From Flavobacterium terrisoli (GTDB lineage Bacteria; Bacteroidota; Bacteroidia; Flavobacteriales; Flavobacteriaceae): a stretch of 64,000 nt of DNA. Positions within the stretch are counted from its first letter, which is position 1, and every line of letters starts with the position of its first letter. Under the pieces are notes generated by a model that had not been told where the DNA came from, searched no databases, and worked only from the letters and a program-made list of their open reading frames with translations. Both the position numbers and the translations under genes were made by a program. Positions 1 to 64,000 of the stretch are shown here, piece by piece. The stretch spans positions 1-64,000 of the forward strand of contig NZ_JARGNA010000009.1 of the NCBI RefSeq assembly GCF_030167905.1, written 5' to 3'.

Positions 1-103
1 TCTTTTATTTGTTTTAAATATCACTATTTAAAACGGCTGTCAATTCAATATGTCTATGAACGTATTCTTCTATTCTTTTCGCCAATCTTTCGGTTAGCGG
101 GTG

Positions 104-133
104 CAAAAGTAACTATTCTTTTTAAACCAACAA
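104..133 (-). promoter_or_regulatory. Flavobacterial promoter reading off the left edge (proximal)
   Basis: On the minus strand a TTG (131-133) is followed after 19 nt by TACTTTTG (104-111), matching the Bacteroidota TTG-N17-23-TAnnTTTG consensus. The sequence then runs leftward with no gene in the window. The transcribed stretch includes GACATATTGAATTGACAGCC, which resembles the leader of flavobacterial rRNA operons as I remember it, so an rRNA operon beyond base 1 is my inference. Confidence 0.5.
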
Positions 134-293
134 GTAATTTTTAAAATATTTTTAAATTTATTTTTTAAAGACTTGATTTTCAAAAAATCAGGGTTGCTAA
201 GATAATTGCTTTTATCTAAACCCACAAATTTTTTATGGCTTATCGTTTATTTTTTTATCAACAAAACTTAAGAACTGCGCTTTAATGCGGGTG

Positions 294-323
294 CAAAAGT
301 AATACTCTTTTTGGCATTCGCAA
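294..323 (-). promoter_or_regulatory. Flavobacterial promoter reading off the left edge (distal)
   Basis: This is a second copy of the same arrangement. TTG (321-323) and TACTTTTG (294-301) are again separated by exactly 19 nt, and the flanking GCGGGTGCAAAAGTAA is repeated almost exactly at 98-112. Tandem near-identical promoters are typical of strong stable-RNA operons. The remainder of 1-512 shows no gene: it is AT-rich leader and spacer. Confidence 0.5.
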
Positions 324-512
324 ATGTTTCACAACTCTTTTTTGGAAGTTTTTTGCAACTTGTTGGTTCTACGGTTTTTGCAACGGAAAGTTTTTTTGAT
401 GGTCATCAGGAGTTCAATACAAATCCTGTTTAGCCCCGATTAAAGCGGCACCAAGTAGAGCGGAAAGCGGGAAAATGACCAACTGAAGAAGCCCGAAGAT
501 TCGCTCTAAAAA

Positions 513-1190
513 TTATTTTTTCAATGCCTTTTTTTCCCAATAATCGGTAAGTTCATCAATATCAACCGGATTGGCTGGTTTTTGACGAACCAGTCTACCT
601 CGATTAAAAGCCCTTTCAAGAATAGATTCTATCAGGAAGTCTTCGTTAACCTCATAAGGAGCATATTTTGTTTTGAGGTTAATATCAAAAAGTTTTGCGG
701 TGTTGTTAGACCAAAAAGCTTTCCAACCGCTTTTGTAATCTTTAATAAGGTCAAAAGTGGTGTGGCCGGTTTGTCTGTGGATGAGCTTGACTAAAATTTG
801 CCCTTGTTTTCTGGAGAGTTTCTTTAATTGTCCTGTGAATTCATTTTCCATGTAGTCTTCGACAATCTTGAAGTATTTCTTTTTCTCCTTATTGGTTTTC
901 ATTTTATCCATGTTTTTATTCAGCAACGTCAATCTGTCGGCTGCTGTTTTGGCAAAAGGATATACTTTATAGACTCTGTTTTGAAGTAACAGAAATTGTT
1001 TTTTGTCTTCGGCGCTGAGCTTGTCTCTGTAAACAACAACCTCTTCAAGCAAAATAGGATCTTTTACTAAAGTATCGTTTTCATCATTTACAACTTCCTT
1101 TTTGGGAATGGAATCTGTGGTAATCTGTGCATTTAAACCAGTTGCAAACAGGAACACAAAAACTAAAAAAAACAACTTTCTCATAGACAA
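513..1190 (-). CDS. DUF4294 family protein
   Basis: The protein has 225 residues. Residues 1-22 form a signal peptide ending in LNAQ, so the product is probably periplasmic. The body is charged and mostly helical, with the DUF4294 pattern: a conserved VYPFAKTA segment near residue 77, then RKQGQILVKLIHRQTG and a KAFWSNNTAKLFDINLKTKY-type C-terminal block. Function is unknown. It is divergent from the M42 peptidase gene with a 76-nt gap. A second ATG two codons downstream (1184) is an equally good start. The family is widespread in Flavobacteriia and often sits beside an M42 peptidase gene; that neighbour statement is from general knowledge. Confidence 0.75.
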   Translation of the reverse strand: MSMRKLFFLVFVFLFATGLNAQITTDSIPKKEVVNDENDTLVKDPILLEEVVVYRDKLSAEDKKQFLLLQNRVYKVYPFAKTAADRLTLLNKNMDKMKTNKEKKKYFKIVEDYMENEFTGQLKKLSRKQGQILVKLIHRQTGHTTFDLIKDYKSGWKAFWSNNTAKLFDINLKTKYAPYEVNEDFLIESILERAFNRGRLVRQKPANPVDIDELTDYWEKKALKK

Positions 1191-1266
1191 TATTTATTAG
1201 GGTAAAAATAATAGAATATCCTTAACAACTGTAATGCCAAATTTATATTTTAGCAAAAAAATATTT

Positions 1267-2355
1267 ATGGCAACTAAATCTATACTTACCAAGTCATCGC
1301 TTACGTTTTTAGAAAACTATTTGAATAATGCTTCTCCAACAGGATATGAATCTAGCGGACAAAAGCTTTGGATGGATTATCTAAAACCTTATGTGAATAC
1401 TTTTATCACGGATACTTACGGTACGGCTGTTGGTGTTATTAATCCCGATGCACCTTATAAAGTAGTTATTGAAGGCCATTCGGATGAGATTTCCTGGTAT
1501 GTGAATTATATTACTGACAATGGTCTTATCTATGTAATAAGAAATGGTGGTTCTGACCATCAGATAGCGCCATCCAAAAGAGTTAACATTCACACTAATA
1601 ATGGAATAGTCAAAGGCGTATTTGGCTGGCCTGCCATTCATACCCGTAATCGCGGGAAGGAAGAATCAGCTACTTTGCACAATATATTTATTGATTGTGG
1701 CTGTTCGAACAAGAAAGAAGTAGAAGAATTGGGAATTCATGTAGGCTGTGTCATTACCTACCCTGATGAATTCATGATCTTGAACGGCAACAAATTTGTA
1801 TGTCGTGCCATCGACAATCGAATGGGTGGCTTTATGATTGCTGAAGTGGCTCGATTATTAAAGGAAAACAAAAAGAAATTACCTTTCGGTTTATATATTA
1901 CCAATTCAGTTCAAGAGGAAGTTGGTCTTCGCGGTGCCGAAATGATAACAAAAACCATCAAACCGAATGTGGCCATTGTCACTGATGTTTGCCACGATAC
2001 AAGTACACCGATGATTGATAAAAAAATCGAAGGTGATCTGGAAATGGGCAAAGGACCTGTAATTGCTTATGCTCCGGCGGTTCACAATACCTTGAGAGAT
2101 TTGATCGTCAATACGGCTCAGGATAAAAAGATTCCTTTTCAGCGTCATGCTACTTCAAGAGTAACCGGTACTGACACTGATGCCTTTGCCTATAGTAATG
2201 GTGGTGTGGCTTCGGCCTTGATTTCACTTCCGTTGCGCTATATGCATACCACTGTTGAAATGGTACATCGCGAAGATGTGGAAAATGTCATCAAACTGAT
2301 TTATGAAAGTTTGCTGAAAATAGAAAACAACGATTCTTTCTCTTACTTCAAATAA
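1267..2355 (+). CDS. M42 family metallopeptidase (glutamyl aminopeptidase-like)
   Basis: This is a predicted cytoplasmic di-metal aminopeptidase of the M42/TET family that trims peptides. Metal and catalytic motifs are visible: HSDEISW (usual HxDE region), CRAIDNRMGG, the QEEVGLRGAE acid pair, TDVCHDT and a late HTTVEMVH. The length of 362 residues is normal. An upstream in-frame ATG at 1234 would add MPNLYFSKKIF, but the ATG at 1267 gives the standard N-terminus MATKSILTK and is preferred. A bidirectional hairpin terminator follows the stop. Confidence 0.9.
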   Translation: MATKSILTKSSLTFLENYLNNASPTGYESSGQKLWMDYLKPYVNTFITDTYGTAVGVINPDAPYKVVIEGHSDEISWYVNYITDNGLIYVIRNGGSDHQIAPSKRVNIHTNNGIVKGVFGWPAIHTRNRGKEESATLHNIFIDCGCSNKKEVEELGIHVGCVITYPDEFMILNGNKFVCRAIDNRMGGFMIAEVARLLKENKKKLPFGLYITNSVQEEVGLRGAEMITKTIKPNVAIVTDVCHDTSTPMIDKKIEGDLEMGKGPVIAYAPAVHNTLRDLIVNTAQDKKIPFQRHATSRVTGTDTDAFAYSNGGVASALISLPLRYMHTTVEMVHREDVENVIKLIYESLLKIENNDSFSYFK

Positions 2356-2363
2356 TAGTAACC

Positions 2364-2399
2364 AAAAAAAAGCATCCCGATTAAGGATGCTTTTTCATT
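2364..2399. terminator. Bidirectional hairpin terminator
   Basis: The 11-bp stem AAAAAGCATCC / GGATGCTTTTT (2367-2377 with 2385-2395) sits between the convergent M42 gene and the small secreted-protein gene and has A/T tracts on both sides. Confidence 0.8.
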
Positions 2400-2429
2400 T
2401 TACATTGCTGTAAAAAATTAACCTAAAAC

Positions 2430-2915
2430 CTATAATTTTAAATCGATTGTAACTGCCATATTGTTGTTACAAGCTTTATTGTTTTGCACTGAACCATTGA
2501 TTTTTTTGAAATCCAATGGATAGAATTCAGTATCAACACTGCTTTCAATTACCTGGTTGCTTTCGGCGATTCTGTCTTCCAAAGACATTTCCAATGAAAT
2601 TGGCTGATATGCATCTTCGCCACAAGTTTCAGTAATTAACTTGTTTTCGTTAACCAAATCCTGTGCTGTTTTGGCGTAGTTTGATTGAATTACTGTATTC
2701 GGATTAAAAATAGCAGCCTCGTCTCCTGTGTTTTCAAAAGTGATTTTTGAAATTTCGTTTTTTACAAAAGTCAACTGACTTTGTTGCTGAGCGTTTTCTA
2801 CACTTACTGTAGCTAAATCCTGTTGAACTAAATCCTGAGCGTTTAATTCGTTTCCTGCTTTACCATTTGTGAAATTTAAAACAGCTAGTCCTAAAAAAAT
2901 GATTGTTGTTTTCAT
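2430..2915 (-). CDS. Small secreted hypothetical protein
   Basis: This is a 161-residue protein with an N-terminal signal (MKTTIIFLGLAVLNF...). An in-frame extension to 3014 exists, but it reads through a REP-like repeat and lacks a sensible N-terminus, so the ATG at 2915 is chosen. The mature part is acidic and glutamine-rich, and has two cysteines (TCGEDAYQP and a late NNKACNNN). No catalytic motif is seen. The signal resembles that of the ankyrin protein next door, which is also on the minus strand, suggesting co-inherited envelope proteins. Function unknown. Confidence 0.7.
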   Translation of the reverse strand: MKTTIIFLGLAVLNFTNGKAGNELNAQDLVQQDLATVSVENAQQQSQLTFVKNEISKITFENTGDEAAIFNPNTVIQSNYAKTAQDLVNENKLITETCGEDAYQPISLEMSLEDRIAESNQVIESSVDTEFYPLDFKKINGSVQNNKACNNNMAVTIDLKL

Positions 2916-2969
2916 GATGATTGATTTTTTTTTGATGATGATTTTTGGTATTTTCTCCGCTGCGCTCCG

Positions 2970-2995
2970 AACAATTCGGCTAAAGCCTCGGGTTG
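2970..2995 (-). repeat. REP-like imperfect palindrome (copy 1)
   Basis: Read on the minus strand this is AACCCGAGGCTTTAGCCGAA then TTGT. It has the form CCCGAG-arm-loop-arm-CGAATTGT, shared with 8369-8392 and 13882-13905 although the arm bases differ. That is what interspersed REP hairpins look like. Confidence 0.5.
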
Positions 2996-3107
2996 TTATT
3001 AATATCCTATGCAAATATATGGCTAAAAACTAGTATCTTGTATTGCATAGTACTTAAATTTAACATAATTTTAACTTTTAAACTATTCTAATTGCTTGAT
3101 TTGGAGG

Positions 3108-3145
3108 AAAAAGCGTCGTTTACAAAGCAAACGACGCTTTGTTTT
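3108..3145. terminator. Hairpin terminator
   Basis: A perfect 12-bp stem, AAAGCGTCGTTT (3110-3121) with AAACGACGCTTT (3129-3140), is flanked by T-rich tracts. It lies directly downstream of the minus-strand ankyrin gene. Confidence 0.85.
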
Positions 3146-3151
3146 TGTTTA

Positions 3152-3526
3152 CTAAACTTGTTTTAGAAATGCTACTGCTTCATTTGCTTTTGAGATTTCA
3201 GCATATTTTAAAGCTGTAAAACCTCTGTCATCTTTAGTTTCAGGTCTTGCTCCTTTTTCTAATAAAAGTTTAATGATTTCAACTTTATTATAACGAGCGG
3301 CAAGCATTAGTGGTGTAGTTCCGTTTTTGGACTCATTTACATCCGCACCATACTCGATGAATTTTTTAACTGTTTCTAAATCTCCTTTGGCAATAGCGTT
3401 ACAAAGAGGAGTTGTGTCATACGCTACAACTTCAGTAGGATAAGAAGTTGTTGAAACGTTAGTTGCCAAAGCAACGTTACCAAAAGCTACTAGAGCTAAG
3501 CCTGCAAAAATGATTGTTTTTTTCAT
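3152..3526 (-). CDS. Secreted ankyrin-repeat protein
   Basis: A 124-residue protein with a signal peptide over residues 1-21 (ending ALAT), followed by about two and a half ankyrin repeats. These are seen as LCNAIAKGDLETVKKFIEYG, NGTTPLMLAARYNKVEIIKL and GFTALKYAEI. Ankyrin repeats bind protein partners; the partner is not known. The periplasmic location is inferred from the signal. The gene has its own hairpin terminator downstream. The leader peptide is nearly the same as that of the preceding small secreted protein. Confidence 0.85.
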   Translation of the reverse strand: MKKTIIFAGLALVAFGNVALATNVSTTSYPTEVVAYDTTPLCNAIAKGDLETVKKFIEYGADVNESKNGTTPLMLAARYNKVEIIKLLLEKGARPETKDDRGFTALKYAEISKANEAVAFLKQV

Positions 3527-3629
3527 GATGAATGATTTAAAAGTTATTGATTGCGTATATGACGCCTTAACCCTAACTTTCGTTGCACCAAAAAGTTAAC
3601 TATAACAAAAATTTAACATTTGGCACAAA

Positions 3630-3653
3630 AAAACCACGCCTAAACGTGGTTCA
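3630..3653 (-). terminator. purC terminator
   Basis: The stem AACCACG (3632-3638) / CGTGGTT (3645-3651) is followed on the minus strand by a run of seven T, 23 nt past the purC stop. Confidence 0.75.
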
Positions 3654-3675
3654 TAATCTTATGTTTACTGTTCAT

Positions 3676-4623
3676 TTACGATTTCAAAAAACTCAGGACA
3701 TTTTGCTCAATTCTCTCATTGATATTAGAGATATCGGCTTTTACAAATTTCTCTCCTATGATATTTTCATATAATTCAATATAACGTTCCGAAACCGATT
3801 CAATATATTCTTCAGTCATATCCGGTATCTGTTGTCCTTCTTTTCCCTGGAAACCATTCTCGATCAACCAGCGGCGTACAAATTCTTTTGACAACTGCTT
3901 TTGTTCTTCTCCTTTGTCTTGTCTTTCTTGATATCCATCAGCATAGAAATAACGCGAGGAATCCGGTGTGTGGATTTCATCAATCAAAACGATTACACCA
4001 TCTTTGGTTTTGCCGAATTCATATTTGGTATCGACCAAAATCAAACCTCTGCCAGCGGCAATTTCTGTTCCGCGTTGGTACAACGCTCTGGTGTATTTTT
4101 CCAAAACCAAATAATCAGCCTCAGAAACAATTCCTTTTTCCAAAATAGCCTCTCGGGAAATATCTTCATCGTGCGAACCATTATCGGCTTTGGTTGTTGG
4201 CGTAATGATTGGCGTTGGGAATTTGTCATTTTCCTTTAAGCCTTCAGGCATTGCAACGCCACAAAGCGATCTTCTTCCGGCTGCATATTCACGGGCAGCA
4301 TGTCCTGAAAGATAACCACGAATTACCATTTCCACTTTAAAAGGTTCGCACAAATGTCCGACAGCCACATTGGGATCCGGTGTGGCAATAAGCCAATTCG
4401 GAACAATGTCTGATGTCAGATGCATGAATTTGGTTGCGATTTGGTTTAGGATTTGTCCTTTGTATGGGATGCCTTTTGGCATAACAACGTCAAAAGCCGA
4501 AAGCCTGTCTGTAGCAATCATGACCAATAAATCGTCATTGATATTGTAGACTTCGCGTACTTTACCGTGGTAAACAGATTTTTGATTTGGAAAATGGAAA
4601 TCAGTAGTAGTTAGTGTGTTCAT
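3676..4623 (-). CDS. purC: Phosphoribosylaminoimidazole-succinocarboxamide synthase
   Basis: SAICAR synthase joins CAIR and aspartate using ATP in de novo purine synthesis, in the cytoplasm. Recognisable blocks are [20 protein letters not shown] with RLSAFDV at the N-terminus (nucleotide-binding hairpin), [35 protein letters not shown], and LVDTKYEFG followed by [13 protein letters not shown]. At 315 residues it is the longer, eukaryote/Bacteroidota-type form. It stands alone on the minus strand with its own terminator. Confidence 0.95.
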
Positions 4624-4705
4624 CTTGTTTTTACGTCCTGAACGACTTTAAATAGTTAGTTGTGTGGCGCAAAAATAGTGTGTTTTGAACACAAATACAA
4701 TTATT

Positions 4706-5524
4706 TTATTTGGTAAGAACTTTTCTCCTGATGACCACGTTAAACATGCGATACCCTAAAATTTTGTTCAGGTAGCGCATAAAGTTAGCATCAAAACCAA
4801 TCGTATATTTCCTGAAATTTTTGGATGGATGCTCGGCAATACCATAGATTTTTTCCACTATGTCATTGGTCAGGCTTGAATTTTTGGACGTTTTCTTTTC
4901 CAGAATTTCAGAAATCTTATCCATCATATTATTGTAGGATTGTATCTCTGACGGTTTGCCTCTCATTACATTTTTCTGAAAATTGGTATTGGCATTCCCA
5001 AACTGAACGGTGCAGACACTGATATTAAACTCCATCAATTCATAGGACATGCACTCTGAAAAACTCTCTACGGCGTGTTTGGTAGAATGGTAAAAGCTGC
5101 CCAAAGGCAAATTAACCAATCCGGCAATCGAAGAAATATTGATAAACTGACCTTTCTTTTGTTTTCTGAAATGCGGAATAAAGGCACGACAGATTTTAAC
5201 CACACCAAGCCAGTTGATGTTCACTATAGAATCAATCTCGGCATCCTCGGAGAGCTCAACAAAACTGCGGTAACCTACTCCGGCATTATTGACAATCACA
5301 TCGATAGATTGATGATCGGCAAGAATAAGGTCTCTGGCGCTTTCTATGCTTTCCTGGGAAGTAACATCCAATTTATAACAATGAACATTGGGCACGTCAT
5401 CAAAAACAGTTGTATGGGTATCACAAATCAAAGTGGCAATCACTTTCCAGCCTTTGGCAGAAAAATGTTTGGCGATAATGGAACCCAATCCGCCCGATGC
5501 TCCGGTTATAAGTATGGTTTTCAA
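4706..5524 (-). CDS. Short-chain dehydrogenase/reductase
   Basis: A 272-residue classical SDR. It has the NAD(P)-binding GASGGLGS motif at residues 8-15, NNAGVGY near residue 86 and the catalytic S...YHSTK (YxxxK) near residue 150. The C-terminal extension to the KVLTK end is basic. The substrate cannot be told from the sequence. It is a single gene between purC and the phoH operon. Codon use looks like that of its neighbours, so it is likely ancestral, unlike the SDR group at 28-39 kb. Confidence 0.88.
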   Translation of the reverse strand: MKTILITGASGGLGSIIAKHFSAKGWKVIATLICDTHTTVFDDVPNVHCYKLDVTSQESIESARDLILADHQSIDVIVNNAGVGYRSFVELSEDAEIDSIVNINWLGVVKICRAFIPHFRKQKKGQFINISSIAGLVNLPLGSFYHSTKHAVESFSECMSYELMEFNISVCTVQFGNANTNFQKNVMRGKPSEIQSYNNMMDKISEILEKKTSKNSSLTNDIVEKIYGIAEHPSKNFRKYTIGFDANFMRYLNKILGYRMFNVVIRRKVLTK

Positions 5525-5625
5525 ATTCTTATGCTAAAAATTCATATTAAATGCGGCGCAAATAAACACAAAAATTTATAACAATTTCAAATTTTATTCA
5601 TTCAATGCTATCTATCCTAAAAAAG

Positions 5626-5681
5626 ATTGGAGCGAAAAGCAGGAATTACATTGCTGTAACCACCAAGCCATTCGCTCCAAA
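5626..5681 (-). terminator. Long-armed 3' hairpin after the phoH operon
   Basis: Ten-base arms TTGGAGCGAA (5627-5636) and TTCGCTCCAA (5671-5680) enclose 34 nt that contain a small inner hairpin (TTACA/TGTAA, about 5645-5658). On the minus strand the outer stem is followed by TCTTTTTT, so it can act as an intrinsic terminator. The loop is larger than usual. Confidence 0.55.
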
Positions 5682-5698
5682 TTATTGGTTTTGAAATT

Positions 5699-5908
5699 TT
5701 ATTTCCTTTTGATACTCTTTTTAAATAGATAAATAAAAATCATAATTACTAAAACCGGGACTGCAATTACTAACGATATAAACCATACCGGATAAATGTT
5801 GGTATGCCAATCCGGAACAACAGAAAAAGCATAATCCCAATTCACAGAATAAATAAAGGCAATAATGATTGCTAAAATTATTCCTAAAACCAGTAGCAGT
5901 TTTCTCAT
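5699..5908 (-). CDS. Small two-span membrane protein
   Basis: A 69-residue protein with two hydrophobic helices (residues 3-21 and 40-63) joined by a short loop containing aromatic residues (WDYAFSVVPDW). It ends in a basic tail, KKSIKRK. It starts on the base next to the phoH stop codon, so it is probably co-transcribed with and translationally coupled to phoH. No family is recognised with certainty; function unknown. Confidence 0.7.
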   Translation of the reverse strand: MRKLLLVLGIILAIIIAFIYSVNWDYAFSVVPDWHTNIYPVWFISLVIAVPVLVIMIFIYLFKKSIKRK

Positions 5909-6862
5909 CTAGTAATCGTTGTTCTCAATACTCTTATAGGCATCAATTACTTTTTTCACCAAACGGTGACGTACAATGTCTTTGTCATCCAGATAAATGA
6001 TTCCGATGCCTTCAACATCTTTTAACACCAAAATGGCTTCCTTCAATCCTGAAATTGTACGACGCGGCAAATCTACCTGTCCGGGATCACCAGTGATGAT
6101 GAACTTGGCATTTTTACCCATACGCGTCAGGAACATTTTCATTTGGGAATGCGTTGTATTCTGTGCTTCATCCAAAATCACAAAGGCATTATCCAACGTT
6201 CGCCCACGCATAAAAGCCAATGGCGCAATTTGTATGATGCCTTTCAGCAGATAATCTTCCAAAGTTTGTGGCGGAATCATATCGCGCAAAGCATCATATA
6301 AAGGCTGCATGTACGGATCGAGTTTTTCCTTCATATCGCCTGGCAGGAAACCCAGATTTTCACCGGCTTCCACTGCAGGACGTGTTAAAATGATTCTTTT
6401 TACTTGTTTTTCCTTCAGTGCTTTTACTGCCAAAGCTACACCAGTATAGGTTTTTCCTGTTCCAGCCGGACCAACGGCAAAAACCATGTCATTTTTATTG
6501 ACATAATCTACCAGTTTTTGTTGATTAGGAGTCATCGCCTTAATCAGCTTTCCTCCAATACCGTGTACAAGGATTTTATCACTGTCGGGCATGCGTTGCT
6601 CTTCCTGCGAATTGCTATGTATGACACGATCAATGACATTGTCATCAATATTGTTATAACGTGTAAAATGCAACATTAATCGGTTAAAGCGGTTTTCGAA
6701 CTCATCTAACTCTTCTTTCTCTCCGAAAGCTTTAAGTGTGGTGCCTCGGGCTACGATTTTGAGTTTAGGGTAATATCTTTTAATAGTTTCAAGATGGGCA
6801 TCCTGAGCGCCCCAAAATTCTTTGGGTGCGATGTCGTGTAATTCAATGATACGTTCGTTCAA
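5909..6862 (-). CDS. phoH: PhoH-like P-loop ATPase
   Basis: A cytoplasmic PhoH-family ATPase, linked in other bacteria to RNA metabolism and stress. An N-terminal KH-like/RNA-binding region of about 110 residues is followed by the PhoH core, with Walker A GPAGTGKT near residue 135 and Walker B FVILDEAQN near residue 232. RPAVEAGENLGFLPGD and GDPGQVDLPRR are diagnostic of the family. At 317 residues the length is normal. It is followed immediately by the small membrane-protein gene and is divergent from the SAM adenosyltransferase gene. Confidence 0.93.
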   Translation of the reverse strand: MNERIIELHDIAPKEFWGAQDAHLETIKRYYPKLKIVARGTTLKAFGEKEELDEFENRFNRLMLHFTRYNNIDDNVIDRVIHSNSQEEQRMPDSDKILVHGIGGKLIKAMTPNQQKLVDYVNKNDMVFAVGPAGTGKTYTGVALAVKALKEKQVKRIILTRPAVEAGENLGFLPGDMKEKLDPYMQPLYDALRDMIPPQTLEDYLLKGIIQIAPLAFMRGRTLDNAFVILDEAQNTTHSQMKMFLTRMGKNAKFIITGDPGQVDLPRRTISGLKEAILVLKDVEGIGIIYLDDKDIVRHRLVKKVIDAYKSIENNDY

Positions 6863-6985
6863 ATGCGGTAGTATTAAATTAAAATAATTCGCTATATATT
6901 GTTAGCTTTGTATCCAAATTTAATCAAATAAAAGAATAGGTTTTATTATTTTTGAGCCCAATTTCAACCAAGTTATAAACAATCT

Positions 6986-7810
6986 ATGTCAATAATTACC
7001 TTAACCACCGATTACGGATTAAAAGACCACTTTGTCGGTGCTTTAAAAGGTAAGTTATTATCGGAATTCCCTGAAGCAGTTATCATCGATATATCCCACA
7101 ATATTGATGCCTTTAATATAGCTGAAGCAGCCTACATCATTGATGCCGCTTATGGAAGTTTCCCAAAAGGAACCGTTCACCTGATTGGTGTTGACATCGA
7201 ATTGACTGCCGAAAACCAGCACATTGCGATGCAATGGAACGACCAATACTTTGTTTGTGCCGATAATGGCATCCTGAGCATGTTAATTCAAAAGATTGTT
7301 CCGCAAAAATTGGTCGCCATTAACATACACGACCGATTGCCAAGCGATGCTACTGATTTAGATGTGTTTGTCAAAGTGGCTTGTCATTTGGCCAAAGGCG
7401 GTCTGCTTAATGTTATAGGTAAAGAAATAAATGCCATTAAGGAAGTAACCGAAGTGCAGGCTGTTGTTAAGGACAACCAAATAAAAGGATATGTGATATA
7501 CAGCGACCATTTTGGCAATGCGGTAACCAATATTTCCAAGAAATTATTTTTGGAAATGGGTAAAGGCCGTCCCTATGAGATTGTGTTCAAAGGCCAAACC
7601 ATTAAAACGATTCTTCCTAAATACTCAGATATTGTGGTGTCTGAAAAATATTCCTGGAAAGATTATGAAGGTGAAAAACTGGCGATATTCAACGAAGCAG
7701 GATTTTTGGAGATTGCCATTTTCAGAAGTAATCCTGATACCGTAGGTTCGGCGAGTTCACTTTTAGGATTGCAATACCGAGATATTGTAACCATAGATTT
7801 TAAAAATTAG
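6986..7810 (+). CDS. SAM hydroxide adenosyltransferase (DUF62 family)
   Basis: Members split S-adenosylmethionine with water or halide to adenosine and methionine; the bacterial enzymes use hydroxide. The N-terminal TLTTDYGLKDHFVGALKG and ISHNIDAFNI motifs, the VHLIGVD block and the FVCADNGILSM loop are family hallmarks. The C-terminal barrel includes YSDHFGNAVTNI. The length of 274 residues is normal. It is divergent from phoH and followed by the duplicated 5' end of the next gene. Confidence 0.9.
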   Translation: MSIITLTTDYGLKDHFVGALKGKLLSEFPEAVIIDISHNIDAFNIAEAAYIIDAAYGSFPKGTVHLIGVDIELTAENQHIAMQWNDQYFVCADNGILSMLIQKIVPQKLVAINIHDRLPSDATDLDVFVKVACHLAKGGLLNVIGKEINAIKEVTEVQAVVKDNQIKGYVIYSDHFGNAVTNISKKLFLEMGKGRPYEIVFKGQTIKTILPKYSDIVVSEKYSWKDYEGEKLAIFNEAGFLEIAIFRSNPDTVGSASSLLGLQYRDIVTIDFKN

Positions 7811-7817
7811 AAAAGAC

Positions 7818-8097
7818 ATGTTCATCAGAATAGTAAAAATGAGCTTTCACATTTGATATTAAGAGGAGGAAGCCCTGTGGGCTTCAGGTATTATGAGCTT
7901 TAGCTCATTCTTTAAAAAAACAATATATAAAAATGGCTGTATGTTCATCAGAATAGTAAAAATGAGCTTTCACATTTGATATTAAGAGGAGGAAGCCCTG
8001 TGGGCTTCAGGTATTATGAGCTTTAGCTCATTCTTTAAAAAAAACAATATATAAAAATGGCTGTATGTTCATCAGAATAGTAAAAATGAGCTTTCAC
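7818..8097 (+). repeat. Tandem 123/124-bp repeat copying the start of the next gene
   Basis: Two full units (7818-7940, 7941-8064) and a 33-nt third part (8065-8097) each begin ATGTTCATCAGAATAG and continue to CAC, the first 11 codons of the monooxygenase gene. In the first two units these codons run into ATT TGA, giving a 12-codon dead end. The inserted 90-91 nt hold two palindromes, GAAGCCC-TGT-GGGCTTC and ATGAGCT-TT-AGCTCAT. Only the third start opens the real gene. The pattern fits a small hairpin element inserted with target duplication and then amplified. Confidence 0.85.
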
Positions 8098-8361
8098 GAA
8101 GAAAATATTCCGGCGTTCCTGGAAAATTTCGACAGCATCAAAGAAAAAATACGCGGTGCCGAAGGCAATCGTTTTCTGGAACTTTATCAGGACAAATACA
8201 ATCCGTGCATTTTCTTTACGTATAGCTTTTGGGAAACCGAAGAAGATTTGGAGAATTACAGGCGTTCGGCTTTGTTTGATGATGTTTGGACCTTTACCAA
8301 AAAACTATTCAATGACAAACCCGAAGCGTGGAGTGTCGATAAGTTAGTTTCACTAACTTAA
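8065..8361 (+). CDS. ABM-domain (putative quinol monooxygenase-like) protein
   Basis: A 98-residue single ABM/dimeric alpha-beta barrel protein, seen from FIRIVKMSFHEE at the start, FLELYQDKYNPCIFFTYSFWE in the middle and a WSVDKL end. Such proteins form dimers and range from heme- or quinol-acting monooxygenases to unknown roles. The start codon is fixed by the intact third copy of a tandem repeat; the two upstream copies start the same frame but stop after 12 codons. These decoy starts could lower expression. It lies between the SAM adenosyltransferase and gldF genes. Confidence 0.75.
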   Translation: MFIRIVKMSFHEENIPAFLENFDSIKEKIRGAEGNRFLELYQDKYNPCIFFTYSFWETEEDLENYRRSALFDDVWTFTKKLFNDKPEAWSVDKLVSLT

Positions 8362-8368
8362 ATTATGA

Positions 8369-8392
8369 CCCGAGCACGAAGTGCGAATCGTA
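8369..8392 (+). repeat. REP-like imperfect palindrome (copy 2)
   Basis: CCCGAGCACGAAGTGCGAAT then CGTA has the same frame as the elements at 2970-2995 and 13882-13905: CCCGAG, an arm (CAC/GTG), then CGAATYGT. It is followed by AT-rich sequence of little content up to gldF. Confidence 0.45.
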
Positions 8393-8484
8393 TGGAGTGA
8401 AACGGAATAAATTATTAATTATGAATTATGAGTTGTAAGTTTGGCGTCAAATAACCAAATTACCGCATTAACAAATAAACACAA

Positions 8485-9210
8485 ATGAAATCAATCGCAT
8501 TACGAGAAATAAAATCCTTTTTTGGTTCGCCCATCGGATATTTGGTGATTGCCATTTTTCTTTTGCTCAATGGACTGTTCCTTTGGGTTTTCGACGGAGA
8601 ATACAATATATTACAAAGCGGGTTTGCCGATTTGAGTCCGTTTTTCACTTTGGCACCATGGATATTGATTTTCCTGATTCCGGCGGTAACAATGCGCAGT
8701 TTTTCGGATGAGAAAAAACAAGGCACCATTGAACTTTTGCTGACCAAACCTTTATCCGTTTGGCAAATCGTAAGCGGTAAGTTCTTAGGCTCATTCCTAC
8801 TGATTGTAATTGCATTGATTCCAACATTAGTTTATGTTTATGTAATCTCAAGCCTTGGTTCACCCGAAGGCAATATTGATATGGGAAGCACATTGGGTTC
8901 TTATTTTGGCCTATTGTTTTTAGTCGCTTCCTACACCGCTATCGGCATCTTTACTTCTACCCTTTCCGAAAACCAAATCGTAGCTTTCCTAGTTTCCGTA
9001 TTTCTTTGTTTCTTATTCTATTACGGTTTTGATGGCGCTTCAGGATATGTAAAAGGTTTTGAAGATATTATCGCTAAAATCGGAATGGATTATCATTTCA
9101 AAAGCATGTCACGCGGCGTATTGGACACTCGTGATATCTTATATTTTGTGAGTGTGGCCTTTTTGTTTTTGTCGTTTACCGTGTATAAATTAAAATCCCT
9201 GAAATCGTAA
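8485..9210 (+). CDS. gldF: Gliding motility ABC transporter permease GldF
   Basis: An inner-membrane ABC-2 type permease of 241 residues with about six hydrophobic spans (including FGSPIGYLVIAIFLLLNGLF, APWILIFLIPAVTMRSF, FLLIVIALIPTLVYVYVI and a C-terminal span). The cytoplasmic motif SDEKKQGTIELLLTKPLSVW is typical of ABC-2 permeases. In Flavobacterium, GldF and GldG with the ATPase GldA form a transporter needed for gliding in some species. The start codon of gldG overlaps its stop (TAATG), so the two are coupled. gldA is not in this window. Confidence 0.93.
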   Translation: MKSIALREIKSFFGSPIGYLVIAIFLLLNGLFLWVFDGEYNILQSGFADLSPFFTLAPWILIFLIPAVTMRSFSDEKKQGTIELLLTKPLSVWQIVSGKFLGSFLLIVIALIPTLVYVYVISSLGSPEGNIDMGSTLGSYFGLLFLVASYTAIGIFTSTLSENQIVAFLVSVFLCFLFYYGFDGASGYVKGFEDIIAKIGMDYHFKSMSRGVLDTRDILYFVSVAFLFLSFTVYKLKSLKS

Positions 9211-10892
9211 TGAGTGCACCAAAAAATAACTTCAAAAAAATAGCCCTTACCATTGCTTTTGTAGTGATGCTGAACTTTGCCGGTCATTTTGCTTTCAAAC
9301 GATTTGACCTGACTGCCGACAAACGTTATACGCTTTCTGAAACTTCCTCAACCATTGTGAGCGAAGTCAAAGAACCCCTTTATATTGATGTGTTCCTGGA
9401 AGGAGAATTTCCGGGAGAATTCAAAAAACTGCAAACGGAAACCCAACAGTTATTGGAAGAATTCAAAGCCGAAAACCCTAATATCATCTTCCAGTTTGTC
9501 AATCCGTTGGAAGACGAAGAACAAAGAGACGCCACGCTGCAATCGTTTATCGAACGCGGTTTGACTCCGGTCAATGTAACTGTCAATGACAAAGGCCAGC
9601 AAACGCAGGAAGTGGTTTTCCCATGGGCTGTGGCGACTTGTGGCGACCGCTCGGTAAAAGTGCCATTGCTCAAAAATATGCTGGGCGCTTCCACTGCCGA
9701 GAAAGTCGTGAGTTCGGTGCAACATTTGGAATATGCTTTTGCCAATGCGATTAATACTGTGGCTAAAGCCAAACAAAAGAAAGTTGTAATTATGAACGGT
9801 AACGGCGAATTGGAAGATCGCTATATCGCTGATTTTATCCGTTCAGTAAAAGACAATTATTACATCGGCCCATTTACTTTGGATTCCGTTGCCAAAAGTC
9901 CGAATGAGACTTTGAAATACCTGAAAAAATACGATTTGGCAGTGATTGCGAAACCAACAGAAGCTTTTACCGATGCCGAAAAACAAGTGTTGGACCAGTT
10001 CATCATCAACGGCGGAAAAACCATTTGGCTGGTAGACCAGGTCAATATGGACATGGACAGTTTATACAACGAAACAGGTTCCTCTTTGGCGTTTCCAAGA
10101 GATTTAGGCTTGAACGATATGTTCTTCAAATATGGCGTTCGTTTGCGCCCTGATTTGATTTTTGATTTGCAAAACACACCTATTGCTTTGGCAACGGGCG
10201 AGCAAGGAAGCGCCACGCAATACACGCAATATCCTTGGTTTTATTCGCCAATGATTTATCCAACGCTAAACAATCCGATTGTGACCAATCTGGACGGAAT
10301 CAAATTTGAATTTGCCAGCCCAATTGAGCCATTAGGCAACGACATTAAGAAAACAGTTTTACTCCATTCTTCCCAATACTCCAAACTCATCGGAACTCCG
10401 GCACAAGTGAGCCTGAACATGGTTTCGCTTCGTCCTGAACCCAAAGAATTTGTGACCAAAGGTGATTTCCCTGTAGCGGTTTTATTGGAAGGCCAATTCC
10501 ATTCGATGTATGAAAACCGCGTATTGCCGTTTAAAGACAACACGTTCCAAAATACCGGAAAGAGTAATAAAATGATTGTTATTTCGGATGGTGATGTGAT
10601 TAAAAACCAATTGGACAAAAACGGCCAACCGCTCGAATTGGGTTATGACAAATGGACCAATAATCTGTATGCCAATAAAGAGTTTATGATGAATTGCGTT
10701 AATTATTTGTTGGATGACAACGGACTTATTAACATTCGCAGCAAGGAAGTCGATTTGCCAATTTTGGACAAACAAAAAGTATATGACAACTACACCTATT
10801 CGCAGGTCGTAACTGTAGCAGTTCCAATCGTTATCCTATTGTTATTTGGTGTAGTCTTTACCATTTTGCGCAAGCGCAAATACAGCAAGTAA
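9210..10892 (+). CDS. gldG: Gliding motility auxiliary protein GldG
   Basis: A 560-residue protein. A membrane anchor near residues 8-27 is followed by a large extracytoplasmic GldG/ABC-auxiliary region with the marker segment FDLTADKRYTLSETS. A C-terminal hydrophobic span (VVTVAVPIVILLLFGVVFTI) precedes the basic tail RKRKYSK. It partners with GldF; the substrate is not known. It overlaps gldF by one base. dnaN follows after a 62-nt gap. Confidence 0.93.
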   Translation: MSAPKNNFKKIALTIAFVVMLNFAGHFAFKRFDLTADKRYTLSETSSTIVSEVKEPLYIDVFLEGEFPGEFKKLQTETQQLLEEFKAENPNIIFQFVNPLEDEEQRDATLQSFIERGLTPVNVTVNDKGQQTQEVVFPWAVATCGDRSVKVPLLKNMLGASTAEKVVSSVQHLEYAFANAINTVAKAKQKKVVIMNGNGELEDRYIADFIRSVKDNYYIGPFTLDSVAKSPNETLKYLKKYDLAVIAKPTEAFTDAEKQVLDQFIINGGKTIWLVDQVNMDMDSLYNETGSSLAFPRDLGLNDMFFKYGVRLRPDLIFDLQNTPIALATGEQGSATQYTQYPWFYSPMIYPTLNNPIVTNLDGIKFEFASPIEPLGNDIKKTVLLHSSQYSKLIGTPAQVSLNMVSLRPEPKEFVTKGDFPVAVLLEGQFHSMYENRVLPFKDNTFQNTGKSNKMIVISDGDVIKNQLDKNGQPLELGYDKWTNNLYANKEFMMNCVNYLLDDNGLINIRSKEVDLPILDKQKVYDNYTYSQVVTVAVPIVILLLFGVVFTILRKRKYSK

Positions 10893-10954
10893 TGTTAATA
10901 AAAAACTTTTTGAAATCTGTTAGTTTAAGATATATTTGTAAAAAATAAAACGAA

Positions 10955-12073
10955 ATGAAGTTCATAGTATCGAGTTCATACTTATTAAAACAACTACAAG
11001 TTTTAGGTAGTGTTATCAACAGCAGCAATACCTTGCCTATTTTAGATAATTTCCTTTTTGAATTAGACAATAAAACCCTAACCGTTTCGGCTTCCGATTT
11101 AGAGACCACCATGTCGGCTACCTTGGAAATCGATTCTACCAGCAAAGGCAGCGTAGCTGTTCCTGCGAAATTGTTATTAGACATTCTGAAAACTTTCCCT
11201 GAACAACCGTTGACTTTCACCGTGGAGGAAAACAGCACCATTGAAATTAGTTCAAACTCAGGAAAATATGCGATTGCTTATGCTCCGGGTGAAGAATTTC
11301 CAAAATCGGTAAGCCTAGACAATCCTTCATCTACAGTAGTTCCTTCAGAAGTATTGGCCACTGCCATCAGCAAAACGATTTTTGCCGCCGGAAACGACGA
11401 TTTGCGTCCGGTAATGAGTGGTGTGTTTTTTCAATTCTCTCCGGAAGGTTTGATTTTTGTAGCTACCGATGCCCACAAATTAGTGAAATACGCACGTACC
11501 GATGTGAAAGCCTCTCAGGTAGCGGATTTCATTATGCCAAAGAAACCTTTGAACATTTTAAAAAGTATTTTAGGAACGTCAGAATCTGATGTGACTATTG
11601 AATATAATGACTCTAACGCGACTTTCTCTTTTGACAGTTACGTATTGACTTGTCGTTTGATTGATGGAAAATACCCGAACTATGAAGCGGTAATTCCAAA
11701 AGAAAATCCAAACAAATTGATGATTAACAGAGTTTTATTATTGAACTCTGTGCGTCGTGTTGCGATTTTCTCTAACAAAACCACACACCAAATCCGTTTG
11801 AAAATTGCCGGTGCCGAATTGAACATTTCAGCCGAAGATATCGATTACTCAAACAAAGCCGAAGAACGTTTGACTTGTGATTACCAAGGTGACGATATGC
11901 AGATTGGTTTCAACTCAAGATTCTTATCGGAGATGTTGACCAACTTACAATCGGACGAAATCATGTTGGAAATGTCCATGCCAAACCGCGCCGGAATCTT
12001 AACACCAATTGATGGTTTAGATGAAGGAGAAACCGTTACCATGCTGGTGATGCCGGTGATGTTAAACAACTAA
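10955..12073 (+). CDS. dnaN: DNA polymerase III beta subunit (sliding clamp)
   Basis: The ring-shaped clamp that tethers DNA polymerase III to DNA. At 372 residues it has the three-domain clamp layout. The N-terminal MKFIVSSSYLLKQLQVLGSV, the LPILDNFLFEL strand, RPVMSGVFFQF, FVATDAHKLVKY and the C-terminal TMLVMPVMLNN are all diagnostic. As in other Flavobacteriia, it is not next to dnaA here. A hairpin terminator follows the stop. Confidence 0.97.
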   Translation: MKFIVSSSYLLKQLQVLGSVINSSNTLPILDNFLFELDNKTLTVSASDLETTMSATLEIDSTSKGSVAVPAKLLLDILKTFPEQPLTFTVEENSTIEISSNSGKYAIAYAPGEEFPKSVSLDNPSSTVVPSEVLATAISKTIFAAGNDDLRPVMSGVFFQFSPEGLIFVATDAHKLVKYARTDVKASQVADFIMPKKPLNILKSILGTSESDVTIEYNDSNATFSFDSYVLTCRLIDGKYPNYEAVIPKENPNKLMINRVLLLNSVRRVAIFSNKTTHQIRLKIAGAELNISAEDIDYSNKAEERLTCDYQGDDMQIGFNSRFLSEMLTNLQSDEIMLEMSMPNRAGILTPIDGLDEGETVTMLVMPVMLNN

Positions 12074-12093
12074 TATAAACTAACCTTTATACC

Positions 12094-12135
12094 AAAAACC
12101 GTCTCGTTTTAAAAAACAGGCGGTTTTTTATTTTT
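12094..12135 (+). terminator. dnaN terminator
   Basis: AAAAACCG (12094-12101) pairs with CGGTTTTT (12121-12128), followed by an A/T-rich T tract. It lies 20 nt after dnaN. Confidence 0.7.
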
Positions 12136-12176
12136 TTATATATTTGTTTTAAACCAACCATTAAAACAATTATTTT

Positions 12177-12872
12177 ATGAAAAAAAATGTACTCGCAGGA
12201 TTAGTATGCCTTGCTTTAGGAATGTCGGCTACAGCCCAAAAACTGGATAAGTTTGGAGCCGATTTAGCAAAAAAATCAGTAATGGGAAAAGAAATCAGGG
12301 TTCCTTATACTGACATGACCAGTTATTTTGGATTTATCAAACCGGGATCAAAACCTGATGAAGTAAAAGGTGGTAAGAAAATGTATTACATCTATGTTTG
12401 GATTCCTGTAGCCGCTCCGGAAATTGGTATCCGAATGATTTCTCCCGTTCCGGACGGAAGTAAAGCAACAGATAAAGACTATGTTTCTGCCGATTATACT
12501 GCCAATGCTGCCGATACTAAAAGTTTCTTCGACACTTGGGTAACTTTTGAAAGAGCCGAAGGTATTTTCAAAATTGAAGATGTAGCTGCAAAAGCGAAAA
12601 CTGCCACATGGACAAAAATTGAATCCAATGATGATTCGGGAGAAATGCCAGCGCAACCTTCGGGAAGCAAATACAATTCGCTGATGAGAATTACAAGCGA
12701 TACTTCAAATCCGACAAAATCATTAGTGATGGGATTATACCGTATTGGATTCACAACTTACAAAACCGGTGAAGTTCAAGGAAGCTTCCTGGCACAAATG
12801 GGCGCTCCGATAAAATTACCGGGCGTTTCCGTAGCGGTTAAACCGGAAGACATTGTAGCCAATAAAAAATAA
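12177..12872 (+). CDS. LipL32-like secreted protein
   Basis: A 231-residue exported protein (signal ending SATAQ; no lipobox cysteine at the cleavage site, so probably not a lipoprotein). From memory it aligns along its whole length with LipL32, the major Leptospira surface protein. The shared stretches are TSYFGFIKPGSKPD, YYIYVWIPVAAPEIGIRMIS, FDTWVTFERAEGI, KYNSLMRI, GLYRIGFTTYKTGEVQGSF and LPGVSVAVKPEDI. The aspartate-rich calcium loop of LipL32 is reduced here to a short SNDDSGE. Role in this organism is unknown. It is flanked by dnaN and a stress-protein gene, in an ordinary core location. Confidence 0.8.
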   Translation: MKKNVLAGLVCLALGMSATAQKLDKFGADLAKKSVMGKEIRVPYTDMTSYFGFIKPGSKPDEVKGGKKMYYIYVWIPVAAPEIGIRMISPVPDGSKATDKDYVSADYTANAADTKSFFDTWVTFERAEGIFKIEDVAAKAKTATWTKIESNDDSGEMPAQPSGSKYNSLMRITSDTSNPTKSLVMGLYRIGFTTYKTGEVQGSFLAQMGAPIKLPGVSVAVKPEDIVANKK

Positions 12873-12888
12873 TTACATTAGACTGATA

Positions 12889-12921
12889 ATAAAAAAAGCC
12901 CTCAGTTGAGGGCTTTTTTTA
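12889..12921. terminator. Bidirectional hairpin terminator
   Basis: AAAAAAAGCCCTCA and TGAGGGCTTTTTTT form a strong stem around 12891-12920 between convergent genes. It touches the stop codon of the universal stress gene. Confidence 0.85.
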
Positions 12922-13749
12922 TTCGTGTAAAACCAACATCGGTGTTTTCAGGTGATAGGATAATTTTTGAGTCGTAGTCGTCGTAAATAATTCCGCAAAG
13001 AAGTTTCTTTTATAAGTCAGCAACGCCAACAAATCAATACTTTGGCTTACTAAGAAATCTTCAATCGTTGCTTTTACATCCTCATCAGGAATAATAAAAA
13101 ACTCAATTTCTTCGTCTTCAAAATGGGATTGCCAACGTTTGATTGTTTCTTCTGTAACATCTGATGACATCGTTTTGACATACAGGCATTTTACTTTGGC
13201 CCGGAATTTTTTAGCATAAGACAATACTTTATTCAATGCTTCTATGTCTTTTTCTCTGAAACGGGTTGTAAAGGCTATGGTTTCAATTTTATCAAATTGG
13301 GCTTCAGCCGGAACGCTCAGCACCGGAACTCCCACATGGGTAATCACGGAACCGGTATTGGTTCCCAAAAAAGTATCAAACCAACCTTCAGCACCATTGG
13401 TTCCCATAACAACCATATTTACACCTTCTTCCGCTACAACTTTTTTGATGTTATACAACAAATCGCCATCCATCAAAAGATGATTCAATACGATATGATC
13501 CAGATTTCTTTCTATTGCAATGGCCCTCAACTGAGGCAATTTTTCTTTGAAATGATCAAAATTGGAGAGTTCAATAGTGTCATAAATAGTAGCGTAATTA
13601 TAAGGTAAAGCCTGAGTGTCAACAACCGGCAAATCAAAAGTATGTAACAAGACCAATTCGGCCTTTAACAGCTTTGCCATTTCCAAGGCATAAACAAATG
13701 CATTATCTGAAGTCTCGGAAAAATCTAATGGAACCAGTATCTTTTTCAT
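12919..13749 (-). CDS. Tandem universal stress protein (UspA family)
   Basis: A 276-residue cytoplasmic protein with two Usp domains. The first runs from KKILVPLDFSETSDNAFVYAL to VVMGTNGAEGWFDTFLGTNTGSV, with an ATP-binding G-2x-G-9x-G(S/T)-like loop; this is followed by PVLSVPA. The second domain is more divergent (IETIAFTTRFREKDIEALNK to YHLKTPMLVLHE). Double-domain Usp proteins are common in Bacteroidota and are induced by growth arrest or stress in other bacteria. It is convergent with the LipL32-like gene. Confidence 0.9.
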   Translation of the reverse strand: MKKILVPLDFSETSDNAFVYALEMAKLLKAELVLLHTFDLPVVDTQALPYNYATIYDTIELSNFDHFKEKLPQLRAIAIERNLDHIVLNHLLMDGDLLYNIKKVVAEEGVNMVVMGTNGAEGWFDTFLGTNTGSVITHVGVPVLSVPAEAQFDKIETIAFTTRFREKDIEALNKVLSYAKKFRAKVKCLYVKTMSSDVTEETIKRWQSHFEDEEIEFFIIPDEDVKATIEDFLVSQSIDLLALLTYKRNFFAELFTTTTTQKLSYHLKTPMLVLHE

Positions 13750-13881
13750 GATGATACATTTTAATATTTTATCAAATTTACAACTATAAATTTTGAATTA
13801 AAATGATAATGGTCAGATTATGAAATATTTAACCAAAGTTTTAAAAAAAATAATACTTGCTAAGTTTTCTTAACTTTGCCA

Positions 13882-13905
13882 CCCGAGACCTTTAGGTCGA
13901 ATTGT
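13882..13905 (+). repeat. REP-like imperfect palindrome (copy 3)
   Basis: CCCGAGACCTTTAGGTCGAA then TTGT, with a GACC-TTTA-GGTC-like hairpin, just upstream of mnmE. It shares the outer bases CCCGAG and CGAATTGT with the elements at 2970-2995 and 8369-8392. Confidence 0.5.
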
Positions 13906-13928
13906 ACAAAGTAAAAAAAAAAATTAAA

Positions 13929-15326
13929 ATGATTTCACAGGAAACGATTGTTGCTTTAGCTTCGCCTTCGGGTGCCGGTGCCATAGCTGTAATCCGAATT
14001 TCAGGCGCAGCAGCCATTACCATAGCCGAACAGGTATTCCAATCCGTTTCCGGGAAAGCCATCAGCAAGCAAAAAACACATACCATTCATCTCGGGCATA
14101 TCGTTGATGAAGGCAAGGTTTATGACCAGGTATTGCTTTCTATCTTTAAAAATCCAAATTCCTATACCGGTGAAGACGTGATTGAGATTTCCTGTCACGG
14201 CTCGACTTATATCCAACAACAGATTATTCAATTATTGCTGCGCAAAGGCTGCAGAATGGCCCAAGCCGGAGAATTTACCTTACGCGCGTTTTTGAATGGC
14301 AAACTCGATTTATCACAGGCCGAAGCGGTTGCCGATTTGATTTCGTCTGATAACGAAGCCAGCCACCAAATTGCGATGCAGCAAATGCGTGGCGGTTTTA
14401 GCAATGAAATAGCCAAACTGCGTGAGGAACTGTTGAATTTTGCTTCGCTCATCGAACTCGAATTGGACTTTGCGGAAGAAGATGTGGAATTTGCAGACCG
14501 TACGCAATTCAGGGAATTGTTGAGCCGAATTGAGTTTGTCTTAAAACGATTAATCGATTCTTTTGCCGTGGGCAATGTCATTAAAAACGGTATTCCTGTG
14601 GCGATTGTGGGCGAACCCAATGTGGGAAAATCAACTTTGTTGAATGCCTTATTAAACGAAGAACGCGCCATTGTTTCAGATATAGCCGGAACAACACGTG
14701 ATACGATTGAAGACGAATTGGTCATCAACGGGATTGGCTTCCGGTTTATTGATACCGCCGGAATCCGCGAAACCAAAGATGTGGTGGAAAGCATAGGTAT
14801 CAAAAAAACCTTTGAGAAAATCGAACAGGCACAAGTGGTAATTTATCTTATCGACAGTTCACAATTGACGCTCGACAATGAAAACATCAAAGCGATTCAA
14901 ATCGAATTGGAGAAAATAAAAAATCAGTTTCCTTTGAAAGCGCTTATCGTTATTGGTAACAAAGCCGATAAACTTTCCGCGGCACAAACTTCAAATCTTA
15001 AAACCCAAATCCCGAATATCCTTTTGCTTTCTGCCAAAGAAAAAGAAGGCATTGACGATTTGAAAAACCAATTGTTGTCATTCGTCAATACCGGTGCGCT
15101 GCGCAATAACGAAACCATTGTGACCAACACGCGTCATTATGATTCGCTGTTAAAAGCCTTGGAGGAAATCCAAAAAGTACAGTTCGGATTACAGTCCGGT
15201 CTGTCTTCCGATTTGATGGCCATTGATATTAAACAGGCGTTGTATTACTTTGGTGAAATTACCGGTGAAGTGACCAATGATGAGCTTTTAGGAAATATCT
15301 TTGCCAACTTCTGTATTGGGAAATAA
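13929..15326 (+). CDS. mnmE: tRNA modification GTPase MnmE (TrmE)
   Basis: With MnmG, this GTPase makes the cmnm5 modification at wobble uridine. The N-terminal folate-binding domain (TIVALASPSGAGAIAVIRISG) is followed by a helical domain with an inserted G domain: G1 GEPNVGKS near residue 220, G3 DTAGIRETKD, and G4 GNKAD. The C-terminus ENIF-type helix ends in FCIGK, the catalytic CxGK motif. The start at 13929 (MISQETIV) is preferred; an upstream ATG at 13902 would add nine lysine-rich residues. The 2H phosphoesterase gene follows by 3 nt. Confidence 0.96.
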   Translation: MISQETIVALASPSGAGAIAVIRISGAAAITIAEQVFQSVSGKAISKQKTHTIHLGHIVDEGKVYDQVLLSIFKNPNSYTGEDVIEISCHGSTYIQQQIIQLLLRKGCRMAQAGEFTLRAFLNGKLDLSQAEAVADLISSDNEASHQIAMQQMRGGFSNEIAKLREELLNFASLIELELDFAEEDVEFADRTQFRELLSRIEFVLKRLIDSFAVGNVIKNGIPVAIVGEPNVGKSTLLNALLNEERAIVSDIAGTTRDTIEDELVINGIGFRFIDTAGIRETKDVVESIGIKKTFEKIEQAQVVIYLIDSSQLTLDNENIKAIQIELEKIKNQFPLKALIVIGNKADKLSAAQTSNLKTQIPNILLLSAKEKEGIDDLKNQLLSFVNTGALRNNETIVTNTRHYDSLLKALEEIQKVQFGLQSGLSSDLMAIDIKQALYYFGEITGEVTNDELLGNIFANFCIGK

Positions 15327-15329
15327 ATC

Positions 15330-15875
15330 ATGCCAAAGTATTCTGTAGCCATCGTTCCATCTGAAGAAATAGTGGTATTGGTTGCTCATATCAAACAGGA
15401 ACTTTCGGAGAAAATCGGTTGGTTCAACAGTAAAAATTCACAGGCTCACATTACGATTCTGGAATTTGAAGCCAACGAAAAAGACATAGAAAAAATCACC
15501 AATCCCATCAAAACATTATGTGATACGCTAAAGCCGATAGAAGTAAGCTTTAACCATTATGATGCTTTTCCCAATGGCGCCTTCTTTATTGCGCCAACGG
15601 ACAAATCCAGAATCGAATTGAAATCGATCATGAAACAGGTAGAAAGCGTAACCAAACACGTGAAAAACGCCTACAGAAGCCATGAGCCACATATCTCTAT
15701 CGGTCGGAGACTGGATGAAGCCAAGTTAAAAACAGCCATCGAAACATTTACCGATATCAATTTCTCTTTCGAATGCGATGCAATTGCCCTCAGGGTTTTT
15801 AATGAAAACCGAAAGCAATTTGCTGTAATTGAAAAATTCCCTTTTAACGACAATCCGAATGAATCCTACGAATAG
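15330..15875 (+). CDS. 2H phosphoesterase (2',5' RNA ligase-like)
   Basis: A 181-residue member of the 2H family. The two HxT/S motifs HITIL (near residue 45) and HISIG (near residue 112) lie on opposite strands of the fold. Relatives hydrolyse cyclic phosphates or ligate RNA ends. It starts 3 nt after mnmE, so it is likely co-transcribed and may act in RNA metabolism; that link is only inferred. Confidence 0.82.
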   Translation: MPKYSVAIVPSEEIVVLVAHIKQELSEKIGWFNSKNSQAHITILEFEANEKDIEKITNPIKTLCDTLKPIEVSFNHYDAFPNGAFFIAPTDKSRIELKSIMKQVESVTKHVKNAYRSHEPHISIGRRLDEAKLKTAIETFTDINFSFECDAIALRVFNENRKQFAVIEKFPFNDNPNESYE

Positions 15876-16002
15876 GAAAAGTTATTCTGACAACCTTATA
15901 ATTATTTAAAATAGTAGGCTTATATTTGCAAATTAATAGTGCAAAATGCGAATTTTGGTGCTTTTACAGAACGCAACTCACACACATTCAAACGAATTCT
16001 TC

Positions 16003-17970
16003 ATGAATTTCAATAGAAATTTGATAAAAATATCACGCTGGTTTTTGACCAGGCCAAACCTCACAGGCTTTCTGGTCTTTCTAATCCTGATTACCATCCT
16101 GAGTTTTGTAGTAAAACTGAGGTATGAAGTGATCAAAGAGAATGAGCATCGGGAAATGTCGAATATCATCAACGTTGTCAGGCAAAATTTTGAACAGGTT
16201 CTCAAAAACAGTTATACTACGACGCTGACTTTGGCTATGTCCATCAATGACAAAGGCGAACCTGAAAATTTCGAGAAAATCTCGGCACAATTACTCGACA
16301 AAAACACTTCGATAGACGCCGTTCAATTGGTTCCTAATGGTGTCATCAAATATGTTTATCCTTATGAGGAAAATAAGGCCGCACTCAATTTTGACATCCT
16401 GCATACGCCGGGCATAAAGGAAGAAGCGGAGAAATCGATTCAATCCAAATTAATCTATTTCGCCGGTCCGTTAAAGCTCAGACAAGGCGGCATTGGCGTA
16501 GTCGGAAGATTGCCGGTTTTTAAGGACAATAAGTTCTGGGGATTTTCAGCGGTTATCATTCGCATCGAAACTTTGATCAAAGCAAGCGGAATTAAGAGCA
16601 TTGATGACTCGAAATACTACTTCCAGTTCTCAAAAATCAATCCGACGACCCAAAAGGAAGAATTTTTTCTTCCGGGTGAAACAGACCTAACAAACAAACA
16701 TTTCCAGACGGTTACCATTATTGATGGCGATTGGAAACTGTATTTGGTTTCAAGGGACAAAAGCGATGTTTTCAAGCAGCTTTATACTTCAATGACCTTA
16801 GGCTTTTTATTGTGCCTGATTTCGGTGCTATGGGTTGTTTCAATAATGAAAAAACCGGCGAAACTGCAACTCCTAATTGATAAGCAAACCCAAAAAATTG
16901 TCAAACGCGAAACGGAATTCAGAGCCATTTTTAATCAGGCACCTGTTGGAATCGCCAAATTAGACACCAATACCGGTCATTTAATTACCGTCAATAAAGA
17001 ATATGCGCGAATCGTTGGCTATACCGAAGAAGAACTTTTGAGTATGAATTTCCAATCGATAACACATCCCGATGATTTGCCTGCCGATTTGGAGAATTTG
17101 GAGAAACTTCAAAAAGGATTGTCGTCAGAGTTTTGGCTGGAGAAAAGATACATCCATAAATCGGGACACATTGTTTGGGTCAATCTGATTGTGGCTATCT
17201 TGGGAAAGATGGGCGATAAAATTGAAAACCACATCGCCATTGTGGAAGACATCACCGATAAAAAAAGAGCCGAAGAAGAATTGAAGCAATCCTTCGAATT
17301 GGTTTCAGAACAGAATAAAAGGTTATTGAATTTTTCATTCATTGTGTCACACAACCTCAGATCACACACCAGCAATATCGAATTGATTTCAACACTGCTC
17401 GAAACGGTAAAGACAAAAGAAGAACAAGACGAAATGGTTGATTTGCTGAAACAGGTTTCCAAATCACTCGATGAAACCTTGAGGAATCTGAATGAAGTGG
17501 TGAATATCCGAACCAATATCAACCTGACCATTGAGCAACTGAATCTCAGCCATTACATAGAAAAAATCAGGACACTCTTGAACCGACAAATCATCAATAA
17601 AGACGCAGTGATTGAAAATTTGGTTCCCGACCATATTGAGATTAATTACAATGCAGCTTATCTCGAAAGCATCATTTATAATTTTATGTCCAATGCCGTT
17701 CGTTACAGTCATCCCGACCGAAAACCAATCGTAACGATTTCCTATGATGAGCAGAGAAAAGCGATGATTATCTCAGACAACGGTATCGGCATTGACCTGA
17801 AAAGATATGGTGATAATTTATTCGGCATGTACAAAACGTTCAATAATAACCCGGATGCCAAAGGAATTGGATTGTTTATCACCAAAAATCAAATCGATGC
17901 GATGGGCGGCAAAATTGAAACCGAAAGTACGCTCAACGAAGGCACAACCTTTACCATTTACTTCAAATAA
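16003..17970 (+). CDS. CHASE-PAS sensor histidine kinase
   Basis: A membrane sensor kinase of about 655 residues. TM1 (near residues 16-36) and TM2 (near residues 259-279) bracket a CHASE-type ligand-binding region. A PAS domain (EFRAIFNQAPVGIAKLD to HIAIVEDITDKKR) precedes the phospho-acceptor helix FSFIVSHNLRSHTSNIEL. The ATPase domain follows, with the N box NFMSNAVRYSH, G1 DNGIGID and GIGLFITKN. No response regulator gene is adjacent. The ATG at 16003 is preferred to 15946, which would add a non-homologous N-terminus. Confidence 0.88.
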   Translation: MNFNRNLIKISRWFLTRPNLTGFLVFLILITILSFVVKLRYEVIKENEHREMSNIINVVRQNFEQVLKNSYTTTLTLAMSINDKGEPENFEKISAQLLDKNTSIDAVQLVPNGVIKYVYPYEENKAALNFDILHTPGIKEEAEKSIQSKLIYFAGPLKLRQGGIGVVGRLPVFKDNKFWGFSAVIIRIETLIKASGIKSIDDSKYYFQFSKINPTTQKEEFFLPGETDLTNKHFQTVTIIDGDWKLYLVSRDKSDVFKQLYTSMTLGFLLCLISVLWVVSIMKKPAKLQLLIDKQTQKIVKRETEFRAIFNQAPVGIAKLDTNTGHLITVNKEYARIVGYTEEELLSMNFQSITHPDDLPADLENLEKLQKGLSSEFWLEKRYIHKSGHIVWVNLIVAILGKMGDKIENHIAIVEDITDKKRAEEELKQSFELVSEQNKRLLNFSFIVSHNLRSHTSNIELISTLLETVKTKEEQDEMVDLLKQVSKSLDETLRNLNEVVNIRTNINLTIEQLNLSHYIEKIRTLLNRQIINKDAVIENLVPDHIEINYNAAYLESIIYNFMSNAVRYSHPDRKPIVTISYDEQRKAMIISDNGIGIDLKRYGDNLFGMYKTFNNNPDAKGIGLFITKNQIDAMGGKIETESTLNEGTTFTIYFK

Positions 17971-17971
17971 A

Positions 17972-18000
17972 AAAGCCAATCAATGACTTGACTGGCTTAC
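17972..18000. terminator. Hairpin between convergent genes
   Basis: AAAAAAGCCAATC pairs with GACTGGCTT (one mismatch) between the kinase and endonuclease genes, with A/T tracts at both ends. Confidence 0.55.
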
Positions 18001-18018
18001 TTTATATGTTGTTTTTAA

Positions 18019-19980
18019 TTATCTGATCACAATCTTCTTGACCTCTGATTGACCATTGCTGGTGATTTTGGCCAAATAAATTCCGGAACCCACACTCGGA
18101 ACAATATGAGTTTCGCCTACAAACTGTTGTTCAAAAACTTTCATTCCCAAAGTATTGTATAGCTCAATCTTCGCCTCATTTGCTACACCTGAAACCGTAA
18201 AGTATTCATTCGCCGGATTAGGGTAAATGCTATAATTCACTACTTGGTTTTGATTGTTGGACAAAGCTGCAAACCATTGTTCACCGGCATGGCTTCCCCA
18301 AATATAATCGGCTAACGCCGGATAATCAATAAATGGGTTTCGGTTCACCTGCCAGGTGTAGATATAGTTGTTTCGGTTCATTTCAAAATCATCTCTTGGA
18401 TCGGTTTGGTTCCACGTCAATAACGACGCTAAATCTCCCAATTGCCCAACCGTTGTATCCGGAAGATCACCGTTTACGACACTCAGCGCGTTGTAACGAA
18501 CCGCCATATAAAAAACAGCTCTGGCCACATCTCCTTTCCATGAACCTTGCGTTCCAACCGGGCCATTATAACCGGTTAAGCCGTAATCCCTGTTGCTTCT
18601 GGTGGTGTTTTCCGGTCCGTCTTCAGCACGGATATGGTGTGCATCGGCATGACCCGCTGTGATGTCATCTGCACTGGTCGGTAACCAAACATTAATTCCG
18701 TCAGGCGTATCCTCAGTAGCATCGGCAAATCCACCACGGGATTGCGGATAAATGTGTTCCCTGTTCCATAAACCTACACTGCTGGAAGTCGTTTGGAAAT
18801 CCAATTTAGCTCTGGGCGTTTCCACATACATCAACCAAACCTGATTGCTGTTGAGCGGATTTTGATCGGCCACTTTCAAGATATCGGTAACGTCGCCATA
18901 ATTATGGGCATGGACGACTGCCGGATTAGCGATAATGTTTTGCAACGCCTGCTTCAATGCCGCTCCGGATAATCCTTCCAACGAATCATAATAACCTACC
19001 GGAGCCGTACTGGTTACATTTCCAAAGGTAGGATTCAAAGGTGTGCCAAAAGGCAAGGTGGTAAAATCGTTATCCACAACCCTAATTTCGATATTGTCAT
19101 TTCTTCTGTTATAACCCGATGGCAAACTGCCAAATTTTATTTTCAGGATTTCATCACCTTCATTCAATACATCATCAACCAAAGTAATCGTTGTGCTAAA
19201 GGTATTCGTTCCCGAAGGAATAAAAACGGTAGTGTTACCGGTAAAATCGGCTGTATTAAATGAACTATTGTTTAAAGTAAATGTGAAAGTCAAATCACTC
19301 GTCACATTGGTTTGCGTGGTGAAAGTAATTGGAAAACTAGTGCCTTCGTTTTTGTGTGCGGTATTGACTGTGATGGTAATGCCGTTAAAAACAAAACCGC
19401 TTCCGTCATTATTGGCTCCGGGCGTTGGTGCTTTTACTTCCCAGTTACCATCTGCTTTTCTTTGGATCGATTGTGTTGTCCCAAGACTGTTTACATTCTC
19501 ATTTTCCTGCGATGTTAAGCCCAATAAGGTTTGCAGAGAAGTAGCTGGTGTTGCATTGTTTGAATGAACCAAAGCGTCAATCAGATTGGTTGTTGTGGCC
19601 ACAGTTCCAACAGGAAAATCAGCCGTTGAACCTAAATACAGACCAACACCATCGGGTCCGTTTTGGATAATGCTATTGGTGAAAATTTTCTCAGGAACCG
19701 GTGATACCAGATTATTCCCAATCAGAACTATCCCATTGACATCGGTGGTCAAACCATTGAGGCTAATGTTGTAATAACTTTTATCGACAGCAGAACCTGA
19801 TCCGTTGAAGAAAACCAATACATAGCCATTAAGGGAGAAATTAGGGGTTGCCGATTTTAATTCGATAAATTCTTTATCATCAGTACTTGGTGTATCAGAA
19901 TCGAACTCATTGATAAGCACCTGAGATTGCACTATTGATGTGGACGCCATCAACAGACAGAAAAATAATTTTTTGAGCAT
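18019..19980 (-). CDS. Secreted endonuclease I with lamin-tail, Calx-beta and T9SS sorting domains
   Basis: A 653-residue extracellular nuclease. In order: signal peptide (1-19, ...IVQSQ), a lamin-tail domain (VLINEFDSDTPSTDDKEFIEL), a Calx-beta-like domain near residues 200-300, and an endonuclease I (EndA/NucM) domain with the active-site region LWNREHIYPQSRGG and HADAHHIRAED. The last domain is a type IX secretion sorting domain (YSIYPNPANEYFTV to LAKITSNGQSEVKKIVIR). Such enzymes degrade external DNA for nutrients. It is a lone minus-strand gene. Confidence 0.92.
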   Translation of the reverse strand: MLKKLFFCLLMASTSIVQSQVLINEFDSDTPSTDDKEFIELKSATPNFSLNGYVLVFFNGSGSAVDKSYYNISLNGLTTDVNGIVLIGNNLVSPVPEKIFTNSIIQNGPDGVGLYLGSTADFPVGTVATTTNLIDALVHSNNATPATSLQTLLGLTSQENENVNSLGTTQSIQRKADGNWEVKAPTPGANNDGSGFVFNGITITVNTAHKNEGTSFPITFTTQTNVTSDLTFTFTLNNSSFNTADFTGNTTVFIPSGTNTFSTTITLVDDVLNEGDEILKIKFGSLPSGYNRRNDNIEIRVVDNDFTTLPFGTPLNPTFGNVTSTAPVGYYDSLEGLSGAALKQALQNIIANPAVVHAHNYGDVTDILKVADQNPLNSNQVWLMYVETPRAKLDFQTTSSSVGLWNREHIYPQSRGGFADATEDTPDGINVWLPTSADDITAGHADAHHIRAEDGPENTTRSNRDYGLTGYNGPVGTQGSWKGDVARAVFYMAVRYNALSVVNGDLPDTTVGQLGDLASLLTWNQTDPRDDFEMNRNNYIYTWQVNRNPFIDYPALADYIWGSHAGEQWFAALSNNQNQVVNYSIYPNPANEYFTVSGVANEAKIELYNTLGMKVFEQQFVGETHIVPSVGSGIYLAKITSNGQSEVKKIVIR

Positions 19981-20186
19981 TAATTGAAATTTTGACCAAA
20001 TTTATTGATATGCAGCTTATTAAAATTACAATTCAATTTATTTATGATTGTTTAACCAACTTTGAAATGAATTTTAAGGAAAAACCTTTAAATACCACGT
20101 CTTAATTAAAGAATTTTAGCACATAAAAAATGTAGTTTCAATTTGACATAAATGCACTATTTTTACCCTAATTATCATTTTAAATA

Positions 20187-20972
20187 ATGCTCGAAATTTT
20201 AGGATTTGTTGGTGCCTTATTTATCGGCATCGTTTTGGGAATTACCGGTGGCGGTGGTTCAATATTAACCGTACCGGTTTTGGTCTATTTAATGCATTTG
20301 GATTTTGTCATCGCCAGTGCTTATTCCTTATTCATCGTTGGAACAACCTCTGCTTTTGGAAGTTTTCAGAATTTCAAAAAAGGTTCCGTCGATTTTAAAA
20401 CGGCACTGAAATTTGCCATTCCGTCCGTGATTGGTGTTTACATCGCCCGAAAATTCATTGTTCCGAATATTCCCGATCCGATATTTTATTTTGCTTCACT
20501 GCAATTGACAAAAGGGACCTTTTTGATGTTGATTTTTGCCGTAGTCATGTTGCTGGCGGCCATTTCGATGCTGAAGGAAGGCAAAGTCATCGTAAAAGTG
20601 GAACCTCAGAATAAATTTTGGCTAATCCTGCAATTGTTTTTCGTTGGCGTACTCATTGGAACAATTGGTGCCGGTGGCGGTTTCCTGATTATTCCGGCCT
20701 TGATGAAATTGGCCAAATTACCCATCCGAAAAGCCATTGGCACTTCGTTATTGATCATCACCATTAATTCACTGATTGGTTTCTTAGGAGATGTTGAAAC
20801 CACTTTAATGGATTGGCCTTTCCTGTTGTCATTTACAGCATTATCGGTTATTGGAATTTTTATCGGGCTTTATATCCAAAAATACATCAACGAAAAAAGA
20901 CTTAAGAAAATATTTGGCTTCTTTGTTTTAGCCATGGCCATATTCATCATTTACAAGGAGGTATTTTCATAA
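20187..20972 (+). CDS. TauE/SafE family sulfite/sulfur anion exporter
   Basis: A 261-residue inner-membrane protein with about eight hydrophobic spans. It has the two internal family repeats with glycine-rich motifs GITGGGGSILTVPVL (near residue 19) and GTIGAGGGFLIIPALM (near residue 160). TauE/SafE proteins move sulfite, sulfoacetate or related anions. The next gene, 63 nt downstream, encodes an MBL-rhodanese enzyme, so the two probably serve persulfide or sulfite handling together. Confidence 0.88.
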   Translation: MLEILGFVGALFIGIVLGITGGGGSILTVPVLVYLMHLDFVIASAYSLFIVGTTSAFGSFQNFKKGSVDFKTALKFAIPSVIGVYIARKFIVPNIPDPIFYFASLQLTKGTFLMLIFAVVMLLAAISMLKEGKVIVKVEPQNKFWLILQLFFVGVLIGTIGAGGGFLIIPALMKLAKLPIRKAIGTSLLIITINSLIGFLGDVETTLMDWPFLLSFTALSVIGIFIGLYIQKYINEKRLKKIFGFFVLAMAIFIIYKEVFS

Positions 20973-21035
20973 AGAATTCTAAATTCAGGTTGATTCTACC
21001 ATCTAATCTTTAAATTTGCACAAACCAATTCAATT

Positions 21036-22448
21036 ATGAAAATCGAACAAATATATACCGGATGCATTGCCCAGGCAGCTTATTATCTTGAGAGCAATGG
21101 TGAAGCAGCTATTTTTGATCCGCTTCGCGAAGTTCAGCCTTACTTAGACAAAGCGGCTAAAGACAACGCCAAAATCAAATACATATTTGAAACCCATTTC
21201 CACGCTGATTTTGTTTCAGGACATTTGGATTTGGCTCAAAAAAGCGGCGGAAAAATTGTATATGGTCCAACAGCCGCACCTGAATTTGACGCCATTATTG
21301 CCGAAGACAATCAGGAGTTTAAAGTGGGGAACTATACTATAAAAGCCATTCACACACCAGGTCATACTTTAGAGAGCACTTGTTATCTTTTGACCGATGA
21401 AAACGGAAAACAACACGGCATAATCACTGGTGACACTTTGTTCATTGGTGATGTTGGCCGTCCTGATTTGGCACAGGCTTTGACAGAAGAATTGACTCAG
21501 GAAAAACTGGCGGCTTATCTATATGATTCGTTGCGCAACAAAATCATGCCGTTGAGTGATGATTTGATAGTCTATCCAAGTCATGGTGCCGGAAGTGCCT
21601 GTGGTAAAAACATGAGCAAAGAAACTACCGATACTTTGGGCAACCAAAAACGAACCAATTATGCTTTGAGAGCTAATATGACCAAGGAAGAATTCACCAA
21701 GGAATTATTGGATGGTTTGGGACTTCCACCCGCTTATTTTCCTCAGAATGTAATGATGAATATCAAAGGTTATGAAAGCCTTGATACCGTGATTGAAAAA
21801 AGCAACATTGCGCTTTCGCCTAAGGAATTTGAAGCGGTTGCCAATCAGGGTGATGTTGTCGTTTTAGATGTACGTCACGAAAATGATTTTGTAAGCGCCC
21901 ATATTCCGAATTCTATCTTTATCGGGATTCAGGGAAATTTTGCACCATGGGTAGGTTCCTTATTAAGAGATGTCAATCAGAAACTATTATTGGTCATTCC
22001 ACAAGGAAGAGAAGAAGAAACCATCACCCGATTATCACGCGTTGGCTTTGACCACGTTTTGGGGTATCTGAATGGCGGTATCGAAGCCTGGACAAATGCC
22101 GGTTTTGAAACTGACAGCATTAAATCAATCTCACCGGAAGAATTTTCAAAACAGTTGACTTCAGACAGCATCGTTGTTGATTCCAGAAAACTGGGTGAAT
22201 ACCAAGCTGAGCATGTAGAAAATGCCCTTAACATTCCTTTGGACACCGTGAATGAAAATTTTCAAAGTGTACCCAAAGGTGCTGAGTTCTTTTTGCATTG
22301 CGCCGGCGGTTATCGTTCTGTTATCATGGCATCTATATTAAAATCAAGAGGCATCCACAACCTCATCAATGTGGAAAAAGGAATGAACGGAATTAAGCAA
22401 ACCAATGTCACTTGTACCCAATTTGTTTGTCCTTCAACCAAAAAATAA
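21036..22448 (+). CDS. MBL-fold persulfide dioxygenase-like / double rhodanese protein
   Basis: A 470-residue protein. The N-terminal metallo-beta-lactamase domain has THFHADFVSGH (HxHxDxxxxH), the HTPGHTLES site and GDTLFIGDVGRPDL, as in ETHE1-type persulfide dioxygenases. Two rhodanese domains follow. The first (near residues 265-360) lacks a catalytic cysteine; the second (near residues 370-465) has FFLHCAGGYRS with the active cysteine. It is likely to oxidise or transfer sulfane sulfur in the cytoplasm and sits next to a TauE/SafE exporter gene. Confidence 0.9.
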   Translation: MKIEQIYTGCIAQAAYYLESNGEAAIFDPLREVQPYLDKAAKDNAKIKYIFETHFHADFVSGHLDLAQKSGGKIVYGPTAAPEFDAIIAEDNQEFKVGNYTIKAIHTPGHTLESTCYLLTDENGKQHGIITGDTLFIGDVGRPDLAQALTEELTQEKLAAYLYDSLRNKIMPLSDDLIVYPSHGAGSACGKNMSKETTDTLGNQKRTNYALRANMTKEEFTKELLDGLGLPPAYFPQNVMMNIKGYESLDTVIEKSNIALSPKEFEAVANQGDVVVLDVRHENDFVSAHIPNSIFIGIQGNFAPWVGSLLRDVNQKLLLVIPQGREEETITRLSRVGFDHVLGYLNGGIEAWTNAGFETDSIKSISPEEFSKQLTSDSIVVDSRKLGEYQAEHVENALNIPLDTVNENFQSVPKGAEFFLHCAGGYRSVIMASILKSRGIHNLINVEKGMNGIKQTNVTCTQFVCPSTKK

Positions 22449-22530
22449 TTAGATAAAAAAAACAAAAAATTCACAGTATCCTATTGCAATTTAAATACAT
22501 TTGCAATCGTTAAAAATTTAAACCAAAAAA

Positions 22531-23283
22531 ATGAAAAAAGTAATTCTTTTAGTAGCCGTAGCAGTAGTGTTGTTCGCTTGTAATAACCTGGCTGAAGGCG
22601 AATATGTTATCACAGGTCACATCAAAGGCATGAAAACCGGGTTGGTTTTCTTAGAAAAACAAAGCCCAATGGGAATGGGGAATATGGCCATTGACACTGT
22701 AAAAATTGAAGACGGAAAATTTGAAATCAAAGGAAAAACAGGTGAACCTGAAATCCACTTCATCCAAATTGACAAAGTAAACGGTAAAATTCCTTTAATC
22801 TTAGAAGGTGGAGAAATTGCTGTTGAAGTAGATAAAGACACGCTGTTCAAATCAAAAATAACAGGAACTTACAGTAACGATGAGTTTACCAAGTTCAATG
22901 AAGAGTCAAATAAGATTCAGAAAAAAATGCAGAAGGAAGCTATGGCTTTCCAGGTAAAAAACAAAGCCATCATTGAGCAGGCACAAAAAACTAAAGATAC
23001 AGCAACTTTCAGCAAATTGAGAGCTGAATATGATATCATTCAAAAACCACTTAATGATTTTACTTTTGCTTATCCAAAAACACATCCAAAATCATTTATC
23101 AGCGTATTGATTACCCAAATGATGATGGGCAATCCTAAATTCACGCCAAAAGAAATTGAGGACACTTACAATTCTTTGGATGAATCATTGAAAAAAACAA
23201 AGCCGGCTAAGACCATCAAAGAAAACATTGATGCCTTAAAAAAAAAGCCAGCGACCAACCAGCCCTCAGAGTTAATCAAATAG
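22531..23283 (+). CDS. DUF4369 lipoprotein, N-terminal part of a frameshifted thioredoxin-like protein
   Basis: A 250-residue frame with a lipoprotein signal (VAVAVVLFACNN, lipid cysteine near residue 17) and a DUF4369 domain from EYVITGHIKG onward. In Bacteroidota this domain is normally fused to a TlpA-like thioredoxin. The frame stops at 23281, but an A9 run at 23238-23246 (TTA AAA AAA AAG) lies just before the divergence. Stepping back one base there reads KKKASDQPALRVNQIAPNFS and joins directly to the thioredoxin part. Either the run has lost an A (mutation or read error), or -1 slippage makes the full protein. Confidence 0.8.
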   Translation: MKKVILLVAVAVVLFACNNLAEGEYVITGHIKGMKTGLVFLEKQSPMGMGNMAIDTVKIEDGKFEIKGKTGEPEIHFIQIDKVNGKIPLILEGGEIAVEVDKDTLFKSKITGTYSNDEFTKFNEESNKIQKKMQKEAMAFQVKNKAIIEQAQKTKDTATFSKLRAEYDIIQKPLNDFTFAYPKTHPKSFISVLITQMMMGNPKFTPKEIEDTYNSLDESLKKTKPAKTIKENIDALKKKPATNQPSELIK

Positions 23284-23321
23284 CACCTAATTTTAGCGCC
23301 TCAACTCCCGAAGGGAAAAAG

Positions 23322-23693
23322 GTGTCTTTAAAAGAAAGCTTAGGCAAAGTAACACTGATTGATTTTTGGGCATCGTGGTGTCCGCCATGCCGAAAAGCCA
23401 ATCCGGAAGTAGTAGCACTCTACAAAGAGTTTCACGGCAAAGGATTTAATATTATAAGCTTTTCATTAGACACCGATGCAGCGAAATGGAAGGAAGCCAT
23501 TGCCAAAGACCAATTAACCTGGACACAGGTTTCTAATTTGGCCGAAATGGAAGAAGATCCTGTTGTAAAACAATATGGCGTAAAATTGATTCCGACGACT
23601 TATTTGCTGGATGCTTCAGGCAAAATTGTGGGCATAGATTTACCTCACGAGGAAATGAAAGCCAAAATCAGCGCCCTTTTAAACGCAAAATAA
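23322..23693 (+). CDS. TlpA-like thioredoxin domain, C-terminal part of the frameshifted gene
   Basis: This frame carries a full thioredoxin fold: LIDFWASWCPPCRKANPEV with the WCPPC redox motif, a strand pair, and the cis-proline IPTTYLL. A GTG at 23322 could start it alone, but the same frame is open back to 23232 and encodes the linker that normally precedes the domain. It is therefore best seen as the end of the DUF4369-TlpA lipoprotein. Such proteins reduce or isomerise disulfides in the periplasm. Without the signal this fragment could not be exported. Confidence 0.75.
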   Translation: MSLKESLGKVTLIDFWASWCPPCRKANPEVVALYKEFHGKGFNIISFSLDTDAAKWKEAIAKDQLTWTQVSNLAEMEEDPVVKQYGVKLIPTTYLLDASGKIVGIDLPHEEMKAKISALLNAK

Positions 23694-23715
23694 GCCAAAC
23701 ACCCATAAAAACAAA

Positions 23716-23745
23716 AGAATCTCCTTCGGGAGATTTTTTTATTTC
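23716..23745 (+). terminator. Intrinsic terminator with TTCG loop
   Basis: AATCTCC-TTCG-GGAGATT followed by seven T downstream of the thioredoxin gene. Confidence 0.85.
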
Positions 23746-23796
23746 ATTTAAAACCAACCCCTTAAAAAAAGGTACTGAATTAAGTGTCTTTTTTAT

Positions 23797-23826
23797 TTGT
23801 GAACCTCAAAAGTGTTTTTATATTTG
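23797..23826 (+). promoter_or_regulatory. tRNA-Tyr promoter
   Basis: TTG (23797-23799), a 19-nt spacer, then TATATTTG (23819-23826): a consensus Bacteroidota promoter ending 17 nt before the tRNA. Confidence 0.7.
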
Positions 23827-23843
23827 CAATCGCTAAAGGCAAT

Positions 23844-23925
23844 GGGGAGATACTCAAGCGGCCAACGAGGGCGGACTGTAAATCCGCTGATTACATCTTC
23901 GCAGGTTCGAATCCTGCTCTCCCCA
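23844..23925 (+). tRNA. tRNA-Tyr (GTA)
   Basis: An 82-nt class II tRNA with the long variable arm expected for bacterial tRNA-Tyr. The acceptor arms GGGGAGA and TCTCCCC pair perfectly. The anticodon loop CTGTAAA contains GTA. The T arm GCAGGTTCGAATCCTGC is standard. CCA is not encoded (A-CA follows). It has its own promoter and a downstream hairpin. A tyrosine recombinase gene begins 273 nt later, so its 3' end is a plausible integration site, but I saw no second copy of that end in the window. Confidence 0.96.
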
Positions 23926-23948
23926 CAAAATAAAAAGCAAAAAGTCTC

Positions 23949-23986
23949 AAAACCCTGCAAATCTTAGGATGTGCAGGGTTTTTGTT
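23949..23986 (+). terminator. tRNA-Tyr downstream terminator
   Basis: AAACCCTGCA (23950-23959) pairs with TGCAGGGTTT (23972-23981), followed by TTGTTTTTC. Confidence 0.8.
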
Positions 23987-24038
23987 TTTCTGTTACCTCC
24001 AAATTATTCATTCAATCTTAAATCTTAAGGGGCAAAAT

Positions 24039-24073
24039 CGAGACCCTAAAAAATATCCAAACCTAGGGTCTCG
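24039..24073. other. Inverted repeat between tRNA-Tyr and integrase
   Basis: A perfect 9-bp inverted repeat, CGAGACCCT (24039-24047) / AGGGTCTCG (24065-24073), with a 17-nt centre and no T tract. It may be a recombinase arm-binding or operator site. The rest of 23990-24198 shows no gene. Confidence 0.4.
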
Positions 24074-24198
24074 CTAAATCTTCTTAAGACTTGCAAACAC
24101 TGTACTTTCAGCCAGTTCAACAACCCGTTCAAAAGCTGTACATCTTGTTTGTTATTACTCAGGAATTTAAATTGAATAATAATTAAAAGGTCACCAAC

Positions 24199-25434
24199 AT
24201 GAAAACAAAAATCACTTTACACTTCTATGCCAAAAGCACCAAAATGAACTCTGACGGCAAACTACCAATCTATGTCAGGCTAACTGTCAATGGTCAAAGA
24301 TTAGAATTTAGCTCGAAAAAATTCATAGAAAAATCTAAATGGTCACCAGAACTCGCCAAAATGAAAGGGCAAACCGATGAGGCTCGTTCAATAAATAGCT
24401 ATCTCGATATGATGAGATCAAAAGTTTTGGGAGCGGAACTCCAACTGATACATAAGCATGAAGAACTTTCTATCGAAAATTTCCAATCAATACTACTTGA
24501 TAAGGACAATAAAGCAAGGATGCTAATTCCAATCTTTCAGGACCATAATAACAGGATGAAAGAATTACTTGGCAAGCAGTACGCTCCTGGAACATTACAA
24601 CGTTTTGAAGTAACACTGAACCACATAAAAAACTTCTTAATTTGGAAGCATAACATTTCAGACATACGGATCGATAAGTTTGATTTTGCCATGGTTACTG
24701 ATTTCGAATTTTACCTCCGAAGCGTTAAAAACTGCTCAAACAATACAGCCGTGAAGTATGTTCGAAACTTCCGCAAAATCATCAATATCTGTCTGAACAA
24801 TGATTGGATAGAAAAGAACCCTTTTAGTAAATACGAAGGCAAAGTTTATGAAGTTGATAAAGAGTTTTTAACCGAAGAAGAAATCCAAAAAATTTATGTT
24901 AAAAAGTTCATGAACGCTCGTTTAGAACAAGTAAGAGACATCTTCATTTTCTGCTGCTTTACCGGCTTAGCATATATTGATGTTCAACAACTCCGAAAAG
25001 ACCATTTAGGAATTGGCATTGATGGCAACAAATGGATTTTCAAAAATCGACAAAAAACAGATACACGTTCAAAGATTCCTTTACTTCCTATTGCAGAGGA
25101 ATTAATTCAAAAATATGCAGAACATCCAAAATGCTTAAATGAAGATAGAATACTTCCTGTTCTTAGCAATCAAAAAATGAATAGCTACCTAAAGGAAATC
25201 GGAGATGTCTGTGGCATCAATAAAGAAATTACATTCCATATGGCACGGCACACATTTGCAACCTCTGTGACACTAACTAATGGAGTTCCGATTGAGAGTG
25301 TCAGCAAAATGCTTGGCCATAAAAGTTTAAGGACTACACAGCACTATGCGAAAATTGTTGATAAGAGGGTAAGCGATGATATGGCAATTCTTAAGGAAAA
25401 ATTATCCAACAATTTGCTCGCCAAAAGTTCCTAA
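24199..25434 (+). CDS. Tyrosine recombinase (Bacteroidota mobile-element integrase)
   Basis: A 411-residue integrase with an Arm-DNA-binding domain (residues 1-90; KITLHFYAKSTKMNSDGKLP), a SAM-like core-binding domain (near residues 100-210) and a catalytic domain. The catalytic domain shows the box-I region CFTGLAYIDV (no arginine at the usual place, as in several Bacteroidota integrases), the RQKTDTRSKIPLLP lysine strand, HMARHTF (HxxR), GHKS, and the nucleophile in TTQHYAKI. It sits just after tRNA-Tyr. It is a member of the element-integrase group, not an integron IntI by any feature I can see. Confidence 0.92.
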   Translation: MKTKITLHFYAKSTKMNSDGKLPIYVRLTVNGQRLEFSSKKFIEKSKWSPELAKMKGQTDEARSINSYLDMMRSKVLGAELQLIHKHEELSIENFQSILLDKDNKARMLIPIFQDHNNRMKELLGKQYAPGTLQRFEVTLNHIKNFLIWKHNISDIRIDKFDFAMVTDFEFYLRSVKNCSNNTAVKYVRNFRKIINICLNNDWIEKNPFSKYEGKVYEVDKEFLTEEEIQKIYVKKFMNARLEQVRDIFIFCCFTGLAYIDVQQLRKDHLGIGIDGNKWIFKNRQKTDTRSKIPLLPIAEELIQKYAEHPKCLNEDRILPVLSNQKMNSYLKEIGDVCGINKEITFHMARHTFATSVTLTNGVPIESVSKMLGHKSLRTTQHYAKIVDKRVSDDMAILKEKLSNNLLAKSS

Positions 25435-25451
25435 AACCCAAACATCAAATA

Positions 25452-25487
25452 AAAAAGCATTGCGGAATAAACCTGCAATGCTTTCAT
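25452..25487. terminator. Hairpin terminator after the integrase
   Basis: AAAGCATTGC (25454-25463) pairs with GCAATGCTTT (25474-25483) between convergent genes, with an A tract before and T-rich sequence after. Confidence 0.75.
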
Positions 25488-25513
25488 TATGAAAAGTGTT
25501 TTTTTATATGGGC

Positions 25514-26437
25514 TCACTTTTTAGAAGCTGTCAATGCTTCTACTAACGCTTCTGCCAATGCGTGATCAGAAGCCGGATTCTGTCCTGTAATTAGCTCTCT
25601 GTCTTTTACAACAAACGGCTTCCAGTTTTCTTTTCCATGCGTTGTTTTCCCACCAGCCAATTTCAAAGCGTCGGCAACATAAAACTGTAATTTGGCATCA
25701 CTGTCTTTTAAAGCATCGTCTTCTTCAGAATTGGAGAAAATGGTCATATTATAACCTGAATAAATCCAGTTTTTCCCTAAGCTTTCAATTTCCGCTTTAT
25801 TATTTGATATCAAAGCTTTTTTGTAAGCGGCTGAATCGTCAAGGGCAGCAATCAAAGCAACTGGACCATGACAAAGCAAGGCAGTAATAATGTTTTGCTC
25901 ATGGGCATATCTAAGAATTTTTCCTAGATCTTCACTTTGCATCAAGTCTGTCATTGGTGCTCTTCCTCCTGGAACAAATACAGCACTATACTTTTTAAGA
26001 TCTGAATTTGCCACATCAGCAAGTTTCAAAGGTTTGTTTAAACTTTCATGTGTACGGACAAATTCTAATGATTTGTCAAGTTTAGCCTTGTCATCCTGAA
26101 AAAATGCTGCACTATTGGAACTTTCATCCATTGTAGGCACTACTCCACCTGGAGTCGCTACTTCTATTTTGTAACCTGCTGCTATCAGGGCTTGGGCCGG
26201 AACCGCCAACTCATCTAGGAAGTATCCCGTTTTGATAGTCGTTTTGTTGCTCATTTCAAGCTCATTTTTTGCTGAAAGAACAACAAGAACTACTTTCTCG
26301 TCTTTTGATTGCAGTGAATCTGTTTCCGTTTCGTCTTTGGAGTTTTCTGTCGATTCAGAATTTTTGCAACCAAATACAACCGTTAATGCTAAAAAAAGCA
26401 TTGATTGTGTGTAGTGTTTTAATTTTAAAGTTTTCAT
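25514..26437 (-). CDS. DJ-1/PfpI family lipoprotein
   Basis: A 307-residue exported protein. A lipoprotein signal (LALTVVFGCKNSE, lipid cysteine near residue 24) and a Ser/Glu-rich linker precede a class I glutamine-amidotransferase-like DJ-1/PfpI domain. The nucleophile cysteine is in ITALLCHGPVALIAAL, and the elbow region AVFVPGGRAPM is also clear. Relatives act as chaperones, deglycases or glyoxalases. The periplasmic lipoprotein form is unusual but is known in Bacteroidota. It may work with the nearby SDR and VOC genes against reactive carbonyls; that is an inference. Confidence 0.85.
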   Translation of the reverse strand: MKTLKLKHYTQSMLFLALTVVFGCKNSESTENSKDETETDSLQSKDEKVVLVVLSAKNELEMSNKTTIKTGYFLDELAVPAQALIAAGYKIEVATPGGVVPTMDESSNSAAFFQDDKAKLDKSLEFVRTHESLNKPLKLADVANSDLKKYSAVFVPGGRAPMTDLMQSEDLGKILRYAHEQNIITALLCHGPVALIAALDDSAAYKKALISNNKAEIESLGKNWIYSGYNMTIFSNSEEDDALKDSDAKLQFYVADALKLAGGKTTHGKENWKPFVVKDRELITGQNPASDHALAEALVEALTASKK

Positions 26438-26520
26438 AATTAGATTTTTTAATTGTTTTTTTTTTTTGAGATTTATATAATGACCTGCTTTTATTAAAAT
26501 ACAGATTCGGATTTCTAAGA

Positions 26521-27522
26521 CTACATTAAGATATTGTTGACTGGTTGTAATGGTGGAGGAATATCTTTCTCCTCAAGCATTTCTCTCAAATCTATTTCAA
26601 TAGTCCTGCTCATGGCAGTTATCGGTATGTCATTAGCGCCACCTTCAAATGGATTCTCGGTGCTTTCTCCAACATTTTCAAGTACAAGGAAAATCCAGCC
26701 TATTATCACGCTAAAAGGAATTGTCAACCAAATACCGTAGGTCCCAAGATTATTAAATTCCTTTAATATCCCCAGTGGTGTCATAATGATGAAAAGGTGG
26801 ATAAAAAACACGCTGATACTAGCAAATTGTCGTGGGTATGGAAAATTTTTAATCCTTTCATTACGCCCTTGCTGATCGTAAAATTCTTTTAACACGGTAA
26901 CCATTTCAACATATTTTATAGTTTCAATACTGTTTTCGGCATTCAGTCTTCCGATGTGTTCCGATTGTAAACGAATAATCTGGGCAGCAGGATTGGCCAC
27001 CTTGGCAATTTGGGATAGTTCATCGGCAGGCAATAATCCTTCTAGATTATACTGTAGTGTTTCATCCCACTCCTGAACATTGTATTTCTTTGCATACTCT
27101 TTATAATTTGCCCGTACACGCACATTTTCCCATGCTCTTTGTTGACGCAGCTGAAAGCGTAAGGCTGTTAGCCATGCAATATGTCTGTATATTAAAGTCT
27201 TTTGTATGCTATGCGAATTCACAGCATCTTTCTTTATAAAATCTTTAGCCATGATACCCCAGGAACGACTGCTATTTACAATTGCTCCCCAAATTTGCCT
27301 TGCTTCCCAGGATCTTGCATAGGTTGCGTTATTTCGAAAGCCTGTTATAAATACTGCCGCTGTACCAATTAGGGTTACAGGTGCCCACGGAATATACAAC
27401 CAGTCCAATCCGCACAATTTGTAAAGCAATACAGGAATTGAGGCAACTATAAAGAGATAATAAATACTGCGTCTTGACCAAATAAGAAATTCGGATAAAG
27501 AGTAACGTCTTCCAGCGTGCAT
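26521..27522 (-). CDS. Bestrophin-like membrane channel (YneE family)
   Basis: A 333-residue inner-membrane protein. The N-terminus GRRYSLSEFLIWSRRSIYYL is followed by hydrophobic helices near residues 16-60, a cytoplasmic helical stretch with the RSWGIMAKDFIKKD and YRHIAWLTALRFQLR motifs, and two more helices near residues 225-290. A bestrophin signature FEGGANDIPITAMSRTIEIDLRE lies near the end. Bacterial bestrophins are cation or anion channels. It stands in the minus-strand run of small enzymes. Confidence 0.85.
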   Translation of the reverse strand: MHAGRRYSLSEFLIWSRRSIYYLFIVASIPVLLYKLCGLDWLYIPWAPVTLIGTAAVFITGFRNNATYARSWEARQIWGAIVNSSRSWGIMAKDFIKKDAVNSHSIQKTLIYRHIAWLTALRFQLRQQRAWENVRVRANYKEYAKKYNVQEWDETLQYNLEGLLPADELSQIAKVANPAAQIIRLQSEHIGRLNAENSIETIKYVEMVTVLKEFYDQQGRNERIKNFPYPRQFASISVFFIHLFIIMTPLGILKEFNNLGTYGIWLTIPFSVIIGWIFLVLENVGESTENPFEGGANDIPITAMSRTIEIDLREMLEEKDIPPPLQPVNNILM

Positions 27523-27564
27523 AATCTTAAGTTTTTAGTTAGTTGTATATCAAATTCTGAGAAA

Positions 27565-28035
27565 TTAATTTCCCGAAAGTCGCTGCATTACATCTGCAAA
27601 CTGGATTCCATCAAGGAATGCATCAACCTTAACAATTTTTCCATTCTTCATTTGCATGAACCATGCATAGGACATGTTATATGGCTTGCCGTCTTTTGCT
27701 GTAGCCTTTCCGTCTATAAGGGCAATTACTACATCATTTTCTGCATACAAGGCTCTAACAGTTGGAACGATTTTTTGCGAAAGCCTTTCATTAAGAGGAT
27801 TGATAACTTCATCCAGGAACTGTTTTTTACCATTGTAAGTTTTTGATAGTGGTGCACTTCCATTGATGGTCCATACCATATCATCTGTAAGAAGTTCGAA
27901 GAAGCTTCCTTCTGCCTTAGCCCAGCGATCAAAACCTGCCTTAATGATTCTTTTATTTTCAGCCTGTGTCTGTGCAGTTACATTCATTCCGAAGCTTGCC
28001 AATAAAGCAAAAACTGCCATTTTAATTGTTTTCAT
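27565..28035 (-). CDS. Secreted SnoaL/NTF2-like protein
   Basis: A 156-residue protein with a signal peptide (MKTIKMAVFALLASFGMNVTAQ) and an NTF2-like cone domain. Blocks are IKAGFDRWAKAEGSFFELLTDDMVWTI, NGKKQFLDEV and SYAWFMQMKNGKIVKVDAFLD. Such domains bind small hydrophobic ligands or act as isomerases or cyclases. It begins 20 nt after the stop of the next SDR gene upstream on the same strand, so an operon is likely. Confidence 0.8.
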   Translation of the reverse strand: MKTIKMAVFALLASFGMNVTAQTQAENKRIIKAGFDRWAKAEGSFFELLTDDMVWTINGSAPLSKTYNGKKQFLDEVINPLNERLSQKIVPTVRALYAENDVVIALIDGKATAKDGKPYNMSYAWFMQMKNGKIVKVDAFLDGIQFADVMQRLSGN

Positions 28036-28055
28036 AATAATAGATTTTCTAATAG

Positions 28056-28895
28056 TTAATTGTTTGAAAAGCCTGTTAGTAAAGTGATGTATTTCATTTT
28101 CTCAATTTCCGCCTGCATATCAGCGAGCTTCTTCGTAACCCTGTTATAAGCATCCTGACCAAGCAATAGTCGAAGTGGTGGATTTTCCATTTCACTGATT
28201 TCCAAAATGATTTGTGCAGCTCGTTCAGGATCACCTGGCTGATTGCCGTTATTCCCTTTTAATATATTCTTAAAGTTGCCCGCCGTGGCATCGTAGTCAG
28301 TGATGCTTTTTTTCGCTACGGCCAGCGAGCTATCTAAAAAATTAGTTCTAAACGCCCCCGGCTCGATAATCGTAACCTTGATGCCAAGATCTTTTACTTC
28401 ATGGTATAAGGCTTCTGAAAAACCTTCAACCGCATATTTAGCGGCATTGTAGATTCCAAAACCTGCAGAACTTACCAAACCTGAAGCTGATGATAGATTT
28501 ATAATATGACCGCTTCCGGCTTTACGCATTACAGGTAACACATAACGCGTCATTCTGATGGTAGCTTCAACGTTAATCGACAGTACTTTAGCAATTTCAT
28601 CTTCAGATGCCTCTTCAATTGCACCAACAAATCCAAATCCTGCATTGTTGATAAGTATATCAATTGTGCCATACTTTTCAGAAACATAACTTACCGCTTT
28701 CTCTACGTTTTCTTCATTCGTCAAATCAAGGCTGATTACTTCCAACAAAGGGTTTTTGATAACATTTTTATCAAATGTGTCAGCATCTCTCGTGGTGGCA
28801 ATAACAGTTTGATTTTTTGAGAGAAGATATCTCACGGCTGCAAAACCAATACCTTGCGATGCACCGGTAATAAGCCATACTTTATTGTTTTTCAT
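28056..28895 (-). CDS. Short-chain dehydrogenase/reductase
   Basis: A 279-residue classical SDR with GASQGIGFAA at residues 11-20, NNAGFGFVGAI near 86, serine in LSSASGLVSS, and the catalytic YNAAK near 155. The C-terminal part resembles oxidoreductases that fell into the retinol/ketoreductase-like group. Substrate unknown. It lies in a minus-strand run: ABM protein, SDR, SnoaL. Confidence 0.88.
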   Translation of the reverse strand: MKNNKVWLITGASQGIGFAAVRYLLSKNQTVIATTRDADTFDKNVIKNPLLEVISLDLTNEENVEKAVSYVSEKYGTIDILINNAGFGFVGAIEEASEDEIAKVLSINVEATIRMTRYVLPVMRKAGSGHIINLSSASGLVSSAGFGIYNAAKYAVEGFSEALYHEVKDLGIKVTIIEPGAFRTNFLDSSLAVAKKSITDYDATAGNFKNILKGNNGNQPGDPERAAQIILEISEMENPPLRLLLGQDAYNRVTKKLADMQAEIEKMKYITLLTGFSNN

Positions 28896-28908
28896 AATAT
28901 GTTTTTAT

Positions 28909-29559
28909 TTAATGTTCTTTGCTTATGTCAGTAGCGAACAGAATGGAATCTAAAACAGTTCCTTTAAGTAACGATCCAACCTTGTTTACTAGTTCAATTG
29001 TGGTTTGCTGCGTATTATGATGATCTAAATCTTCTTGCTTTTCCCAACGTTCGTATAGTACAAATAGATTATCATCACCTATAACTTTGTGGAAATGAAA
29101 CTCCACGTTGCCACGCTCTTGTCTAACTATTGGAACAAATTTTTCAAATAATTCAACTAGTTTTTCACCATTCCCAGGGCTCACCTCAAATGGTACGATA
29201 AGTGTGGTCAATGCTCTATGTTCCTGCTTTTTCAAGTCTTCTTTTAAAGGCCATAAATCAACTAGGTAATTCATTTCAATAGGATCGGTCAGATCATTTG
29301 CCTGAAGGTCAAAAGCGGCAGTTGTATAAGGTTGCTTGAAATGATTTTCTAAAGATGCTTGATCCTGCCAGCGCTCAAATAAGTAGAAAGAATTCGGCTG
29401 ATTATTTGCCTCATAAAGCTCCATTTTTAAATTTCCACTTTCCGTCCAAGCTCCATGAACATCATCAAGCAATGCTGATTTCGCTTTATCCTGGCTTTCT
29501 GCTTTTGCGGCAACTTTTACAAATAGTGTTACCGAATTGTGTTTATTTTGTGTTTCCAT
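28909..29559 (-). CDS. Double ABM-domain protein (putative quinol monooxygenase)
   Basis: A 216-residue protein made of two antibiotic-biosynthesis-monooxygenase domains in tandem. The first has SVTLFVKVAAKAESQ and FYLFERWQDQASLENHFKQP; the second has TTLIVPFEVSPGNGEKLVELF and FVLYERWEKQEDLDHHNTQ. The two halves pair as a pseudo-dimer. Homologous single-domain enzymes oxidise quinols or other small aromatics. It is next to two SDR genes and is probably co-transcribed with them. Confidence 0.85.
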   Translation of the reverse strand: METQNKHNSVTLFVKVAAKAESQDKAKSALLDDVHGAWTESGNLKMELYEANNQPNSFYLFERWQDQASLENHFKQPYTTAAFDLQANDLTDPIEMNYLVDLWPLKEDLKKQEHRALTTLIVPFEVSPGNGEKLVELFEKFVPIVRQERGNVEFHFHKVIGDDNLFVLYERWEKQEDLDHHNTQQTTIELVNKVGSLLKGTVLDSILFATDISKEH

Positions 29560-29571
29560 GATATTGATTTT

Positions 29572-30216
29572 TTATTGATGAAATTCTACTGATGTTCTCT
29601 CACTATATAGTTTCCAAAATAAGTCTGCAAGAATTAGAGGTGAATGGGTTTCACTGTCAGACAAAATAAATCCTGCTACAGTAAGTAGTCCTACATAAAT
29701 ATCGTCTTGTTTCAGACGGTCATGTAATTGCAATGCCAGACTTCTGATTCCGGCCTTACCTATTGATAGAGAACCGTACTCAGCACTTGGTGTGATTGCC
29801 AAGCCACCACCAGTTAATAGGAAAGCACCTTTTTTCTGTTTTAGTCCTTCACGTGTAAGTTGTAACGAATGCAATGCATTGGCAACATTGATCGTAAATT
29901 CCTGCGTAAGGCTTTCAGAGGTTTCTTCTAAAATATCTTTTGCTTTTAAAACAGCCGCATTGTAGAAAACTGCATCAAACCCCGAATTGATTTCGGATAA
30001 TGATGTAATAGCACTAGTAAGCTGTTCTGCACTACCTGCGTCGGCTGTCGCGTAATTCACTTCAATACCTTGATGATTCAATTCCGATTTTATTTTTTCA
30101 AGATTTTCTTGATTTCTGCTGATGAGATTAATTGTAAATTCCTTTGAAGCAAATTTTTTAGCAACTCCAAGACTTAAACCTGGACCTGCTCCGATTATTA
30201 AAATTGACTTTTTCAT
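29572..30216 (-). CDS. Atypical SDR-family protein
   Basis: A 214-residue, short SDR. The nucleotide-binding motif is present as IGAGPGLSLGVAKKF (residues 7-21) and NAAVL takes the place of NNAG. The region where YxxxK is expected reads AEYGSLSIGKAG, with the tyrosine three residues too far from the lysine. Catalysis by the usual route is therefore doubtful. The 19-bp shared motif lies about 105 bp upstream. Confidence 0.78.
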   Translation of the reverse strand: MKKSILIIGAGPGLSLGVAKKFASKEFTINLISRNQENLEKIKSELNHQGIEVNYATADAGSAEQLTSAITSLSEINSGFDAVFYNAAVLKAKDILEETSESLTQEFTINVANALHSLQLTREGLKQKKGAFLLTGGGLAITPSAEYGSLSIGKAGIRSLALQLHDRLKQDDIYVGLLTVAGFILSDSETHSPLILADLFWKLYSERTSVEFHQ

Positions 30217-30320
30217 TTTTTTAGTATTTTATGTTTATCAATAAGATTTAACTATCCTATTTTGTTGATACAAAGTTCCATACAAAGCAGTCCTCAACTT
30301 TTACGAATTGCAAAGCCAGT

Positions 30321-30339
30321 ATTATGAATATCAAAGATT
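30321..30339 (-). promoter_or_regulatory. 19-bp shared motif, copy 1
   Basis: ATTATGAATATCAAAGATT, one base different from two exact copies at 32847 and 37773. It lies 105 bp before the start of the atypical SDR gene. It may be an AraC-type operator; the binding protein is not known. Confidence 0.5.
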
Positions 30340-30372
30340 TCGATAGATTCCGTTAATTTTCAGTAGGGAGCA

Positions 30373-30407
30373 AAAAAAATCCCCTGTCTGCGACAGGGGG
30401 ATTTTTT
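30373..30407. terminator. Strong hairpin terminator after the AraC gene
   Basis: ATCCCCCTGTC / GACAGGGGAT arms with a short loop and long A/T tracts on both sides (AAAAAAAAT ... ATTTTTTAT). Confidence 0.85.
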
Positions 30408-30426
30408 ATAATAAAGAGTAAAGCAT

Positions 30427-31359
30427 TTAAAAGCTTCTCCTGAATTCTGCAGGTGTAAAACCTGTATTTTTTTTAAAGAATTGACTAAAGTTCGGTTGTT
30501 CAGCAAACCCAATACTGTAACTGATATCCTGAAGGCTCCAGTCAGTCTGTACCAAAAGGGCTTTCGCTTCATCAAGTATTCGGTTACGGATATGTGTGCT
30601 AGCATTTTGGCCTGTGTGTTTTTTCAAAACAGCATTCAGGTAATTGGGGTGCATTTGAAGGTCATTGGCAAATTCCTTCGCTGTTTTGATCCTTATAGGA
30701 GTCGTATAATTGATACCGGAAGTTTCCTTTTCCAGAAGATTGAAAAAATGATGTATGTGTGAGTAATCTTCTGTTACCTCATCTGGTTTTGGATATCGTG
30801 CAACCTTCATGCTCTCCACCATCAGCAATTGCAAAAAAGCCTGCATGGCATCTTCTTTATAATCGCCATTATCAGTATCCAATTCTTCTGCCTGCATCCT
30901 TTCAAAATACTGACTGATACGAGGCACTTCGTCTTCAGTCAGGCGGATGACGCTTTTGGATTTGTCGGAAAACAGTCCAAATTTATCAATGATTGCCTTG
31001 AGTTGTAAATGATGATTAATGAATGATTTTTTGAATAACACATAAAAGCCGCCCGATTCAGCCTCTGAAAGGTTCTTCCATGAAATAATATCATTAGGAT
31101 GAATAAACAGCAATGTTGGTTCCTCTATATAGTAAGTATTAAGGCCCATAGTAAACACCCCTTGTCCCTTTGTAATCAACATAGCTTTATAAAACTCCCT
31201 GCGATTTGGCGACAGATAACTTCGGCATTCATGTTGCTCACGGTTAAAAACCCTAATGTTCCAGTCTTCAAAAAATCCACGAAAAACAGGAATCATATCA
31301 GGTAAATCCCTGAGCGTATTAATTTCTTTGCTATCGAGTGTTTCTGTAATCATTCTCAT
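30427..31359 (-). CDS. AraC family transcriptional regulator
   Basis: A 310-residue regulator. An N-terminal cupin-like sensor (NREQHECRSYLSPNRREFYK to FVLFKKSF-type strands) is followed by an AraC-type double HTH over the last 100 residues. Helices are seen as TAKEFANDLQMHPNYLNAVL and SLQDISYSIGFAEQPNFSQF, ending FTPAEFRRS. It is a close paralogue of the regulator at 34898, with shared SYLSPNRR, GLNTYYI and HPNDIISW. It probably controls the flanking SDR genes. Confidence 0.9.
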   Translation of the reverse strand: MRMITETLDSKEINTLRDLPDMIPVFRGFFEDWNIRVFNREQHECRSYLSPNRREFYKAMLITKGQGVFTMGLNTYYIEEPTLLFIHPNDIISWKNLSEAESGGFYVLFKKSFINHHLQLKAIIDKFGLFSDKSKSVIRLTEDEVPRISQYFERMQAEELDTDNGDYKEDAMQAFLQLLMVESMKVARYPKPDEVTEDYSHIHHFFNLLEKETSGINYTTPIRIKTAKEFANDLQMHPNYLNAVLKKHTGQNASTHIRNRILDEAKALLVQTDWSLQDISYSIGFAEQPNFSQFFKKNTGFTPAEFRRSF

Positions 31360-31486
31360 TTTTGTTTGGTTTTGTAAAGTTAGAAAAAGAAATTATATTT
31401 TAAAATAGATAGGACTTGAATATAAAATCATACGGACGACTTTAAAAATCGCCCGTATTGATTGTCACGGTTAAACCAAATCTGGA

Positions 31487-32302
31487 TTAAATTCTGTTTT
31501 CCCAAGCTTTCAATTGGTGCTCTTTCAACATGTCTTCTACAAACTGCGGAACTACATTTCTAAATTTCCCTTCGTCTGATGGTACAATTTCAATAATGGC
31601 ATCAATCATTTCCTGTGGATCCAATCTTCCTTCCGGTGTGCCTAATAGTGAATCGAAATTGGCTTTCATGTCAGCACGTTTAGTGAAGTTTACTTCGTCA
31701 TCCAACCAACGGAAGGCATTTTCGGCCATAGTTTCATTGAAACCGGTTAAATAAGCACCCGGGTTAACAGTTTGGATTTTGATTCCGTATGGATTTAATT
31801 CATCTGCCAAAGCTTCTGCTACCGCTTCTAAAGCATGTTTGGTTGAAACGTAGATTCCGTAACCTGATGGAGTGAATAATCCACCCATTGAAGAGGTAAA
31901 TACGATTTTCCCTTTTTTACCTTCTCTGATCCATTTGGCTGCAAATAATTGCGACATATGCAATGGTGCAAACAAGTTAGTTTCAAAGTTGGCACGAACT
32001 AGGTCAAGAGGAATTTCGAATGCCGGCCCACTTTCGCCAATACCCGCATTACTAAAGAAAATGTCAATGTCGCGTTTCACTGCGTTGGCCACATCATACT
32101 TGTCAAGGATGTCAAGCTTTACAACCTCAATGTTGTCCTGTAAGCCTGCAGCTTCTACTTTTTTGCGCATTTCAGTCAACTGCGGAGCAATCTGCACACC
32201 GGCAATAATTTTGTGTCCTAGTCTAGCTAAACCAAAGGCTGCTCCTTCACCAAATCCGGAAGCTGCTCCGGTAATTAAAATTGTTTTTTTTGTTGTACTC
32301 AT
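31487..32302 (-). CDS. Short-chain dehydrogenase/reductase
   Basis: A 271-residue SDR with GAASGFGEGAA near residue 12, a variant FSNAGIGES in place of NNAG, SSMGGLFTPSG and the catalytic YVSTK near residue 155. Codon use matches its neighbours. Substrate unknown. It lies 46 nt downstream of the GlcG-like gene on the same strand, so the two may form an operon. Confidence 0.88.
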   Translation of the reverse strand: MSTTKKTILITGAASGFGEGAAFGLARLGHKIIAGVQIAPQLTEMRKKVEAAGLQDNIEVVKLDILDKYDVANAVKRDIDIFFSNAGIGESGPAFEIPLDLVRANFETNLFAPLHMSQLFAAKWIREGKKGKIVFTSSMGGLFTPSGYGIYVSTKHALEAVAEALADELNPYGIKIQTVNPGAYLTGFNETMAENAFRWLDDEVNFTKRADMKANFDSLLGTPEGRLDPQEMIDAIIEIVPSDEGKFRNVVPQFVEDMLKEHQLKAWENRI

Positions 32303-32348
32303 GATTTCTAATTTTTAATTGTTTTTAAAATGATATTTAGTTAAATTG

Positions 32349-32741
32349 TTATACTTCACTTCCTGCGGTTGCGATTTCAAAATCCTGGTCAGGACTTCCT
32401 CCTGATACACCTATGTACGCGACAATTTCATCTCCTGATTTTACAGGAACACCACCTTTAAATCCTACAAGTCCTCCATTGGTATTTACCATTCCGTACG
32501 TCTTGTTTTCAGGGTTAAGGAATTCGCCTACGGCTTCAGAATTCATACGGAACAGCATCGCTGTTTTAGCTTTTCCCATTGCAATATCAATAGACCCCAG
32601 GTATGCATCATCCATTCTTACGAATGCTTTAATATGACCTGCTGTGTCAAGAACTGTAATATTGGCATTTACGCCAATTTCATTTGCTTTACTAATCGCT
32701 TGATCTAAGGATTTGAAAGCTTGTTTTTGTGTAATTTCCAT
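32349..32741 (-). CDS. GlcG/HbpS (DUF336) heme- or ligand-binding protein
   Basis: A 130-residue protein of the GlcG/HbpS family, with ANITVLDTAGHIKAFVRMDD near residue 30, IDIAMGKAKTA, and GGVPVKSGDEIVAYIGVSGG near the end. Relatives bind heme or corrinoids or act as small enzymes. It is upstream of the SDR at 31487 and has the 19-bp shared motif 106 bp before its start. Confidence 0.85.
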   Translation of the reverse strand: MEITQKQAFKSLDQAISKANEIGVNANITVLDTAGHIKAFVRMDDAYLGSIDIAMGKAKTAMLFRMNSEAVGEFLNPENKTYGMVNTNGGLVGFKGGVPVKSGDEIVAYIGVSGGSPDQDFEIATAGSEV

Positions 32742-32846
32742 GATGATTATTTTTTTAAGATTACTATTTGATAAATGTTATTGTTTTTATCTGAAGCAAA
32801 GTTGCGACGAAACCAAGAGGTAGGTTGTAGTAATAACAAAGGCATG

Positions 32847-32865
32847 ATTATGAAAATCAAAGATT
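32847..32865 (-). promoter_or_regulatory. 19-bp shared motif, copy 2
   Basis: ATTATGAAAATCAAAGATT, 106 bp upstream of the GlcG-like gene. It lies in a 351-nt divergent gap (32742-33092) which otherwise shows only AT-rich sequence. Confidence 0.55.
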
Positions 32866-33092
32866 AGAACATAAAAACATATATGTTATTGATTATCAAT
32901 CTGGTAAATTTTCAAAATTTTAATCCACTGGTCGTTGAAAAGAAAAAACCAACGTTATAGCTCTGAAAATCATCAAAATATTTTTATCCGACTCACAGTC
33001 GAATCGTCATTTTGGTTACAATCAAACTCAATACGGCAACCTGAAACTTGATAATTAACTTCAAATTTGTAGTATCATTAAACAGAATAAAA

Positions 33093-33899
33093 ATGCAAAA
33101 GACAGTTTTCATCACAGGAGCATCAGCAGGGCTGGGAAAAGCAACTGCCAAATTATTTCAAGCAAAAGGCTGGAATGTGATTGCAACTATGAGAAATCCG
33201 GATAAAGAAACCGAACTGAACCAGCTTCAAAATGTAACCTTATTACAATTGGACGTTTCCAATACTAATCAGATAGACCAAGTTGTTAATGATACCTTAC
33301 ACAATCATTCTGTAGATGTTGTTGTAAATAATGCAGGATATGGGCTAATTGGTGTGCTTGAAGCATTGTCGGATGACCAAATTATTCGGCAGGTCAATAC
33401 CAATTTATTAGGAGTGATTAGGGTCACTAAAGCATTCATACCCTATTTCCGTGAAAAGCAGAATGGTGTTTTCATTAATATTTCCTCTATGCTGGGCTTA
33501 TGGGGCTATCCAACTTGTTCTGTTTATTCTGCTACTAAATTTGCCATAGATGGTTTTTCAGAAAGTTTAGCCTATGAACTTGCTGCCTTTGGAATTCAGG
33601 TAAAGATCATTGCACCTGGAGGGATAAAAACTGATTTTGCAGGTCGCTCCTTAGAGGGTGCCGAGCACAACGCCTACTCTAAATTGGAAAAAAAGGTAAT
33701 GGAAGGTTACACACCTGAAATGATCGAAAAATTCGCCTCGCCTGAAAGCATTGCAACTGTAATATATAATGCTGCGGTAGATGGAAATAGTCGACTTCGT
33801 TACGTTGTAGGAAAGGATGCAGAACCTGAATTTCAGGAAATAGAAGAATTGGGAGGTGAAGCACATTTCAATAAGCTAAAAAATAGATTCATTCTCTAA
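33093..33899 (+). CDS. Short-chain dehydrogenase/reductase
   Basis: A 268-residue SDR with GASAGLGKAT near residue 8, NNAGYGLIGVLE near 80, SSMLGLWG and the catalytic YSATK near residue 148. The ATG at 33093 (MQKTVFIT) is preferred over 33048, which adds a leader without homology. It is divergent from the GlcG-like gene and is followed 39 nt later by an AraC gene on the same strand. Confidence 0.88.
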   Translation: MQKTVFITGASAGLGKATAKLFQAKGWNVIATMRNPDKETELNQLQNVTLLQLDVSNTNQIDQVVNDTLHNHSVDVVVNNAGYGLIGVLEALSDDQIIRQVNTNLLGVIRVTKAFIPYFREKQNGVFINISSMLGLWGYPTCSVYSATKFAIDGFSESLAYELAAFGIQVKIIAPGGIKTDFAGRSLEGAEHNAYSKLEKKVMEGYTPEMIEKFASPESIATVIYNAAVDGNSRLRYVVGKDAEPEFQEIEELGGEAHFNKLKNRFIL

Positions 33900-33938
33900 A
33901 ATTTTCATTGCAAAAATGAAAAGGATAATTTTGTAACT

Positions 33939-34853
33939 ATGAAAAAAGATACTAAAATAGCAAGGTTTGACTCCTTATCTGAACTAAATAAAGTGCTTGG
34001 GCTCCCAAAGCCTCTGCATCCTTTAGTTAATTTAGCAAACTATGCCGATATAACTACCCCTTTTGACGAGCAGCCTGAAACATTTCAGCTCAACTTTTAT
34101 AAAATATCGTACAAATTCAATCTCAGCGGCAAAATAGGATACGGACAGAACAGTTATGATTTTGCCGAAGGTAGAATGGCCTTTATAGCTCCAAATCAAA
34201 TATTGTCGCGAGGAAGTGCCGATCAGGATGTGTCTGGGCATACCTTATTAATCCATCCCGATTTTATCCGCAATTATCCTTTGGGGAAAAAAATCAAAAC
34301 TTTCGGATTCTTTTCCTATTCGGCTAATGAGGCGCTGTACATTTCCGAAAAAGAGAAGCAGACTATCTTCTCTGTTTTTGAAAACATCAAAGCAGAATTA
34401 AGCAACAATATTGACGATTTTAGCCAAGATGTTTTGATTGCCCATTTTGAGGTTTTGCTCCATTATAGTAATAGGTTTTATAAGCGCCAGTTCATTACCC
34501 GTAAAGCAGTGAACCATGATTTGCTTACAAAAATGGAATCGCTTTTAGACACTCATTTTGAACACGAAACATCATCGCAGGAAGGATTGCCAACGGTTGA
34601 ATTGCTGGCAGACCATCTGAACGTGTCACCTAGATATCTAAGCGACATGCTTCGGTCGCTTACCGGTCAAAATGCGCAACAGCACATTCATGACAAATTG
34701 ATTGAAAAAGCAAAAGAATATTTATCGACAACCAGTTGGTCCGTTTCAGAAATTGCATACCGTTTAGGTTTTGAACATTCCCAATCGTTCAGCAGGCTTT
34801 TTAAGAAGAAAACCAAACTCACCCCAATTGAATTTAAAAACTCATTAAATTAA
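33939..34853 (+). CDS. AraC family transcriptional regulator
   Basis: A 304-residue regulator with a cupin-type sensor domain (KISYKFNLSGKIGYG, FIAPNQILSRGSAD, LLIHPDFIRNYPLG) and a C-terminal AraC double HTH (VELLADHLNVSPRYLSDML and SVSEIAYRLGFEHSQSFSRLF, ending LTPIEFKNSLN). It differs in its sensor domain from the paralogue pair at 30427 and 34898. It follows the SDR at 33093 on the same strand and is likely its regulator. Confidence 0.88.
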   Translation: MKKDTKIARFDSLSELNKVLGLPKPLHPLVNLANYADITTPFDEQPETFQLNFYKISYKFNLSGKIGYGQNSYDFAEGRMAFIAPNQILSRGSADQDVSGHTLLIHPDFIRNYPLGKKIKTFGFFSYSANEALYISEKEKQTIFSVFENIKAELSNNIDDFSQDVLIAHFEVLLHYSNRFYKRQFITRKAVNHDLLTKMESLLDTHFEHETSSQEGLPTVELLADHLNVSPRYLSDMLRSLTGQNAQQHIHDKLIEKAKEYLSTTSWSVSEIAYRLGFEHSQSFSRLFKKKTKLTPIEFKNSLN

Positions 34854-34897
34854 TTATGAGCCTATTGCAGTGATTGTTAAACTAATAAAGATGGCTT

Positions 34898-35824
34898 ATG
34901 AGAAGCAATAATGCGAGCAAAAAAATTGAGATGCTGAGTGATATTCAGGATATTGTACCTGTGTTGCAGGTTGGCTTCGATAATTGCCCTGTTAAAGTAG
35001 TTGACCGTCAAAAATTCCCATGTAAAAACTACCTATCTCCAAACCGGCGACAATTTTATATGATTATTATGTTTACTGGTAGCAAAGGAATATTTACCCT
35101 TGGTCTCAATACATATTACATAGACAAATCAATGATCTTTTTCGTTCACCCAAATGATATAATTTCCTGGCAAAATATGCAGGAAACACAATCTGGATAT
35201 TACGTATTGTTTAAAAAAGACTACATCGAAAAACACCCTACCTTTAAATCTACCATCGAAAAGTTGGGTGTATACAGTGATAAAACGAAAAGGGGAATAA
35301 TTGTAGAAGACGAATATTTGCCTCGGCTTAATAGTATTTGGAAAGATTTAGAAGAGGAAGAATCGCGCGAAGTAAGTTTTGCTAATGAATCCATTCAAGC
35401 GTATCTGCAATTAATAGTAATTGAAAGTTGCCGCATTGCAAAATTTTCTGAACCTGATGCCGTTACCGAAGATTTTACGCATATCCATCGTTTCTTTAAT
35501 CTATTGGAAGAAGAAACAGCCAATATTAATTATGAAAATCCCATTAGATTAAAGACCGCAAAAGAATTTGCCCACTCCTTAGCAGTGCATCCCAATCACC
35601 TAAATAGCTTGGTTAAAAAACATACAGGACAAAACCTTAGCACGCACATAAAAAATCGCATTCTTGAAGAATCTAAAGTGATGTTATTGCAGACGATGTG
35701 GTCATTACAGGAAATCAGTTACGCTGTTGGATTTGCCGATCAGCCGAACTTCAATTTCTTTTTTAAGAAGAATACGGGGATTACGCCTCATGAATTCAGA
35801 AGGGCAAATTCATCCGTCAATTAA
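34898..35824 (+). CDS. AraC family transcriptional regulator (paralogue of 30427)
   Basis: A 308-residue regulator. It aligns end to end with the 30427 protein, sharing NYLSPNRRQFY, GLNTYYID, HPNDIISWQN, YYVLFKK, TEDFTHIHRFFNLLEEET and the HTH SLQEISYAVGFADQPNFNFF. The pair must have come from duplication. It is 44 nt after another AraC gene and convergent with the MFS gene. Confidence 0.9.
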   Translation: MRSNNASKKIEMLSDIQDIVPVLQVGFDNCPVKVVDRQKFPCKNYLSPNRRQFYMIIMFTGSKGIFTLGLNTYYIDKSMIFFVHPNDIISWQNMQETQSGYYVLFKKDYIEKHPTFKSTIEKLGVYSDKTKRGIIVEDEYLPRLNSIWKDLEEEESREVSFANESIQAYLQLIVIESCRIAKFSEPDAVTEDFTHIHRFFNLLEEETANINYENPIRLKTAKEFAHSLAVHPNHLNSLVKKHTGQNLSTHIKNRILEESKVMLLQTMWSLQEISYAVGFADQPNFNFFFKKNTGITPHEFRRANSSVN

Positions 35825-35857
35825 AAATGAATTGATGTTATTAATTATTTCAGATGT

Positions 35858-37063
35858 TTACTTTTCAAACTTTCGAGAGTTATTGAATTTGTAAACGAAT
35901 AACATAATAACAAATGAAGCCAAAACCAAAAACAGGTAACTTATACTTAAATTCCTTTCATCTTTGGCTGGTATGAAATATACCATCATATAAGACAGGA
36001 AGGAAACAATTACAAACACCACTCCGCCTACCAGCCCGCCGGCTATACCCGCATTTTGGGGAAACTGCCCGAGGTTAAAGGTAAAGTAATTGTTAAAAGT
36101 ATAACCCGCACAAACATGTACTATAAATGCAAAGAATATCAGACTGTATACTGTCTCTACAAAGGTAATACTAACCAACATAATAACCACAAAAAGTAAT
36201 TGTATGATTAGATTGATGATTATCTTTTTGAGGAAAGGCCTGTTGATGGTCAGCTTTCCCAAAAGGCCACCCAACATCCAGGCAAAGCCGAGAATCAAGG
36301 AACAGTATCCTATAATCACAGGAGAGAAATTAAAATGATGTTCAATTATAAACGGTCCGGTAAGGTTGTAAACCATCACCATCGAATAAGCTAAGCCAAG
36401 CATAATCAAACCTAATGTAAAACTTGCGGTGGTTAACATCCGATAGTACACGCCCGCAATTTTCCGTAAATTAAATTCTGCAGCGACCGGTAGTGTTTCA
36501 CCACTGAAAATGTATTCTAAAATGGCGAGTGCACCCGCAATTGCTGCCAAAAAATAAAAGTTGAAGTTCCAGCCAAAACCAGTTTGCAGGAAACCTCCAA
36601 TAAAAGGCGCTATGATTGGTCCTGCCGACCAGATTATGGTAAAAATACTAAGATAATTTCGCAGTTGTTCACCTTCATATAAATCTACAAAGTAGGCACG
36701 TTTTGCTACAACGATTGTGGCTACGGTGAGACCGTGAATCGCGCGCATCAAGAAGATAACATAGATGTTTTGTGTAGTGGCAACCACAACGCAAGAAATA
36801 GCAAACAGAACCAGCGCGGCCAATCCAATTTTGAATCGTCCAAAGCTGTCAAGGATAGCGCCGATAAAAAGTTGGGAAAGCCCATAACTAATCAGAAATA
36901 TCGTAAGGGTCATTTGAACCTGTAAGCTTGTAACGTTCAGGTCTGCTCCCATTTGAGGAAGAGAAGGAATATAAATGTCGGTGGCAAAACCCGATAAAGG
37001 GATAATGGCAAATGCCAGGAATCTTGCAATATTTTGCTTAGTCTGTGGGCTCATAGAATTCAA
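35858..37063 (-). CDS. MFS multidrug transporter (Bcr/CflA-like)
   Basis: A 401-residue inner-membrane protein with twelve hydrophobic helices. The N-terminal PLSGFATDIYIPSLPQMGADL motif is characteristic of Bcr/CflA drug:proton antiporters. FGRFKIGLAALVLF matches the loop 2-3 motif. It sits in a group of AraC and SDR genes and could export the compounds they respond to; that is an inference. Confidence 0.88.
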   Translation of the reverse strand: MNSMSPQTKQNIARFLAFAIIPLSGFATDIYIPSLPQMGADLNVTSLQVQMTLTIFLISYGLSQLFIGAILDSFGRFKIGLAALVLFAISCVVVATTQNIYVIFLMRAIHGLTVATIVVAKRAYFVDLYEGEQLRNYLSIFTIIWSAGPIIAPFIGGFLQTGFGWNFNFYFLAAIAGALAILEYIFSGETLPVAAEFNLRKIAGVYYRMLTTASFTLGLIMLGLAYSMVMVYNLTGPFIIEHHFNFSPVIIGYCSLILGFAWMLGGLLGKLTINRPFLKKIIINLIIQLLFVVIMLVSITFVETVYSLIFFAFIVHVCAGYTFNNYFTFNLGQFPQNAGIAGGLVGGVVFVIVSFLSYMMVYFIPAKDERNLSISYLFLVLASFVIMLFVYKFNNSRKFEK

Positions 37064-37096
37064 AATTAGTATTTATAACTGTAGTATTTTGAAAAA

Positions 37097-37126
37097 GTAA
37101 AGCCCTTGGCGATACCAAGAGCTTTG
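37097..37126 (-). terminator. Hairpin terminator
   Basis: AAAGCCCTTGG pairs with CCAAGAGCTTT (one mismatch) between the VOC gene's 3' end and the MFS gene. Confidence 0.5.
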
Positions 37127-37142
37127 AAACTTTAATGTGAAA

Positions 37143-37682
37143 TTATTTTTTTACCACTTCAGAAAGCTCAATCATATTTCCCCAAGGGTCTTGAAAGAAT
37201 GCCAGCTTACGTCCAATTGCAGGAAGATAAAATGTTTCACCAATAATGGTTACGCCTCTTTTTTTCAATTCAGCAACTGTTTTATCTACACTTGCCACAT
37301 CCATACAAATATGGTGAAATCCGGCTTTTTCAAGGCTTTTGCCTAAGTCATCAAATACAATTGGTTCACTTAGTTTTCCACCTGCCAGAATCTCAACCCA
37401 AAAGTCGTTGGTATTGGCTGGTGCCAAATAGGCCAGCTTTTCATCAGCATATGGCCATTCGTGAATAATACGAAAATCCAATTTTTCTGTATACCATTTA
37501 ATGGCAGCATCATAATCTGGTACTCTGATACCAACATGGTTTCCGTTCAATTCAGCCAAAGGGCTTTTAGGGTTTAACGCCGGCATTTTAAATCCAGTGT
37601 CGTGTTTGTGGTTTTGTGCGCTTGCTGCAACAGCAAAAAATAAACCTAATGCGATGATTGTGTTTTTGAATAAATTTTTCAT
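37143..37682 (-). CDS. Secreted VOC-family protein
   Basis: A 179-residue protein with a signal peptide (GLFFAVAASAQ) and a vicinal-oxygen-chelate (glyoxalase-like) domain. Putative metal ligands are the histidine in LNGNHVGIRVPDYDAAIKWY, the glutamate in FWVEILAGG, HICMDVASVDKTV and the final MIELSEV glutamate. Relatives include lactoylglutathione lyases and dioxygenases. Export is unusual for such enzymes. The 19-bp motif lies 91 bp before the start. Confidence 0.85.
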   Translation of the reverse strand: MKNLFKNTIIALGLFFAVAASAQNHKHDTGFKMPALNPKSPLAELNGNHVGIRVPDYDAAIKWYTEKLDFRIIHEWPYADEKLAYLAPANTNDFWVEILAGGKLSEPIVFDDLGKSLEKAGFHHICMDVASVDKTVAELKKRGVTIIGETFYLPAIGRKLAFFQDPWGNMIELSEVVKK

Positions 37683-37772
37683 GATTTCTAAAATTTTAAA
37701 TTAGTAATTGATTTTGATAGGACAAAATTCCGCCGAAACACAATCTTTTTTTATACGAATACCACAGTCTTC

Positions 37773-37791
37773 ATTATGAAAATCAAAGATT
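37773..37791 (-). promoter_or_regulatory. 19-bp shared motif, copy 3
   Basis: ATTATGAAAATCAAAGATT, an exact match to 32847-32865, 91 bp upstream of the secreted VOC gene. Confidence 0.55.
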
Positions 37792-37890
37792 GGGCATAAT
37801 TTGTCATTTTGGATACAGACAAACTCACTTCAGCAACATCATTTCCACAGGTAAAAACTAAGTTTGTATCAAAATAATACATACTTATAA

Positions 37891-38223
37891 ATGGATATAA
37901 AATCATTTTTGGCGGATTGGTTGGAACTAAGTAATAATTATAATACAGAGAAGTACCTGGAAAAATACCATGAAGATGCAGTCCTTGATGATCCCTCAGT
38001 AGGTAAAACCTTTGCCGGGCATGAAGGAATTCGCGATTACTATACTACCTATTTTATAGAATATAAAACACATACCAAATTACTAGCATTAACTATCTCA
38101 GGCGAGACTGCCGATATGGAGGTCGAATTTACTGGTGATTTTCCCGGAGGACAGATTGGTGGAACTTTTAGTTTTACGTTTGAAAATGGCAAGATTTCAA
38201 AAGTAGTTGCTGAATTGAAATAA
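37891..38223 (+). CDS. SnoaL/NTF2-like protein
   Basis: A 110-residue single-domain NTF2-like protein: FLADWLELSNNYNTEKYLEKY, DAVLDDPSVGKTFAGHEGIRDYY and a C-terminal GQIGGTFSFTFENGKI. It has no signal peptide. It is related in size and fold to the one at 39694 and to the secreted one at 27565. Likely a small-molecule-binding protein or isomerase; substrate unknown. Confidence 0.8.
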   Translation: MDIKSFLADWLELSNNYNTEKYLEKYHEDAVLDDPSVGKTFAGHEGIRDYYTTYFIEYKTHTKLLALTISGETADMEVEFTGDFPGGQIGGTFSFTFENGKISKVVAELK

Positions 38224-38388
38224 TTCTTAAAGATTTACTTAAATAAAATCAGCAAAGTTTCCAGAAAACAATTTCGGGAACTGTTGCTATCTTATTGTGT
38301 AAAAAGAAAAATTTTCATTACGATTGGGCTGGGCAGAAAGTTTGTTGAACAGAATGACGATAAAAAAGTGATAACTAGTTCTTACATA

Positions 38389-38754
38389 TCAAGGATTCGA
38401 TTCTATACGTTTTAAGATAACCGACCTTAAACGCGCTTCATGCTCATCTCCCCAACCACCGATGGCTGCAATTACCGGAATCAGCGTTTTACCAAAATCC
38501 GTCAGGCTATACTCCACTTTAGGAGGCACAACCGGGTAAATTACCTTTGAAACCAATTCATGGTCTTCCAGTTCCTTCAATTGAATATTTAAAACCCTGC
38601 GGGAAGCATCCGGTATTTTGCGTTGCAATTCGCTTGGTCTTTGAAATCCTTCATTAATAAACCAAAGCAAACGTATCTTCCATTTGCCATAGAGCACTTC
38701 ACCTATTAGATCAAGGCCACAATTTAAGTTCGGTTTTGTTTTTCTCTCATACAT
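38389..38754 (-). CDS. HxlR family transcriptional regulator
   Basis: A 121-residue winged-helix regulator. It has the HxlR pattern: a leading cysteine (NCGLDLIGEVLYGKWKIRLLWF), RPSELQRKIPDASRRVLNIQLKELE as the recognition part, and the wing VPPKVEYSLTDFGKTL. HxlR proteins respond to aldehydes or oxidants in other bacteria. It is divergent from an SDR gene with an inverted repeat in between. Confidence 0.9.
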   Translation of the reverse strand: MYERKTKPNLNCGLDLIGEVLYGKWKIRLLWFINEGFQRPSELQRKIPDASRRVLNIQLKELEDHELVSKVIYPVVPPKVEYSLTDFGKTLIPVIAAIGGWGDEHEARLRSVILKRIESNP

Positions 38755-38788
38755 ACTACAAAAGTAAACCTATCTACCAATCCCTGCA

Positions 38789-38811
38789 ATAGGGGAAAAA
38801 TTTATCCCTAT
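38789..38811. promoter_or_regulatory. Candidate HxlR operator
   Basis: ATAGGG (38789-38794) and CCCTAT (38806-38811) form an inverted repeat with an 11-nt A/T centre in the divergent HxlR-SDR gap. The place and spacing fit a winged-helix dimer site. Confidence 0.4.
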
Positions 38812-38889
38812 GTGAATCGTAACTCCTTACTTGTGAGAAACTTACATACTTCAGAAATTTGTACCTAACAATTTTAAAACGAATACGAG

Positions 38890-39672
38890 ATGGATTATCA
38901 AAACGAATTATCAGGCAAAATTGCCTTAGTAACAGGAGGTACAAAAGGAGCTGGAAAGGCAATTGCAGAAAGACTATTACAGGCTGGAGCAACGGTTATT
39001 ATTACCGCAAGGAATGCCCCAGAAAAAGAAAACAGCAAACTGCATTTCATTCCGGCCGACTTGAGTAAGGCAGAAGGAACACAAAAAGTAATCAGCGAAG
39101 TGCTATCGGCTTACGGAAGGCTTGACATTTTGGTGAACAATCTTGGTTCTTCAACAACACCTGCCGGTGGCTTTACTGCATTATCTGATGAAGATTGGGA
39201 ATCGACCTTACAGGTTAATTTACTTGCTCCAGTACGATTGGACAGAGGATTTTTACCGCAAATGTTAGATCGAAAAAGCGGTGTCATTATTCACATCGCT
39301 TCTATCCAGGGTATATTACCATTGTACGACTCTACTTTGCCTTATGCAGCTGCAAAAGCAGGATTGAGAAATTACAGTAAAAGTTTATCAAATGAAGTTA
39401 CGCCCAAAGGCATCCGCGTGCTAACTGTTTCTCCAGGATGGATCAATACTGGAGCATCAAAAGCCTGGTTGGCTGAGATTGCAAGAAACGCCAATAATAC
39501 TGTAGAAGAGGCACAACAAGGTGTAATGGATGCATTAGGCGGAATACCTTACGGCAGACCTGCTGAGCCGGAAGAAGTAGCTGAATTGGTTGGTTTTCTT
39601 GTTTCTCCGAGAGCCAATTATTTATCAGGAACTGAATATGTAATCGATGGCGGTACAGTACCAACAATTTAA
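38890..39672 (+). CDS. Short-chain dehydrogenase/reductase
   Basis: A 260-residue FabG-like SDR. TGGTKGAGKAIAE forms the cofactor loop near residue 15, NNLGSS near 84 replaces NNAG, HIASIQGILP holds the serine, and YAAAK near 153 is the catalytic pair. It ends YVIDGGTVPTI, as in FabG-type enzymes. It is divergent from the HxlR gene and 21 nt ahead of a SnoaL-like gene, with which it probably forms an operon. Confidence 0.9.
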   Translation: MDYQNELSGKIALVTGGTKGAGKAIAERLLQAGATVIITARNAPEKENSKLHFIPADLSKAEGTQKVISEVLSAYGRLDILVNNLGSSTTPAGGFTALSDEDWESTLQVNLLAPVRLDRGFLPQMLDRKSGVIIHIASIQGILPLYDSTLPYAAAKAGLRNYSKSLSNEVTPKGIRVLTVSPGWINTGASKAWLAEIARNANNTVEEAQQGVMDALGGIPYGRPAEPEEVAELVGFLVSPRANYLSGTEYVIDGGTVPTI

Positions 39673-39693
39673 TAATCTTTAAAAATAATAACA

Positions 39694-40017
39694 ATGAACT
39701 TACCAAAAGTATTAACAGACTTGATTAAAGCACAGAACGAATTTGATGCTGTGACCTATGCCAATTTGTTTTCAGAAACTGCCGTAGTCTTTGACGAAGG
39801 TAAAACGCATAAGGGAAGACTTGAAATAGAGCGCTGGATTGATCACTCAAACAAGAATTATCAAGCTGTCATGAAACCATTGGAATATACCGAAAACGGC
39901 AGAACAAGCGTTTTATTAGCAGAATGCTCGGGCACATTTCCCGGAAGCCCAATTACATTAAAATTTCACTTTGATATCGTTGATGGACAAATTCAGCATT
40001 TAAAAATAACAGGATAA
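39694..40017 (+). CDS. SnoaL/NTF2-like protein
   Basis: A 107-residue NTF2-like protein: LIKAQNEFDAVTYANLFSET, AVVFDEGKTHKGRLEIERWI and FHFDIVDGQIQHLKITG. It is translated just after the SDR at 38890. A hairpin terminator follows. Substrate unknown. Confidence 0.8.
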   Translation: MNLPKVLTDLIKAQNEFDAVTYANLFSETAVVFDEGKTHKGRLEIERWIDHSNKNYQAVMKPLEYTENGRTSVLLAECSGTFPGSPITLKFHFDIVDGQIQHLKITG

Positions 40018-40041
40018 AAAATTAAGTAATATTCTTTACAT

Positions 40042-40078
40042 AAAAAGCATTGCAAGTAAATTGCAGTGCTTTTTTTAT
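40042..40078 (+). terminator. Terminator of the SDR-SnoaL pair
   Basis: AAAAGCATTGCAA pairs with TTGCAGTGCTTTT, followed by TTTATT. Confidence 0.75.
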
Positions 40079-40183
40079 TAAAAAAACTTCTAAAATCAGA
40101 GTGTTTAATTCCCGAATCACACACTACACTGTTTGATTCGGGAATTCTTCTTATATAGTTTTGCTGCTTTATTCTTTCACTGC

Positions 40184-41086
40184 ATGCAAAGCCAATCCTA
40201 CCCACAACGGATGAAAAACATTTACCAGATGCTATTCGAATTAGCAACTGGTAACTTAGCATACAGAATAGAACCAACAGAAAAGGATGATGAAATCGAT
40301 GAACTAAGCAGCGTACTTAATATCCTGGGGTTGACACTTCAAAATACTATTGAAAAATCAGGCTATGTTATCCCCTACTACAATTATCAAAGCGTTATCC
40401 AAAATACATTTATACTGAGCAAGGATTATAATATCAAAAGCTTTAATGCATCAGTCATTTCAAATCTCGGTTACAGTACGGACACTTTAAAAGAAAAGAC
40501 GTTTGATGAATTAATAACACCTCAATCATCAGATATTTGGCAAAGCATAAAACAAGAAATTCTAAACTATAAAGAATATCATTCCACAGCACAATTAGTT
40601 TTAATAACCGGCAATAAAAAGCTGCTCCCATTACACTTCACAATATCTAAATTACTTCAGAGTGATGAAATTCTGATAACTTCAGTTACAACCGTACTTC
40701 AGGATTCACTCGTTGATAGTTTTAGTTCAAACAATAAACCAACACCACGTCCAAAGGATTCAGTCATCATCCAAAATGTGTATAACTACATCATTAACAA
40801 TCTTGAAGAGCCACTTCCCTCTGTCAAAGCTTTAGCCAAAATGTTTGGGTCAAACGAATTCAAATTAAAAGAAGGATTCCGACATTTTTTCAATACAAGC
40901 ATTTACCAGCTCTACAACGAAGAACGCCTTAAAAAAGCGCACAATCTAATTCAACAAACTGATTTATCCTTAAAAGAAATCGCCTTCATGAGCGGTTTCA
41001 ACTCCTACCTCAACTTTTACAAAGCCTTCAAAAAAAGATACAATTACGCTCCCAGCGAACTCAGCAGGGTAATCGTTTTAGAATAG
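40184..41086 (+). CDS. PAS-AraC type transcriptional regulator
   Basis: About 300 residues. An N-terminal HAMP-like helix (MLFELATGNLAYRIEPTEKDDE) is followed by a PAS domain (FILSKDYNIKSFNASVISNL, FDELITPQ) and an AraC-type HTH (LPSVKALAKMFGSNEFKLKEG and SLKEIAFMSGFNSYLNFYKAF). The order is unlike that of normal AraC regulators and looks as if a membrane or signalling receiver part was lost. Starts at 40133, 40184 or 40211 are possible; I favour 40184 but am not certain. Confidence 0.75.
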   Translation: MQSQSYPQRMKNIYQMLFELATGNLAYRIEPTEKDDEIDELSSVLNILGLTLQNTIEKSGYVIPYYNYQSVIQNTFILSKDYNIKSFNASVISNLGYSTDTLKEKTFDELITPQSSDIWQSIKQEILNYKEYHSTAQLVLITGNKKLLPLHFTISKLLQSDEILITSVTTVLQDSLVDSFSSNNKPTPRPKDSVIIQNVYNYIINNLEEPLPSVKALAKMFGSNEFKLKEGFRHFFNTSIYQLYNEERLKKAHNLIQQTDLSLKEIAFMSGFNSYLNFYKAFKKRYNYAPSELSRVIVLE

Positions 41087-41149
41087 CCAAATTACTGATT
41101 TGCATATTGTTAACATTTTATATTATAGAATTTTACCCTTGTAATAAAA

Positions 41150-41280
41150 CTAGAGCTCCCCTCCTGTTTTAGGAGGGGTGTCCCGATAAATGGGTACGAG
41201 GTTGTCAAACTCAGCTTCTCAGTCACTCAGCCTCTAAAAACAAAACCTTAGTGCCTTAGCACCTCAAAACCTTAGCGCCT
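41150..41280. repeat. Low-complexity intergenic repeats
   Basis: CCCCTCCTGTTTTAGGAGGGG forms a hairpin (about 41158-41178), and the next 60 nt hold three copies of a CCTTAGYRCCT-like unit (near 41250-41282). This is typical Bacteroidota intergenic filler with no gene. Confidence 0.5.
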
Positions 41281-41286
41281 TTAATT

Positions 41287-42789
41287 ATGAAACTATCATC
41301 TGCCTTCAAAAAAAATCTCATTTACACAGTTGCATTATTGCACATCCTATTGTTCTCCTACGCAGCATTCAGTAAATTATCCGATTATGAAACTTTCACT
41401 ATCCAACTGGGACAATCTCCTTTACTTAGCGCTTTCGCCGGTTGGGTTTCTTGGTTCATTCCATTATTGGAAATTCTGCTTGCAATTTTATTAATGTTCA
41501 ATCGAACTCGCTTTTTTGCTTTAGTAAGTTCGTTCGGACTGATGATGATGTTCTCAGCCTATATCTATATAATCTTGCATTACAGCGAATTTGTTCCCTG
41601 CTCTTGCGGAGGCATTCTGGAAAAAATGACTTGGAATGAACATCTGGTATTTAATCTTTGCTTTTGCTTCTTATCTGCTTTCGCAATCATTGTGTCTTTA
41701 GCACAATTACCTCAACAGAATAAAGTTTGGAAAACAAGATATAAGATAATCTTGTTACTCTCAACAAGCGTTTTCGCCATTGGTATTGTACTATTGCTAT
41801 TCCTAAAATCAGAACAGATCATCCATCAGGAAAACAATTTTGTCCGTCGTTATCCACCACACCTTTATAATAAATCAGGACAACTAAATTTAAAATATGA
41901 CGGCTACTATTTTGCCGGTAGGGTAAATGATACAATCTATCTTGGAAACTATACAGCACCGCTTTCAATAGTGGCCATAAACAACAACTTGAAAATTATT
42001 GGTAATTACAAAATTCAACTCGACAATTATGAGTTGCCTTATCGAGCCGCTTTGATTCGCATTTCTCCACCATACTTCTTTCTAACCGATGGCACTGTTC
42101 CATGCATTTTCAGAGGTAGAATATCCAATTGGAGAGCAAATGAAATTCCGGGTATAAAAACGCACTTCTCAGTCTTTGAAACCATTGACTCCACGACAGC
42201 GGCTATCAGAAGTCGAAACCCAAAAAACAACGAAAGTATTCTCGGCCAACTAAAATTTTCTGCCGACACAACGATAGCATTTTGGAACCATACACTTTTA
42301 CAAAAACAAATCGATGGTGTTTTTGATTCTGACGGAATGCTAAGGTATAACCCCGAGAATCAAAAACTGGTCTACTCCTACTTTTATCGAAATCAATTTA
42401 TAGTAGCAGATAAGAATCTACAACTTTCTTATCGTGGTAATACGATCGACACCACTAAAACAGCTAAAATCAAAATAGCCACATTAAGCAATGGCGATAG
42501 GAAACTAGCAGGATCTCCTTTAATGGTCAATAAACTAATTAGCACTTCGGAAAATAATTTATTTGTCTATTCAAATCTTAAAGGACGCTATGAATCCAAC
42601 AAACTATGGAGGCAAACCTCTGTAATTGATGTCTATGACCTAAAAACAAAAAATTACAACTATAGCTTCTATGTCTATCACATCAACGGTAAAAAACCTC
42701 AGGAGATGTTCGCTACTAAGAACAAAGTGTATTTCATATTTGATAATACTATAGTAGCATATCAAATAGATCGTTCAGTTAGACGATAG
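41287..42789 (+). CDS. MauE/DoxX-type redox membrane protein with propeller-like domain
   Basis: A 500-residue protein. The first 170 residues hold four to five membrane spans with the MauE/DoxX pattern: a LSDYETFTIQLGQSPLL loop, and a periplasmic CSCGG motif in SEFVPCSCGGILEKMTW. The rest is extracytoplasmic and beta-rich, with blade-like repeats (YYFAGRVNDTIYLGN, DGMLRYNPENQKLVYSY). MauE proteins support disulfide formation in partner proteins. The next gene encodes a four-cysteine secreted peptide, an evident candidate partner. Confidence 0.75.
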   Translation: MKLSSAFKKNLIYTVALLHILLFSYAAFSKLSDYETFTIQLGQSPLLSAFAGWVSWFIPLLEILLAILLMFNRTRFFALVSSFGLMMMFSAYIYIILHYSEFVPCSCGGILEKMTWNEHLVFNLCFCFLSAFAIIVSLAQLPQQNKVWKTRYKIILLLSTSVFAIGIVLLLFLKSEQIIHQENNFVRRYPPHLYNKSGQLNLKYDGYYFAGRVNDTIYLGNYTAPLSIVAINNNLKIIGNYKIQLDNYELPYRAALIRISPPYFFLTDGTVPCIFRGRISNWRANEIPGIKTHFSVFETIDSTTAAIRSRNPKNNESILGQLKFSADTTIAFWNHTLLQKQIDGVFDSDGMLRYNPENQKLVYSYFYRNQFIVADKNLQLSYRGNTIDTTKTAKIKIATLSNGDRKLAGSPLMVNKLISTSENNLFVYSNLKGRYESNKLWRQTSVIDVYDLKTKNYNYSFYVYHINGKKPQEMFATKNKVYFIFDNTIVAYQIDRSVRR

Positions 42790-42865
42790 CTTAAAAGAAT
42801 CAGGAATAAGATCGAACACCTGTAGAAAAAAGTAGATCAAAATAAAAACTTTAAATTTTGAACGT

Positions 42866-43141
42866 ATGAAAAATTTAAAAATGGTTTTGTCTGTAGTACT
42901 TTTTGGTGCTGCGGCATTCGGAGCCTTTGCCACTACTGCATCTAATAATGCAGCAAAGTCAAAAGCGGTAGCAACAGTACCGGGCTACATCAAACAAGGA
43001 CCAACTTGTGTGTTTAAAAACAACTGTTCTGATGTGCAAACATTGGTACTTTGCACAGAAACACAAACGGGTGGTGCGCAAATTTTCGGTATGACCGATG
43101 CTACGCATTGTGCTATCGAATTGTGGAGACGTGCTAACTAA
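42866..43141 (+). CDS. DUF6520-like secreted cysteine peptide
   Basis: A 91-residue protein with a signal (LSVVLFGAAAFGAFATTASNN) and a mature part carrying four cysteines (GPTCVFKNNCSDV, LVLCTE, DATHCAI). Size and pattern match the DUF6520 family of Flavobacteriia, of unknown function. It lies 76 nt after a MauE-type redox gene and before genes for a peptidase and a SusCD pair. It may be an exported, disulfide-bonded peptide; that role is inferred. Confidence 0.7.
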   Translation: MKNLKMVLSVVLFGAAAFGAFATTASNNAAKSKAVATVPGYIKQGPTCVFKNNCSDVQTLVLCTETQTGGAQIFGMTDATHCAIELWRRAN

Positions 43142-43156
43142 AAAGTAAAGCAGTCA

Positions 43157-43193
43157 AAAAAAGCAGTTCTCTTTTAAGGGAACTGCTTTTCAT
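43157..43193. terminator. Hairpin terminator
   Basis: AAAAGCAGTTC (43159-43169) pairs with GAACTGCTTTT (43180-43190) between convergent genes. Confidence 0.8.
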
Positions 43194-43206
43194 TAAAAAC
43201 GGTCTA

Positions 43207-45828
43207 CTACTCCATGCCCTTCTTAATCCATTGTGGTGCAGGAATATCTTTTAAATAAGAAGCAAGCCACTCTTCATACCTATGGGTAAAATCTATATTG
43301 CTATTCCTTTTGCTTAAAGCATGTCCACTCTCAGGATAAACAAGCATAATAACCTTTTTCTCTAAACGACGCAGGGCATTATAAAATCCTATCGTCTGGT
43401 AATAATGAACTTGTCTGTCTAACTCACCAGTCCAAATTAGCAATGGTGAAGTAATATTTTGTGCATGTATCACAGGAGAATTTCTCAAATAGGCATCCAT
43501 ATCTTCATATAGCGATTTGCCCATTCTCCATTGCTGGTCTTCATACCTCCAAATTTCAGGCCTGCCACTATTCCATCCAATAGAAAGATAACTTCCAATT
43601 AAATCAGAAACTCCCGCTCCGGCTACTATAGTAGCAAAGAAATTTTTAGTCTGCGTAGCTATGTAACTGACTTGATAACCTGCAAAAGAGTGACCTGTTA
43701 AAGCTATTTTATCAGGTTGAACTAATCCTATATCAATAACCACATTTGTAGCCGACACTACACAATCTGCAGCACTCATTCCCACGTTACCTAATTCAAA
43801 AGACAAATCCGGTTGTAAAACAAAATAACCTTGTGTAGTGAGATTACTGATATTAAAGCCGGCACCATTAAGTAAACTTGGATTAACATAACGGTGTACT
43901 TGGTCACTCAATCTTTCATAAATGTAAACCACCATAGGATATTTTTTCAAAGGGTCATAATTAGCAGGATAATATAACGCCGCTTGGAGATTTTTGTTTT
44001 TTGAATTCCTGTAACTGATAAGTATTGACTTACCCCAATGATAGTTCTTTTGGTGTGTATTGCTCATGACAACCAAATTGGTTTGCCCATTTTCTTTTCC
44101 CATGGCCATAATACTAGGCGGAGAATTATAATCTTGCTCCATATAGTACAAGGTTTTACTTTCATTAGTAAATGCAAGTGAAGTAATACTCTTATCACTA
44201 AAAACCAAAGGTTTTTCTTTTCCATCCCAGTAATAATATCCTGATTCCTTTGTTAGTTTTCCGGAAGCTTTCAAATAAACTCCTTTTTCCATAGCAAGTT
44301 CCGGAAACGTAAACCCATCAAAATTCATAAACCTGTCCGGTTGTCCCGATTGGTTAGCAATACGAAACACTATCTGTTTCTCTCGGCCTTTAGTCAGTCG
44401 TTTGGCTTGCAGATTTTTAAGGTTAACAGACCATAAATCATATTCATCATAAATAATAACTGTATCGTCATTAGTCGTCCATCCGGCTATGCCAAAAGCA
44501 GGTTTTGCTCCTGCATAATCATACGCTTCATCATAAATCAAGTGCGGAATATTGACACTTATATTAACATGCTTTCCGGTGGCCAATTCATATACCCACC
44601 AATGTTCTGCATTACGATAGACAATATACTTACCTCCATAGGAAGCTGAGATTTCCTCCATATCACAGATATAATTCTTTAAAAACAGCGTCCGTTTACC
44701 GGTATTCAAATTGGTACAATACCAATCTGTTTTACTCAACATGGTAAACTGTGGTTTTTGTCCCATCGGATTATAAGTAATCGCATACTGTTGGTCACCA
44801 CTCAGCAATAGCTTTGGTTGGTCATTAGAAGTTAGTTGTCTAACCTCTCCAGTCTTGGGATACCATACAGCACATTTAGCCTGCAAGTCCCAACGACCCG
44901 ATAATTGAACCTGAGGATAAGTCCAGGCATCATTTCCATTCCATTGTTGTACTATAGGTTTTTCGGCAGTATTTGGGGTACTTTCAGTTAGGTAAAAGAA
45001 TACCCGCTGCCCATCATCCGATATCGTAAACCGAGTCCAAATCGGTGGCTCAATATTGCTTCCTTTGTCAATAGAAGCTACAGTATTAGCATCAAAACTG
45101 TAAATATTATTCTGTTTTAATTGATACAAATGCAAATTCTTACCATTACGACTATCAAGTGTGTCTTTATATTTTTTCACAAAGGCAAAAGCCTGTCCTT
45201 TCCGTTGCCAAACAATATTTTCGAAGGTAGCTTCACCATCAGTAACTAGCTTCTGAAAATGCTCCCGCTTCCCGTCAAAGGGACAGTAATACAAAGAGGC
45301 CTTTTCCTTAGCTATAGTATAAACCATACCGGTACTCGATGGATTAAGAAAAAATCCGGTTACATTATCAATGGTTTCTGTTGCAGAACCATCAAGACGC
45401 TCAATAGAAAGTTGATGAGAATCAGTCAGTGTAATCAAGGTTAATCCATCACTCGAAAAAGCATATTGAGTTGCTCCTCTCATTTGTCTCTTCAAACCGG
45501 TTTTAAGATTCACTACTTCCAATACATTTTCCGGTATCATACAAGCAAACCATGAATCCTTAGCAAACTTACCATCATAACCCTTTGGAAAAGAATGAGT
45601 CTTAGTAGCATTTTTATTCCTAACAAATAAAGTATCATTTCCACTCTCATAAGCTAAGTGATAACTCACCCAATCCCCTTTCGCAGATACCGCTTGCATT
45701 TCCATAGTACTCCACAAATGGTAATCAGCTTCAGTAAGATTCTTTTGGTTCGTAACCTGCCCCATTACGGAGCAGGAAACAACCAAAAAAAATAAAATAA
45801 ATGAATTCTTTATTCTAGTAACCGGCAT
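43207..45828 (-). CDS. S9 family prolyl oligopeptidase-like secreted peptidase
   Basis: About 873 residues. A signal (SFILFFLVVSCSVMGQ) precedes a beta-propeller N-terminal two-thirds and an alpha/beta hydrolase end. The nucleophile is the serine in KIALTGHSFAGYQVSYI; the acid is in LLIWTGELDRQVHYY and the histidine in MLVYPESGHALSKRN. S9 enzymes cleave peptides at Pro or broad sites. The ATG at 45828 is within the end of the SusD gene (stop 45815), so the two are coupled. An ATG at 45840 is possible. With SusCD it may process imported peptides. Confidence 0.9.
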   Translation of the reverse strand: MPVTRIKNSFILFFLVVSCSVMGQVTNQKNLTEADYHLWSTMEMQAVSAKGDWVSYHLAYESGNDTLFVRNKNATKTHSFPKGYDGKFAKDSWFACMIPENVLEVVNLKTGLKRQMRGATQYAFSSDGLTLITLTDSHQLSIERLDGSATETIDNVTGFFLNPSSTGMVYTIAKEKASLYYCPFDGKREHFQKLVTDGEATFENIVWQRKGQAFAFVKKYKDTLDSRNGKNLHLYQLKQNNIYSFDANTVASIDKGSNIEPPIWTRFTISDDGQRVFFYLTESTPNTAEKPIVQQWNGNDAWTYPQVQLSGRWDLQAKCAVWYPKTGEVRQLTSNDQPKLLLSGDQQYAITYNPMGQKPQFTMLSKTDWYCTNLNTGKRTLFLKNYICDMEEISASYGGKYIVYRNAEHWWVYELATGKHVNISVNIPHLIYDEAYDYAGAKPAFGIAGWTTNDDTVIIYDEYDLWSVNLKNLQAKRLTKGREKQIVFRIANQSGQPDRFMNFDGFTFPELAMEKGVYLKASGKLTKESGYYYWDGKEKPLVFSDKSITSLAFTNESKTLYYMEQDYNSPPSIMAMGKENGQTNLVVMSNTHQKNYHWGKSILISYRNSKNKNLQAALYYPANYDPLKKYPMVVYIYERLSDQVHRYVNPSLLNGAGFNISNLTTQGYFVLQPDLSFELGNVGMSAADCVVSATNVVIDIGLVQPDKIALTGHSFAGYQVSYIATQTKNFFATIVAGAGVSDLIGSYLSIGWNSGRPEIWRYEDQQWRMGKSLYEDMDAYLRNSPVIHAQNITSPLLIWTGELDRQVHYYQTIGFYNALRRLEKKVIMLVYPESGHALSKRNSNIDFTHRYEEWLASYLKDIPAPQWIKKGME

Positions 45829-47215
45829 TTTGTGGGGCAAGATTAGGGTTAATCAATAATTCCGATTGAGGCACCGGCCAGTATTGGTCAGTACTGTTCC
45901 ATCCCGGTTTCACCGTTGATAAAGTAGCATCCAATTTTCCGGTGCGCTGCAAATCAAAAAACCGAAATCCGGTTTCAGTAAACAATTCAAATCGACGCTC
46001 ATGAAGCACAGCATCAACTATTTCAGAACCGGTAACAGCCGTAGTATTTCCTAGTCCGGCATTGTTCCTTATAAAATTCAAATCCTCTTTGGCACCTATC
46101 AAGTCACCCTGTCTGGCTCTCGCTTCCGCTCTAATCAAATATTGCTCAACCAGTCGCAGCATTACCGAATATTCACTGGTTGCACTCGAACCATTATCCT
46201 GCTTGTATTTATAAGCATGATACCAGGTAGTAGTGCCATCGGTGATAGAATTGATCCAATGAGTTCTGCGTTGGTCTCCAACTTCAAAGCTATTGTACAA
46301 GTTTGGACTAAGCGCAACACTTGGCGGTGGTCCGGCAGTAAAAATAAATAGTGCGCCTTCCTGAGCATTAGCATAGCCACCACCGGCAGAAAACTGCCAA
46401 ATAGTACTACTGCAATCCTTTAAAAATACCTTGTCTAAATCGGCTTCCCACACATATACTCCGGTTTGGTTCAATACAGCCGATGCGGCATTACTTGCTT
46501 CCGCCCATTGCTCAGTATACAAATACAGTCGCGCCAATAATGCCATCGCCGCAAATTGATTCGGTCTTATCCTTTCATAACTAACATAACTCTCTGGCAA
46601 CAAAGTAGAAGCTTCCTCCAAATCAATAATACATTTTTCATAAACTGCTGTTATAGACAATCTATTCACAGTACTGTTTTGCTGATAGTCAGTGGTAGTT
46701 ATATAAGGACAGCCACCATAAACACCTACCAAGTAGGAATGCAATAACGCACGAACAAACAACGCCTCGCCAATAAGTTGATTCTTTTGAGCCGTGGTAA
46801 GCGCTGTCGAATTAGTCACGCCTTTAATCACAGCATTAGCAGCATAAATTTGATTATAAGTCGTTGTCCACAACTCCAGCACATAGCCATTGGTAGCGGT
46901 CAAACCATTATTATAAAAAGGTTCCGCCGTATAAGCTCCGGTTTCATAACAAACCAATTCGTCACTGTATTGCCCCAGTAAATTAGTTAACCCAAGAGGC
47001 TTTCCAGTCAACAAACCGGCATCTCTCATTTTAGCATAAATATTCTTCATTGCAGCCGTAGCTGTCGTGTTGCTTTCAAACACAGCATCACTGGTCAGTT
47101 GCGAATTAGGTTCGTCAACATCCACAAAATTGTCGCATGATGATGCAATGCACAACAATAAGCTCCACACAGTCAGTGGCCATACAAATCGGATAGTATT
47201 TCGTTTATTTTTCAT
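45815..47215 (-). CDS. RagB/SusD family outer-membrane lipoprotein
   Basis: A 466-residue surface lipoprotein with a signal and lipobox (LLCIASSCDNFVDVDEP, lipid cysteine near residue 27). TPR-like helices follow (FVRALLHSYLVGVYGGCPYI, MALLARLYLYTEQWAEA), and the C-terminal AVLHERRFELFTETGFRFFD and WPVPQSELLINPNLAPQNAG are typical of SusD. It caps the SusC channel to bind nutrient, here probably a peptide given the peptidase gene next door. It starts 12 nt after susC. Confidence 0.93.
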   Translation of the reverse strand: MKNKRNTIRFVWPLTVWSLLLCIASSCDNFVDVDEPNSQLTSDAVFESNTTATAAMKNIYAKMRDAGLLTGKPLGLTNLLGQYSDELVCYETGAYTAEPFYNNGLTATNGYVLELWTTTYNQIYAANAVIKGVTNSTALTTAQKNQLIGEALFVRALLHSYLVGVYGGCPYITTTDYQQNSTVNRLSITAVYEKCIIDLEEASTLLPESYVSYERIRPNQFAAMALLARLYLYTEQWAEASNAASAVLNQTGVYVWEADLDKVFLKDCSSTIWQFSAGGGYANAQEGALFIFTAGPPPSVALSPNLYNSFEVGDQRRTHWINSITDGTTTWYHAYKYKQDNGSSATSEYSVMLRLVEQYLIRAEARARQGDLIGAKEDLNFIRNNAGLGNTTAVTGSEIVDAVLHERRFELFTETGFRFFDLQRTGKLDATLSTVKPGWNSTDQYWPVPQSELLINPNLAPQNAGY

Positions 47216-47226
47216 GTCTTTCTTTT

Positions 47227-50200
47227 TTAAAATTTAAACTCGGCTCCAAAGCTGATGATACGCAACGGAGGCAGATAATTAAAACTTCTGAATTCGGGAT
47301 CACCATCTTTATACGGCGTAATGGTCAATAGGTTTTGAGCCTGTAAAGTCAGTTTACATTGCAAACCTTTCACATAGTTGGGCACCATATAGGAAAGCGC
47401 AATATTCTTAAGCCTGATATAAGAAGCATCACTCACAGCGGCATCGCTATTGGCATACCTTCCATAAGCATTCACAGCATCACCGTTTAATCCGGTCGTG
47501 TAAATTTGAGTGGTAGCATTATCACCGGCTTGTTCCCAACCTCCAATAACAGAGGCAGGCTGATTACCAAAAGCACCCGGAGCAGAATACTGCGTAGCGG
47601 CATTCCAATTCAATTGCTTTACAAATTGGAAAAGAAAGTCCAGTTGAAAGTTTTTATAACGCACTTGGTTTTGAAGCCCTCCATAATATTCCGGACTAAA
47701 ATCCCTTACCGTTTGGGCATCATCTGCAAAAGACAATTCACCATCGCCATTAACATCCTCAAACTCATAAATACCCGTCTGCGGATTCACACCGGTAAAA
47801 TGATACAGCTTTTGAATGTTGATAGACTCCCCTATCACATATTGATTTTGATAGGTACTCGTAGCAAGCCCCGGAAAAGCAACCAACTTGTTTTTTGGCA
47901 AAGTGATATTAAAATTAGTAGTCCAACCAAACGAGTCCTTTTGAACATTCACGGTGCGTAAAGTAAACTCCAATCCTGTGTTTTGAACCGTAGCAGCTAA
48001 GTTCGATTGCATCGAAGTAAATCCGGTGGTAGCTGGTAACGGCATCCCTATTAACTGATTCGAAGAACGATTGCGGTACCAACTCACAGTAGTAAATATT
48101 CTGTCTTTCAAAAAACCTAACTCCACAGCCGCCTCAATCTTGCGGTTGCTTTCCCAACTGAAATTAGGATTAAACAATCTAATCGGTGTCAACCCCACAG
48201 TACCATCATAAACACCGGTGGAAGATTGATAGGTGTCTAAGTATTGGTAGTCCCCTATTTGGTCATTACCGGTTACACCATAACTACCTCGCAGCTTCCC
48301 AAAGCTAAGAAACTTGGTATTTTCCTTAATTCCCTTTTCTTCACTGAATAACCAAGCAGCACCCACAGCACCAAAATTGGCAAACTGCTTTCCTGGTCCA
48401 AATCGACTCGAGCCATCACGACGACCGGTCAGATTAACAAAATACTTATCCTGCCATGATAGATTAACTCTCCCAAAGAAAGCCTGATAACGATACTCCG
48501 TTTCATCATCATAAAACGTTCTGCTATAACTGGCCGAAGCCAAGTTATACAGCAAACTGTTACTCGTAAAACCCGACCCATATTGCAGCATCCTGTCACT
48601 CACTTGATTTTGAAAAGTACTGCCAACCAATACATCAATCTTGCCTTTATTAAACTGGCGTTGCCAGTTCAACTGTGGCTCCACTATCCAAGACTGTCTG
48701 CTCGAAGTAGTAAAAAAGATAGCCGAATACTCTGCTCCGGCTTCATATATCGGGTCATAAATAGTCGAAGGATCACTTCGGCTTTCATTATGTCGCAAAT
48801 CAGTAAAGCCAAGACTAGTCTTAGCAGTAAACCCGTAAGGCAATCGATAAGAGAATGTACTATTGGCAACTAAACTATTCGTTTTAGTCAAAGCCTCAGC
48901 ATTCAAAGCCGCTAACGGATTTTCCCAAGTACTGTTTTCCCAGTTCAGATTACCCTCAGCATCATACAATGCCGGAGCATTTGGCGCTAGGTTTCGCGAA
49001 ATACGCGTCAAGTCCGAAGCCGGTTGGTAGTTGTCTTGAACATCATAACTACCCGAGAACACAACTTTAAATCGCTTATCCTCACTTTCATGGTCCAAAC
49101 TCACATGGGCACTCCCTTTCTTATAATCAAAGTCTCCCGGAAAAACAGTACTTTGGGTATAAGTATTCCCACTCACCAGAAAGTGTGTCTGTGCAGAGCC
49201 TCCCGAAACCGAGGCTTGCATAGTCCTAATTTCTGCAGTACCACCGGTTAGTTTTTCCTGCCAATCAGTATAGCGATTTGCATCCCATGTACCATTAACA
49301 TCAAAGGCATTAAAAGGGTAATCAGTAATACCATCATTAGCAAACGCTTGTTGGCGTATGGCTATATATTGTTGAGTATTCAGTAAATCAAGCTTTCGGG
49401 TGATTTGTCCCGTTCCGGTACTGGCACTCGCAGTAAATTGGGTTTTCCCGGCCTTGCCTTTTTTAGTGGTAATCAGCACAACCCCATTAGCGCCACGCGA
49501 ACCATAAATAGCCGTGGCATCAGCATCTTTTAATATCTCTATGCTTTCAATATCACTCGGATTTATAGTGTTCAGCGGACTCGTAGCAGTAGGCAAAGTA
49601 GTCGATGTCTGTCTATCACCTATAACATCCGAAGCAAAAGGCACGCCATCTATAACATATAATGGTGCATTTCCGGCACTGCGTAAACTGTTCAGCCCTC
49701 TGATTCTGATGTCAAATCCACCACCCGGCACACCCGTAGTTTGGGTAATATCCACTCCGGCCATTCGGCCTTGCATCGCAGCAAGCACATTAGCTACAGG
49801 CTGCTTCTCAATGTCTTTTGAAGTAATCTTAGCAATACTTCCGGTACGCTCCTTGTCTTTCACGGTATAATACCCTGCATTTACAGTTACTTCTTTTAAG
49901 GTAGTAGCATCTTCTTGCATAGTTACATTAATAACAGAGCGACTATCCACTACGACTGTGAATTCTTTATAACCGATGTAACTAAAAACAAGGGTATCAC
50001 CTACCTCAGCAGCTATACTAAACTGCCCTTTCTCATCTGTAAATACTGTGTCACCCTGAGCCTGTCGAAGGGCTCTTCTAACAGAAACAGTCACTCCCGG
50101 AAGCACGCCATTAGCATCACTCACGATACCGGTTATTTGTTGTTGTTGTTGTTTTGTTGAGCTAATTGCTAAAAGCTGACTGCTGACAGCCCTCTTGCTT

Positions 50201-50301
50201 CTTGTCTCTTGGTTCTTGCTTCCATAAGAATAAGCAAGTTGTATACAAAGGCAGAAAAGTAGAATACACCACCTTCCTTTGCCAATACGATTTTTATTCA
50301 T
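47227..50301 (-). CDS. SusC/RagA family TonB-dependent transporter
   Basis: A 1024-residue outer-membrane transporter. After a signal (about 1-25) comes a short odd linker (SQLLAISSTKQQQQQ), a carboxypeptidase-regulatory domain (GIVSDANGVLPGVTVSV), a plug (TGVPGGGFDIRIRGLNSLRS, PLYVIDGVPF, ILKDADATAIYGSRGANGVV) and a 22-strand barrel ending ISFGAEFKF. The linker is of low complexity, and ALRQAQGD within the regulatory domain is encoded by an inserted repeat (50054-50072). It pairs with the SusD gene. Confidence 0.93.
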   Translation of the reverse strand: MNKNRIGKGRWCILLFCLCIQLAYSYGSKNQETRSKRAVSSQLLAISSTKQQQQQITGIVSDANGVLPGVTVSVRRALRQAQGDTVFTDEKGQFSIAAEVGDTLVFSYIGYKEFTVVVDSRSVINVTMQEDATTLKEVTVNAGYYTVKDKERTGSIAKITSKDIEKQPVANVLAAMQGRMAGVDITQTTGVPGGGFDIRIRGLNSLRSAGNAPLYVIDGVPFASDVIGDRQTSTTLPTATSPLNTINPSDIESIEILKDADATAIYGSRGANGVVLITTKKGKAGKTQFTASASTGTGQITRKLDLLNTQQYIAIRQQAFANDGITDYPFNAFDVNGTWDANRYTDWQEKLTGGTAEIRTMQASVSGGSAQTHFLVSGNTYTQSTVFPGDFDYKKGSAHVSLDHESEDKRFKVVFSGSYDVQDNYQPASDLTRISRNLAPNAPALYDAEGNLNWENSTWENPLAALNAEALTKTNSLVANSTFSYRLPYGFTAKTSLGFTDLRHNESRSDPSTIYDPIYEAGAEYSAIFFTTSSRQSWIVEPQLNWQRQFNKGKIDVLVGSTFQNQVSDRMLQYGSGFTSNSLLYNLASASYSRTFYDDETEYRYQAFFGRVNLSWQDKYFVNLTGRRDGSSRFGPGKQFANFGAVGAAWLFSEEKGIKENTKFLSFGKLRGSYGVTGNDQIGDYQYLDTYQSSTGVYDGTVGLTPIRLFNPNFSWESNRKIEAAVELGFLKDRIFTTVSWYRNRSSNQLIGMPLPATTGFTSMQSNLAATVQNTGLEFTLRTVNVQKDSFGWTTNFNITLPKNKLVAFPGLATSTYQNQYVIGESINIQKLYHFTGVNPQTGIYEFEDVNGDGELSFADDAQTVRDFSPEYYGGLQNQVRYKNFQLDFLFQFVKQLNWNAATQYSAPGAFGNQPASVIGGWEQAGDNATTQIYTTGLNGDAVNAYGRYANSDAAVSDASYIRLKNIALSYMVPNYVKGLQCKLTLQAQNLLTITPYKDGDPEFRSFNYLPPLRIISFGAEFKF
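50054..50072 (-). repeat. REP-type element inside susC
   Basis: CCCTGAGCCTGTCGAAGGG, a palindromic element seen throughout many bacterial genomes (from memory). Here it lies in the reading frame and encodes part of RALRQAQGD in the carboxypeptidase-regulatory domain. Confidence 0.6.
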
Positions 50302-50534
50302 AATATTGGTTTGGTTAAATGAAACATTAGTTTTGTTTGCTTTGGCTTCCTAATTAGTTTGGCGACGAGGTAGGAAGTCTTTTTTGTTTGTTCTTGAAGT
50401 GTAGTTTAGTTGGTTATGTCATAGGCATACGCGTTTAGTAGTTAGTAACTATTGCGAGGCCAATTAATAATGAGCAGTGCTAAGAAAATAAAGATGAGAT
50501 AACCTAAATACAGGGTACAAAAAAGGCATGGAAC

Positions 50535-50618
50535 TCAGCTTACTGCACCGTAGGTACTGGTATACCCTGCAACAATAAGTGAGCCCACGCCAATAGACGT
50601 GAGCATCTTACTTATCAT
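50535..50618 (-). CDS. Possible 27-residue leader peptide of susC
   Basis: ATG ATA AGT AAG ATG opens a 28-codon frame that ends AGC TGA. The peptide is neutral and rich in Gly, Ser, Val and Tyr (begins MISKMLTSIGVGS, ends STYGAVS). It lies 234 nt upstream of susC in the same direction. The same DNA has arms GCTCACG/CGTGGGC and ATAAGT/ACTTAT that could fold as RNA. It could be a leader peptide, a precursor peptide or a chance ORF over a structured leader. The rest of 50302-50770 is AT-rich with no gene. Confidence 0.3.
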   Translation of the reverse strand: MISKMLTSIGVGSLIVAGYTSTYGAVS

Positions 50619-50800
50619 CTCGTTGCTAAAATTACCAGTTTTACGATGCGAGATTCAAAGCGAATGCTTCAAATATTTTTATATGAAGTATCGCAAATTT
50701 ATAATAATTCAGCGAATATAAGAAAATATATCAATTGTAGGTAACTTAACCTACATTATTTTTTACAAATGTGTTGAAATTGCTTCAACAAAATGAAGTA

Positions 50801-51049
50801 ATGGCTAAGAAACTAAGCAAGACGGAATTTCAAGTAGCATTTGGCAAACAAATTGAAAAACTAAGAACTCAACAAAATTTGAGCTATAGACAATTAGCGC
50901 AAAGATGTGATGTAGATTTCAGTAATATTAGCAAAATTGAAAAAGGTGAAATTAATATCCAGCTAGGAACAATATTGGAACTTGCAAAGGGTTTGAATGT
51001 TCATCCAAAAGAACTTTTTGATTTTAAATTTGATTTAGATAAGGAATAA
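50801..51049 (+). CDS. XRE family HTH regulator
   Basis: A small regulator of 82 residues with a single Cro/C1-type HTH: FGKQIEKLRTQQNLSYRQLA then QRCDVDFSNISKIEKGEINI and LGTILELAKGLNVHPKELFDF. The ATG at 50801 (MAKKLSKTEF) is preferred; 50771 would add ten residues. It is divergent from susC and precedes the first leader block of the cassette run. Its target may be the susC promoter or be unrelated. Confidence 0.88.
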   Translation: MAKKLSKTEFQVAFGKQIEKLRTQQNLSYRQLAQRCDVDFSNISKIEKGEINIQLGTILELAKGLNVHPKELFDFKFDLDKE

Positions 51050-51094
51050 TTATTTTCGGTTAATTTAATTTTCCACTTCAATACCACAATATAA

Positions 51095-51236
51095 AGATGC
51101 TAAGAGGCATCTTTTTTATTTACCTTTTTCTTTTATGAAATGATCAAATCTTCATACATTCGTAAAGGATGAAGATTATCCACCATCTTCTCAGTATAGA
51201 GCCATTGGTGTGATTTTGTCAGACCTATAAATTAGT
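51095..51236 (+). other. attI-like leader block 1
   Basis: This ~142-bp block is related to 57944-58080. Both begin with AGATGC, a 6-7 nt loop, then GCATCT and a T run, have the exact 17-mer TTCATACATTCGTAAAG, and end in GTCAGACCTATAARTAG/AAG directly before a G|TT junction. The first gene unit starts at 51237 (TTGGCATTAATTACC). The position, ahead of the first unit of a run of like sites, fits an integron attI, but the recombinase is not in view. The hairpin may also terminate the XRE transcript. Confidence 0.55.
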
Positions 51237-51255
51237 TGGCATTAATTACCCGGAC

Positions 51256-52116
51256 GTGACGAATAGATCTAGAAGACATCATTATATTCCAAAATTCTTA
51301 ACTAAAGGTTTTGGAGATGAAAAAGGACTTCTTTTCGTCTATAATAAAGTTAATGACGAAATTTTGAAGGTTCGTAAATCTCCTAAAGGTATATTTTTTG
51401 AATTTGAAAGAAATACAATTGAAGGGAAAGACCAAGAAAATGATTCTTCGATAGAAGATGTTTTTTTCAAAGAATTAGACGATAAGTCGGCTACAGTTGT
51501 TCAAAAATTCCAAGATGGAAAAATTAACGATGAATTGTTTTCGGAACATAACCTTGCTGATTTACAATTTTTCATAATCAATTTATTTTGGCGAATTCCC
51601 AAGACAGATTATGCCGCTAAAGATTTAGTAGAAAGAGCGGAAATAAAAATAAATGGGGAAAATATAAGTGATGAAATCAGAAATCATCCAAGCTTTGTCA
51701 AATTAAACAGAGTTCGATTTTTTAAAGAAACAATAGAACAATTTGACAGCCAGTTGAATAAACCGAAAAGGTATTACATTCAAGTTTCAGAATTTGAAGA
51801 AAATTTATTTTTGATTGGCGATTATCCGATCATTTATAGAAATTATATGAGCCAATTTACTGATTTAGTCCAATCTGAATTTAAAATGGCAATATCTTCT
51901 AAAAGAATAATTTCATTTGCTTTAGAACAAATTCCAAATTTTAAAAAAAGTTTATTTTTAAGATACAACGCAACAATTATTGATCAATCACAAACCTATG
52001 TAGCATCAGGTGATATTAAATTACTTCAGGCTTCAATTGAATATTATAAGGCGCTGAAAGAAAAAGGATGGAATTATGTTGCGAAAGAATTATTATTTCG
52101 TGAAAATACTAAGTAA
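51256..52116 (+). CDS. DUF4238 protein (cassette A)
   Basis: A 286-residue protein. The N-terminus SRRHHYIPKFLTKGF is the DUF4238 signature; FIINLFWRIPKTD and an YYIQVSEFEENLFLIGDYPI block are also typical. Function unknown; the family is common in mobile and defence-rich regions. The start is GTG at 51256, only 19 nt inside its unit, and the stop is 4 nt before the next structured site. The unit ends are nearly complementary: GTTGGCATTAATTAC (51236-51250) against GTAACTACTGCCAAC (52113-52127), 13 of 15. Confidence 0.82.
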   Translation: MTNRSRRHHYIPKFLTKGFGDEKGLLFVYNKVNDEILKVRKSPKGIFFEFERNTIEGKDQENDSSIEDVFFKELDDKSATVVQKFQDGKINDELFSEHNLADLQFFIINLFWRIPKTDYAAKDLVERAEIKINGENISDEIRNHPSFVKLNRVRFFKETIEQFDSQLNKPKRYYIQVSEFEENLFLIGDYPIIYRNYMSQFTDLVQSEFKMAISSKRIISFALEQIPNFKKSLFLRYNATIIDQSQTYVASGDIKLLQASIEYYKALKEKGWNYVAKELLFRENTK

Positions 52117-52120
52117 CTAC

Positions 52121-52251
52121 TGCCAACAGCCGTTTGGCGCAATGGTTGGTTTTGCATTTCTTAGCCGGAAATTGCTAAGTTGAAATTTTGCTTATCTTTA
52201 GAATAAATTTTAAAAAAGTCGCCATTGACGCCAAGTGGCAGAACGTTATCG
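52121..52251 (+). other. attC-like site A
   Basis: 131 bp. R'' TGCCAAC (52121-52127) and R' GTTATCG (52245-52251) flank arms TTGGCG-CAATGG (52134-52145) and CCATTGACGCCAA (52222-52234), which pair over 12 bp with one bulged base. A promoter-like TTG-N18-TATCTTTA (52172-52200) lies in the centre. Outer form and bulge fit integron attC folding; the core differs from GTTRRRY. Confidence 0.6.
52172..52200 (+). promoter_or_regulatory. Promoter-like sequence inside attC-like site A
   Basis: TTG (52172-52174), 18 nt, TATCTTTA (52193-52200), close to TTG-N17-23-TAnnTTTG. It points to the next unit's gene, which starts at 52279. Confidence 0.4.
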
Positions 52252-52278
52252 AAAATTATACATCAACAATTCATTATT

Positions 52279-53241
52279 ATGGCAACAGAAATAATAAGAT
52301 TTCACTTCTATTCAATTAAATTTACACCATACACAGAAGTTGCTAAAGACCACAGTAGCAATTCAATTCTACGAGGTTCTATCGATTATCTAATGAACGA
52401 ACTTGTTAATGGAAAAGGTCATTTAATTGATAGAAATAGAAATCGTCAAAATGAAGGTCCAAGAGAGCTATTTCTAACAAGCGCATCTTACATGGCAAGG
52501 GAAAAAAGAATTCGTTGCTCAATTGCGTTGCTTCGTTCAGGTCGAATTCCACAGATTAAACCAATAGACGAATTTAAATTAATTCCTATAACTAATTTAG
52601 GTTCAATCGCTGAAGAAACTCATTTTTATATCGATTATAATCGCCCTTATGGAGTCATATGTGTTGAGTACAATTACAATGGACCAAGAATATCTGATAT
52701 AGAGTATTATTTGAGGAATGTTGCTAGAAATGTTTTGAGATTGTCAAAAACGACTGATGTCAATTTGTATATGAGCAATACAATTGATAAAACACTTGCT
52801 AGTTTAAAAAATGTACTTAACCTAGACATTAAATTACAACCGAGAAAATTAGCGCAAATGGACACTGATTTGGTTGGAAAATATTTCACTGGCCTGAATT
52901 CAATTGGAAATTCTTTGAAGCCAAAATTTTTAAAATTAGAAGCCATGTTCCAAGCTCCTGGAAAAGGAGTTGAAAGTTCTGAATTGAATAAAGAAGCAAA
53001 TTCTATGGTTATGGAACTTATTCGAAAATTTAAAACACGACCATTTAACATAGACGTATTTGAAAATTTTGTTGTTAAGTACGAAGATAAAGTAGGAAAT
53101 CAAGAACTATTTGATTTATTAAAGGGTAAAGTTGAAATTATCAAAGAAGTTGAGATGCAAACGCTAACCAATAGAAGAAAATGGTATGAGTTAATTGAAG
53201 AAGATTTTAATGAGTTTATGATTAACTTTGGTAAACTATGA
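52279..53241 (+). CDS. Unknown soluble protein of a two-gene module (cassette B)
   Basis: A 320-residue protein without a recognised domain. It is soluble and basic, with ATEIIRFHFYSIKFTPYTEV at the start and a helical C-terminus ending MINFGKL. The upstream in-frame ATG at 52225 lies inside the attC-like site, so the ATG at 52279 is the better start, 33 nt into the unit. Its stop overlaps the start of a membrane-protein gene (ATGA), so the pair is translationally coupled. A soluble-plus-membrane pair of this type resembles several two-gene anti-phage modules in layout only. Confidence 0.75.
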   Translation: MATEIIRFHFYSIKFTPYTEVAKDHSSNSILRGSIDYLMNELVNGKGHLIDRNRNRQNEGPRELFLTSASYMAREKRIRCSIALLRSGRIPQIKPIDEFKLIPITNLGSIAEETHFYIDYNRPYGVICVEYNYNGPRISDIEYYLRNVARNVLRLSKTTDVNLYMSNTIDKTLASLKNVLNLDIKLQPRKLAQMDTDLVGKYFTGLNSIGNSLKPKFLKLEAMFQAPGKGVESSELNKEANSMVMELIRKFKTRPFNIDVFENFVVKYEDKVGNQELFDLLKGKVEIIKEVEMQTLTNRRKWYELIEEDFNEFMINFGKL

Positions 53242-53729
53242 TTTTAGATTATTACTTTAGAAAACCAATTTTCTGGGATTACACAATTGCAATAATTGTT
53301 GTATCAATTTTATTATACATAGATTATCTCGACAAACTTATATTTCCATCGATTGATAGGTCATTATCTATTACATCCGACTTATCAAACGTAGGGCTAA
53401 CATTAGCTGGTTTCATTTTAACGCTTTTAACTGTACTTATAACTTTTAAAAGTGCATCGAAAATTTCTAAAGAACAATATTCGGAAGACGACACAATATT
53501 TGATTTATTTTTTGTCTCTGATCTATATTTCATTACCGTTAGAATTTTAAAAAATTGTATCAAATCACTTATAGTTATTTCTGTAGTTGGCTACGCTGTA
53601 AAATTATCATTACCCCAAGAATGTTTTAAGATTACATTTTTCTATAACATATTTGCATTAATAGTTTTGGCTTTATCAGTTTGGAGATGTTTACTGATTT
53701 TATCAAAAATTTTGCATTTACAAAAATAA
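53238..53729 (+). CDS. Unknown four-span membrane protein (cassette B, second gene)
   Basis: A 163-residue membrane protein with hydrophobic spans near residues 14-27, 50-73, 103-122 and 135-155, with a conserved-looking SNVGLTLAGFILTLLTVLITF span. It has no motif I know. It overlaps the stop of the soluble protein gene by four bases. Its stop is 4 nt before the next attC-like site. The unit is the only one here carrying two genes. Confidence 0.75.
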   Translation: MILDYYFRKPIFWDYTIAIIVVSILLYIDYLDKLIFPSIDRSLSITSDLSNVGLTLAGFILTLLTVLITFKSASKISKEQYSEDDTIFDLFFVSDLYFITVRILKNCIKSLIVISVVGYAVKLSLPQECFKITFFYNIFALIVLALSVWRCLLILSKILHLQK

Positions 53730-53733
53730 CTGC

Positions 53734-53864
53734 CTATAACTTCATCTAGCGTCAATGGCTAGGTCAGAGCTATCAGGTAAGTAAGTTGATGTAATAAAAT
53801 TTTGGTTACATTTGTTTGGACCTTGCTAATAGTCGCCACGAACGCTAGATGAGGAACCTACTAG
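53734..53864 (+). other. attC-like site B
   Basis: 131 bp, as long as site A. R'' CTATAAC (53734-53740); the R' position reads CTACTAG (53858-53864), a changed core. CATCTAGCGT (53743-53752) pairs perfectly over 10 bp with ACGCTAGATG (53842-53851). The central part holds TTG-N18-TACATTTG. Confidence 0.6.
53786..53814 (+). promoter_or_regulatory. Promoter inside attC-like site B
   Basis: TTG (53786-53788), 18 nt, TACATTTG (53807-53814), a full TAnnTTTG match, 72 nt before the next gene's ATG at 53887. Confidence 0.55.
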
Positions 53865-53886
53865 GCAATTTTAAACTTATCTTACA

Positions 53887-54720
53887 ATGAAATTTTCCCC
53901 GAAATTAAAATCTTTATTCAAGACTATAGATGATTTAAATTTTACTGACTTTTTAAAATCAAATGATTTTCATAGGATGTGTGTTCGTCTAGAAATTGAG
54001 ACTTTTTGGAATTCTGTTTATACTGATGCAGAAAAAAATAGAACATTTTATTCTGTTGGAATGGATACAGAAGGATATGATTCTAATGAAGCTTTAAAAA
54101 TGTCGTTGAATTTAATTTTTGAAAAATATTATGATCAATTTTTTGACTTTATGATTGAATTTTTAAACGCTTTTACTAATTGGCAAAAGCAAGATTTAAA
54201 CATTGTAGAGTTAAAAGAAGATTTTAAAATATTAAATGCTCCTAAAGAAGTTATCATTCAGCTTGAAAGTTTAGGAAGGAAATATTCTGCACCAATACCT
54301 AAAACAATAATACCTGAATCTGTTTGGAATTCTGAAAAGGTTGAGGAGATTTTAAACAAGATGGATACTTCAATAAAAGAAGGCGATTATAATTTGACAC
54401 TGACATACGCATATACTTGTTTAGAAGGATTATTCAAATCATTTATAGCAGAAAAAATTCCTGAAAAAAAAGAAGTTGATAAGTTAAATTTACTTTCGAC
54501 TTTAGTTAGAGATTATATTAAAACTCAGTTAGTAAACGAAAATAGGCATTATCCAGAGCATGTATTAAACTTAATACCTACTGTAACAAATGCAATTTCA
54601 AATGCAAGAAATGAATTTAGTGATTCACACTTTGATAATAATTCGGAAAAATGGTTAGCAGAATTTTCCCGTGATTGTGTAAACTCAATCGCAAGATTGA
54701 TAATAAAGTTTATTAAATAA
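53887..54720 (+). CDS. Abortive-infection-like protein (cassette D)
   Basis: A 277-residue protein. The C-terminal third looks like the Abi C-terminal domain found in abortive-infection proteins: LTLTYAYTCLEGLFKSFI, then LLSTLVRDYI and the end segment VTNAISNARNEFSDSHFDNN, similar to the family's RNxxGD-HG motif. The N-terminus is unknown. It starts 28 nt into its unit and stops 7 nt before site D. The anti-phage role is inferred from the family, which is not certain here. Confidence 0.65.
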   Translation: MKFSPKLKSLFKTIDDLNFTDFLKSNDFHRMCVRLEIETFWNSVYTDAEKNRTFYSVGMDTEGYDSNEALKMSLNLIFEKYYDQFFDFMIEFLNAFTNWQKQDLNIVELKEDFKILNAPKEVIIQLESLGRKYSAPIPKTIIPESVWNSEKVEEILNKMDTSIKEGDYNLTLTYAYTCLEGLFKSFIAEKIPEKKEVDKLNLLSTLVRDYIKTQLVNENRHYPEHVLNLIPTVTNAISNARNEFSDSHFDNNSEKWLAEFSRDCVNSIARLIIKFIK

Positions 54721-54727
54721 AAACTGT

Positions 54728-54859
54728 CTGTAACAGCGGTTGTCAGCTATAGCTGGTTTTCGTGAATGCAACTTATTTTTTTACGTAAAAACTTTATCTT
54801 AGCAGAAAGTACGCAGCTCGCTTGATTCGCTACTGACTAATAGTTGCGAAACGTTATAA
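54728..54859 (+). other. attC-like site D
   Basis: 132 bp. R'' CTGTAAC (54728-54734), then AGCGGTTGTCAGC as in the other sites; GTCAG...CTGAC can pair across the site. R' is GTTATAA (54853-54859). The central part is A/T rich with a TATCTTAG element. Pairing is weaker than in sites A and H. Confidence 0.55.
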
Positions 54860-54899
54860 GCAAGCGCTCACGACTACTATTCTAATTAAAAAAGACTTT

Positions 54900-55484
54900 A
54901 TGACAACTACAGAAATAGCATTGCTTTCCACTTGTATAGGAGCAAGCGCAGGTATTTTTTCTCAAGTAATTGCGAATGTCCTAAGAGATAAAACAGATAA
55001 ACGAAAATTAATAATAGATTGCGTTTCAGAGGAAAGAAAGTTAGCGCATATATTATTTATTCATGTAAGGCGTTTAGAAAGTGCTTTAATCAATACAGAA
55101 TATTATTTTCAGTTATCCATAATTGAAATAAATGAGAAAGAAAGAGAAAAGCATTCTGAAAGATATCACAATGAACTTAAATATTGTGGCGACAGTTCTC
55201 GTGAGTATAATGCTTTACTTGGTGATTACTGCAAGAATATATACAAGTTATTAATGCTTACTAGTGACTCTAAGAAAATAGAAAATATTTTAGCAAAAAT
55301 TATGAGTCAACCTATTGATAACGCTATTGATATTTTTGAAAAATATGAAACATATCCGGAACTTTATCAAGTTTACCGTCAAACTATCGAAATGGGTGAA
55401 GTGAAATTAGAACCGTACAAGCAACTATTCAATGATATTTATAAAGAGATTCAACAAATTGTCGAAAATAGTGATGATAATTAA
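54900..55484 (+). CDS. Unknown protein with N-terminal anchor (cassette E)
   Basis: A 194-residue protein with an N-terminal hydrophobic segment (IALLSTCIGASAGIFSQVIA, residues 6-25) followed by a charged helical cytoplasmic region, with repeated lysine and glutamate. No family recognised. It starts 46 nt into its unit. The unit's 5' GTTATAAGC (54853-54861) is an exact complement of GCTTATAAC (55493-55501) at its 3' end, the closure expected for a circular cassette. Confidence 0.7.
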   Translation: MTTTEIALLSTCIGASAGIFSQVIANVLRDKTDKRKLIIDCVSEERKLAHILFIHVRRLESALINTEYYFQLSIIEINEKEREKHSERYHNELKYCGDSSREYNALLGDYCKNIYKLLMLTSDSKKIENILAKIMSQPIDNAIDIFEKYETYPELYQVYRQTIEMGEVKLEPYKQLFNDIYKEIQQIVENSDDN

Positions 55485-55494
55485 ACGTGCCAGC

Positions 55495-55653
55495 TTATAA
55501 CAGCGGTTTGTGGTAATTGCGAGGCTTGGGATTATCCCGAGTTTTTCCTTACTGACAGTCGCCTTCGGCTCTAGTCTCTGAAAACTCAAAAAGGAATTTT
55601 AATTTTGGAAGCAACAGTAATCAATCATCGCAAGTGTTGCAAGCCGCTAGGGA
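55495..55653 (+). other. attC-like site E (3' end altered)
   Basis: R'' TTATAAC (55495-55501) and AGCGGTTTG (55502-55510) pairing with CAAGCCGCT (55640-55648) over 9 bp with one T.G pair. An inner hairpin CTTGGGA-TTA-TCCCGAG follows. No GTT core follows the left arm; the sequence runs into the reverse-oriented RloB gene, whose TAG stop (55647-55649) lies in the arm. Confidence 0.55.
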
Positions 55654-56312
55654 TAATTTTTGGCACTTGCAATTATAGACTGTACTAATTTATAAACCCT
55701 TGTACCTAAATATTCTGGCCATCTTGTCTGGGGATTTATATCTAATTTTATAGCATTATCTATAGCGGTTTGAACTAATGGAATAAAACGATCAGCATCA
55801 TATTTAGCTTCATTAAAACCTCCCAATAAGTTTGAAAGCATTTTTTTTGAATATGTTTTGTTACGATTTACTTTAGCATTCCTAAATAAATCAGTTGAAA
55901 CTTTAGCTGAAACTAATGTACAATCAACTAAGTGAAGTATTAACCACAATTCAAAAGCAGGATTACTAACTGCTAGATAGTAACCTCTTTTCTGATTACA
56001 AATTTGAGCTACAGAACGCATCATTGATACATCCCAAGATTGATAATCTCTATCAATAACCATCCATAATTCATCTTCTTGATCGAGATTATATTCATCG
56101 CAAAATGCATTCAATTGATTCAAAACCTCCTCAGGACTCGAATTATCATCAAGCTTTTCAATTACTTCAACATGAACTTTTGTAGAATCAAAACCATTAG
56201 CAAGTGCCTCAAAATAAATTCTTTCCGTTTTTCTACCTTCGGTTGCTATTACGATTAACTTTGCGCTTCTTTTATTTTCCGGTCTCTTAAAATCTCTTTT
56301 AATTCTTCCCAT
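55647..56312 (-). CDS. RloB-like protein (AbiL second component)
   Basis: A 221-residue RloB family protein, as shown by KLIVIATEGRKTERIYFEALAN, WMVIDRDYQSWDV (acidic TOPRIM-like site) and FELWLILHLVD near residue 115. It starts with the ATG that overlaps the stop of the RloA gene (TAATG at 56310-56314); an ATG two codons upstream at 56318 is possible. RloA-RloB type pairs are described as the AbiL anti-phage system. The stop codon falls in the arm of attC-like site E. Confidence 0.85.
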   Translation of the reverse strand: MGRIKRDFKRPENKRSAKLIVIATEGRKTERIYFEALANGFDSTKVHVEVIEKLDDNSSPEEVLNQLNAFCDEYNLDQEDELWMVIDRDYQSWDVSMMRSVAQICNQKRGYYLAVSNPAFELWLILHLVDCTLVSAKVSTDLFRNAKVNRNKTYSKKMLSNLLGGFNEAKYDADRFIPLVQTAIDNAIKLDINPQTRWPEYLGTRVYKLVQSIIASAKNYP

Positions 56313-57655
56313 TACCACGATAAATCTTTAGGGTTAGATAGAAAAGGAATAGCCCCGTATCGTCCATTTAGATATCCTCTTTTAATATCATTATCAGCTC
56401 TTGGAGTGAATTCTAAAAGAGAATAAAATTTTGAACTACCTAACTTATTTTTCTCAACAAACCAAATTTCATCCTTTCTAAACAATTCCAAATCCAATAA
56501 ATTTGATTCATGAGTAGTAACTATTAATTGACTATTACTATTATTAAATTGGTTAACAAAATATTCTAAAATACCTTTTGTTAAAATTGGATGCATACTA
56601 CGGTCAATTTCATCTATTAAATAAACAGAATCGTTTTTGATAATATCAACAAGCATAGGAATAAAATCAATAAGCCTTCTTGTTCCGTCAGATTCTTCAT
56701 CCATTTCAAATAAAACTCCTTCCCCATTTTTATTCAAGTGAGTAGTTACAAGTTTAAATGCTTTTAATTTCCCTTTTTTATCTTTTTCAAAGGCATAACT
56801 TACTCTATTATCCTCAGAACCTATAACTGTTCTCTTTCCTTCTTCTAATTCAGAAATAATTTCATTAATTGCCTCTTTAGGCAATTCTTTTATATCTCTT
56901 TCATAATCAACTTCTTTAGTAATAAGCTCCGAAACACCTGTATTAAAATAATTTAAAAACTTAGACATTGATTTAGATAAGTCTTTGTTATTATCTAAAT
57001 GGAACTCTAATCCTCTAAATCTAGTTTTAGGGAAAAACACTTTTAGTTTATTATCAAACCAATCATACACTTCATTAACTTCATTAATAAAATCAAGATT
57101 TCTTTCAATACATTCCTTTAAGAAAGTTTTGTTATCTGGTGTGCCCCTTGCCACAAAATGTGCAAAGAGTTCATCATCTTTACTTTTAAACTTTACGCTT
57201 TCAAATTCGATACTAGTAACCTTTTTATTTGTTTTTCTTTCAAATATTTTTTTCTCGCTTTTTTTATTGATTAAATACAACCATTCTTCAGCAATTACTT
57301 TTTTATTAAATATTACACCATAGGCATAATTATTATTGCCAATTTTAATTTCAATTTCAATTTTAGAATTTGTTTTTGACTTTTCACCTAATTTAAAAAT
57401 TTCTACTGGAATATCTTTGTTAGAAACTAAACTTCTAGTAGCCATAGATTTAATTAAAGCAACAACTTTAATTAGATTTGATTTTCCAGATGCATTCGCT
57501 CCATACAAAATACCAGTCTTAAGAACTGGTATATCATCTCTTTTTTCTGAACGAACAATATGATCTCCTTTAACACTTCCCTTGCCTGGAATTAAGCTAA
57601 ATTCAATTTCAGAATCAAACGAAAGTATGTTAGATGCAAACACTCTAATAAGCAT
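56312..57655 (-). CDS. RloA-like AAA ATPase (AbiL first component)
   Basis: A 447-residue ABC-type/OLD-like ATPase. Walker A GANASGKSNL is near residue 54, the ABC-like region EMDEESDGTRRLIDFIPML near residue 310, and Walker B DSVYLIDEIDRSMHP near residue 340, then QLIVTTHESNLLD with the switch histidine. It is coupled by one base to RloB. This pair is oriented against all other genes in the run, so it came in by another event or by inversion. Confidence 0.87.
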   Translation of the reverse strand: MLIRVFASNILSFDSEIEFSLIPGKGSVKGDHIVRSEKRDDIPVLKTGILYGANASGKSNLIKVVALIKSMATRSLVSNKDIPVEIFKLGEKSKTNSKIEIEIKIGNNNYAYGVIFNKKVIAEEWLYLINKKSEKKIFERKTNKKVTSIEFESVKFKSKDDELFAHFVARGTPDNKTFLKECIERNLDFINEVNEVYDWFDNKLKVFFPKTRFRGLEFHLDNNKDLSKSMSKFLNYFNTGVSELITKEVDYERDIKELPKEAINEIISELEEGKRTVIGSEDNRVSYAFEKDKKGKLKAFKLVTTHLNKNGEGVLFEMDEESDGTRRLIDFIPMLVDIIKNDSVYLIDEIDRSMHPILTKGILEYFVNQFNNSNSQLIVTTHESNLLDLELFRKDEIWFVEKNKLGSSKFYSLLEFTPRADNDIKRGYLNGRYGAIPFLSNPKDLSW

Positions 57656-57714
57656 AATAATAAATTTTATGGCGCTAAATTACGAAAAAACCGTAACATC
57701 TGCAAAAATACAAA

Positions 57715-57943
57715 AAAACTAACCCTCACAGCAGTTTATTTCATCCTTTCGCTAGCGCTCGTGTACAAAGCCTCACTATCGGGATTAGCATTATCTTATC
57801 TATCCGGATTGTGTTGAAAACAATACCCATTGGCTATACTGGTCATGTGCTTGCATCGTGTCCCTTTTTTAGTAGTTCCTTTGCATTGAACCGTTTGAGA
57901 CTGGCCGCGACCCCGATGGCACGGATTTGCAATCTAGGCAATT
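57715..57943. other. Gene-free stretch between RloA and second leader block
   Basis: No reading frame or paired site I can support. It has small inverted pieces (CGCTAGCGCTCG near 57760) and a CCCGATGGCACGGATTTGCAAT string that looks like an old repeat remnant. The change from this to the leader block at 57944 is abrupt. Confidence 0.35.
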
Positions 57944-58080
57944 AGATGCTTAAAGGCATCTTTTATACTTCTTCTTCCATAAAACGTCAAATATTCATAC
58001 ATTCGTAAAGAGTGAAAATCATCAGATCAATCTGTTTAAAAAGGATGGATAAGGATGATTCTGTCAGACCTATAAGTAAG
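57944..58080 (+). other. attI-like leader block 2
   Basis: The second copy, ~137 bp, of the block at 51095-51236. Shared: AGATGCTTAAAGGCATCTTT hairpin, TTCATACATTCGTAAAG (17 of 17), and GTCAGACCTATAAGTAAG at the right end, directly before TTACCAGTAATATTT, where the first unit of the second run begins. The two copies differ in their middle part. Confidence 0.55.
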
Positions 58081-58095
58081 TTACCAGTAATATTT

Positions 58096-58848
58096 ATGAC
58101 CAAAGTGCTAAAAAACACCAAATCAGTTTCTGAAAGTTATGACCTTTTAGAACAGCTTATTGGAAAACACTTGGAATCACATACTGACAAACAGAAAACT
58201 CTTGAAATTTGTCATACTGGAAAGTTTTTATTATTCTTTGAAAACTTAAACATCAGCCAAGTTTCTGAAAAACCTGATTTCATTTTATTCGACGGAAAAG
58301 AAAAAATAGGTCTTGAACATCAAATAATTGTTGAATCAAAATCAAAAGAAAGAGAAGGCTTTTTCGAAAACATTTTTGCACAAGCTGAAACAGAATTACA
58401 ACAAGATACAGAATTACCAAACTTCCTCGCTGATTGTTATATTCAGTATTATGTAACATATAAATTAAATGAGAAGGAGAAATTAATTGAAATTGTAAAA
58501 ACCGTCATTAAGGAATATGTTCTCAACGATAACTTTATTGAAAATCCAATCATTGAGAGCATTTCACTTCAACCGCATTCACAAAAAAACATAAATGCGA
58601 ATATGGGCGCATGGTGGCAAAAAAACATACCAAAAGAAACTCTTGAAAACGCAATAAACAAAAAGAATGCTAAAGTTTCTAGTTATAGAGAAAATGGAAT
58701 ACAGAAGCAATGGCTTTTGTTGGTTATTGGAAGTAGCGGAGATAGTTCATTCGAAATGGATAAAGACTTGAAACTGGAAATTGAAACAAAGTTTGATAAG
58801 GTTTTCGTTTTAGAAGACTTAAGAAATACGTTATATGAATTGAAATAA
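58096..58848 (+). CDS. Unknown nuclease-like protein (cassette H)
   Basis: A 250-residue protein. PDFILFDGKEKIGLEHQIIV near residue 58 has the shape of a PD-(D/E)XK strand pair, but the lysine is not clear. GAWWQKNIPKETLENAINKK and KQWLLLVIGSSGDSS follow. I do not recognise a family. The upstream in-frame ATG at 58012 lies in the leader block; 58096 is right inside the unit (15 nt). The unit's ends match: 58080-58095 is the complement of 58847-58862 in 15 of 16 positions. Confidence 0.68.
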   Translation: MTKVLKNTKSVSESYDLLEQLIGKHLESHTDKQKTLEICHTGKFLLFFENLNISQVSEKPDFILFDGKEKIGLEHQIIVESKSKEREGFFENIFAQAETELQQDTELPNFLADCYIQYYVTYKLNEKEKLIEIVKTVIKEYVLNDNFIENPIIESISLQPHSQKNINANMGAWWQKNIPKETLENAINKKNAKVSSYRENGIQKQWLLLVIGSSGDSSFEMDKDLKLEIETKFDKVFVLEDLRNTLYELK

Positions 58849-58855
58849 ATACTAC

Positions 58856-58985
58856 TGGTAACAGCGGTTTGCAGCAATGGCTAGTTTAGATTTTCCTAGC
58901 CGGAAAATCTAAAAGAGAAAATTCCATATCTTTACAATTAAGCATTAAAATCGCCGCCACGGCTGCAAGCCGAGGAACGTTGTAG
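58856..58985 (+). other. attC-like site H
   Basis: 130 bp. R'' TGGTAAC (58856-58862), R' GTTGTAG (58979-58985). CGGTTTGCAGC (58865-58875) pairs with GCTGCAAGCCG (58962-58972) over 11 bp with one T.G. An inner hairpin GATTTTCC-TAGC-GGAAAATC lies in the middle. A TATCTTTA element is at 58927-58934. Confidence 0.62.
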
Positions 58986-59012
58986 GCAGTTTTAACCCAA
59001 ACCGCATAAATT

Positions 59013-59750
59013 ATGGATGAAACTTTACGAATGTATTGGGAATTATTCAATGAATCATGTTCAAACGAATTGATGATTCACAAAAGCCATAACCCCCTAA
59101 GAAATTTTGAAGAAGAATTTATAGAGGGTCCAATACTTGAATTGGGGTGTGGGCAAAGTAGTTTTTTAGTAGAATATTCTAAAACAGGTAAAGAAATATT
59201 TGCAATTGACAATGAAGATTTTCAATTAAGTCTTTTAAAAAAAAGAATTGAATCTTATGCTGGAAAACAAGCTGGAAAATTACATCTGTTAAATATAACC
59301 ATCCCGAAAAAAGAAATTCCAAAAGAAGTATTCTCTTTGGTTATTATGTCCGATTTTTTGCATTTTTTTTCAATAGAAGATTGTGGCAAAATCATCAATC
59401 AAATAGCTTCCAGAACTCAAAAAGGTTCATTAATTTATATTAAGGCGCATTCAATATCTCATTCTTATTTTAAGTCTACAGAGCCTGGGTTACATCAATA
59501 TTATAAACATTTTTTTTCAGAAACCGATTTACCTAAACTCTTTGACAAAAAATACTTTGAAAGAATCATGTTTTCCGACACCGTTCAAAGTGTCAGATCA
59601 AAGTTTTCAAGAGAAATGCAGATTAAATGGCACGAAAGAGTTTTAGATAAATATGAAGTATTTGATCCCGAAGATAGAGAAGAAGAGCTTAAGTCGACTA
59701 AAGAAGAATCAATTGTTGGTTATTTAGAATGTGTTTATAGACGAAAATAA
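59013..59750 (+). CDS. Class I SAM-dependent methyltransferase (cassette I)
   Basis: A 245-residue enzyme with the SAM-binding GPILELGCGQSSFLVEYS (motif I), IFAIDNED (acidic end of strand 2) and FSLVIMSDFLHFFS (motif IV region). The substrate is unknown; the second half is aromatic and helical. It starts 33 nt into its unit and stops 7 nt before site I. GTTGTAGGCAGTTTT (58979-58993) is an exact 15/15 complement of AAAACTGCCTACAAC (59750-59764). Confidence 0.82.
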   Translation: MDETLRMYWELFNESCSNELMIHKSHNPLRNFEEEFIEGPILELGCGQSSFLVEYSKTGKEIFAIDNEDFQLSLLKKRIESYAGKQAGKLHLLNITIPKKEIPKEVFSLVIMSDFLHFFSIEDCGKIINQIASRTQKGSLIYIKAHSISHSYFKSTEPGLHQYYKHFFSETDLPKLFDKKYFERIMFSDTVQSVRSKFSREMQIKWHERVLDKYEVFDPEDREEELKSTKEESIVGYLECVYRRK

Positions 59751-59757
59751 AAACTGC

Positions 59758-59893
59758 CTACAACAACGGTTTGTAGGCATTAAACGTCTTGGTCTGTACA
59801 TCGAATTTTCTCCGAAAATTCAAAGCCAAGTTTTGTACTTGGAATCATTAGTAATAAATTATCGTAGCTGTTACAAGCCGCAAGAAGTTGTGG
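59758..59893 (+). other. attC-like site I
   Basis: 136 bp. R'' CTACAAC (59758-59764), R' GTTGTGG (59887-59893). CGGTTTGTA (59767-59775) pairs with TACAAGCCG (59872-59880). Hairpins GAATTTTC-TCC-GAAAATTC and CCAAGT-TTTGT-ACTTGG lie in the centre. Bases 59802-59859 match 60804-60861 in 55 of 58. Confidence 0.62.
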
Positions 59894-59936
59894 CAATTAA
59901 TACAAACTTTGCTGTGAAATTTAAAATATATAGAAA

Positions 59937-60749
59937 ATGACTTGGGAAGAATACGAAGAAGTAACAAAGTACATATATGAAACACTTGGAAAAGAAAAAG
60001 GTGTAACTATAGAATGCTTTGGAAAAGATTGCAAAGTTCTAGGAAAATCAGATGTTAAACATCAAATCGATGTATTAACAAATTTTTCCGATGGATTGCA
60101 TAATTACAAAACCGCAATAGAATGTAAATATTGGAATAAAAATATAGACAAAGATATTGTTATGAAAGTTGCGGAGATTATTGAAGATTCTGCGATAAAT
60201 AAAGGGGTAATTGTTTCAAAAAAAGGATTTACACCAGATGCAATTTCTTATGCAAAATATAAAAATATAGGTTTAGTTGAATTGCGTGAATTTGAAGAAG
60301 GAGATTGGAAAGGAAGAATAAAAACCATAAAGTTTAATATCGATATGCTTTTACCACAAATAAATAGTTTAGAATTCTTTATAGATAAAGAAACTGAAAC
60401 AGATTTGAGACCGGGAGAAATGCTAATTGAAAATTTAAAACACAAAAATAAAGATGGTGAAATCATAGGTTTAAGGTTTTATGTAGAAAATTTTAGTTCT
60501 GAATTAACAAAACAAAAAGAAGATGAAATCTTTGAAAAAATATACAAATTTGAAGGTGAAAATTTCATTATTAATGGCTTAACAAACTCTGAAACTTCTA
60601 TTGGCGGACTGAAATTAACTGGTGTTTTAAAAATTGCAAAAGAAGGATTTCAAATAAATGGAGAAGATCATGTCTGGTTAATTATGAAAGCATATTTTGA
60701 AGATAAAACATATACAATATCGAAAGACAAGGAAATTAGAGAGCGTTAA
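59937..60749 (+). CDS. Mrr-like restriction endonuclease (cassette J)
   Basis: A 270-residue protein. The N-terminal 130 residues have a PD-(D/E)XK endonuclease fold of the Mrr/RecB-like kind: HQIDVLTNF (D) and TAIECKYWNK (ExK), with the last strand GVIVSKKGFTPDAISYA. The C-terminus is of unknown fold. Mrr-like enzymes cut modified or foreign DNA. Next to a methyltransferase cassette it could look like a restriction-modification pair, but each is in its own unit. It starts 49 nt into its unit. Confidence 0.8.
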   Translation: MTWEEYEEVTKYIYETLGKEKGVTIECFGKDCKVLGKSDVKHQIDVLTNFSDGLHNYKTAIECKYWNKNIDKDIVMKVAEIIEDSAINKGVIVSKKGFTPDAISYAKYKNIGLVELREFEEGDWKGRIKTIKFNIDMLLPQINSLEFFIDKETETDLRPGEMLIENLKHKNKDGEIIGLRFYVENFSSELTKQKEDEIFEKIYKFEGENFIINGLTNSETSIGGLKLTGVLKIAKEGFQINGEDHVWLIMKAYFEDKTYTISKDKEIRER

Positions 60750-60762
60750 AATTAAACTGCCA

Positions 60763-60880
60763 ATTATAGCAATTTGTAACAATTGGTTGGTTTGGGTTTA
60801 TACCGAATTTTCTACGAAAATTCAAAGCCAAGTTTTGTGCTTGGAATCATAAGTAATAAATCTACATAGCTAAGTTGATA
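60763..60880 (+). other. attC-like site J (partly decayed)
   Basis: About 118 bp. The R'' place reads ATTATAG and R' GTTGATA (60874-60880). The centre shares 55 of 58 bases with site I, including GAATTTTC/GAAAATTC and CCAAGT/ACTTGG-like arms, but the outer pairing is weak. Confidence 0.45.
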
Positions 60881-60909
60881 ATTAACAACATACAATTAAA
60901 TAGACTTAT

Positions 60910-61671
60910 ATGAAAAGAACTAAAATAGGGATATGTAAACTTTGCAAACAAGAAAAAGAATTAACATACGAACACATTCCTCCACAGTCTGCATTTAATA
61001 GAAATACCAAATTCTACAGATTAGAAACAACAGAATACTTTAAAAATGCAAAAGAATATGTTGAAGGAAACTTAAAACCGAAATCACGTAAAGAACAGGG
61101 TGGTGTTGGAGATTATTGCCTTTGTGGAAACTGTAATGGTTATTTAGGATCAAAATATGTGCGTGAGTATAAAAGATTAGCTGAAATTTCATATTCAATT
61201 ATTACTCAATATCCAGATGCAAAATGTTATGAATTTGATATTTCTGAAATAAATCTTTTAAAATTTATAAAACAAATCATTGCAATTTTTATTTGCAGTA
61301 ATAACGTTAGCTTCACTAAAAACTATCAGGGTTTAATTGAATTTGTCTTAAATGAAAATTCAAATTATTTACTAGAACGGTATAAACTTTATATGTACTT
61401 AAATCATGAAGGGAATCTAAGAAGCGGGAATTTATCATACACTAATTTACATGGTGCTATATGCGAATTCACATATAAACCTCTCGGATTTGTACTTAAT
61501 ATTGACAATCCAAATCAAATAATGGAATTATCAAACATTACAGATTTTAAAAAGTTTAACCCTTTTGCAAAATACAGTGAAATTATGATTAGGTTAAATA
61601 AATACCCCACAATTTACCCCTTCCCAATGGACTTTAGAAGTCAAGAGAAAATCAATAATTCACTTGCGTAA
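60910..61671 (+). CDS. HNH-type endonuclease-like protein (cassette K)
   Basis: A 253-residue protein. The start, GICKLCKQEKELTYEHIPPQ, gives a CxxC and then an EHIPP motif of the HNH fold; a second CGNCNGYLGSKYV pair of cysteines near residue 75 completes a zinc site. The C-terminal half is aromatic and unknown. It starts 35 nt into its unit. HNH proteins of this size occur in restriction and phage-defence clusters. Function is inferred. Confidence 0.75.
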   Translation: MKRTKIGICKLCKQEKELTYEHIPPQSAFNRNTKFYRLETTEYFKNAKEYVEGNLKPKSRKEQGGVGDYCLCGNCNGYLGSKYVREYKRLAEISYSIITQYPDAKCYEFDISEINLLKFIKQIIAIFICSNNVSFTKNYQGLIEFVLNENSNYLLERYKLYMYLNHEGNLRSGNLSYTNLHGAICEFTYKPLGFVLNIDNPNQIMELSNITDFKKFNPFAKYSEIMIRLNKYPTIYPFPMDFRSQEKINNSLA

Positions 61672-61679
61672 TTTTTTGA

Positions 61680-61758
61680 CTTAACTACATCCCGAATCGC
61701 TTTTATATATTAGTAATAGCAAAAGTGTATGTTTATCATACGCACTAATTAGTTAGCT
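61680..61758 (+). other. Possible site K
   Basis: TTAAC (61681-61685) and GTTAGCT (61752-61758), the latter a match to the standard GTTRRRY core, bracket about 65 nt. TAATTAGTTAG resembles the right end of leader block 1 (TAAATTAGTTGG). Arms are not clear. From here to 61934 there is no firm gene. Confidence 0.25.
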
Positions 61759-61772
61759 ATAAGTTTTAAAAC

Positions 61773-61883
61773 ATGACTGCAAAAAAGACATCTTTTTTTG
61801 CCCCACACCAACCCAAAAAGGGCCGAACTCATAGTAATCTAGGTATCATGGACGCTATAAAAACTCTTGCAATTTGTAAATAA
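61773..61883 (+). CDS. Possible 36-residue ORF
   Basis: An ATG-TAA frame (begins MTAKKTSFFAPHQ, ends AIKTLAICK) in the gap before the DUF262 gene. It is basic and shows no known motif. It may be a gene remnant or a chance frame. Confidence 0.2.
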   Translation: MTAKKTSFFAPHQPKKGRTHSNLGIMDAIKTLAICK

Positions 61884-61934
61884 ATAATCGAATATTACTA
61901 CATTTACAATTATTCTTTACCTGAAATTAATACA

Positions 61935-64000
61935 ATGGAAATAAAAGAAATATTTGAACATAAAATAAAGATAGAGCCAAAGGTGATGTCAATAGAGAGC
62001 CTTTTCAATAATGAAGAAAGGGTTGCGAAAACAGATTATCAACCGTTTTATCAGAGGAACTATGTATGGGATGATGAAAAGGCGACTTATTTTATTGAGA
62101 GCATTTTATTAGGGACTGAAATTCCTCCACTTATATATTTTAGGAACGGTACCAATATAGAGGTCATTGATGGTAGGCAAAGATATCAAACTATTCTTCG
62201 ATTTGTTTCTGATGATCTAAGGTTGAAAAAAAACGGTCTTCAAAAATTAGACAATGTTGGCATTGCCAACAAATTTTTCAAAGATTTAGATCGCCAGTTA
62301 CAGGATTTGTTTTGGGATACTAAGTTGCGTATAATTGAATTTAGCTTTCACAGTCAGGAGAATATAGACTCTGAAATGGAAGACGTTGTGAAGCAGGAAA
62401 TTTTTAAAAGATATAATTCCGGAATCACGCCACTTAAGCCTACCGAAATAGATAATGCCGTGTATTTTGAGGATGACTTGAATTCATATTTAAAAAGAAA
62501 ACTGCTTAATGATAAAATTTTATTTAGAAACGTCACAAACATTTTGCATTTCGATAAGCCAAATAATGAAATCATTTTAAAGAAAATTAGACAATTGCTT
62601 GTTCAGCATAAGATTCCCATTAAATATTATGCTGTAAAAAAAGACACAATAATTTCAAAATTTTACGAAGTTCTTTTTTCTGATATAAATGAGGAAGAAA
62701 TTGAGGCAATTTTTTCAAGTTTTATCGAAAAAATTAATCTCTTACTTAAGGTTAAAGAAAGGTTTCCTGACAAGGGAATATCATATAACAGATTAATATC
62801 TGAATGTTTATTTTGGTCTTTTTCAATACTTGAAGCAGAAGACTTTTCCTTGGAGGTTATAACACCATCTGTGATTGAAGAATTGGGAGTTTATATACTA
62901 GGTAATATTGAATTTTTTGAGATCACTCGTAGTTCTTTTGCTAAAGAGTTATACAAACGATATGAAATTACCTCAACTTTCTTTAGAAATAAGTTTGGTA
63001 TAGATTTTAATATTTATTTACAATACAATCAAGATTTTAAACAAAGAAACCAAGATCTTTCTGCGGATGATGAAGAGCGGGTTAGTTTTGATGAGCTGAG
63101 AATTAATAAGCCAGAACCATCATCAATTGCTATAACTGATATCTGTCGACAAATGGAAAGGCATCGATTTCTAATTAGGCCGCCATATCAACGGAATGAA
63201 GTAATAAATAAAAAGAAATCATCATTAATTATCGAGAGTATTCTATTAGGAATAAAATTGCCCCCAATTTTCGTTTTTAAAAGGGAAGATGGAATTTCAG
63301 AAGTGTTAGATGGTCAGCAACGACTTTTAAGTATATTAGGTTTTATAGAGAAACCATATTTAGATGAAAAAAATCAAATAAAGCGATCATCAAAAAACGG
63401 CTTTGCTTTAAACTTAAAGAGCAGTATTTTAAAGGATTTGCAAGGAAAAAAGTTCACTCAATTATCTCCGGAACAAAGGGAAACAATTACCAACTTTGAT
63501 TTGTGGTTCATTGAAATTAATTATGTTAATAATAAAAATTTTGAGCCTATTGATCTTTTCATTCGCCTTAATAATAAACCTTATCCGATAAAAGAAGATA
63601 CTTTCGAAATGTGGAACTCGTATGTCTCACGAGATATAATTAGTACTATAAAATCTATTTATACAAATCATAGTGGATGGTTTTATATTCGAAAAAACAA
63701 TTCTCGAATGGAAAATGAAAATATATACACAGCATTAGCGTATTTTCAATATACTTGGAACTTATCCGAGAAATCCAATTCCTTTACTCCAAAAGATGTT
63801 GATATCTATAAAGTACTGAATAAAATAAATTTACGAGTTAAGTCGAAAAATGAGATTACAAAAGTTCTAGAGGATAGTTCACTTAAACTTAAATTCATTG
63901 ATGCAGCTAATGATTTGGAATTTAATTTTATTAGAAAACTTAAACTTTTATTGTCTGACACGAATGATTATTCACTCACCAGCTTGAATAAAAATCTTGA
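61935..64000 (+). CDS. Tandem DUF262 (GmrSD-like) protein, cut by window end
   Basis: An open frame of at least 688 codons running off the window. It has two DUF262/ParB-like nuclease domains: YQPFYQRNYVWDDEKATYFI with VIDGRQRYQTILRF (residues 36-90), and again RPPYQRNEVINKKKSSLIIE with EVLDGQQRLLSILGF (near residues 410-475). The DGxQR motif is the NTPase/nickase site of GmrS. Two such domains in one chain suggest an internal dimer. GmrSD-type proteins restrict modified DNA. The unseen C-terminus may carry the partner domain. Confidence 0.85.
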   Translation, partial: MEIKEIFEHKIKIEPKVMSIESLFNNEERVAKTDYQPFYQRNYVWDDEKATYFIESILLGTEIPPLIYFRNGTNIEVIDGRQRYQTILRFVSDDLRLKKNGLQKLDNVGIANKFFKDLDRQLQDLFWDTKLRIIEFSFHSQENIDSEMEDVVKQEIFKRYNSGITPLKPTEIDNAVYFEDDLNSYLKRKLLNDKILFRNVTNILHFDKPNNEIILKKIRQLLVQHKIPIKYYAVKKDTIISKFYEVLFSDINEEEIEAIFSSFIEKINLLLKVKERFPDKGISYNRLISECLFWSFSILEAEDFSLEVITPSVIEELGVYILGNIEFFEITRSSFAKELYKRYEITSTFFRNKFGIDFNIYLQYNQDFKQRNQDLSADDEERVSFDELRINKPEPSSIAITDICRQMERHRFLIRPPYQRNEVINKKKSSLIIESILLGIKLPPIFVFKREDGISEVLDGQQRLLSILGFIEKPYLDEKNQIKRSSKNGFALNLKSSILKDLQGKKFTQLSPEQRETITNFDLWFIEINYVNNKNFEPIDLFIRLNNKPYPIKEDTFEMWNSYVSRDIISTIKSIYTNHSGWFYIRKNNSRMENENIYTALAYFQYTWNLSEKSNSFTPKDVDIYKVLNKINLRVKSKNEITKVLEDSSLKLKFIDAANDLEFNFIRKLKLLLSDTNDYSLTSLNKNL

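Follow-up and report, generated by a model that had tools for sequence, protein, structure and literature searches.

The 64,000-nucleotide window analysed here comes from Flavobacterium terrisoli (Flavobacteriaceae, Bacteroidota; positions 1-64,000 of the forward strand of NZ_JARGNA010000009.1, assembly GCF_030167905.1) and contains two gene-cassette arrays, at 51235-55664 and 58080-~61758. Judging from the sequence, we are highly confident that both are integrase-less arrays of an integron-like platform, and that the recombinase-bearing platform of this genome lies on contig C12. The system is built like an integron, yet it departs from one on two defining points, the IntI domain and the RYYYAAC/GTTRRRY core. 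It is widespread in Bacteroidota and has apparently lacked recognition so far; we found no description of such a system in the literature searched.

The original prediction described a single array across 51237-61758. The sequence does contain its eight units, with their structured sites and nine plus-strand open reading frames (ORFs), but the interval holds two arrays, separated by an AbiLii/AbiLi-like pair on the minus strand (55647-57655; RloB-like gene at 55647-56318, RloA-like AAA ATPase gene at 56312-57655) and a ~400-bp non-cassette stretch. All other window features described here are on the plus strand. Each array is preceded by a ~150-bp leader (from ~51095 and from ~57944), the first being 71% identical to 57944-58091, and each is headed by an attI-like right half. 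For array 1 this is TGATTTTGTCAGACCTATAAATTA followed by GTT (51211-51234; compare CTGATTTTGTCAGACCTATAAGCTA followed by GTT at locus L131, and the consensus TATAWRHDA followed by GTT); for array 2 it is TGATTCTGTCAGACCTATAAGTAA followed by GTT (58056-58079). In array 1, cassette 1 (51235-52127) carries a DUF4238 ORF (51256-52116), cassette 2 (52245-53740) two overlapping ORFs without a Pfam match (52225-53241 and 53238-53729), cassette 3 (53858-54734) an AbiJ-like ORF (53887-54720; PADLOC 1.7e-11, Pfam HEPN below cut-off), and cassette 4 (54853-55501) an ORF with no family match (54900-55484). In array 2, cassette 5 (58080-58862; ORF 58096-58848) recurs in genomes G496 (78%) and G504 (70%), and is followed by cassette 6 (58979-59764) with a methyltransferase ORF (59013-59750), cassette 7 (59886-60890) with an Mrr-type restriction endonuclease ORF (59937-60749), and cassette 8 (60891-61758) with an ORF at 60910-61671. 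The window cassettes include defence-type genes. No significant tblastn match of the C12 recombinase was found in 48001-51300 or 55401-58100.

A plain motif scan for the sites was too loose, with 58 matches across the genome while the reversed-pattern control gave 66, so a paired-arm scanner and a covariance model were used instead. The model, R1, was built from 70 sites, one from the window (58844-58997) and 69 from elsewhere. It found six window sites, all on the plus strand: S1 (52109-52263; 94.8 bits, E 6e-17; outside the training set), S2 (53722-53876; 60.0 bits; CTA in place of the expected GTT), S3 (54716-54871; 79.7 bits), S4 (55483-55664; 27.7 bits), S5 (58844-58997; 97.3 bits; the training site), and S6 (59746-59904; 45.3 bits). 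The right end of S4 is broken, its GTT-side half having been lost where the site meets the minus-strand pair. R1 does not recognise the degenerate putative sites that end cassettes 7 and 8 (~60751-60890 and ~61671-61758), and, at E<=1, its scan of the minus strand of the 64-kb window gave no site. With six R1 sites, where a CALIN takes at least two, no integrase nearby, and the recombinase elsewhere in the genome, the window part is a CALIN of a new site type, as had been proposed.

The site between cassettes folds as a hairpin with an R box, a short asymmetric spacer, an L box, an inner stem, and a variable loop. Double-change cells in the hairpin numbered 354, against 97 after shuffling and 61-89 in slid controls, and the Watson-Crick covariation was seen again in 150 sites that had not been used for training. 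The paired R and L boxes of an attC fold were found: the L box and inner stem covary, and the R box is paired when the cassette is circular. Two mismatches recur in the independent sites, an A.C in the inner stem (148/150) and a C.A in the R box (136/150). A third mismatch once thought universal, an L-box T.G (50/70 in A2), was rejected, being Watson-Crick in 147/150 independent sites. The attC sites of IntI-type integrons have two extrahelical bases on the L'' side; here, 6 and 1 of the 150 sites have inserted bases in the L'' arm and 51 have them in the other arm, counts that carry a bias against bulged sites because R1 was seeded with ungapped L-box matches. Of the site ends first described, YNAAC and GTTRTRR, the AAC and GTT stand, but the adjoining bases do not; they are specific to each cassette, and this is the key feature of the system. 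In the 70 sites, the base directly before AAC is restricted to T/C but the three preceding it are unconstrained, and the core is therefore not RYYYAAC/GTTRRRY.

The C12 recombinase is a XerA-like tyrosine recombinase of 347 aa, heading an array of this kind with 12 sites. Its gene is followed by a promoter-like motif just past the stop codon, an adjacent attI of ~100 nt ending in TATA....A and GTT, and same-strand cassettes. Across 29 of 39 loci (10 divergent loci were left out), all attI sequences (29/29) carry TATA at positions -9 to -6 and have an A at -1. The motif TAnnTTTG, which we take to be a Bacteroidota promoter box, lies 3-20 nt past the last recombinase codon in 36/56 loci, compared with 3% in shuffles (L112, L127, and L133-L139, nine loci, were left out of this count). 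We regard it as promoter-like and as a candidate cassette promoter, Pc. In the same genome, a 111-bp stretch copying the C12 attI at 99% stands at the head of a second array.

The closest sequence and fold neighbours of the recombinase are the XerA-type 5hxy (E 2.8e-41) and 4a8e, and it scores 226.7 bits against the NF040815 cut-off of 220. It has an extra N-terminal domain, which is present in 21/22 divergent homologues tested. Fold searches with this domain gave nothing significant and no chain with Z >= 5; 4o66, an entry for the structure-specific DNA-binding HARP type, stood at ranks 3 and 5 with weak E values of 0.86 and 1.1. Among 29 members, Pfam HARP matched one (E 0.038) and DUF5710 matched 12 (best 1.4e-4).

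Linkage between recombinase and sites was measured at 23 loci, namely all homologues reaching E<=1e-50 within those genomes of the family sample that consist of a single contig. All 197 R1 sites (E<=0.1) are downstream and on the recombinase strand, at 21 of the 23 loci (L187 and L192 have none), and a script check of the 150 aligned sites agreed in 150/150. Strand is the fairer measure here, because these regions hold 333 kb downstream and 70 kb upstream. Over 65 named loci, 132/137 R1 matches are in line with the linkage, training sites included; 8 of the 40 named loci with at least 1 kb downstream have no site. Sites were found in 129/149 family genomes and 122/247 phylum genomes, and 33/149 family genomes have sites but no recombinase homologue at E<=1e-50. 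In the genome of the window, R1 matches at E<=0.1 number 32 and form several clusters. Weak R1 matches (16-26 bits) lie near canonical IntI genes, and L235 has four matches of 40-66 bits, with no relative of the C12 recombinase in L252; the phylum counts may therefore include some canonical or third-type arrays. A new covariance model had been suggested as a check, and in most related genomes its sites separate genes that are unrelated to one another. Together with the array-head recombinase, the model backs the original view of a related but different cassette system.

The most serious alternative, which we nevertheless consider unlikely, is a canonical integron or CALIN of the ordinary kind, with an IntI and attC sites that merely fall under the thresholds of the tools. 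It would explain the shared layout of recombinase, attI, attC-like sites, and promoter-like motif, as well as the title of NF040815 (site-specific tyrosine recombinase/integron integrase). In a small tree, the recombinase clade is sister to IntI and apart from four Xer rows, but the canonical IntIs form a separate 100/100 clade, to which the recombinase clade at present stands as sister. In canonical integrons, the array is mostly on the strand opposite to the integrase, and such opposite-strand sites do occur with two recombinase relatives, L136 and L202 (in G001, with an open frame of only 284 aa). Against this alternative, the IntI model TIGR02249 gives the C12 recombinase 207.8 bits where the cut-off is 265, matching residues 2-178 and 239-315 only, and alignment to 2a3v places 20 residues where VchIntIA has 184-245. 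The original prediction had suggested looking for an IntI that carries the additional alpha-helix domain. Most of this region is missing from the recombinase, which renders the system more, not less, unusual. R'' is also incompatible with RYYYAAC, the extra N-terminal domain is foreign to this explanation, and IntI exceeds its cut-off in 70/247 phylum genomes, with none from the genus or family of the window. In the list of all 75 genomes matching IntI, the sole member of that family, G234, scores 141 bits.

The cassette ends give a second line of evidence for the separate integron-like platform. In most cassettes, the first 14-15 nt are complementary to the cassette's own end: the start is GTT plus ~7 private bases, and the end is the complement of these. 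With 20/128 scanner sites and neighbour pairs more than 2.6 kb apart dropped, the four variable bases match their own end perfectly in 49/68 cassettes, against 10/136 same-site comparisons. In the independent set (6/150 sites without AAC/GTT at the expected place and, again, neighbour pairs more than 2.6 kb apart left out), the match is perfect in 94/113, against 10/113 within one physical site, and its mean is 3.59 against 1.63 when shuffled (sd 0.11). Pairing of R'' with the R' of the same physical site is rejected on the basis of these comparisons. The repeat stops at 14-15 nt, and position 11 is matched in 0/49 and 0/113. This own-end complementarity with a near-constant mismatch at position 11 is a putative footprint of circular-cassette recombination.

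In the window, we searched the full 2.5 kb preceding each site for own-end matches, with 200 random 15-mers as a control. The best matches out of 14 were 13, 11, 10 (misplaced), 12, 14, and 14 for cassettes 1 to 6. Random 15-mers reached >=11 in 29/200, >=12 in 9/200, and 14 in 0/200, so cassettes 1, 4, 5, and 6 stand out. The score of cassette 2 is near chance, but its position is the GTT of the site. For cassette 3, no match was found at the expected place within the 2.5 kb searched. Cassette 6 is an exception in that position 11 also matches.

Signs of cassette movement were also found. The same cassette is present in other arrays with its ends at GTT...AAC, a plasmid copy of a cassette exists, and in a cassette that a plasmid shares with another genome the two ends have changed to match each other (GTTACCAG/CTGGTAAC versus GTTGCCAG/CTGGCAAC). 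An all-against-all array comparison yielded 17 rows, six within G125 and four over recombinase genes; the cassette row L186/L210 was examined. Relatives of the methyltransferase cassette lie outside arrays in G466 and G420 and have decayed ends in G495, so gene sharing by itself is not cassette movement. More generally, some cassette genes are also found outside arrays.

S2, S4, and the last two window sites are degenerate, and the window arrays may therefore be relics. A broader claim, that the arrays as a whole are fossils, formerly mobile and now inert, with the recombinase serving another role such as dimer resolution, seems to us slightly less probable than a canonical integron. It agrees with the degenerate sites and with evidence drawn entirely from sequence, but most cassettes retain an intact, private complementarity to their own end, the plasmid-shared cassette changed in step at both ends, a near-identical attI copy is present in the genome, and two other recombinases of Xer size are encoded there, both on C9. 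It is very improbable that the cassettes are singly transposing, transposon-like units with 15-bp terminal inverted repeats that stand in tandem by chance. Most units do have a private terminal inverted repeat, but they form same-strand arrays (19 sites behind one recombinase at L174; 29 sites in the 20 kb covered at L199), their repeats vary despite one common enzyme, and covarying hairpins lie between them. Structured RNAs, terminators, or REP-like intergenic repeats, which would account for hairpins after stop codons, can practically be dismissed, given the private end complementarity, the link of the sites to the recombinase and its strand, the near absence of G-U among covarying pairs, and Rfam, which gave only sub-threshold matches in its scan of window 50000-64000 and, over that interval, L210, L199, and L200, had group II introns as its sole matches to reach the gathering score.

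Returning to the integron-like platform, we favour, with some reservation, a second integron lineage across Bacteroidota, sister to IntI, in which a folded attC is recognised without the IntI insertion, perhaps by the N-terminal domain reading the conserved mismatches. In the most likely mechanism, the recombinase would bind one folded strand of an attC-like site and exchange strands next to GTT; a circular cassette would be freed with its own start and end paired, and would then be inserted at attI or another site. The platform is presumably active today, and the recombinase may act in trans on the window arrays. The single-stranded substrate and the exact crossover point are predicted, and the N-terminal domain is a candidate replacement for the missing IntI domain. 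A survey with the standard tool describes complete integrons as very rare in Bacteroidetes (only In0 elements before, then one in Salinibacter ruber) and reports integrons also in Chlorobi and Ignavibacteriae (PMC9024848); yet roughly half of the phylum genomes sampled, and most of those from the family, carry sites of the new kind. A tyrosine recombinase classification describes the IntI insertion as indispensable for integrons to function, while noting incomplete conservation in its integron-like group (PMC8138268). If the arrays work, that requirement would be wrong in general, current surveys would have missed a large pool of cassette genes (defence genes, plasmid-borne too), and the origin of integrons could be tested with a living sister system. 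If the second lineage is real, the IntI domain would be no condition of integron function, and integrons would be far commoner than surveys say.

Compared with canonical integrons, this system shares an array-head tyrosine recombinase, attI, a promoter-like motif toward the array, compact cassettes, folded sites with GTT...AAC cores, and, as far as the window goes, genes of the defence type. The start of a cassette is complementary to its own end in canonical integrons, as it is here. Group II introns sit at the sites, antisense to the cassettes, in both; group IIC introns target attC sites (PMC7923331). Unlike canonical integrons, it has end repeats of 14-15 nt that are almost always mismatched at position 11, a core of another type, a spacer of 1 nt instead of 5-6 nt, a constant A.C mismatch in the inner stem, and a recombinase gene mostly on the cassette strand. 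The recombinase has an extra N-terminal domain, and most of the IntI insertion is absent from it; in VchIntIA this region includes K209, Y210, W219, P232, H240, and H241, residues that contact extrahelical bases (PMC3053210). Both window arrays resemble CALINs in having sites and no integrase nearby, but unlike CALINs, each begins with an attI-like half and has sites of a new kind. Finally, archaeal XerA and NF040815 proteins are the closest sequence and fold neighbours of the C12 recombinase, but unlike them, it is found at cassette arrays, has the extra N-terminal domain, and groups with IntI in the tree.

Between 51235 and about 61758 the window holds eight compact units with nine ORFs, all on the plus strand, as the original prediction had described. 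They do not form the single array that it proposed, and an AbiLii/AbiLi-like gene pair on the minus strand (55647-57655) separates two arrays. This pair, which adjoins a site without its right half, was joined to the array by insertion or deletion. Both arrays are headed by an attI-like half, and neither has a recombinase. The earlier reading of them as integrase-less is borne out, and the recombinase sits on another contig of the genome, C12. This part of the window is two attI-headed, integrase-less, partly decayed arrays of a new system. Cargo with a match comprises DUF4238, an AbiJ-like protein (Pfam HEPN under its cut-off), a methyltransferase, and an Mrr-type endonuclease; 4 of the 10 window proteins scanned gave no Pfam family, and the ORF at 60910, scanned with PADLOC only, gave no PADLOC match. 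A different tyrosine recombinase with weak likeness to the IntI profile (415-aa frame; 24865-25359, plus strand) lies away from the arrays.

Seventy attC-like sites from this genome and named loci were aligned and modeled as a covariance model, R1. Twenty pair positions in the L box and inner stem were paired in 85.9% of cases vs. 56.1% after shuffling, and cells changed on both sides numbered 354, compared with 97.4 in shuffles and 61 to 89 in slid controls; the L-box pairing is partly built in, because the seed scanner accepted a site only with 9 of 11 L-box positions matched without gaps. Columns 33-40, the inner stem, were free of this requirement and covary too. Covarying pairs recurred, with G-T almost absent, in 150 sites that had not been used for training and lie beside divergent recombinases; this alignment was fitted to R1, which favors its structure. 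Of these 150, 148 have the inner A.C mismatch and 136 the R-box C.A mismatch; where the first set has L-box T.G, 147 have a Watson-Crick pair. The spacer has one base on the left side and 5-6 on the right.

Directly downstream of the C12 recombinase (347 aa), on its own strand, lies an array whose sites are of this kind. R1 detects 12 of them at E < 0.001, and a thirteenth match is weak (19.5 bits, E 0.18). At E ≤ 0.1, the genome contains 32 matches: 12 on C12, 6 in the window, 8 at C16:114646-119411, 3 on C14, 2 on C10, and 1 on C11. We then considered every homologue of this recombinase (E ≤ 1e-50) in the single-contig genomes of the family sample, a total of 23 loci. Sites were found at 21 of them, and all 197 sites at E ≤ 0.1 (counted from the table; a script on the aligned subset gave 150/150) lay downstream and on the recombinase strand, though the downstream position, not the strand, is partly built in because the regions covered 70 kb upstream vs. 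333 kb downstream. In 65 named loci from Flavobacterium, Kaistella, Epilithonimonas, Cytophagales, Chitinophaga, Sphingobacteriales, and others, 132 of 137 R1 hits (E ≤ 0.5, training sites included) were downstream on the same strand. The five deviating hits were one upstream (L128:9250) and four on the opposite strand (two in L136, one each in L111 and L080). Of the 65 loci, 34 have a downstream site. The contig ends within 1 kb in 25 of the 65, and among the other 40, where 1 kb or more follows, 32 have a site. A divergent arrangement, with sites opposite to recombinase relatives, was seen at L136 (2023-2774, minus strand) and at L202 in genome G001 (2552-11050, minus strand), where the relative has 284 aa.

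The start of the first cassette could be placed from the cassette's own end, with 14 or 15 of 15 positions agreeing and position 11 scored as A, in 39 of 53 loci. TATA (-9 to -6) and A (-1) were present in 29/29 attI sequences (10 divergent loci left out), and the GTT lay 93-125 nt past the last codon in 28 of the 29 loci and 228 nt in one. A promoter-like motif, TAnnTTTG, was found 3-20 nt past the last recombinase codon in 36/56 loci (3% in shuffles). No recombinase accompanies the eight-site array on C16 (L041, 114100-119411). It opens with a 111-bp stretch 99% identical to the C12 attI, a copy that takes in the final codons of the recombinase gene; apparently attI itself was copied or relocated.

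If a cassette circle closed at GTT, the cassette's own start and end would become both R arms of one site, and a match between the two would be the trace of such circles. Over the first four bases past GTT, 49/68 cassettes had a start in full agreement with their own end (mean 3.24), whereas the comparison within one physical site was perfect in 10/136 (mean 1.71; shuffled mean 1.65, sd 0.12). In the 49 perfect cassettes, the match to the own end stayed high up to position 15 (41/49) and fell at position 16 (14/49), and position 11 matched in none. An independent set gave 94/113 perfect vs. 10/113 within one physical site (shuffled 1.63, sd 0.11), again with position 11 matched in 0/113. Window cassette 6 is an exception, with position 11 matched.

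Shared cassettes were found between genomes. Window cassette 5 is also present in G496 (78%) and G504 (70%); the G496 match spans GTTACCAG to CTGGTAACAGC, preceded only by a partial match over an attI-like stretch. A metallophosphoesterase cassette with its two ends at GTT and AACA is common to a Chryseobacterium plasmid (L210) and genome G121 (84%), with matching changes at both ends. On the plasmid, four R1 sites lie downstream of a 68.6% identical recombinase, in the same orientation. Two group II introns (22722-24572 and 29354-29633) lie antisense at attC-like sites there; we read both as set against the same L'' arm, one apparently flanked at the far end by an R''-like remnant, and an IS110-family gene appears to break another attC-like site. 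Window DNA matched 40 of 199 genus genomes, and the matches listed outside its own genome were single cassettes, cassette parts, or bare sites. In L042 (~6817-7100), an attC-like half site gives way to a tandem repeat of short period.

The proposed scan of Bacteroidota with a new covariance model proved productive. R1 sites occur in 129/149 family genomes and 128/148 genera (E ≤ 0.001), and in 122/247 phylum genomes and 70/121 genera (E ≤ 1e-4); canonical IntI was above cut-off in 70 of the 247. In the 149 family genomes, 96 had sites and recombinase, 33 sites only, 2 recombinase only, and 18 neither. The vicinity of 15 canonical IntI genes yielded 10 R1 matches at E ≤ 1, six of them weak (16-26 bits). 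The other four (40-66 bits) all fall in L235 (1825-4520), upstream of and on the same strand as a canonical IntI. They are not headed by that IntI, and a search of the preceding 14 kb (L252) gave no relative of the new recombinase. L235 is possibly a third arrangement. Such a cassette system is not described in the open literature searched, a search that mostly did not reach subscription papers and preprints, and a search on group IIC introns likewise gave no description.

Nine Phage_integrase matches exist in the genome, of which the C12 recombinase is the best for the integron integrase profile. The original prediction had suggested looking for an IntI with the additional alpha-helix domain; this best match aligns in two pieces and skips profile positions 179-238. 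Its N-terminal ~60 residues form a predicted b-b-a-b-b-a domain (mean pLDDT 79.6), present in 21/22 divergent homologues (L192 left out) and missing from L181 because the start codon chosen in the analysis shortened that sequence; likeness to a HARP fold is no more than a weak lead. The 73-row tree groups 56 homologues of this recombinase at 98/83, among them L187, L192, and some on short contigs, all without a detected site; they adjoin 13 IntI (100/100), both separate from four Xer rows (100/94). The family is only provisionally sister to IntI, given so small and long-branched a set of Xer rows. A 42%-identical recombinase (L134) occurs in a MAG labeled Candidatus Alkanophagales archaeon, possibly as contamination.

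Judged from sequence, the anatomy of the system would work like that of an integron. The system nonetheless falls outside the IntI-type family as defined, because defining features were looked for and found absent. The catalytic region of the C12 recombinase has XerA and IntI as its nearest structures, and where VchIntIA, an IntI, has residues 184-245, it has only 20.
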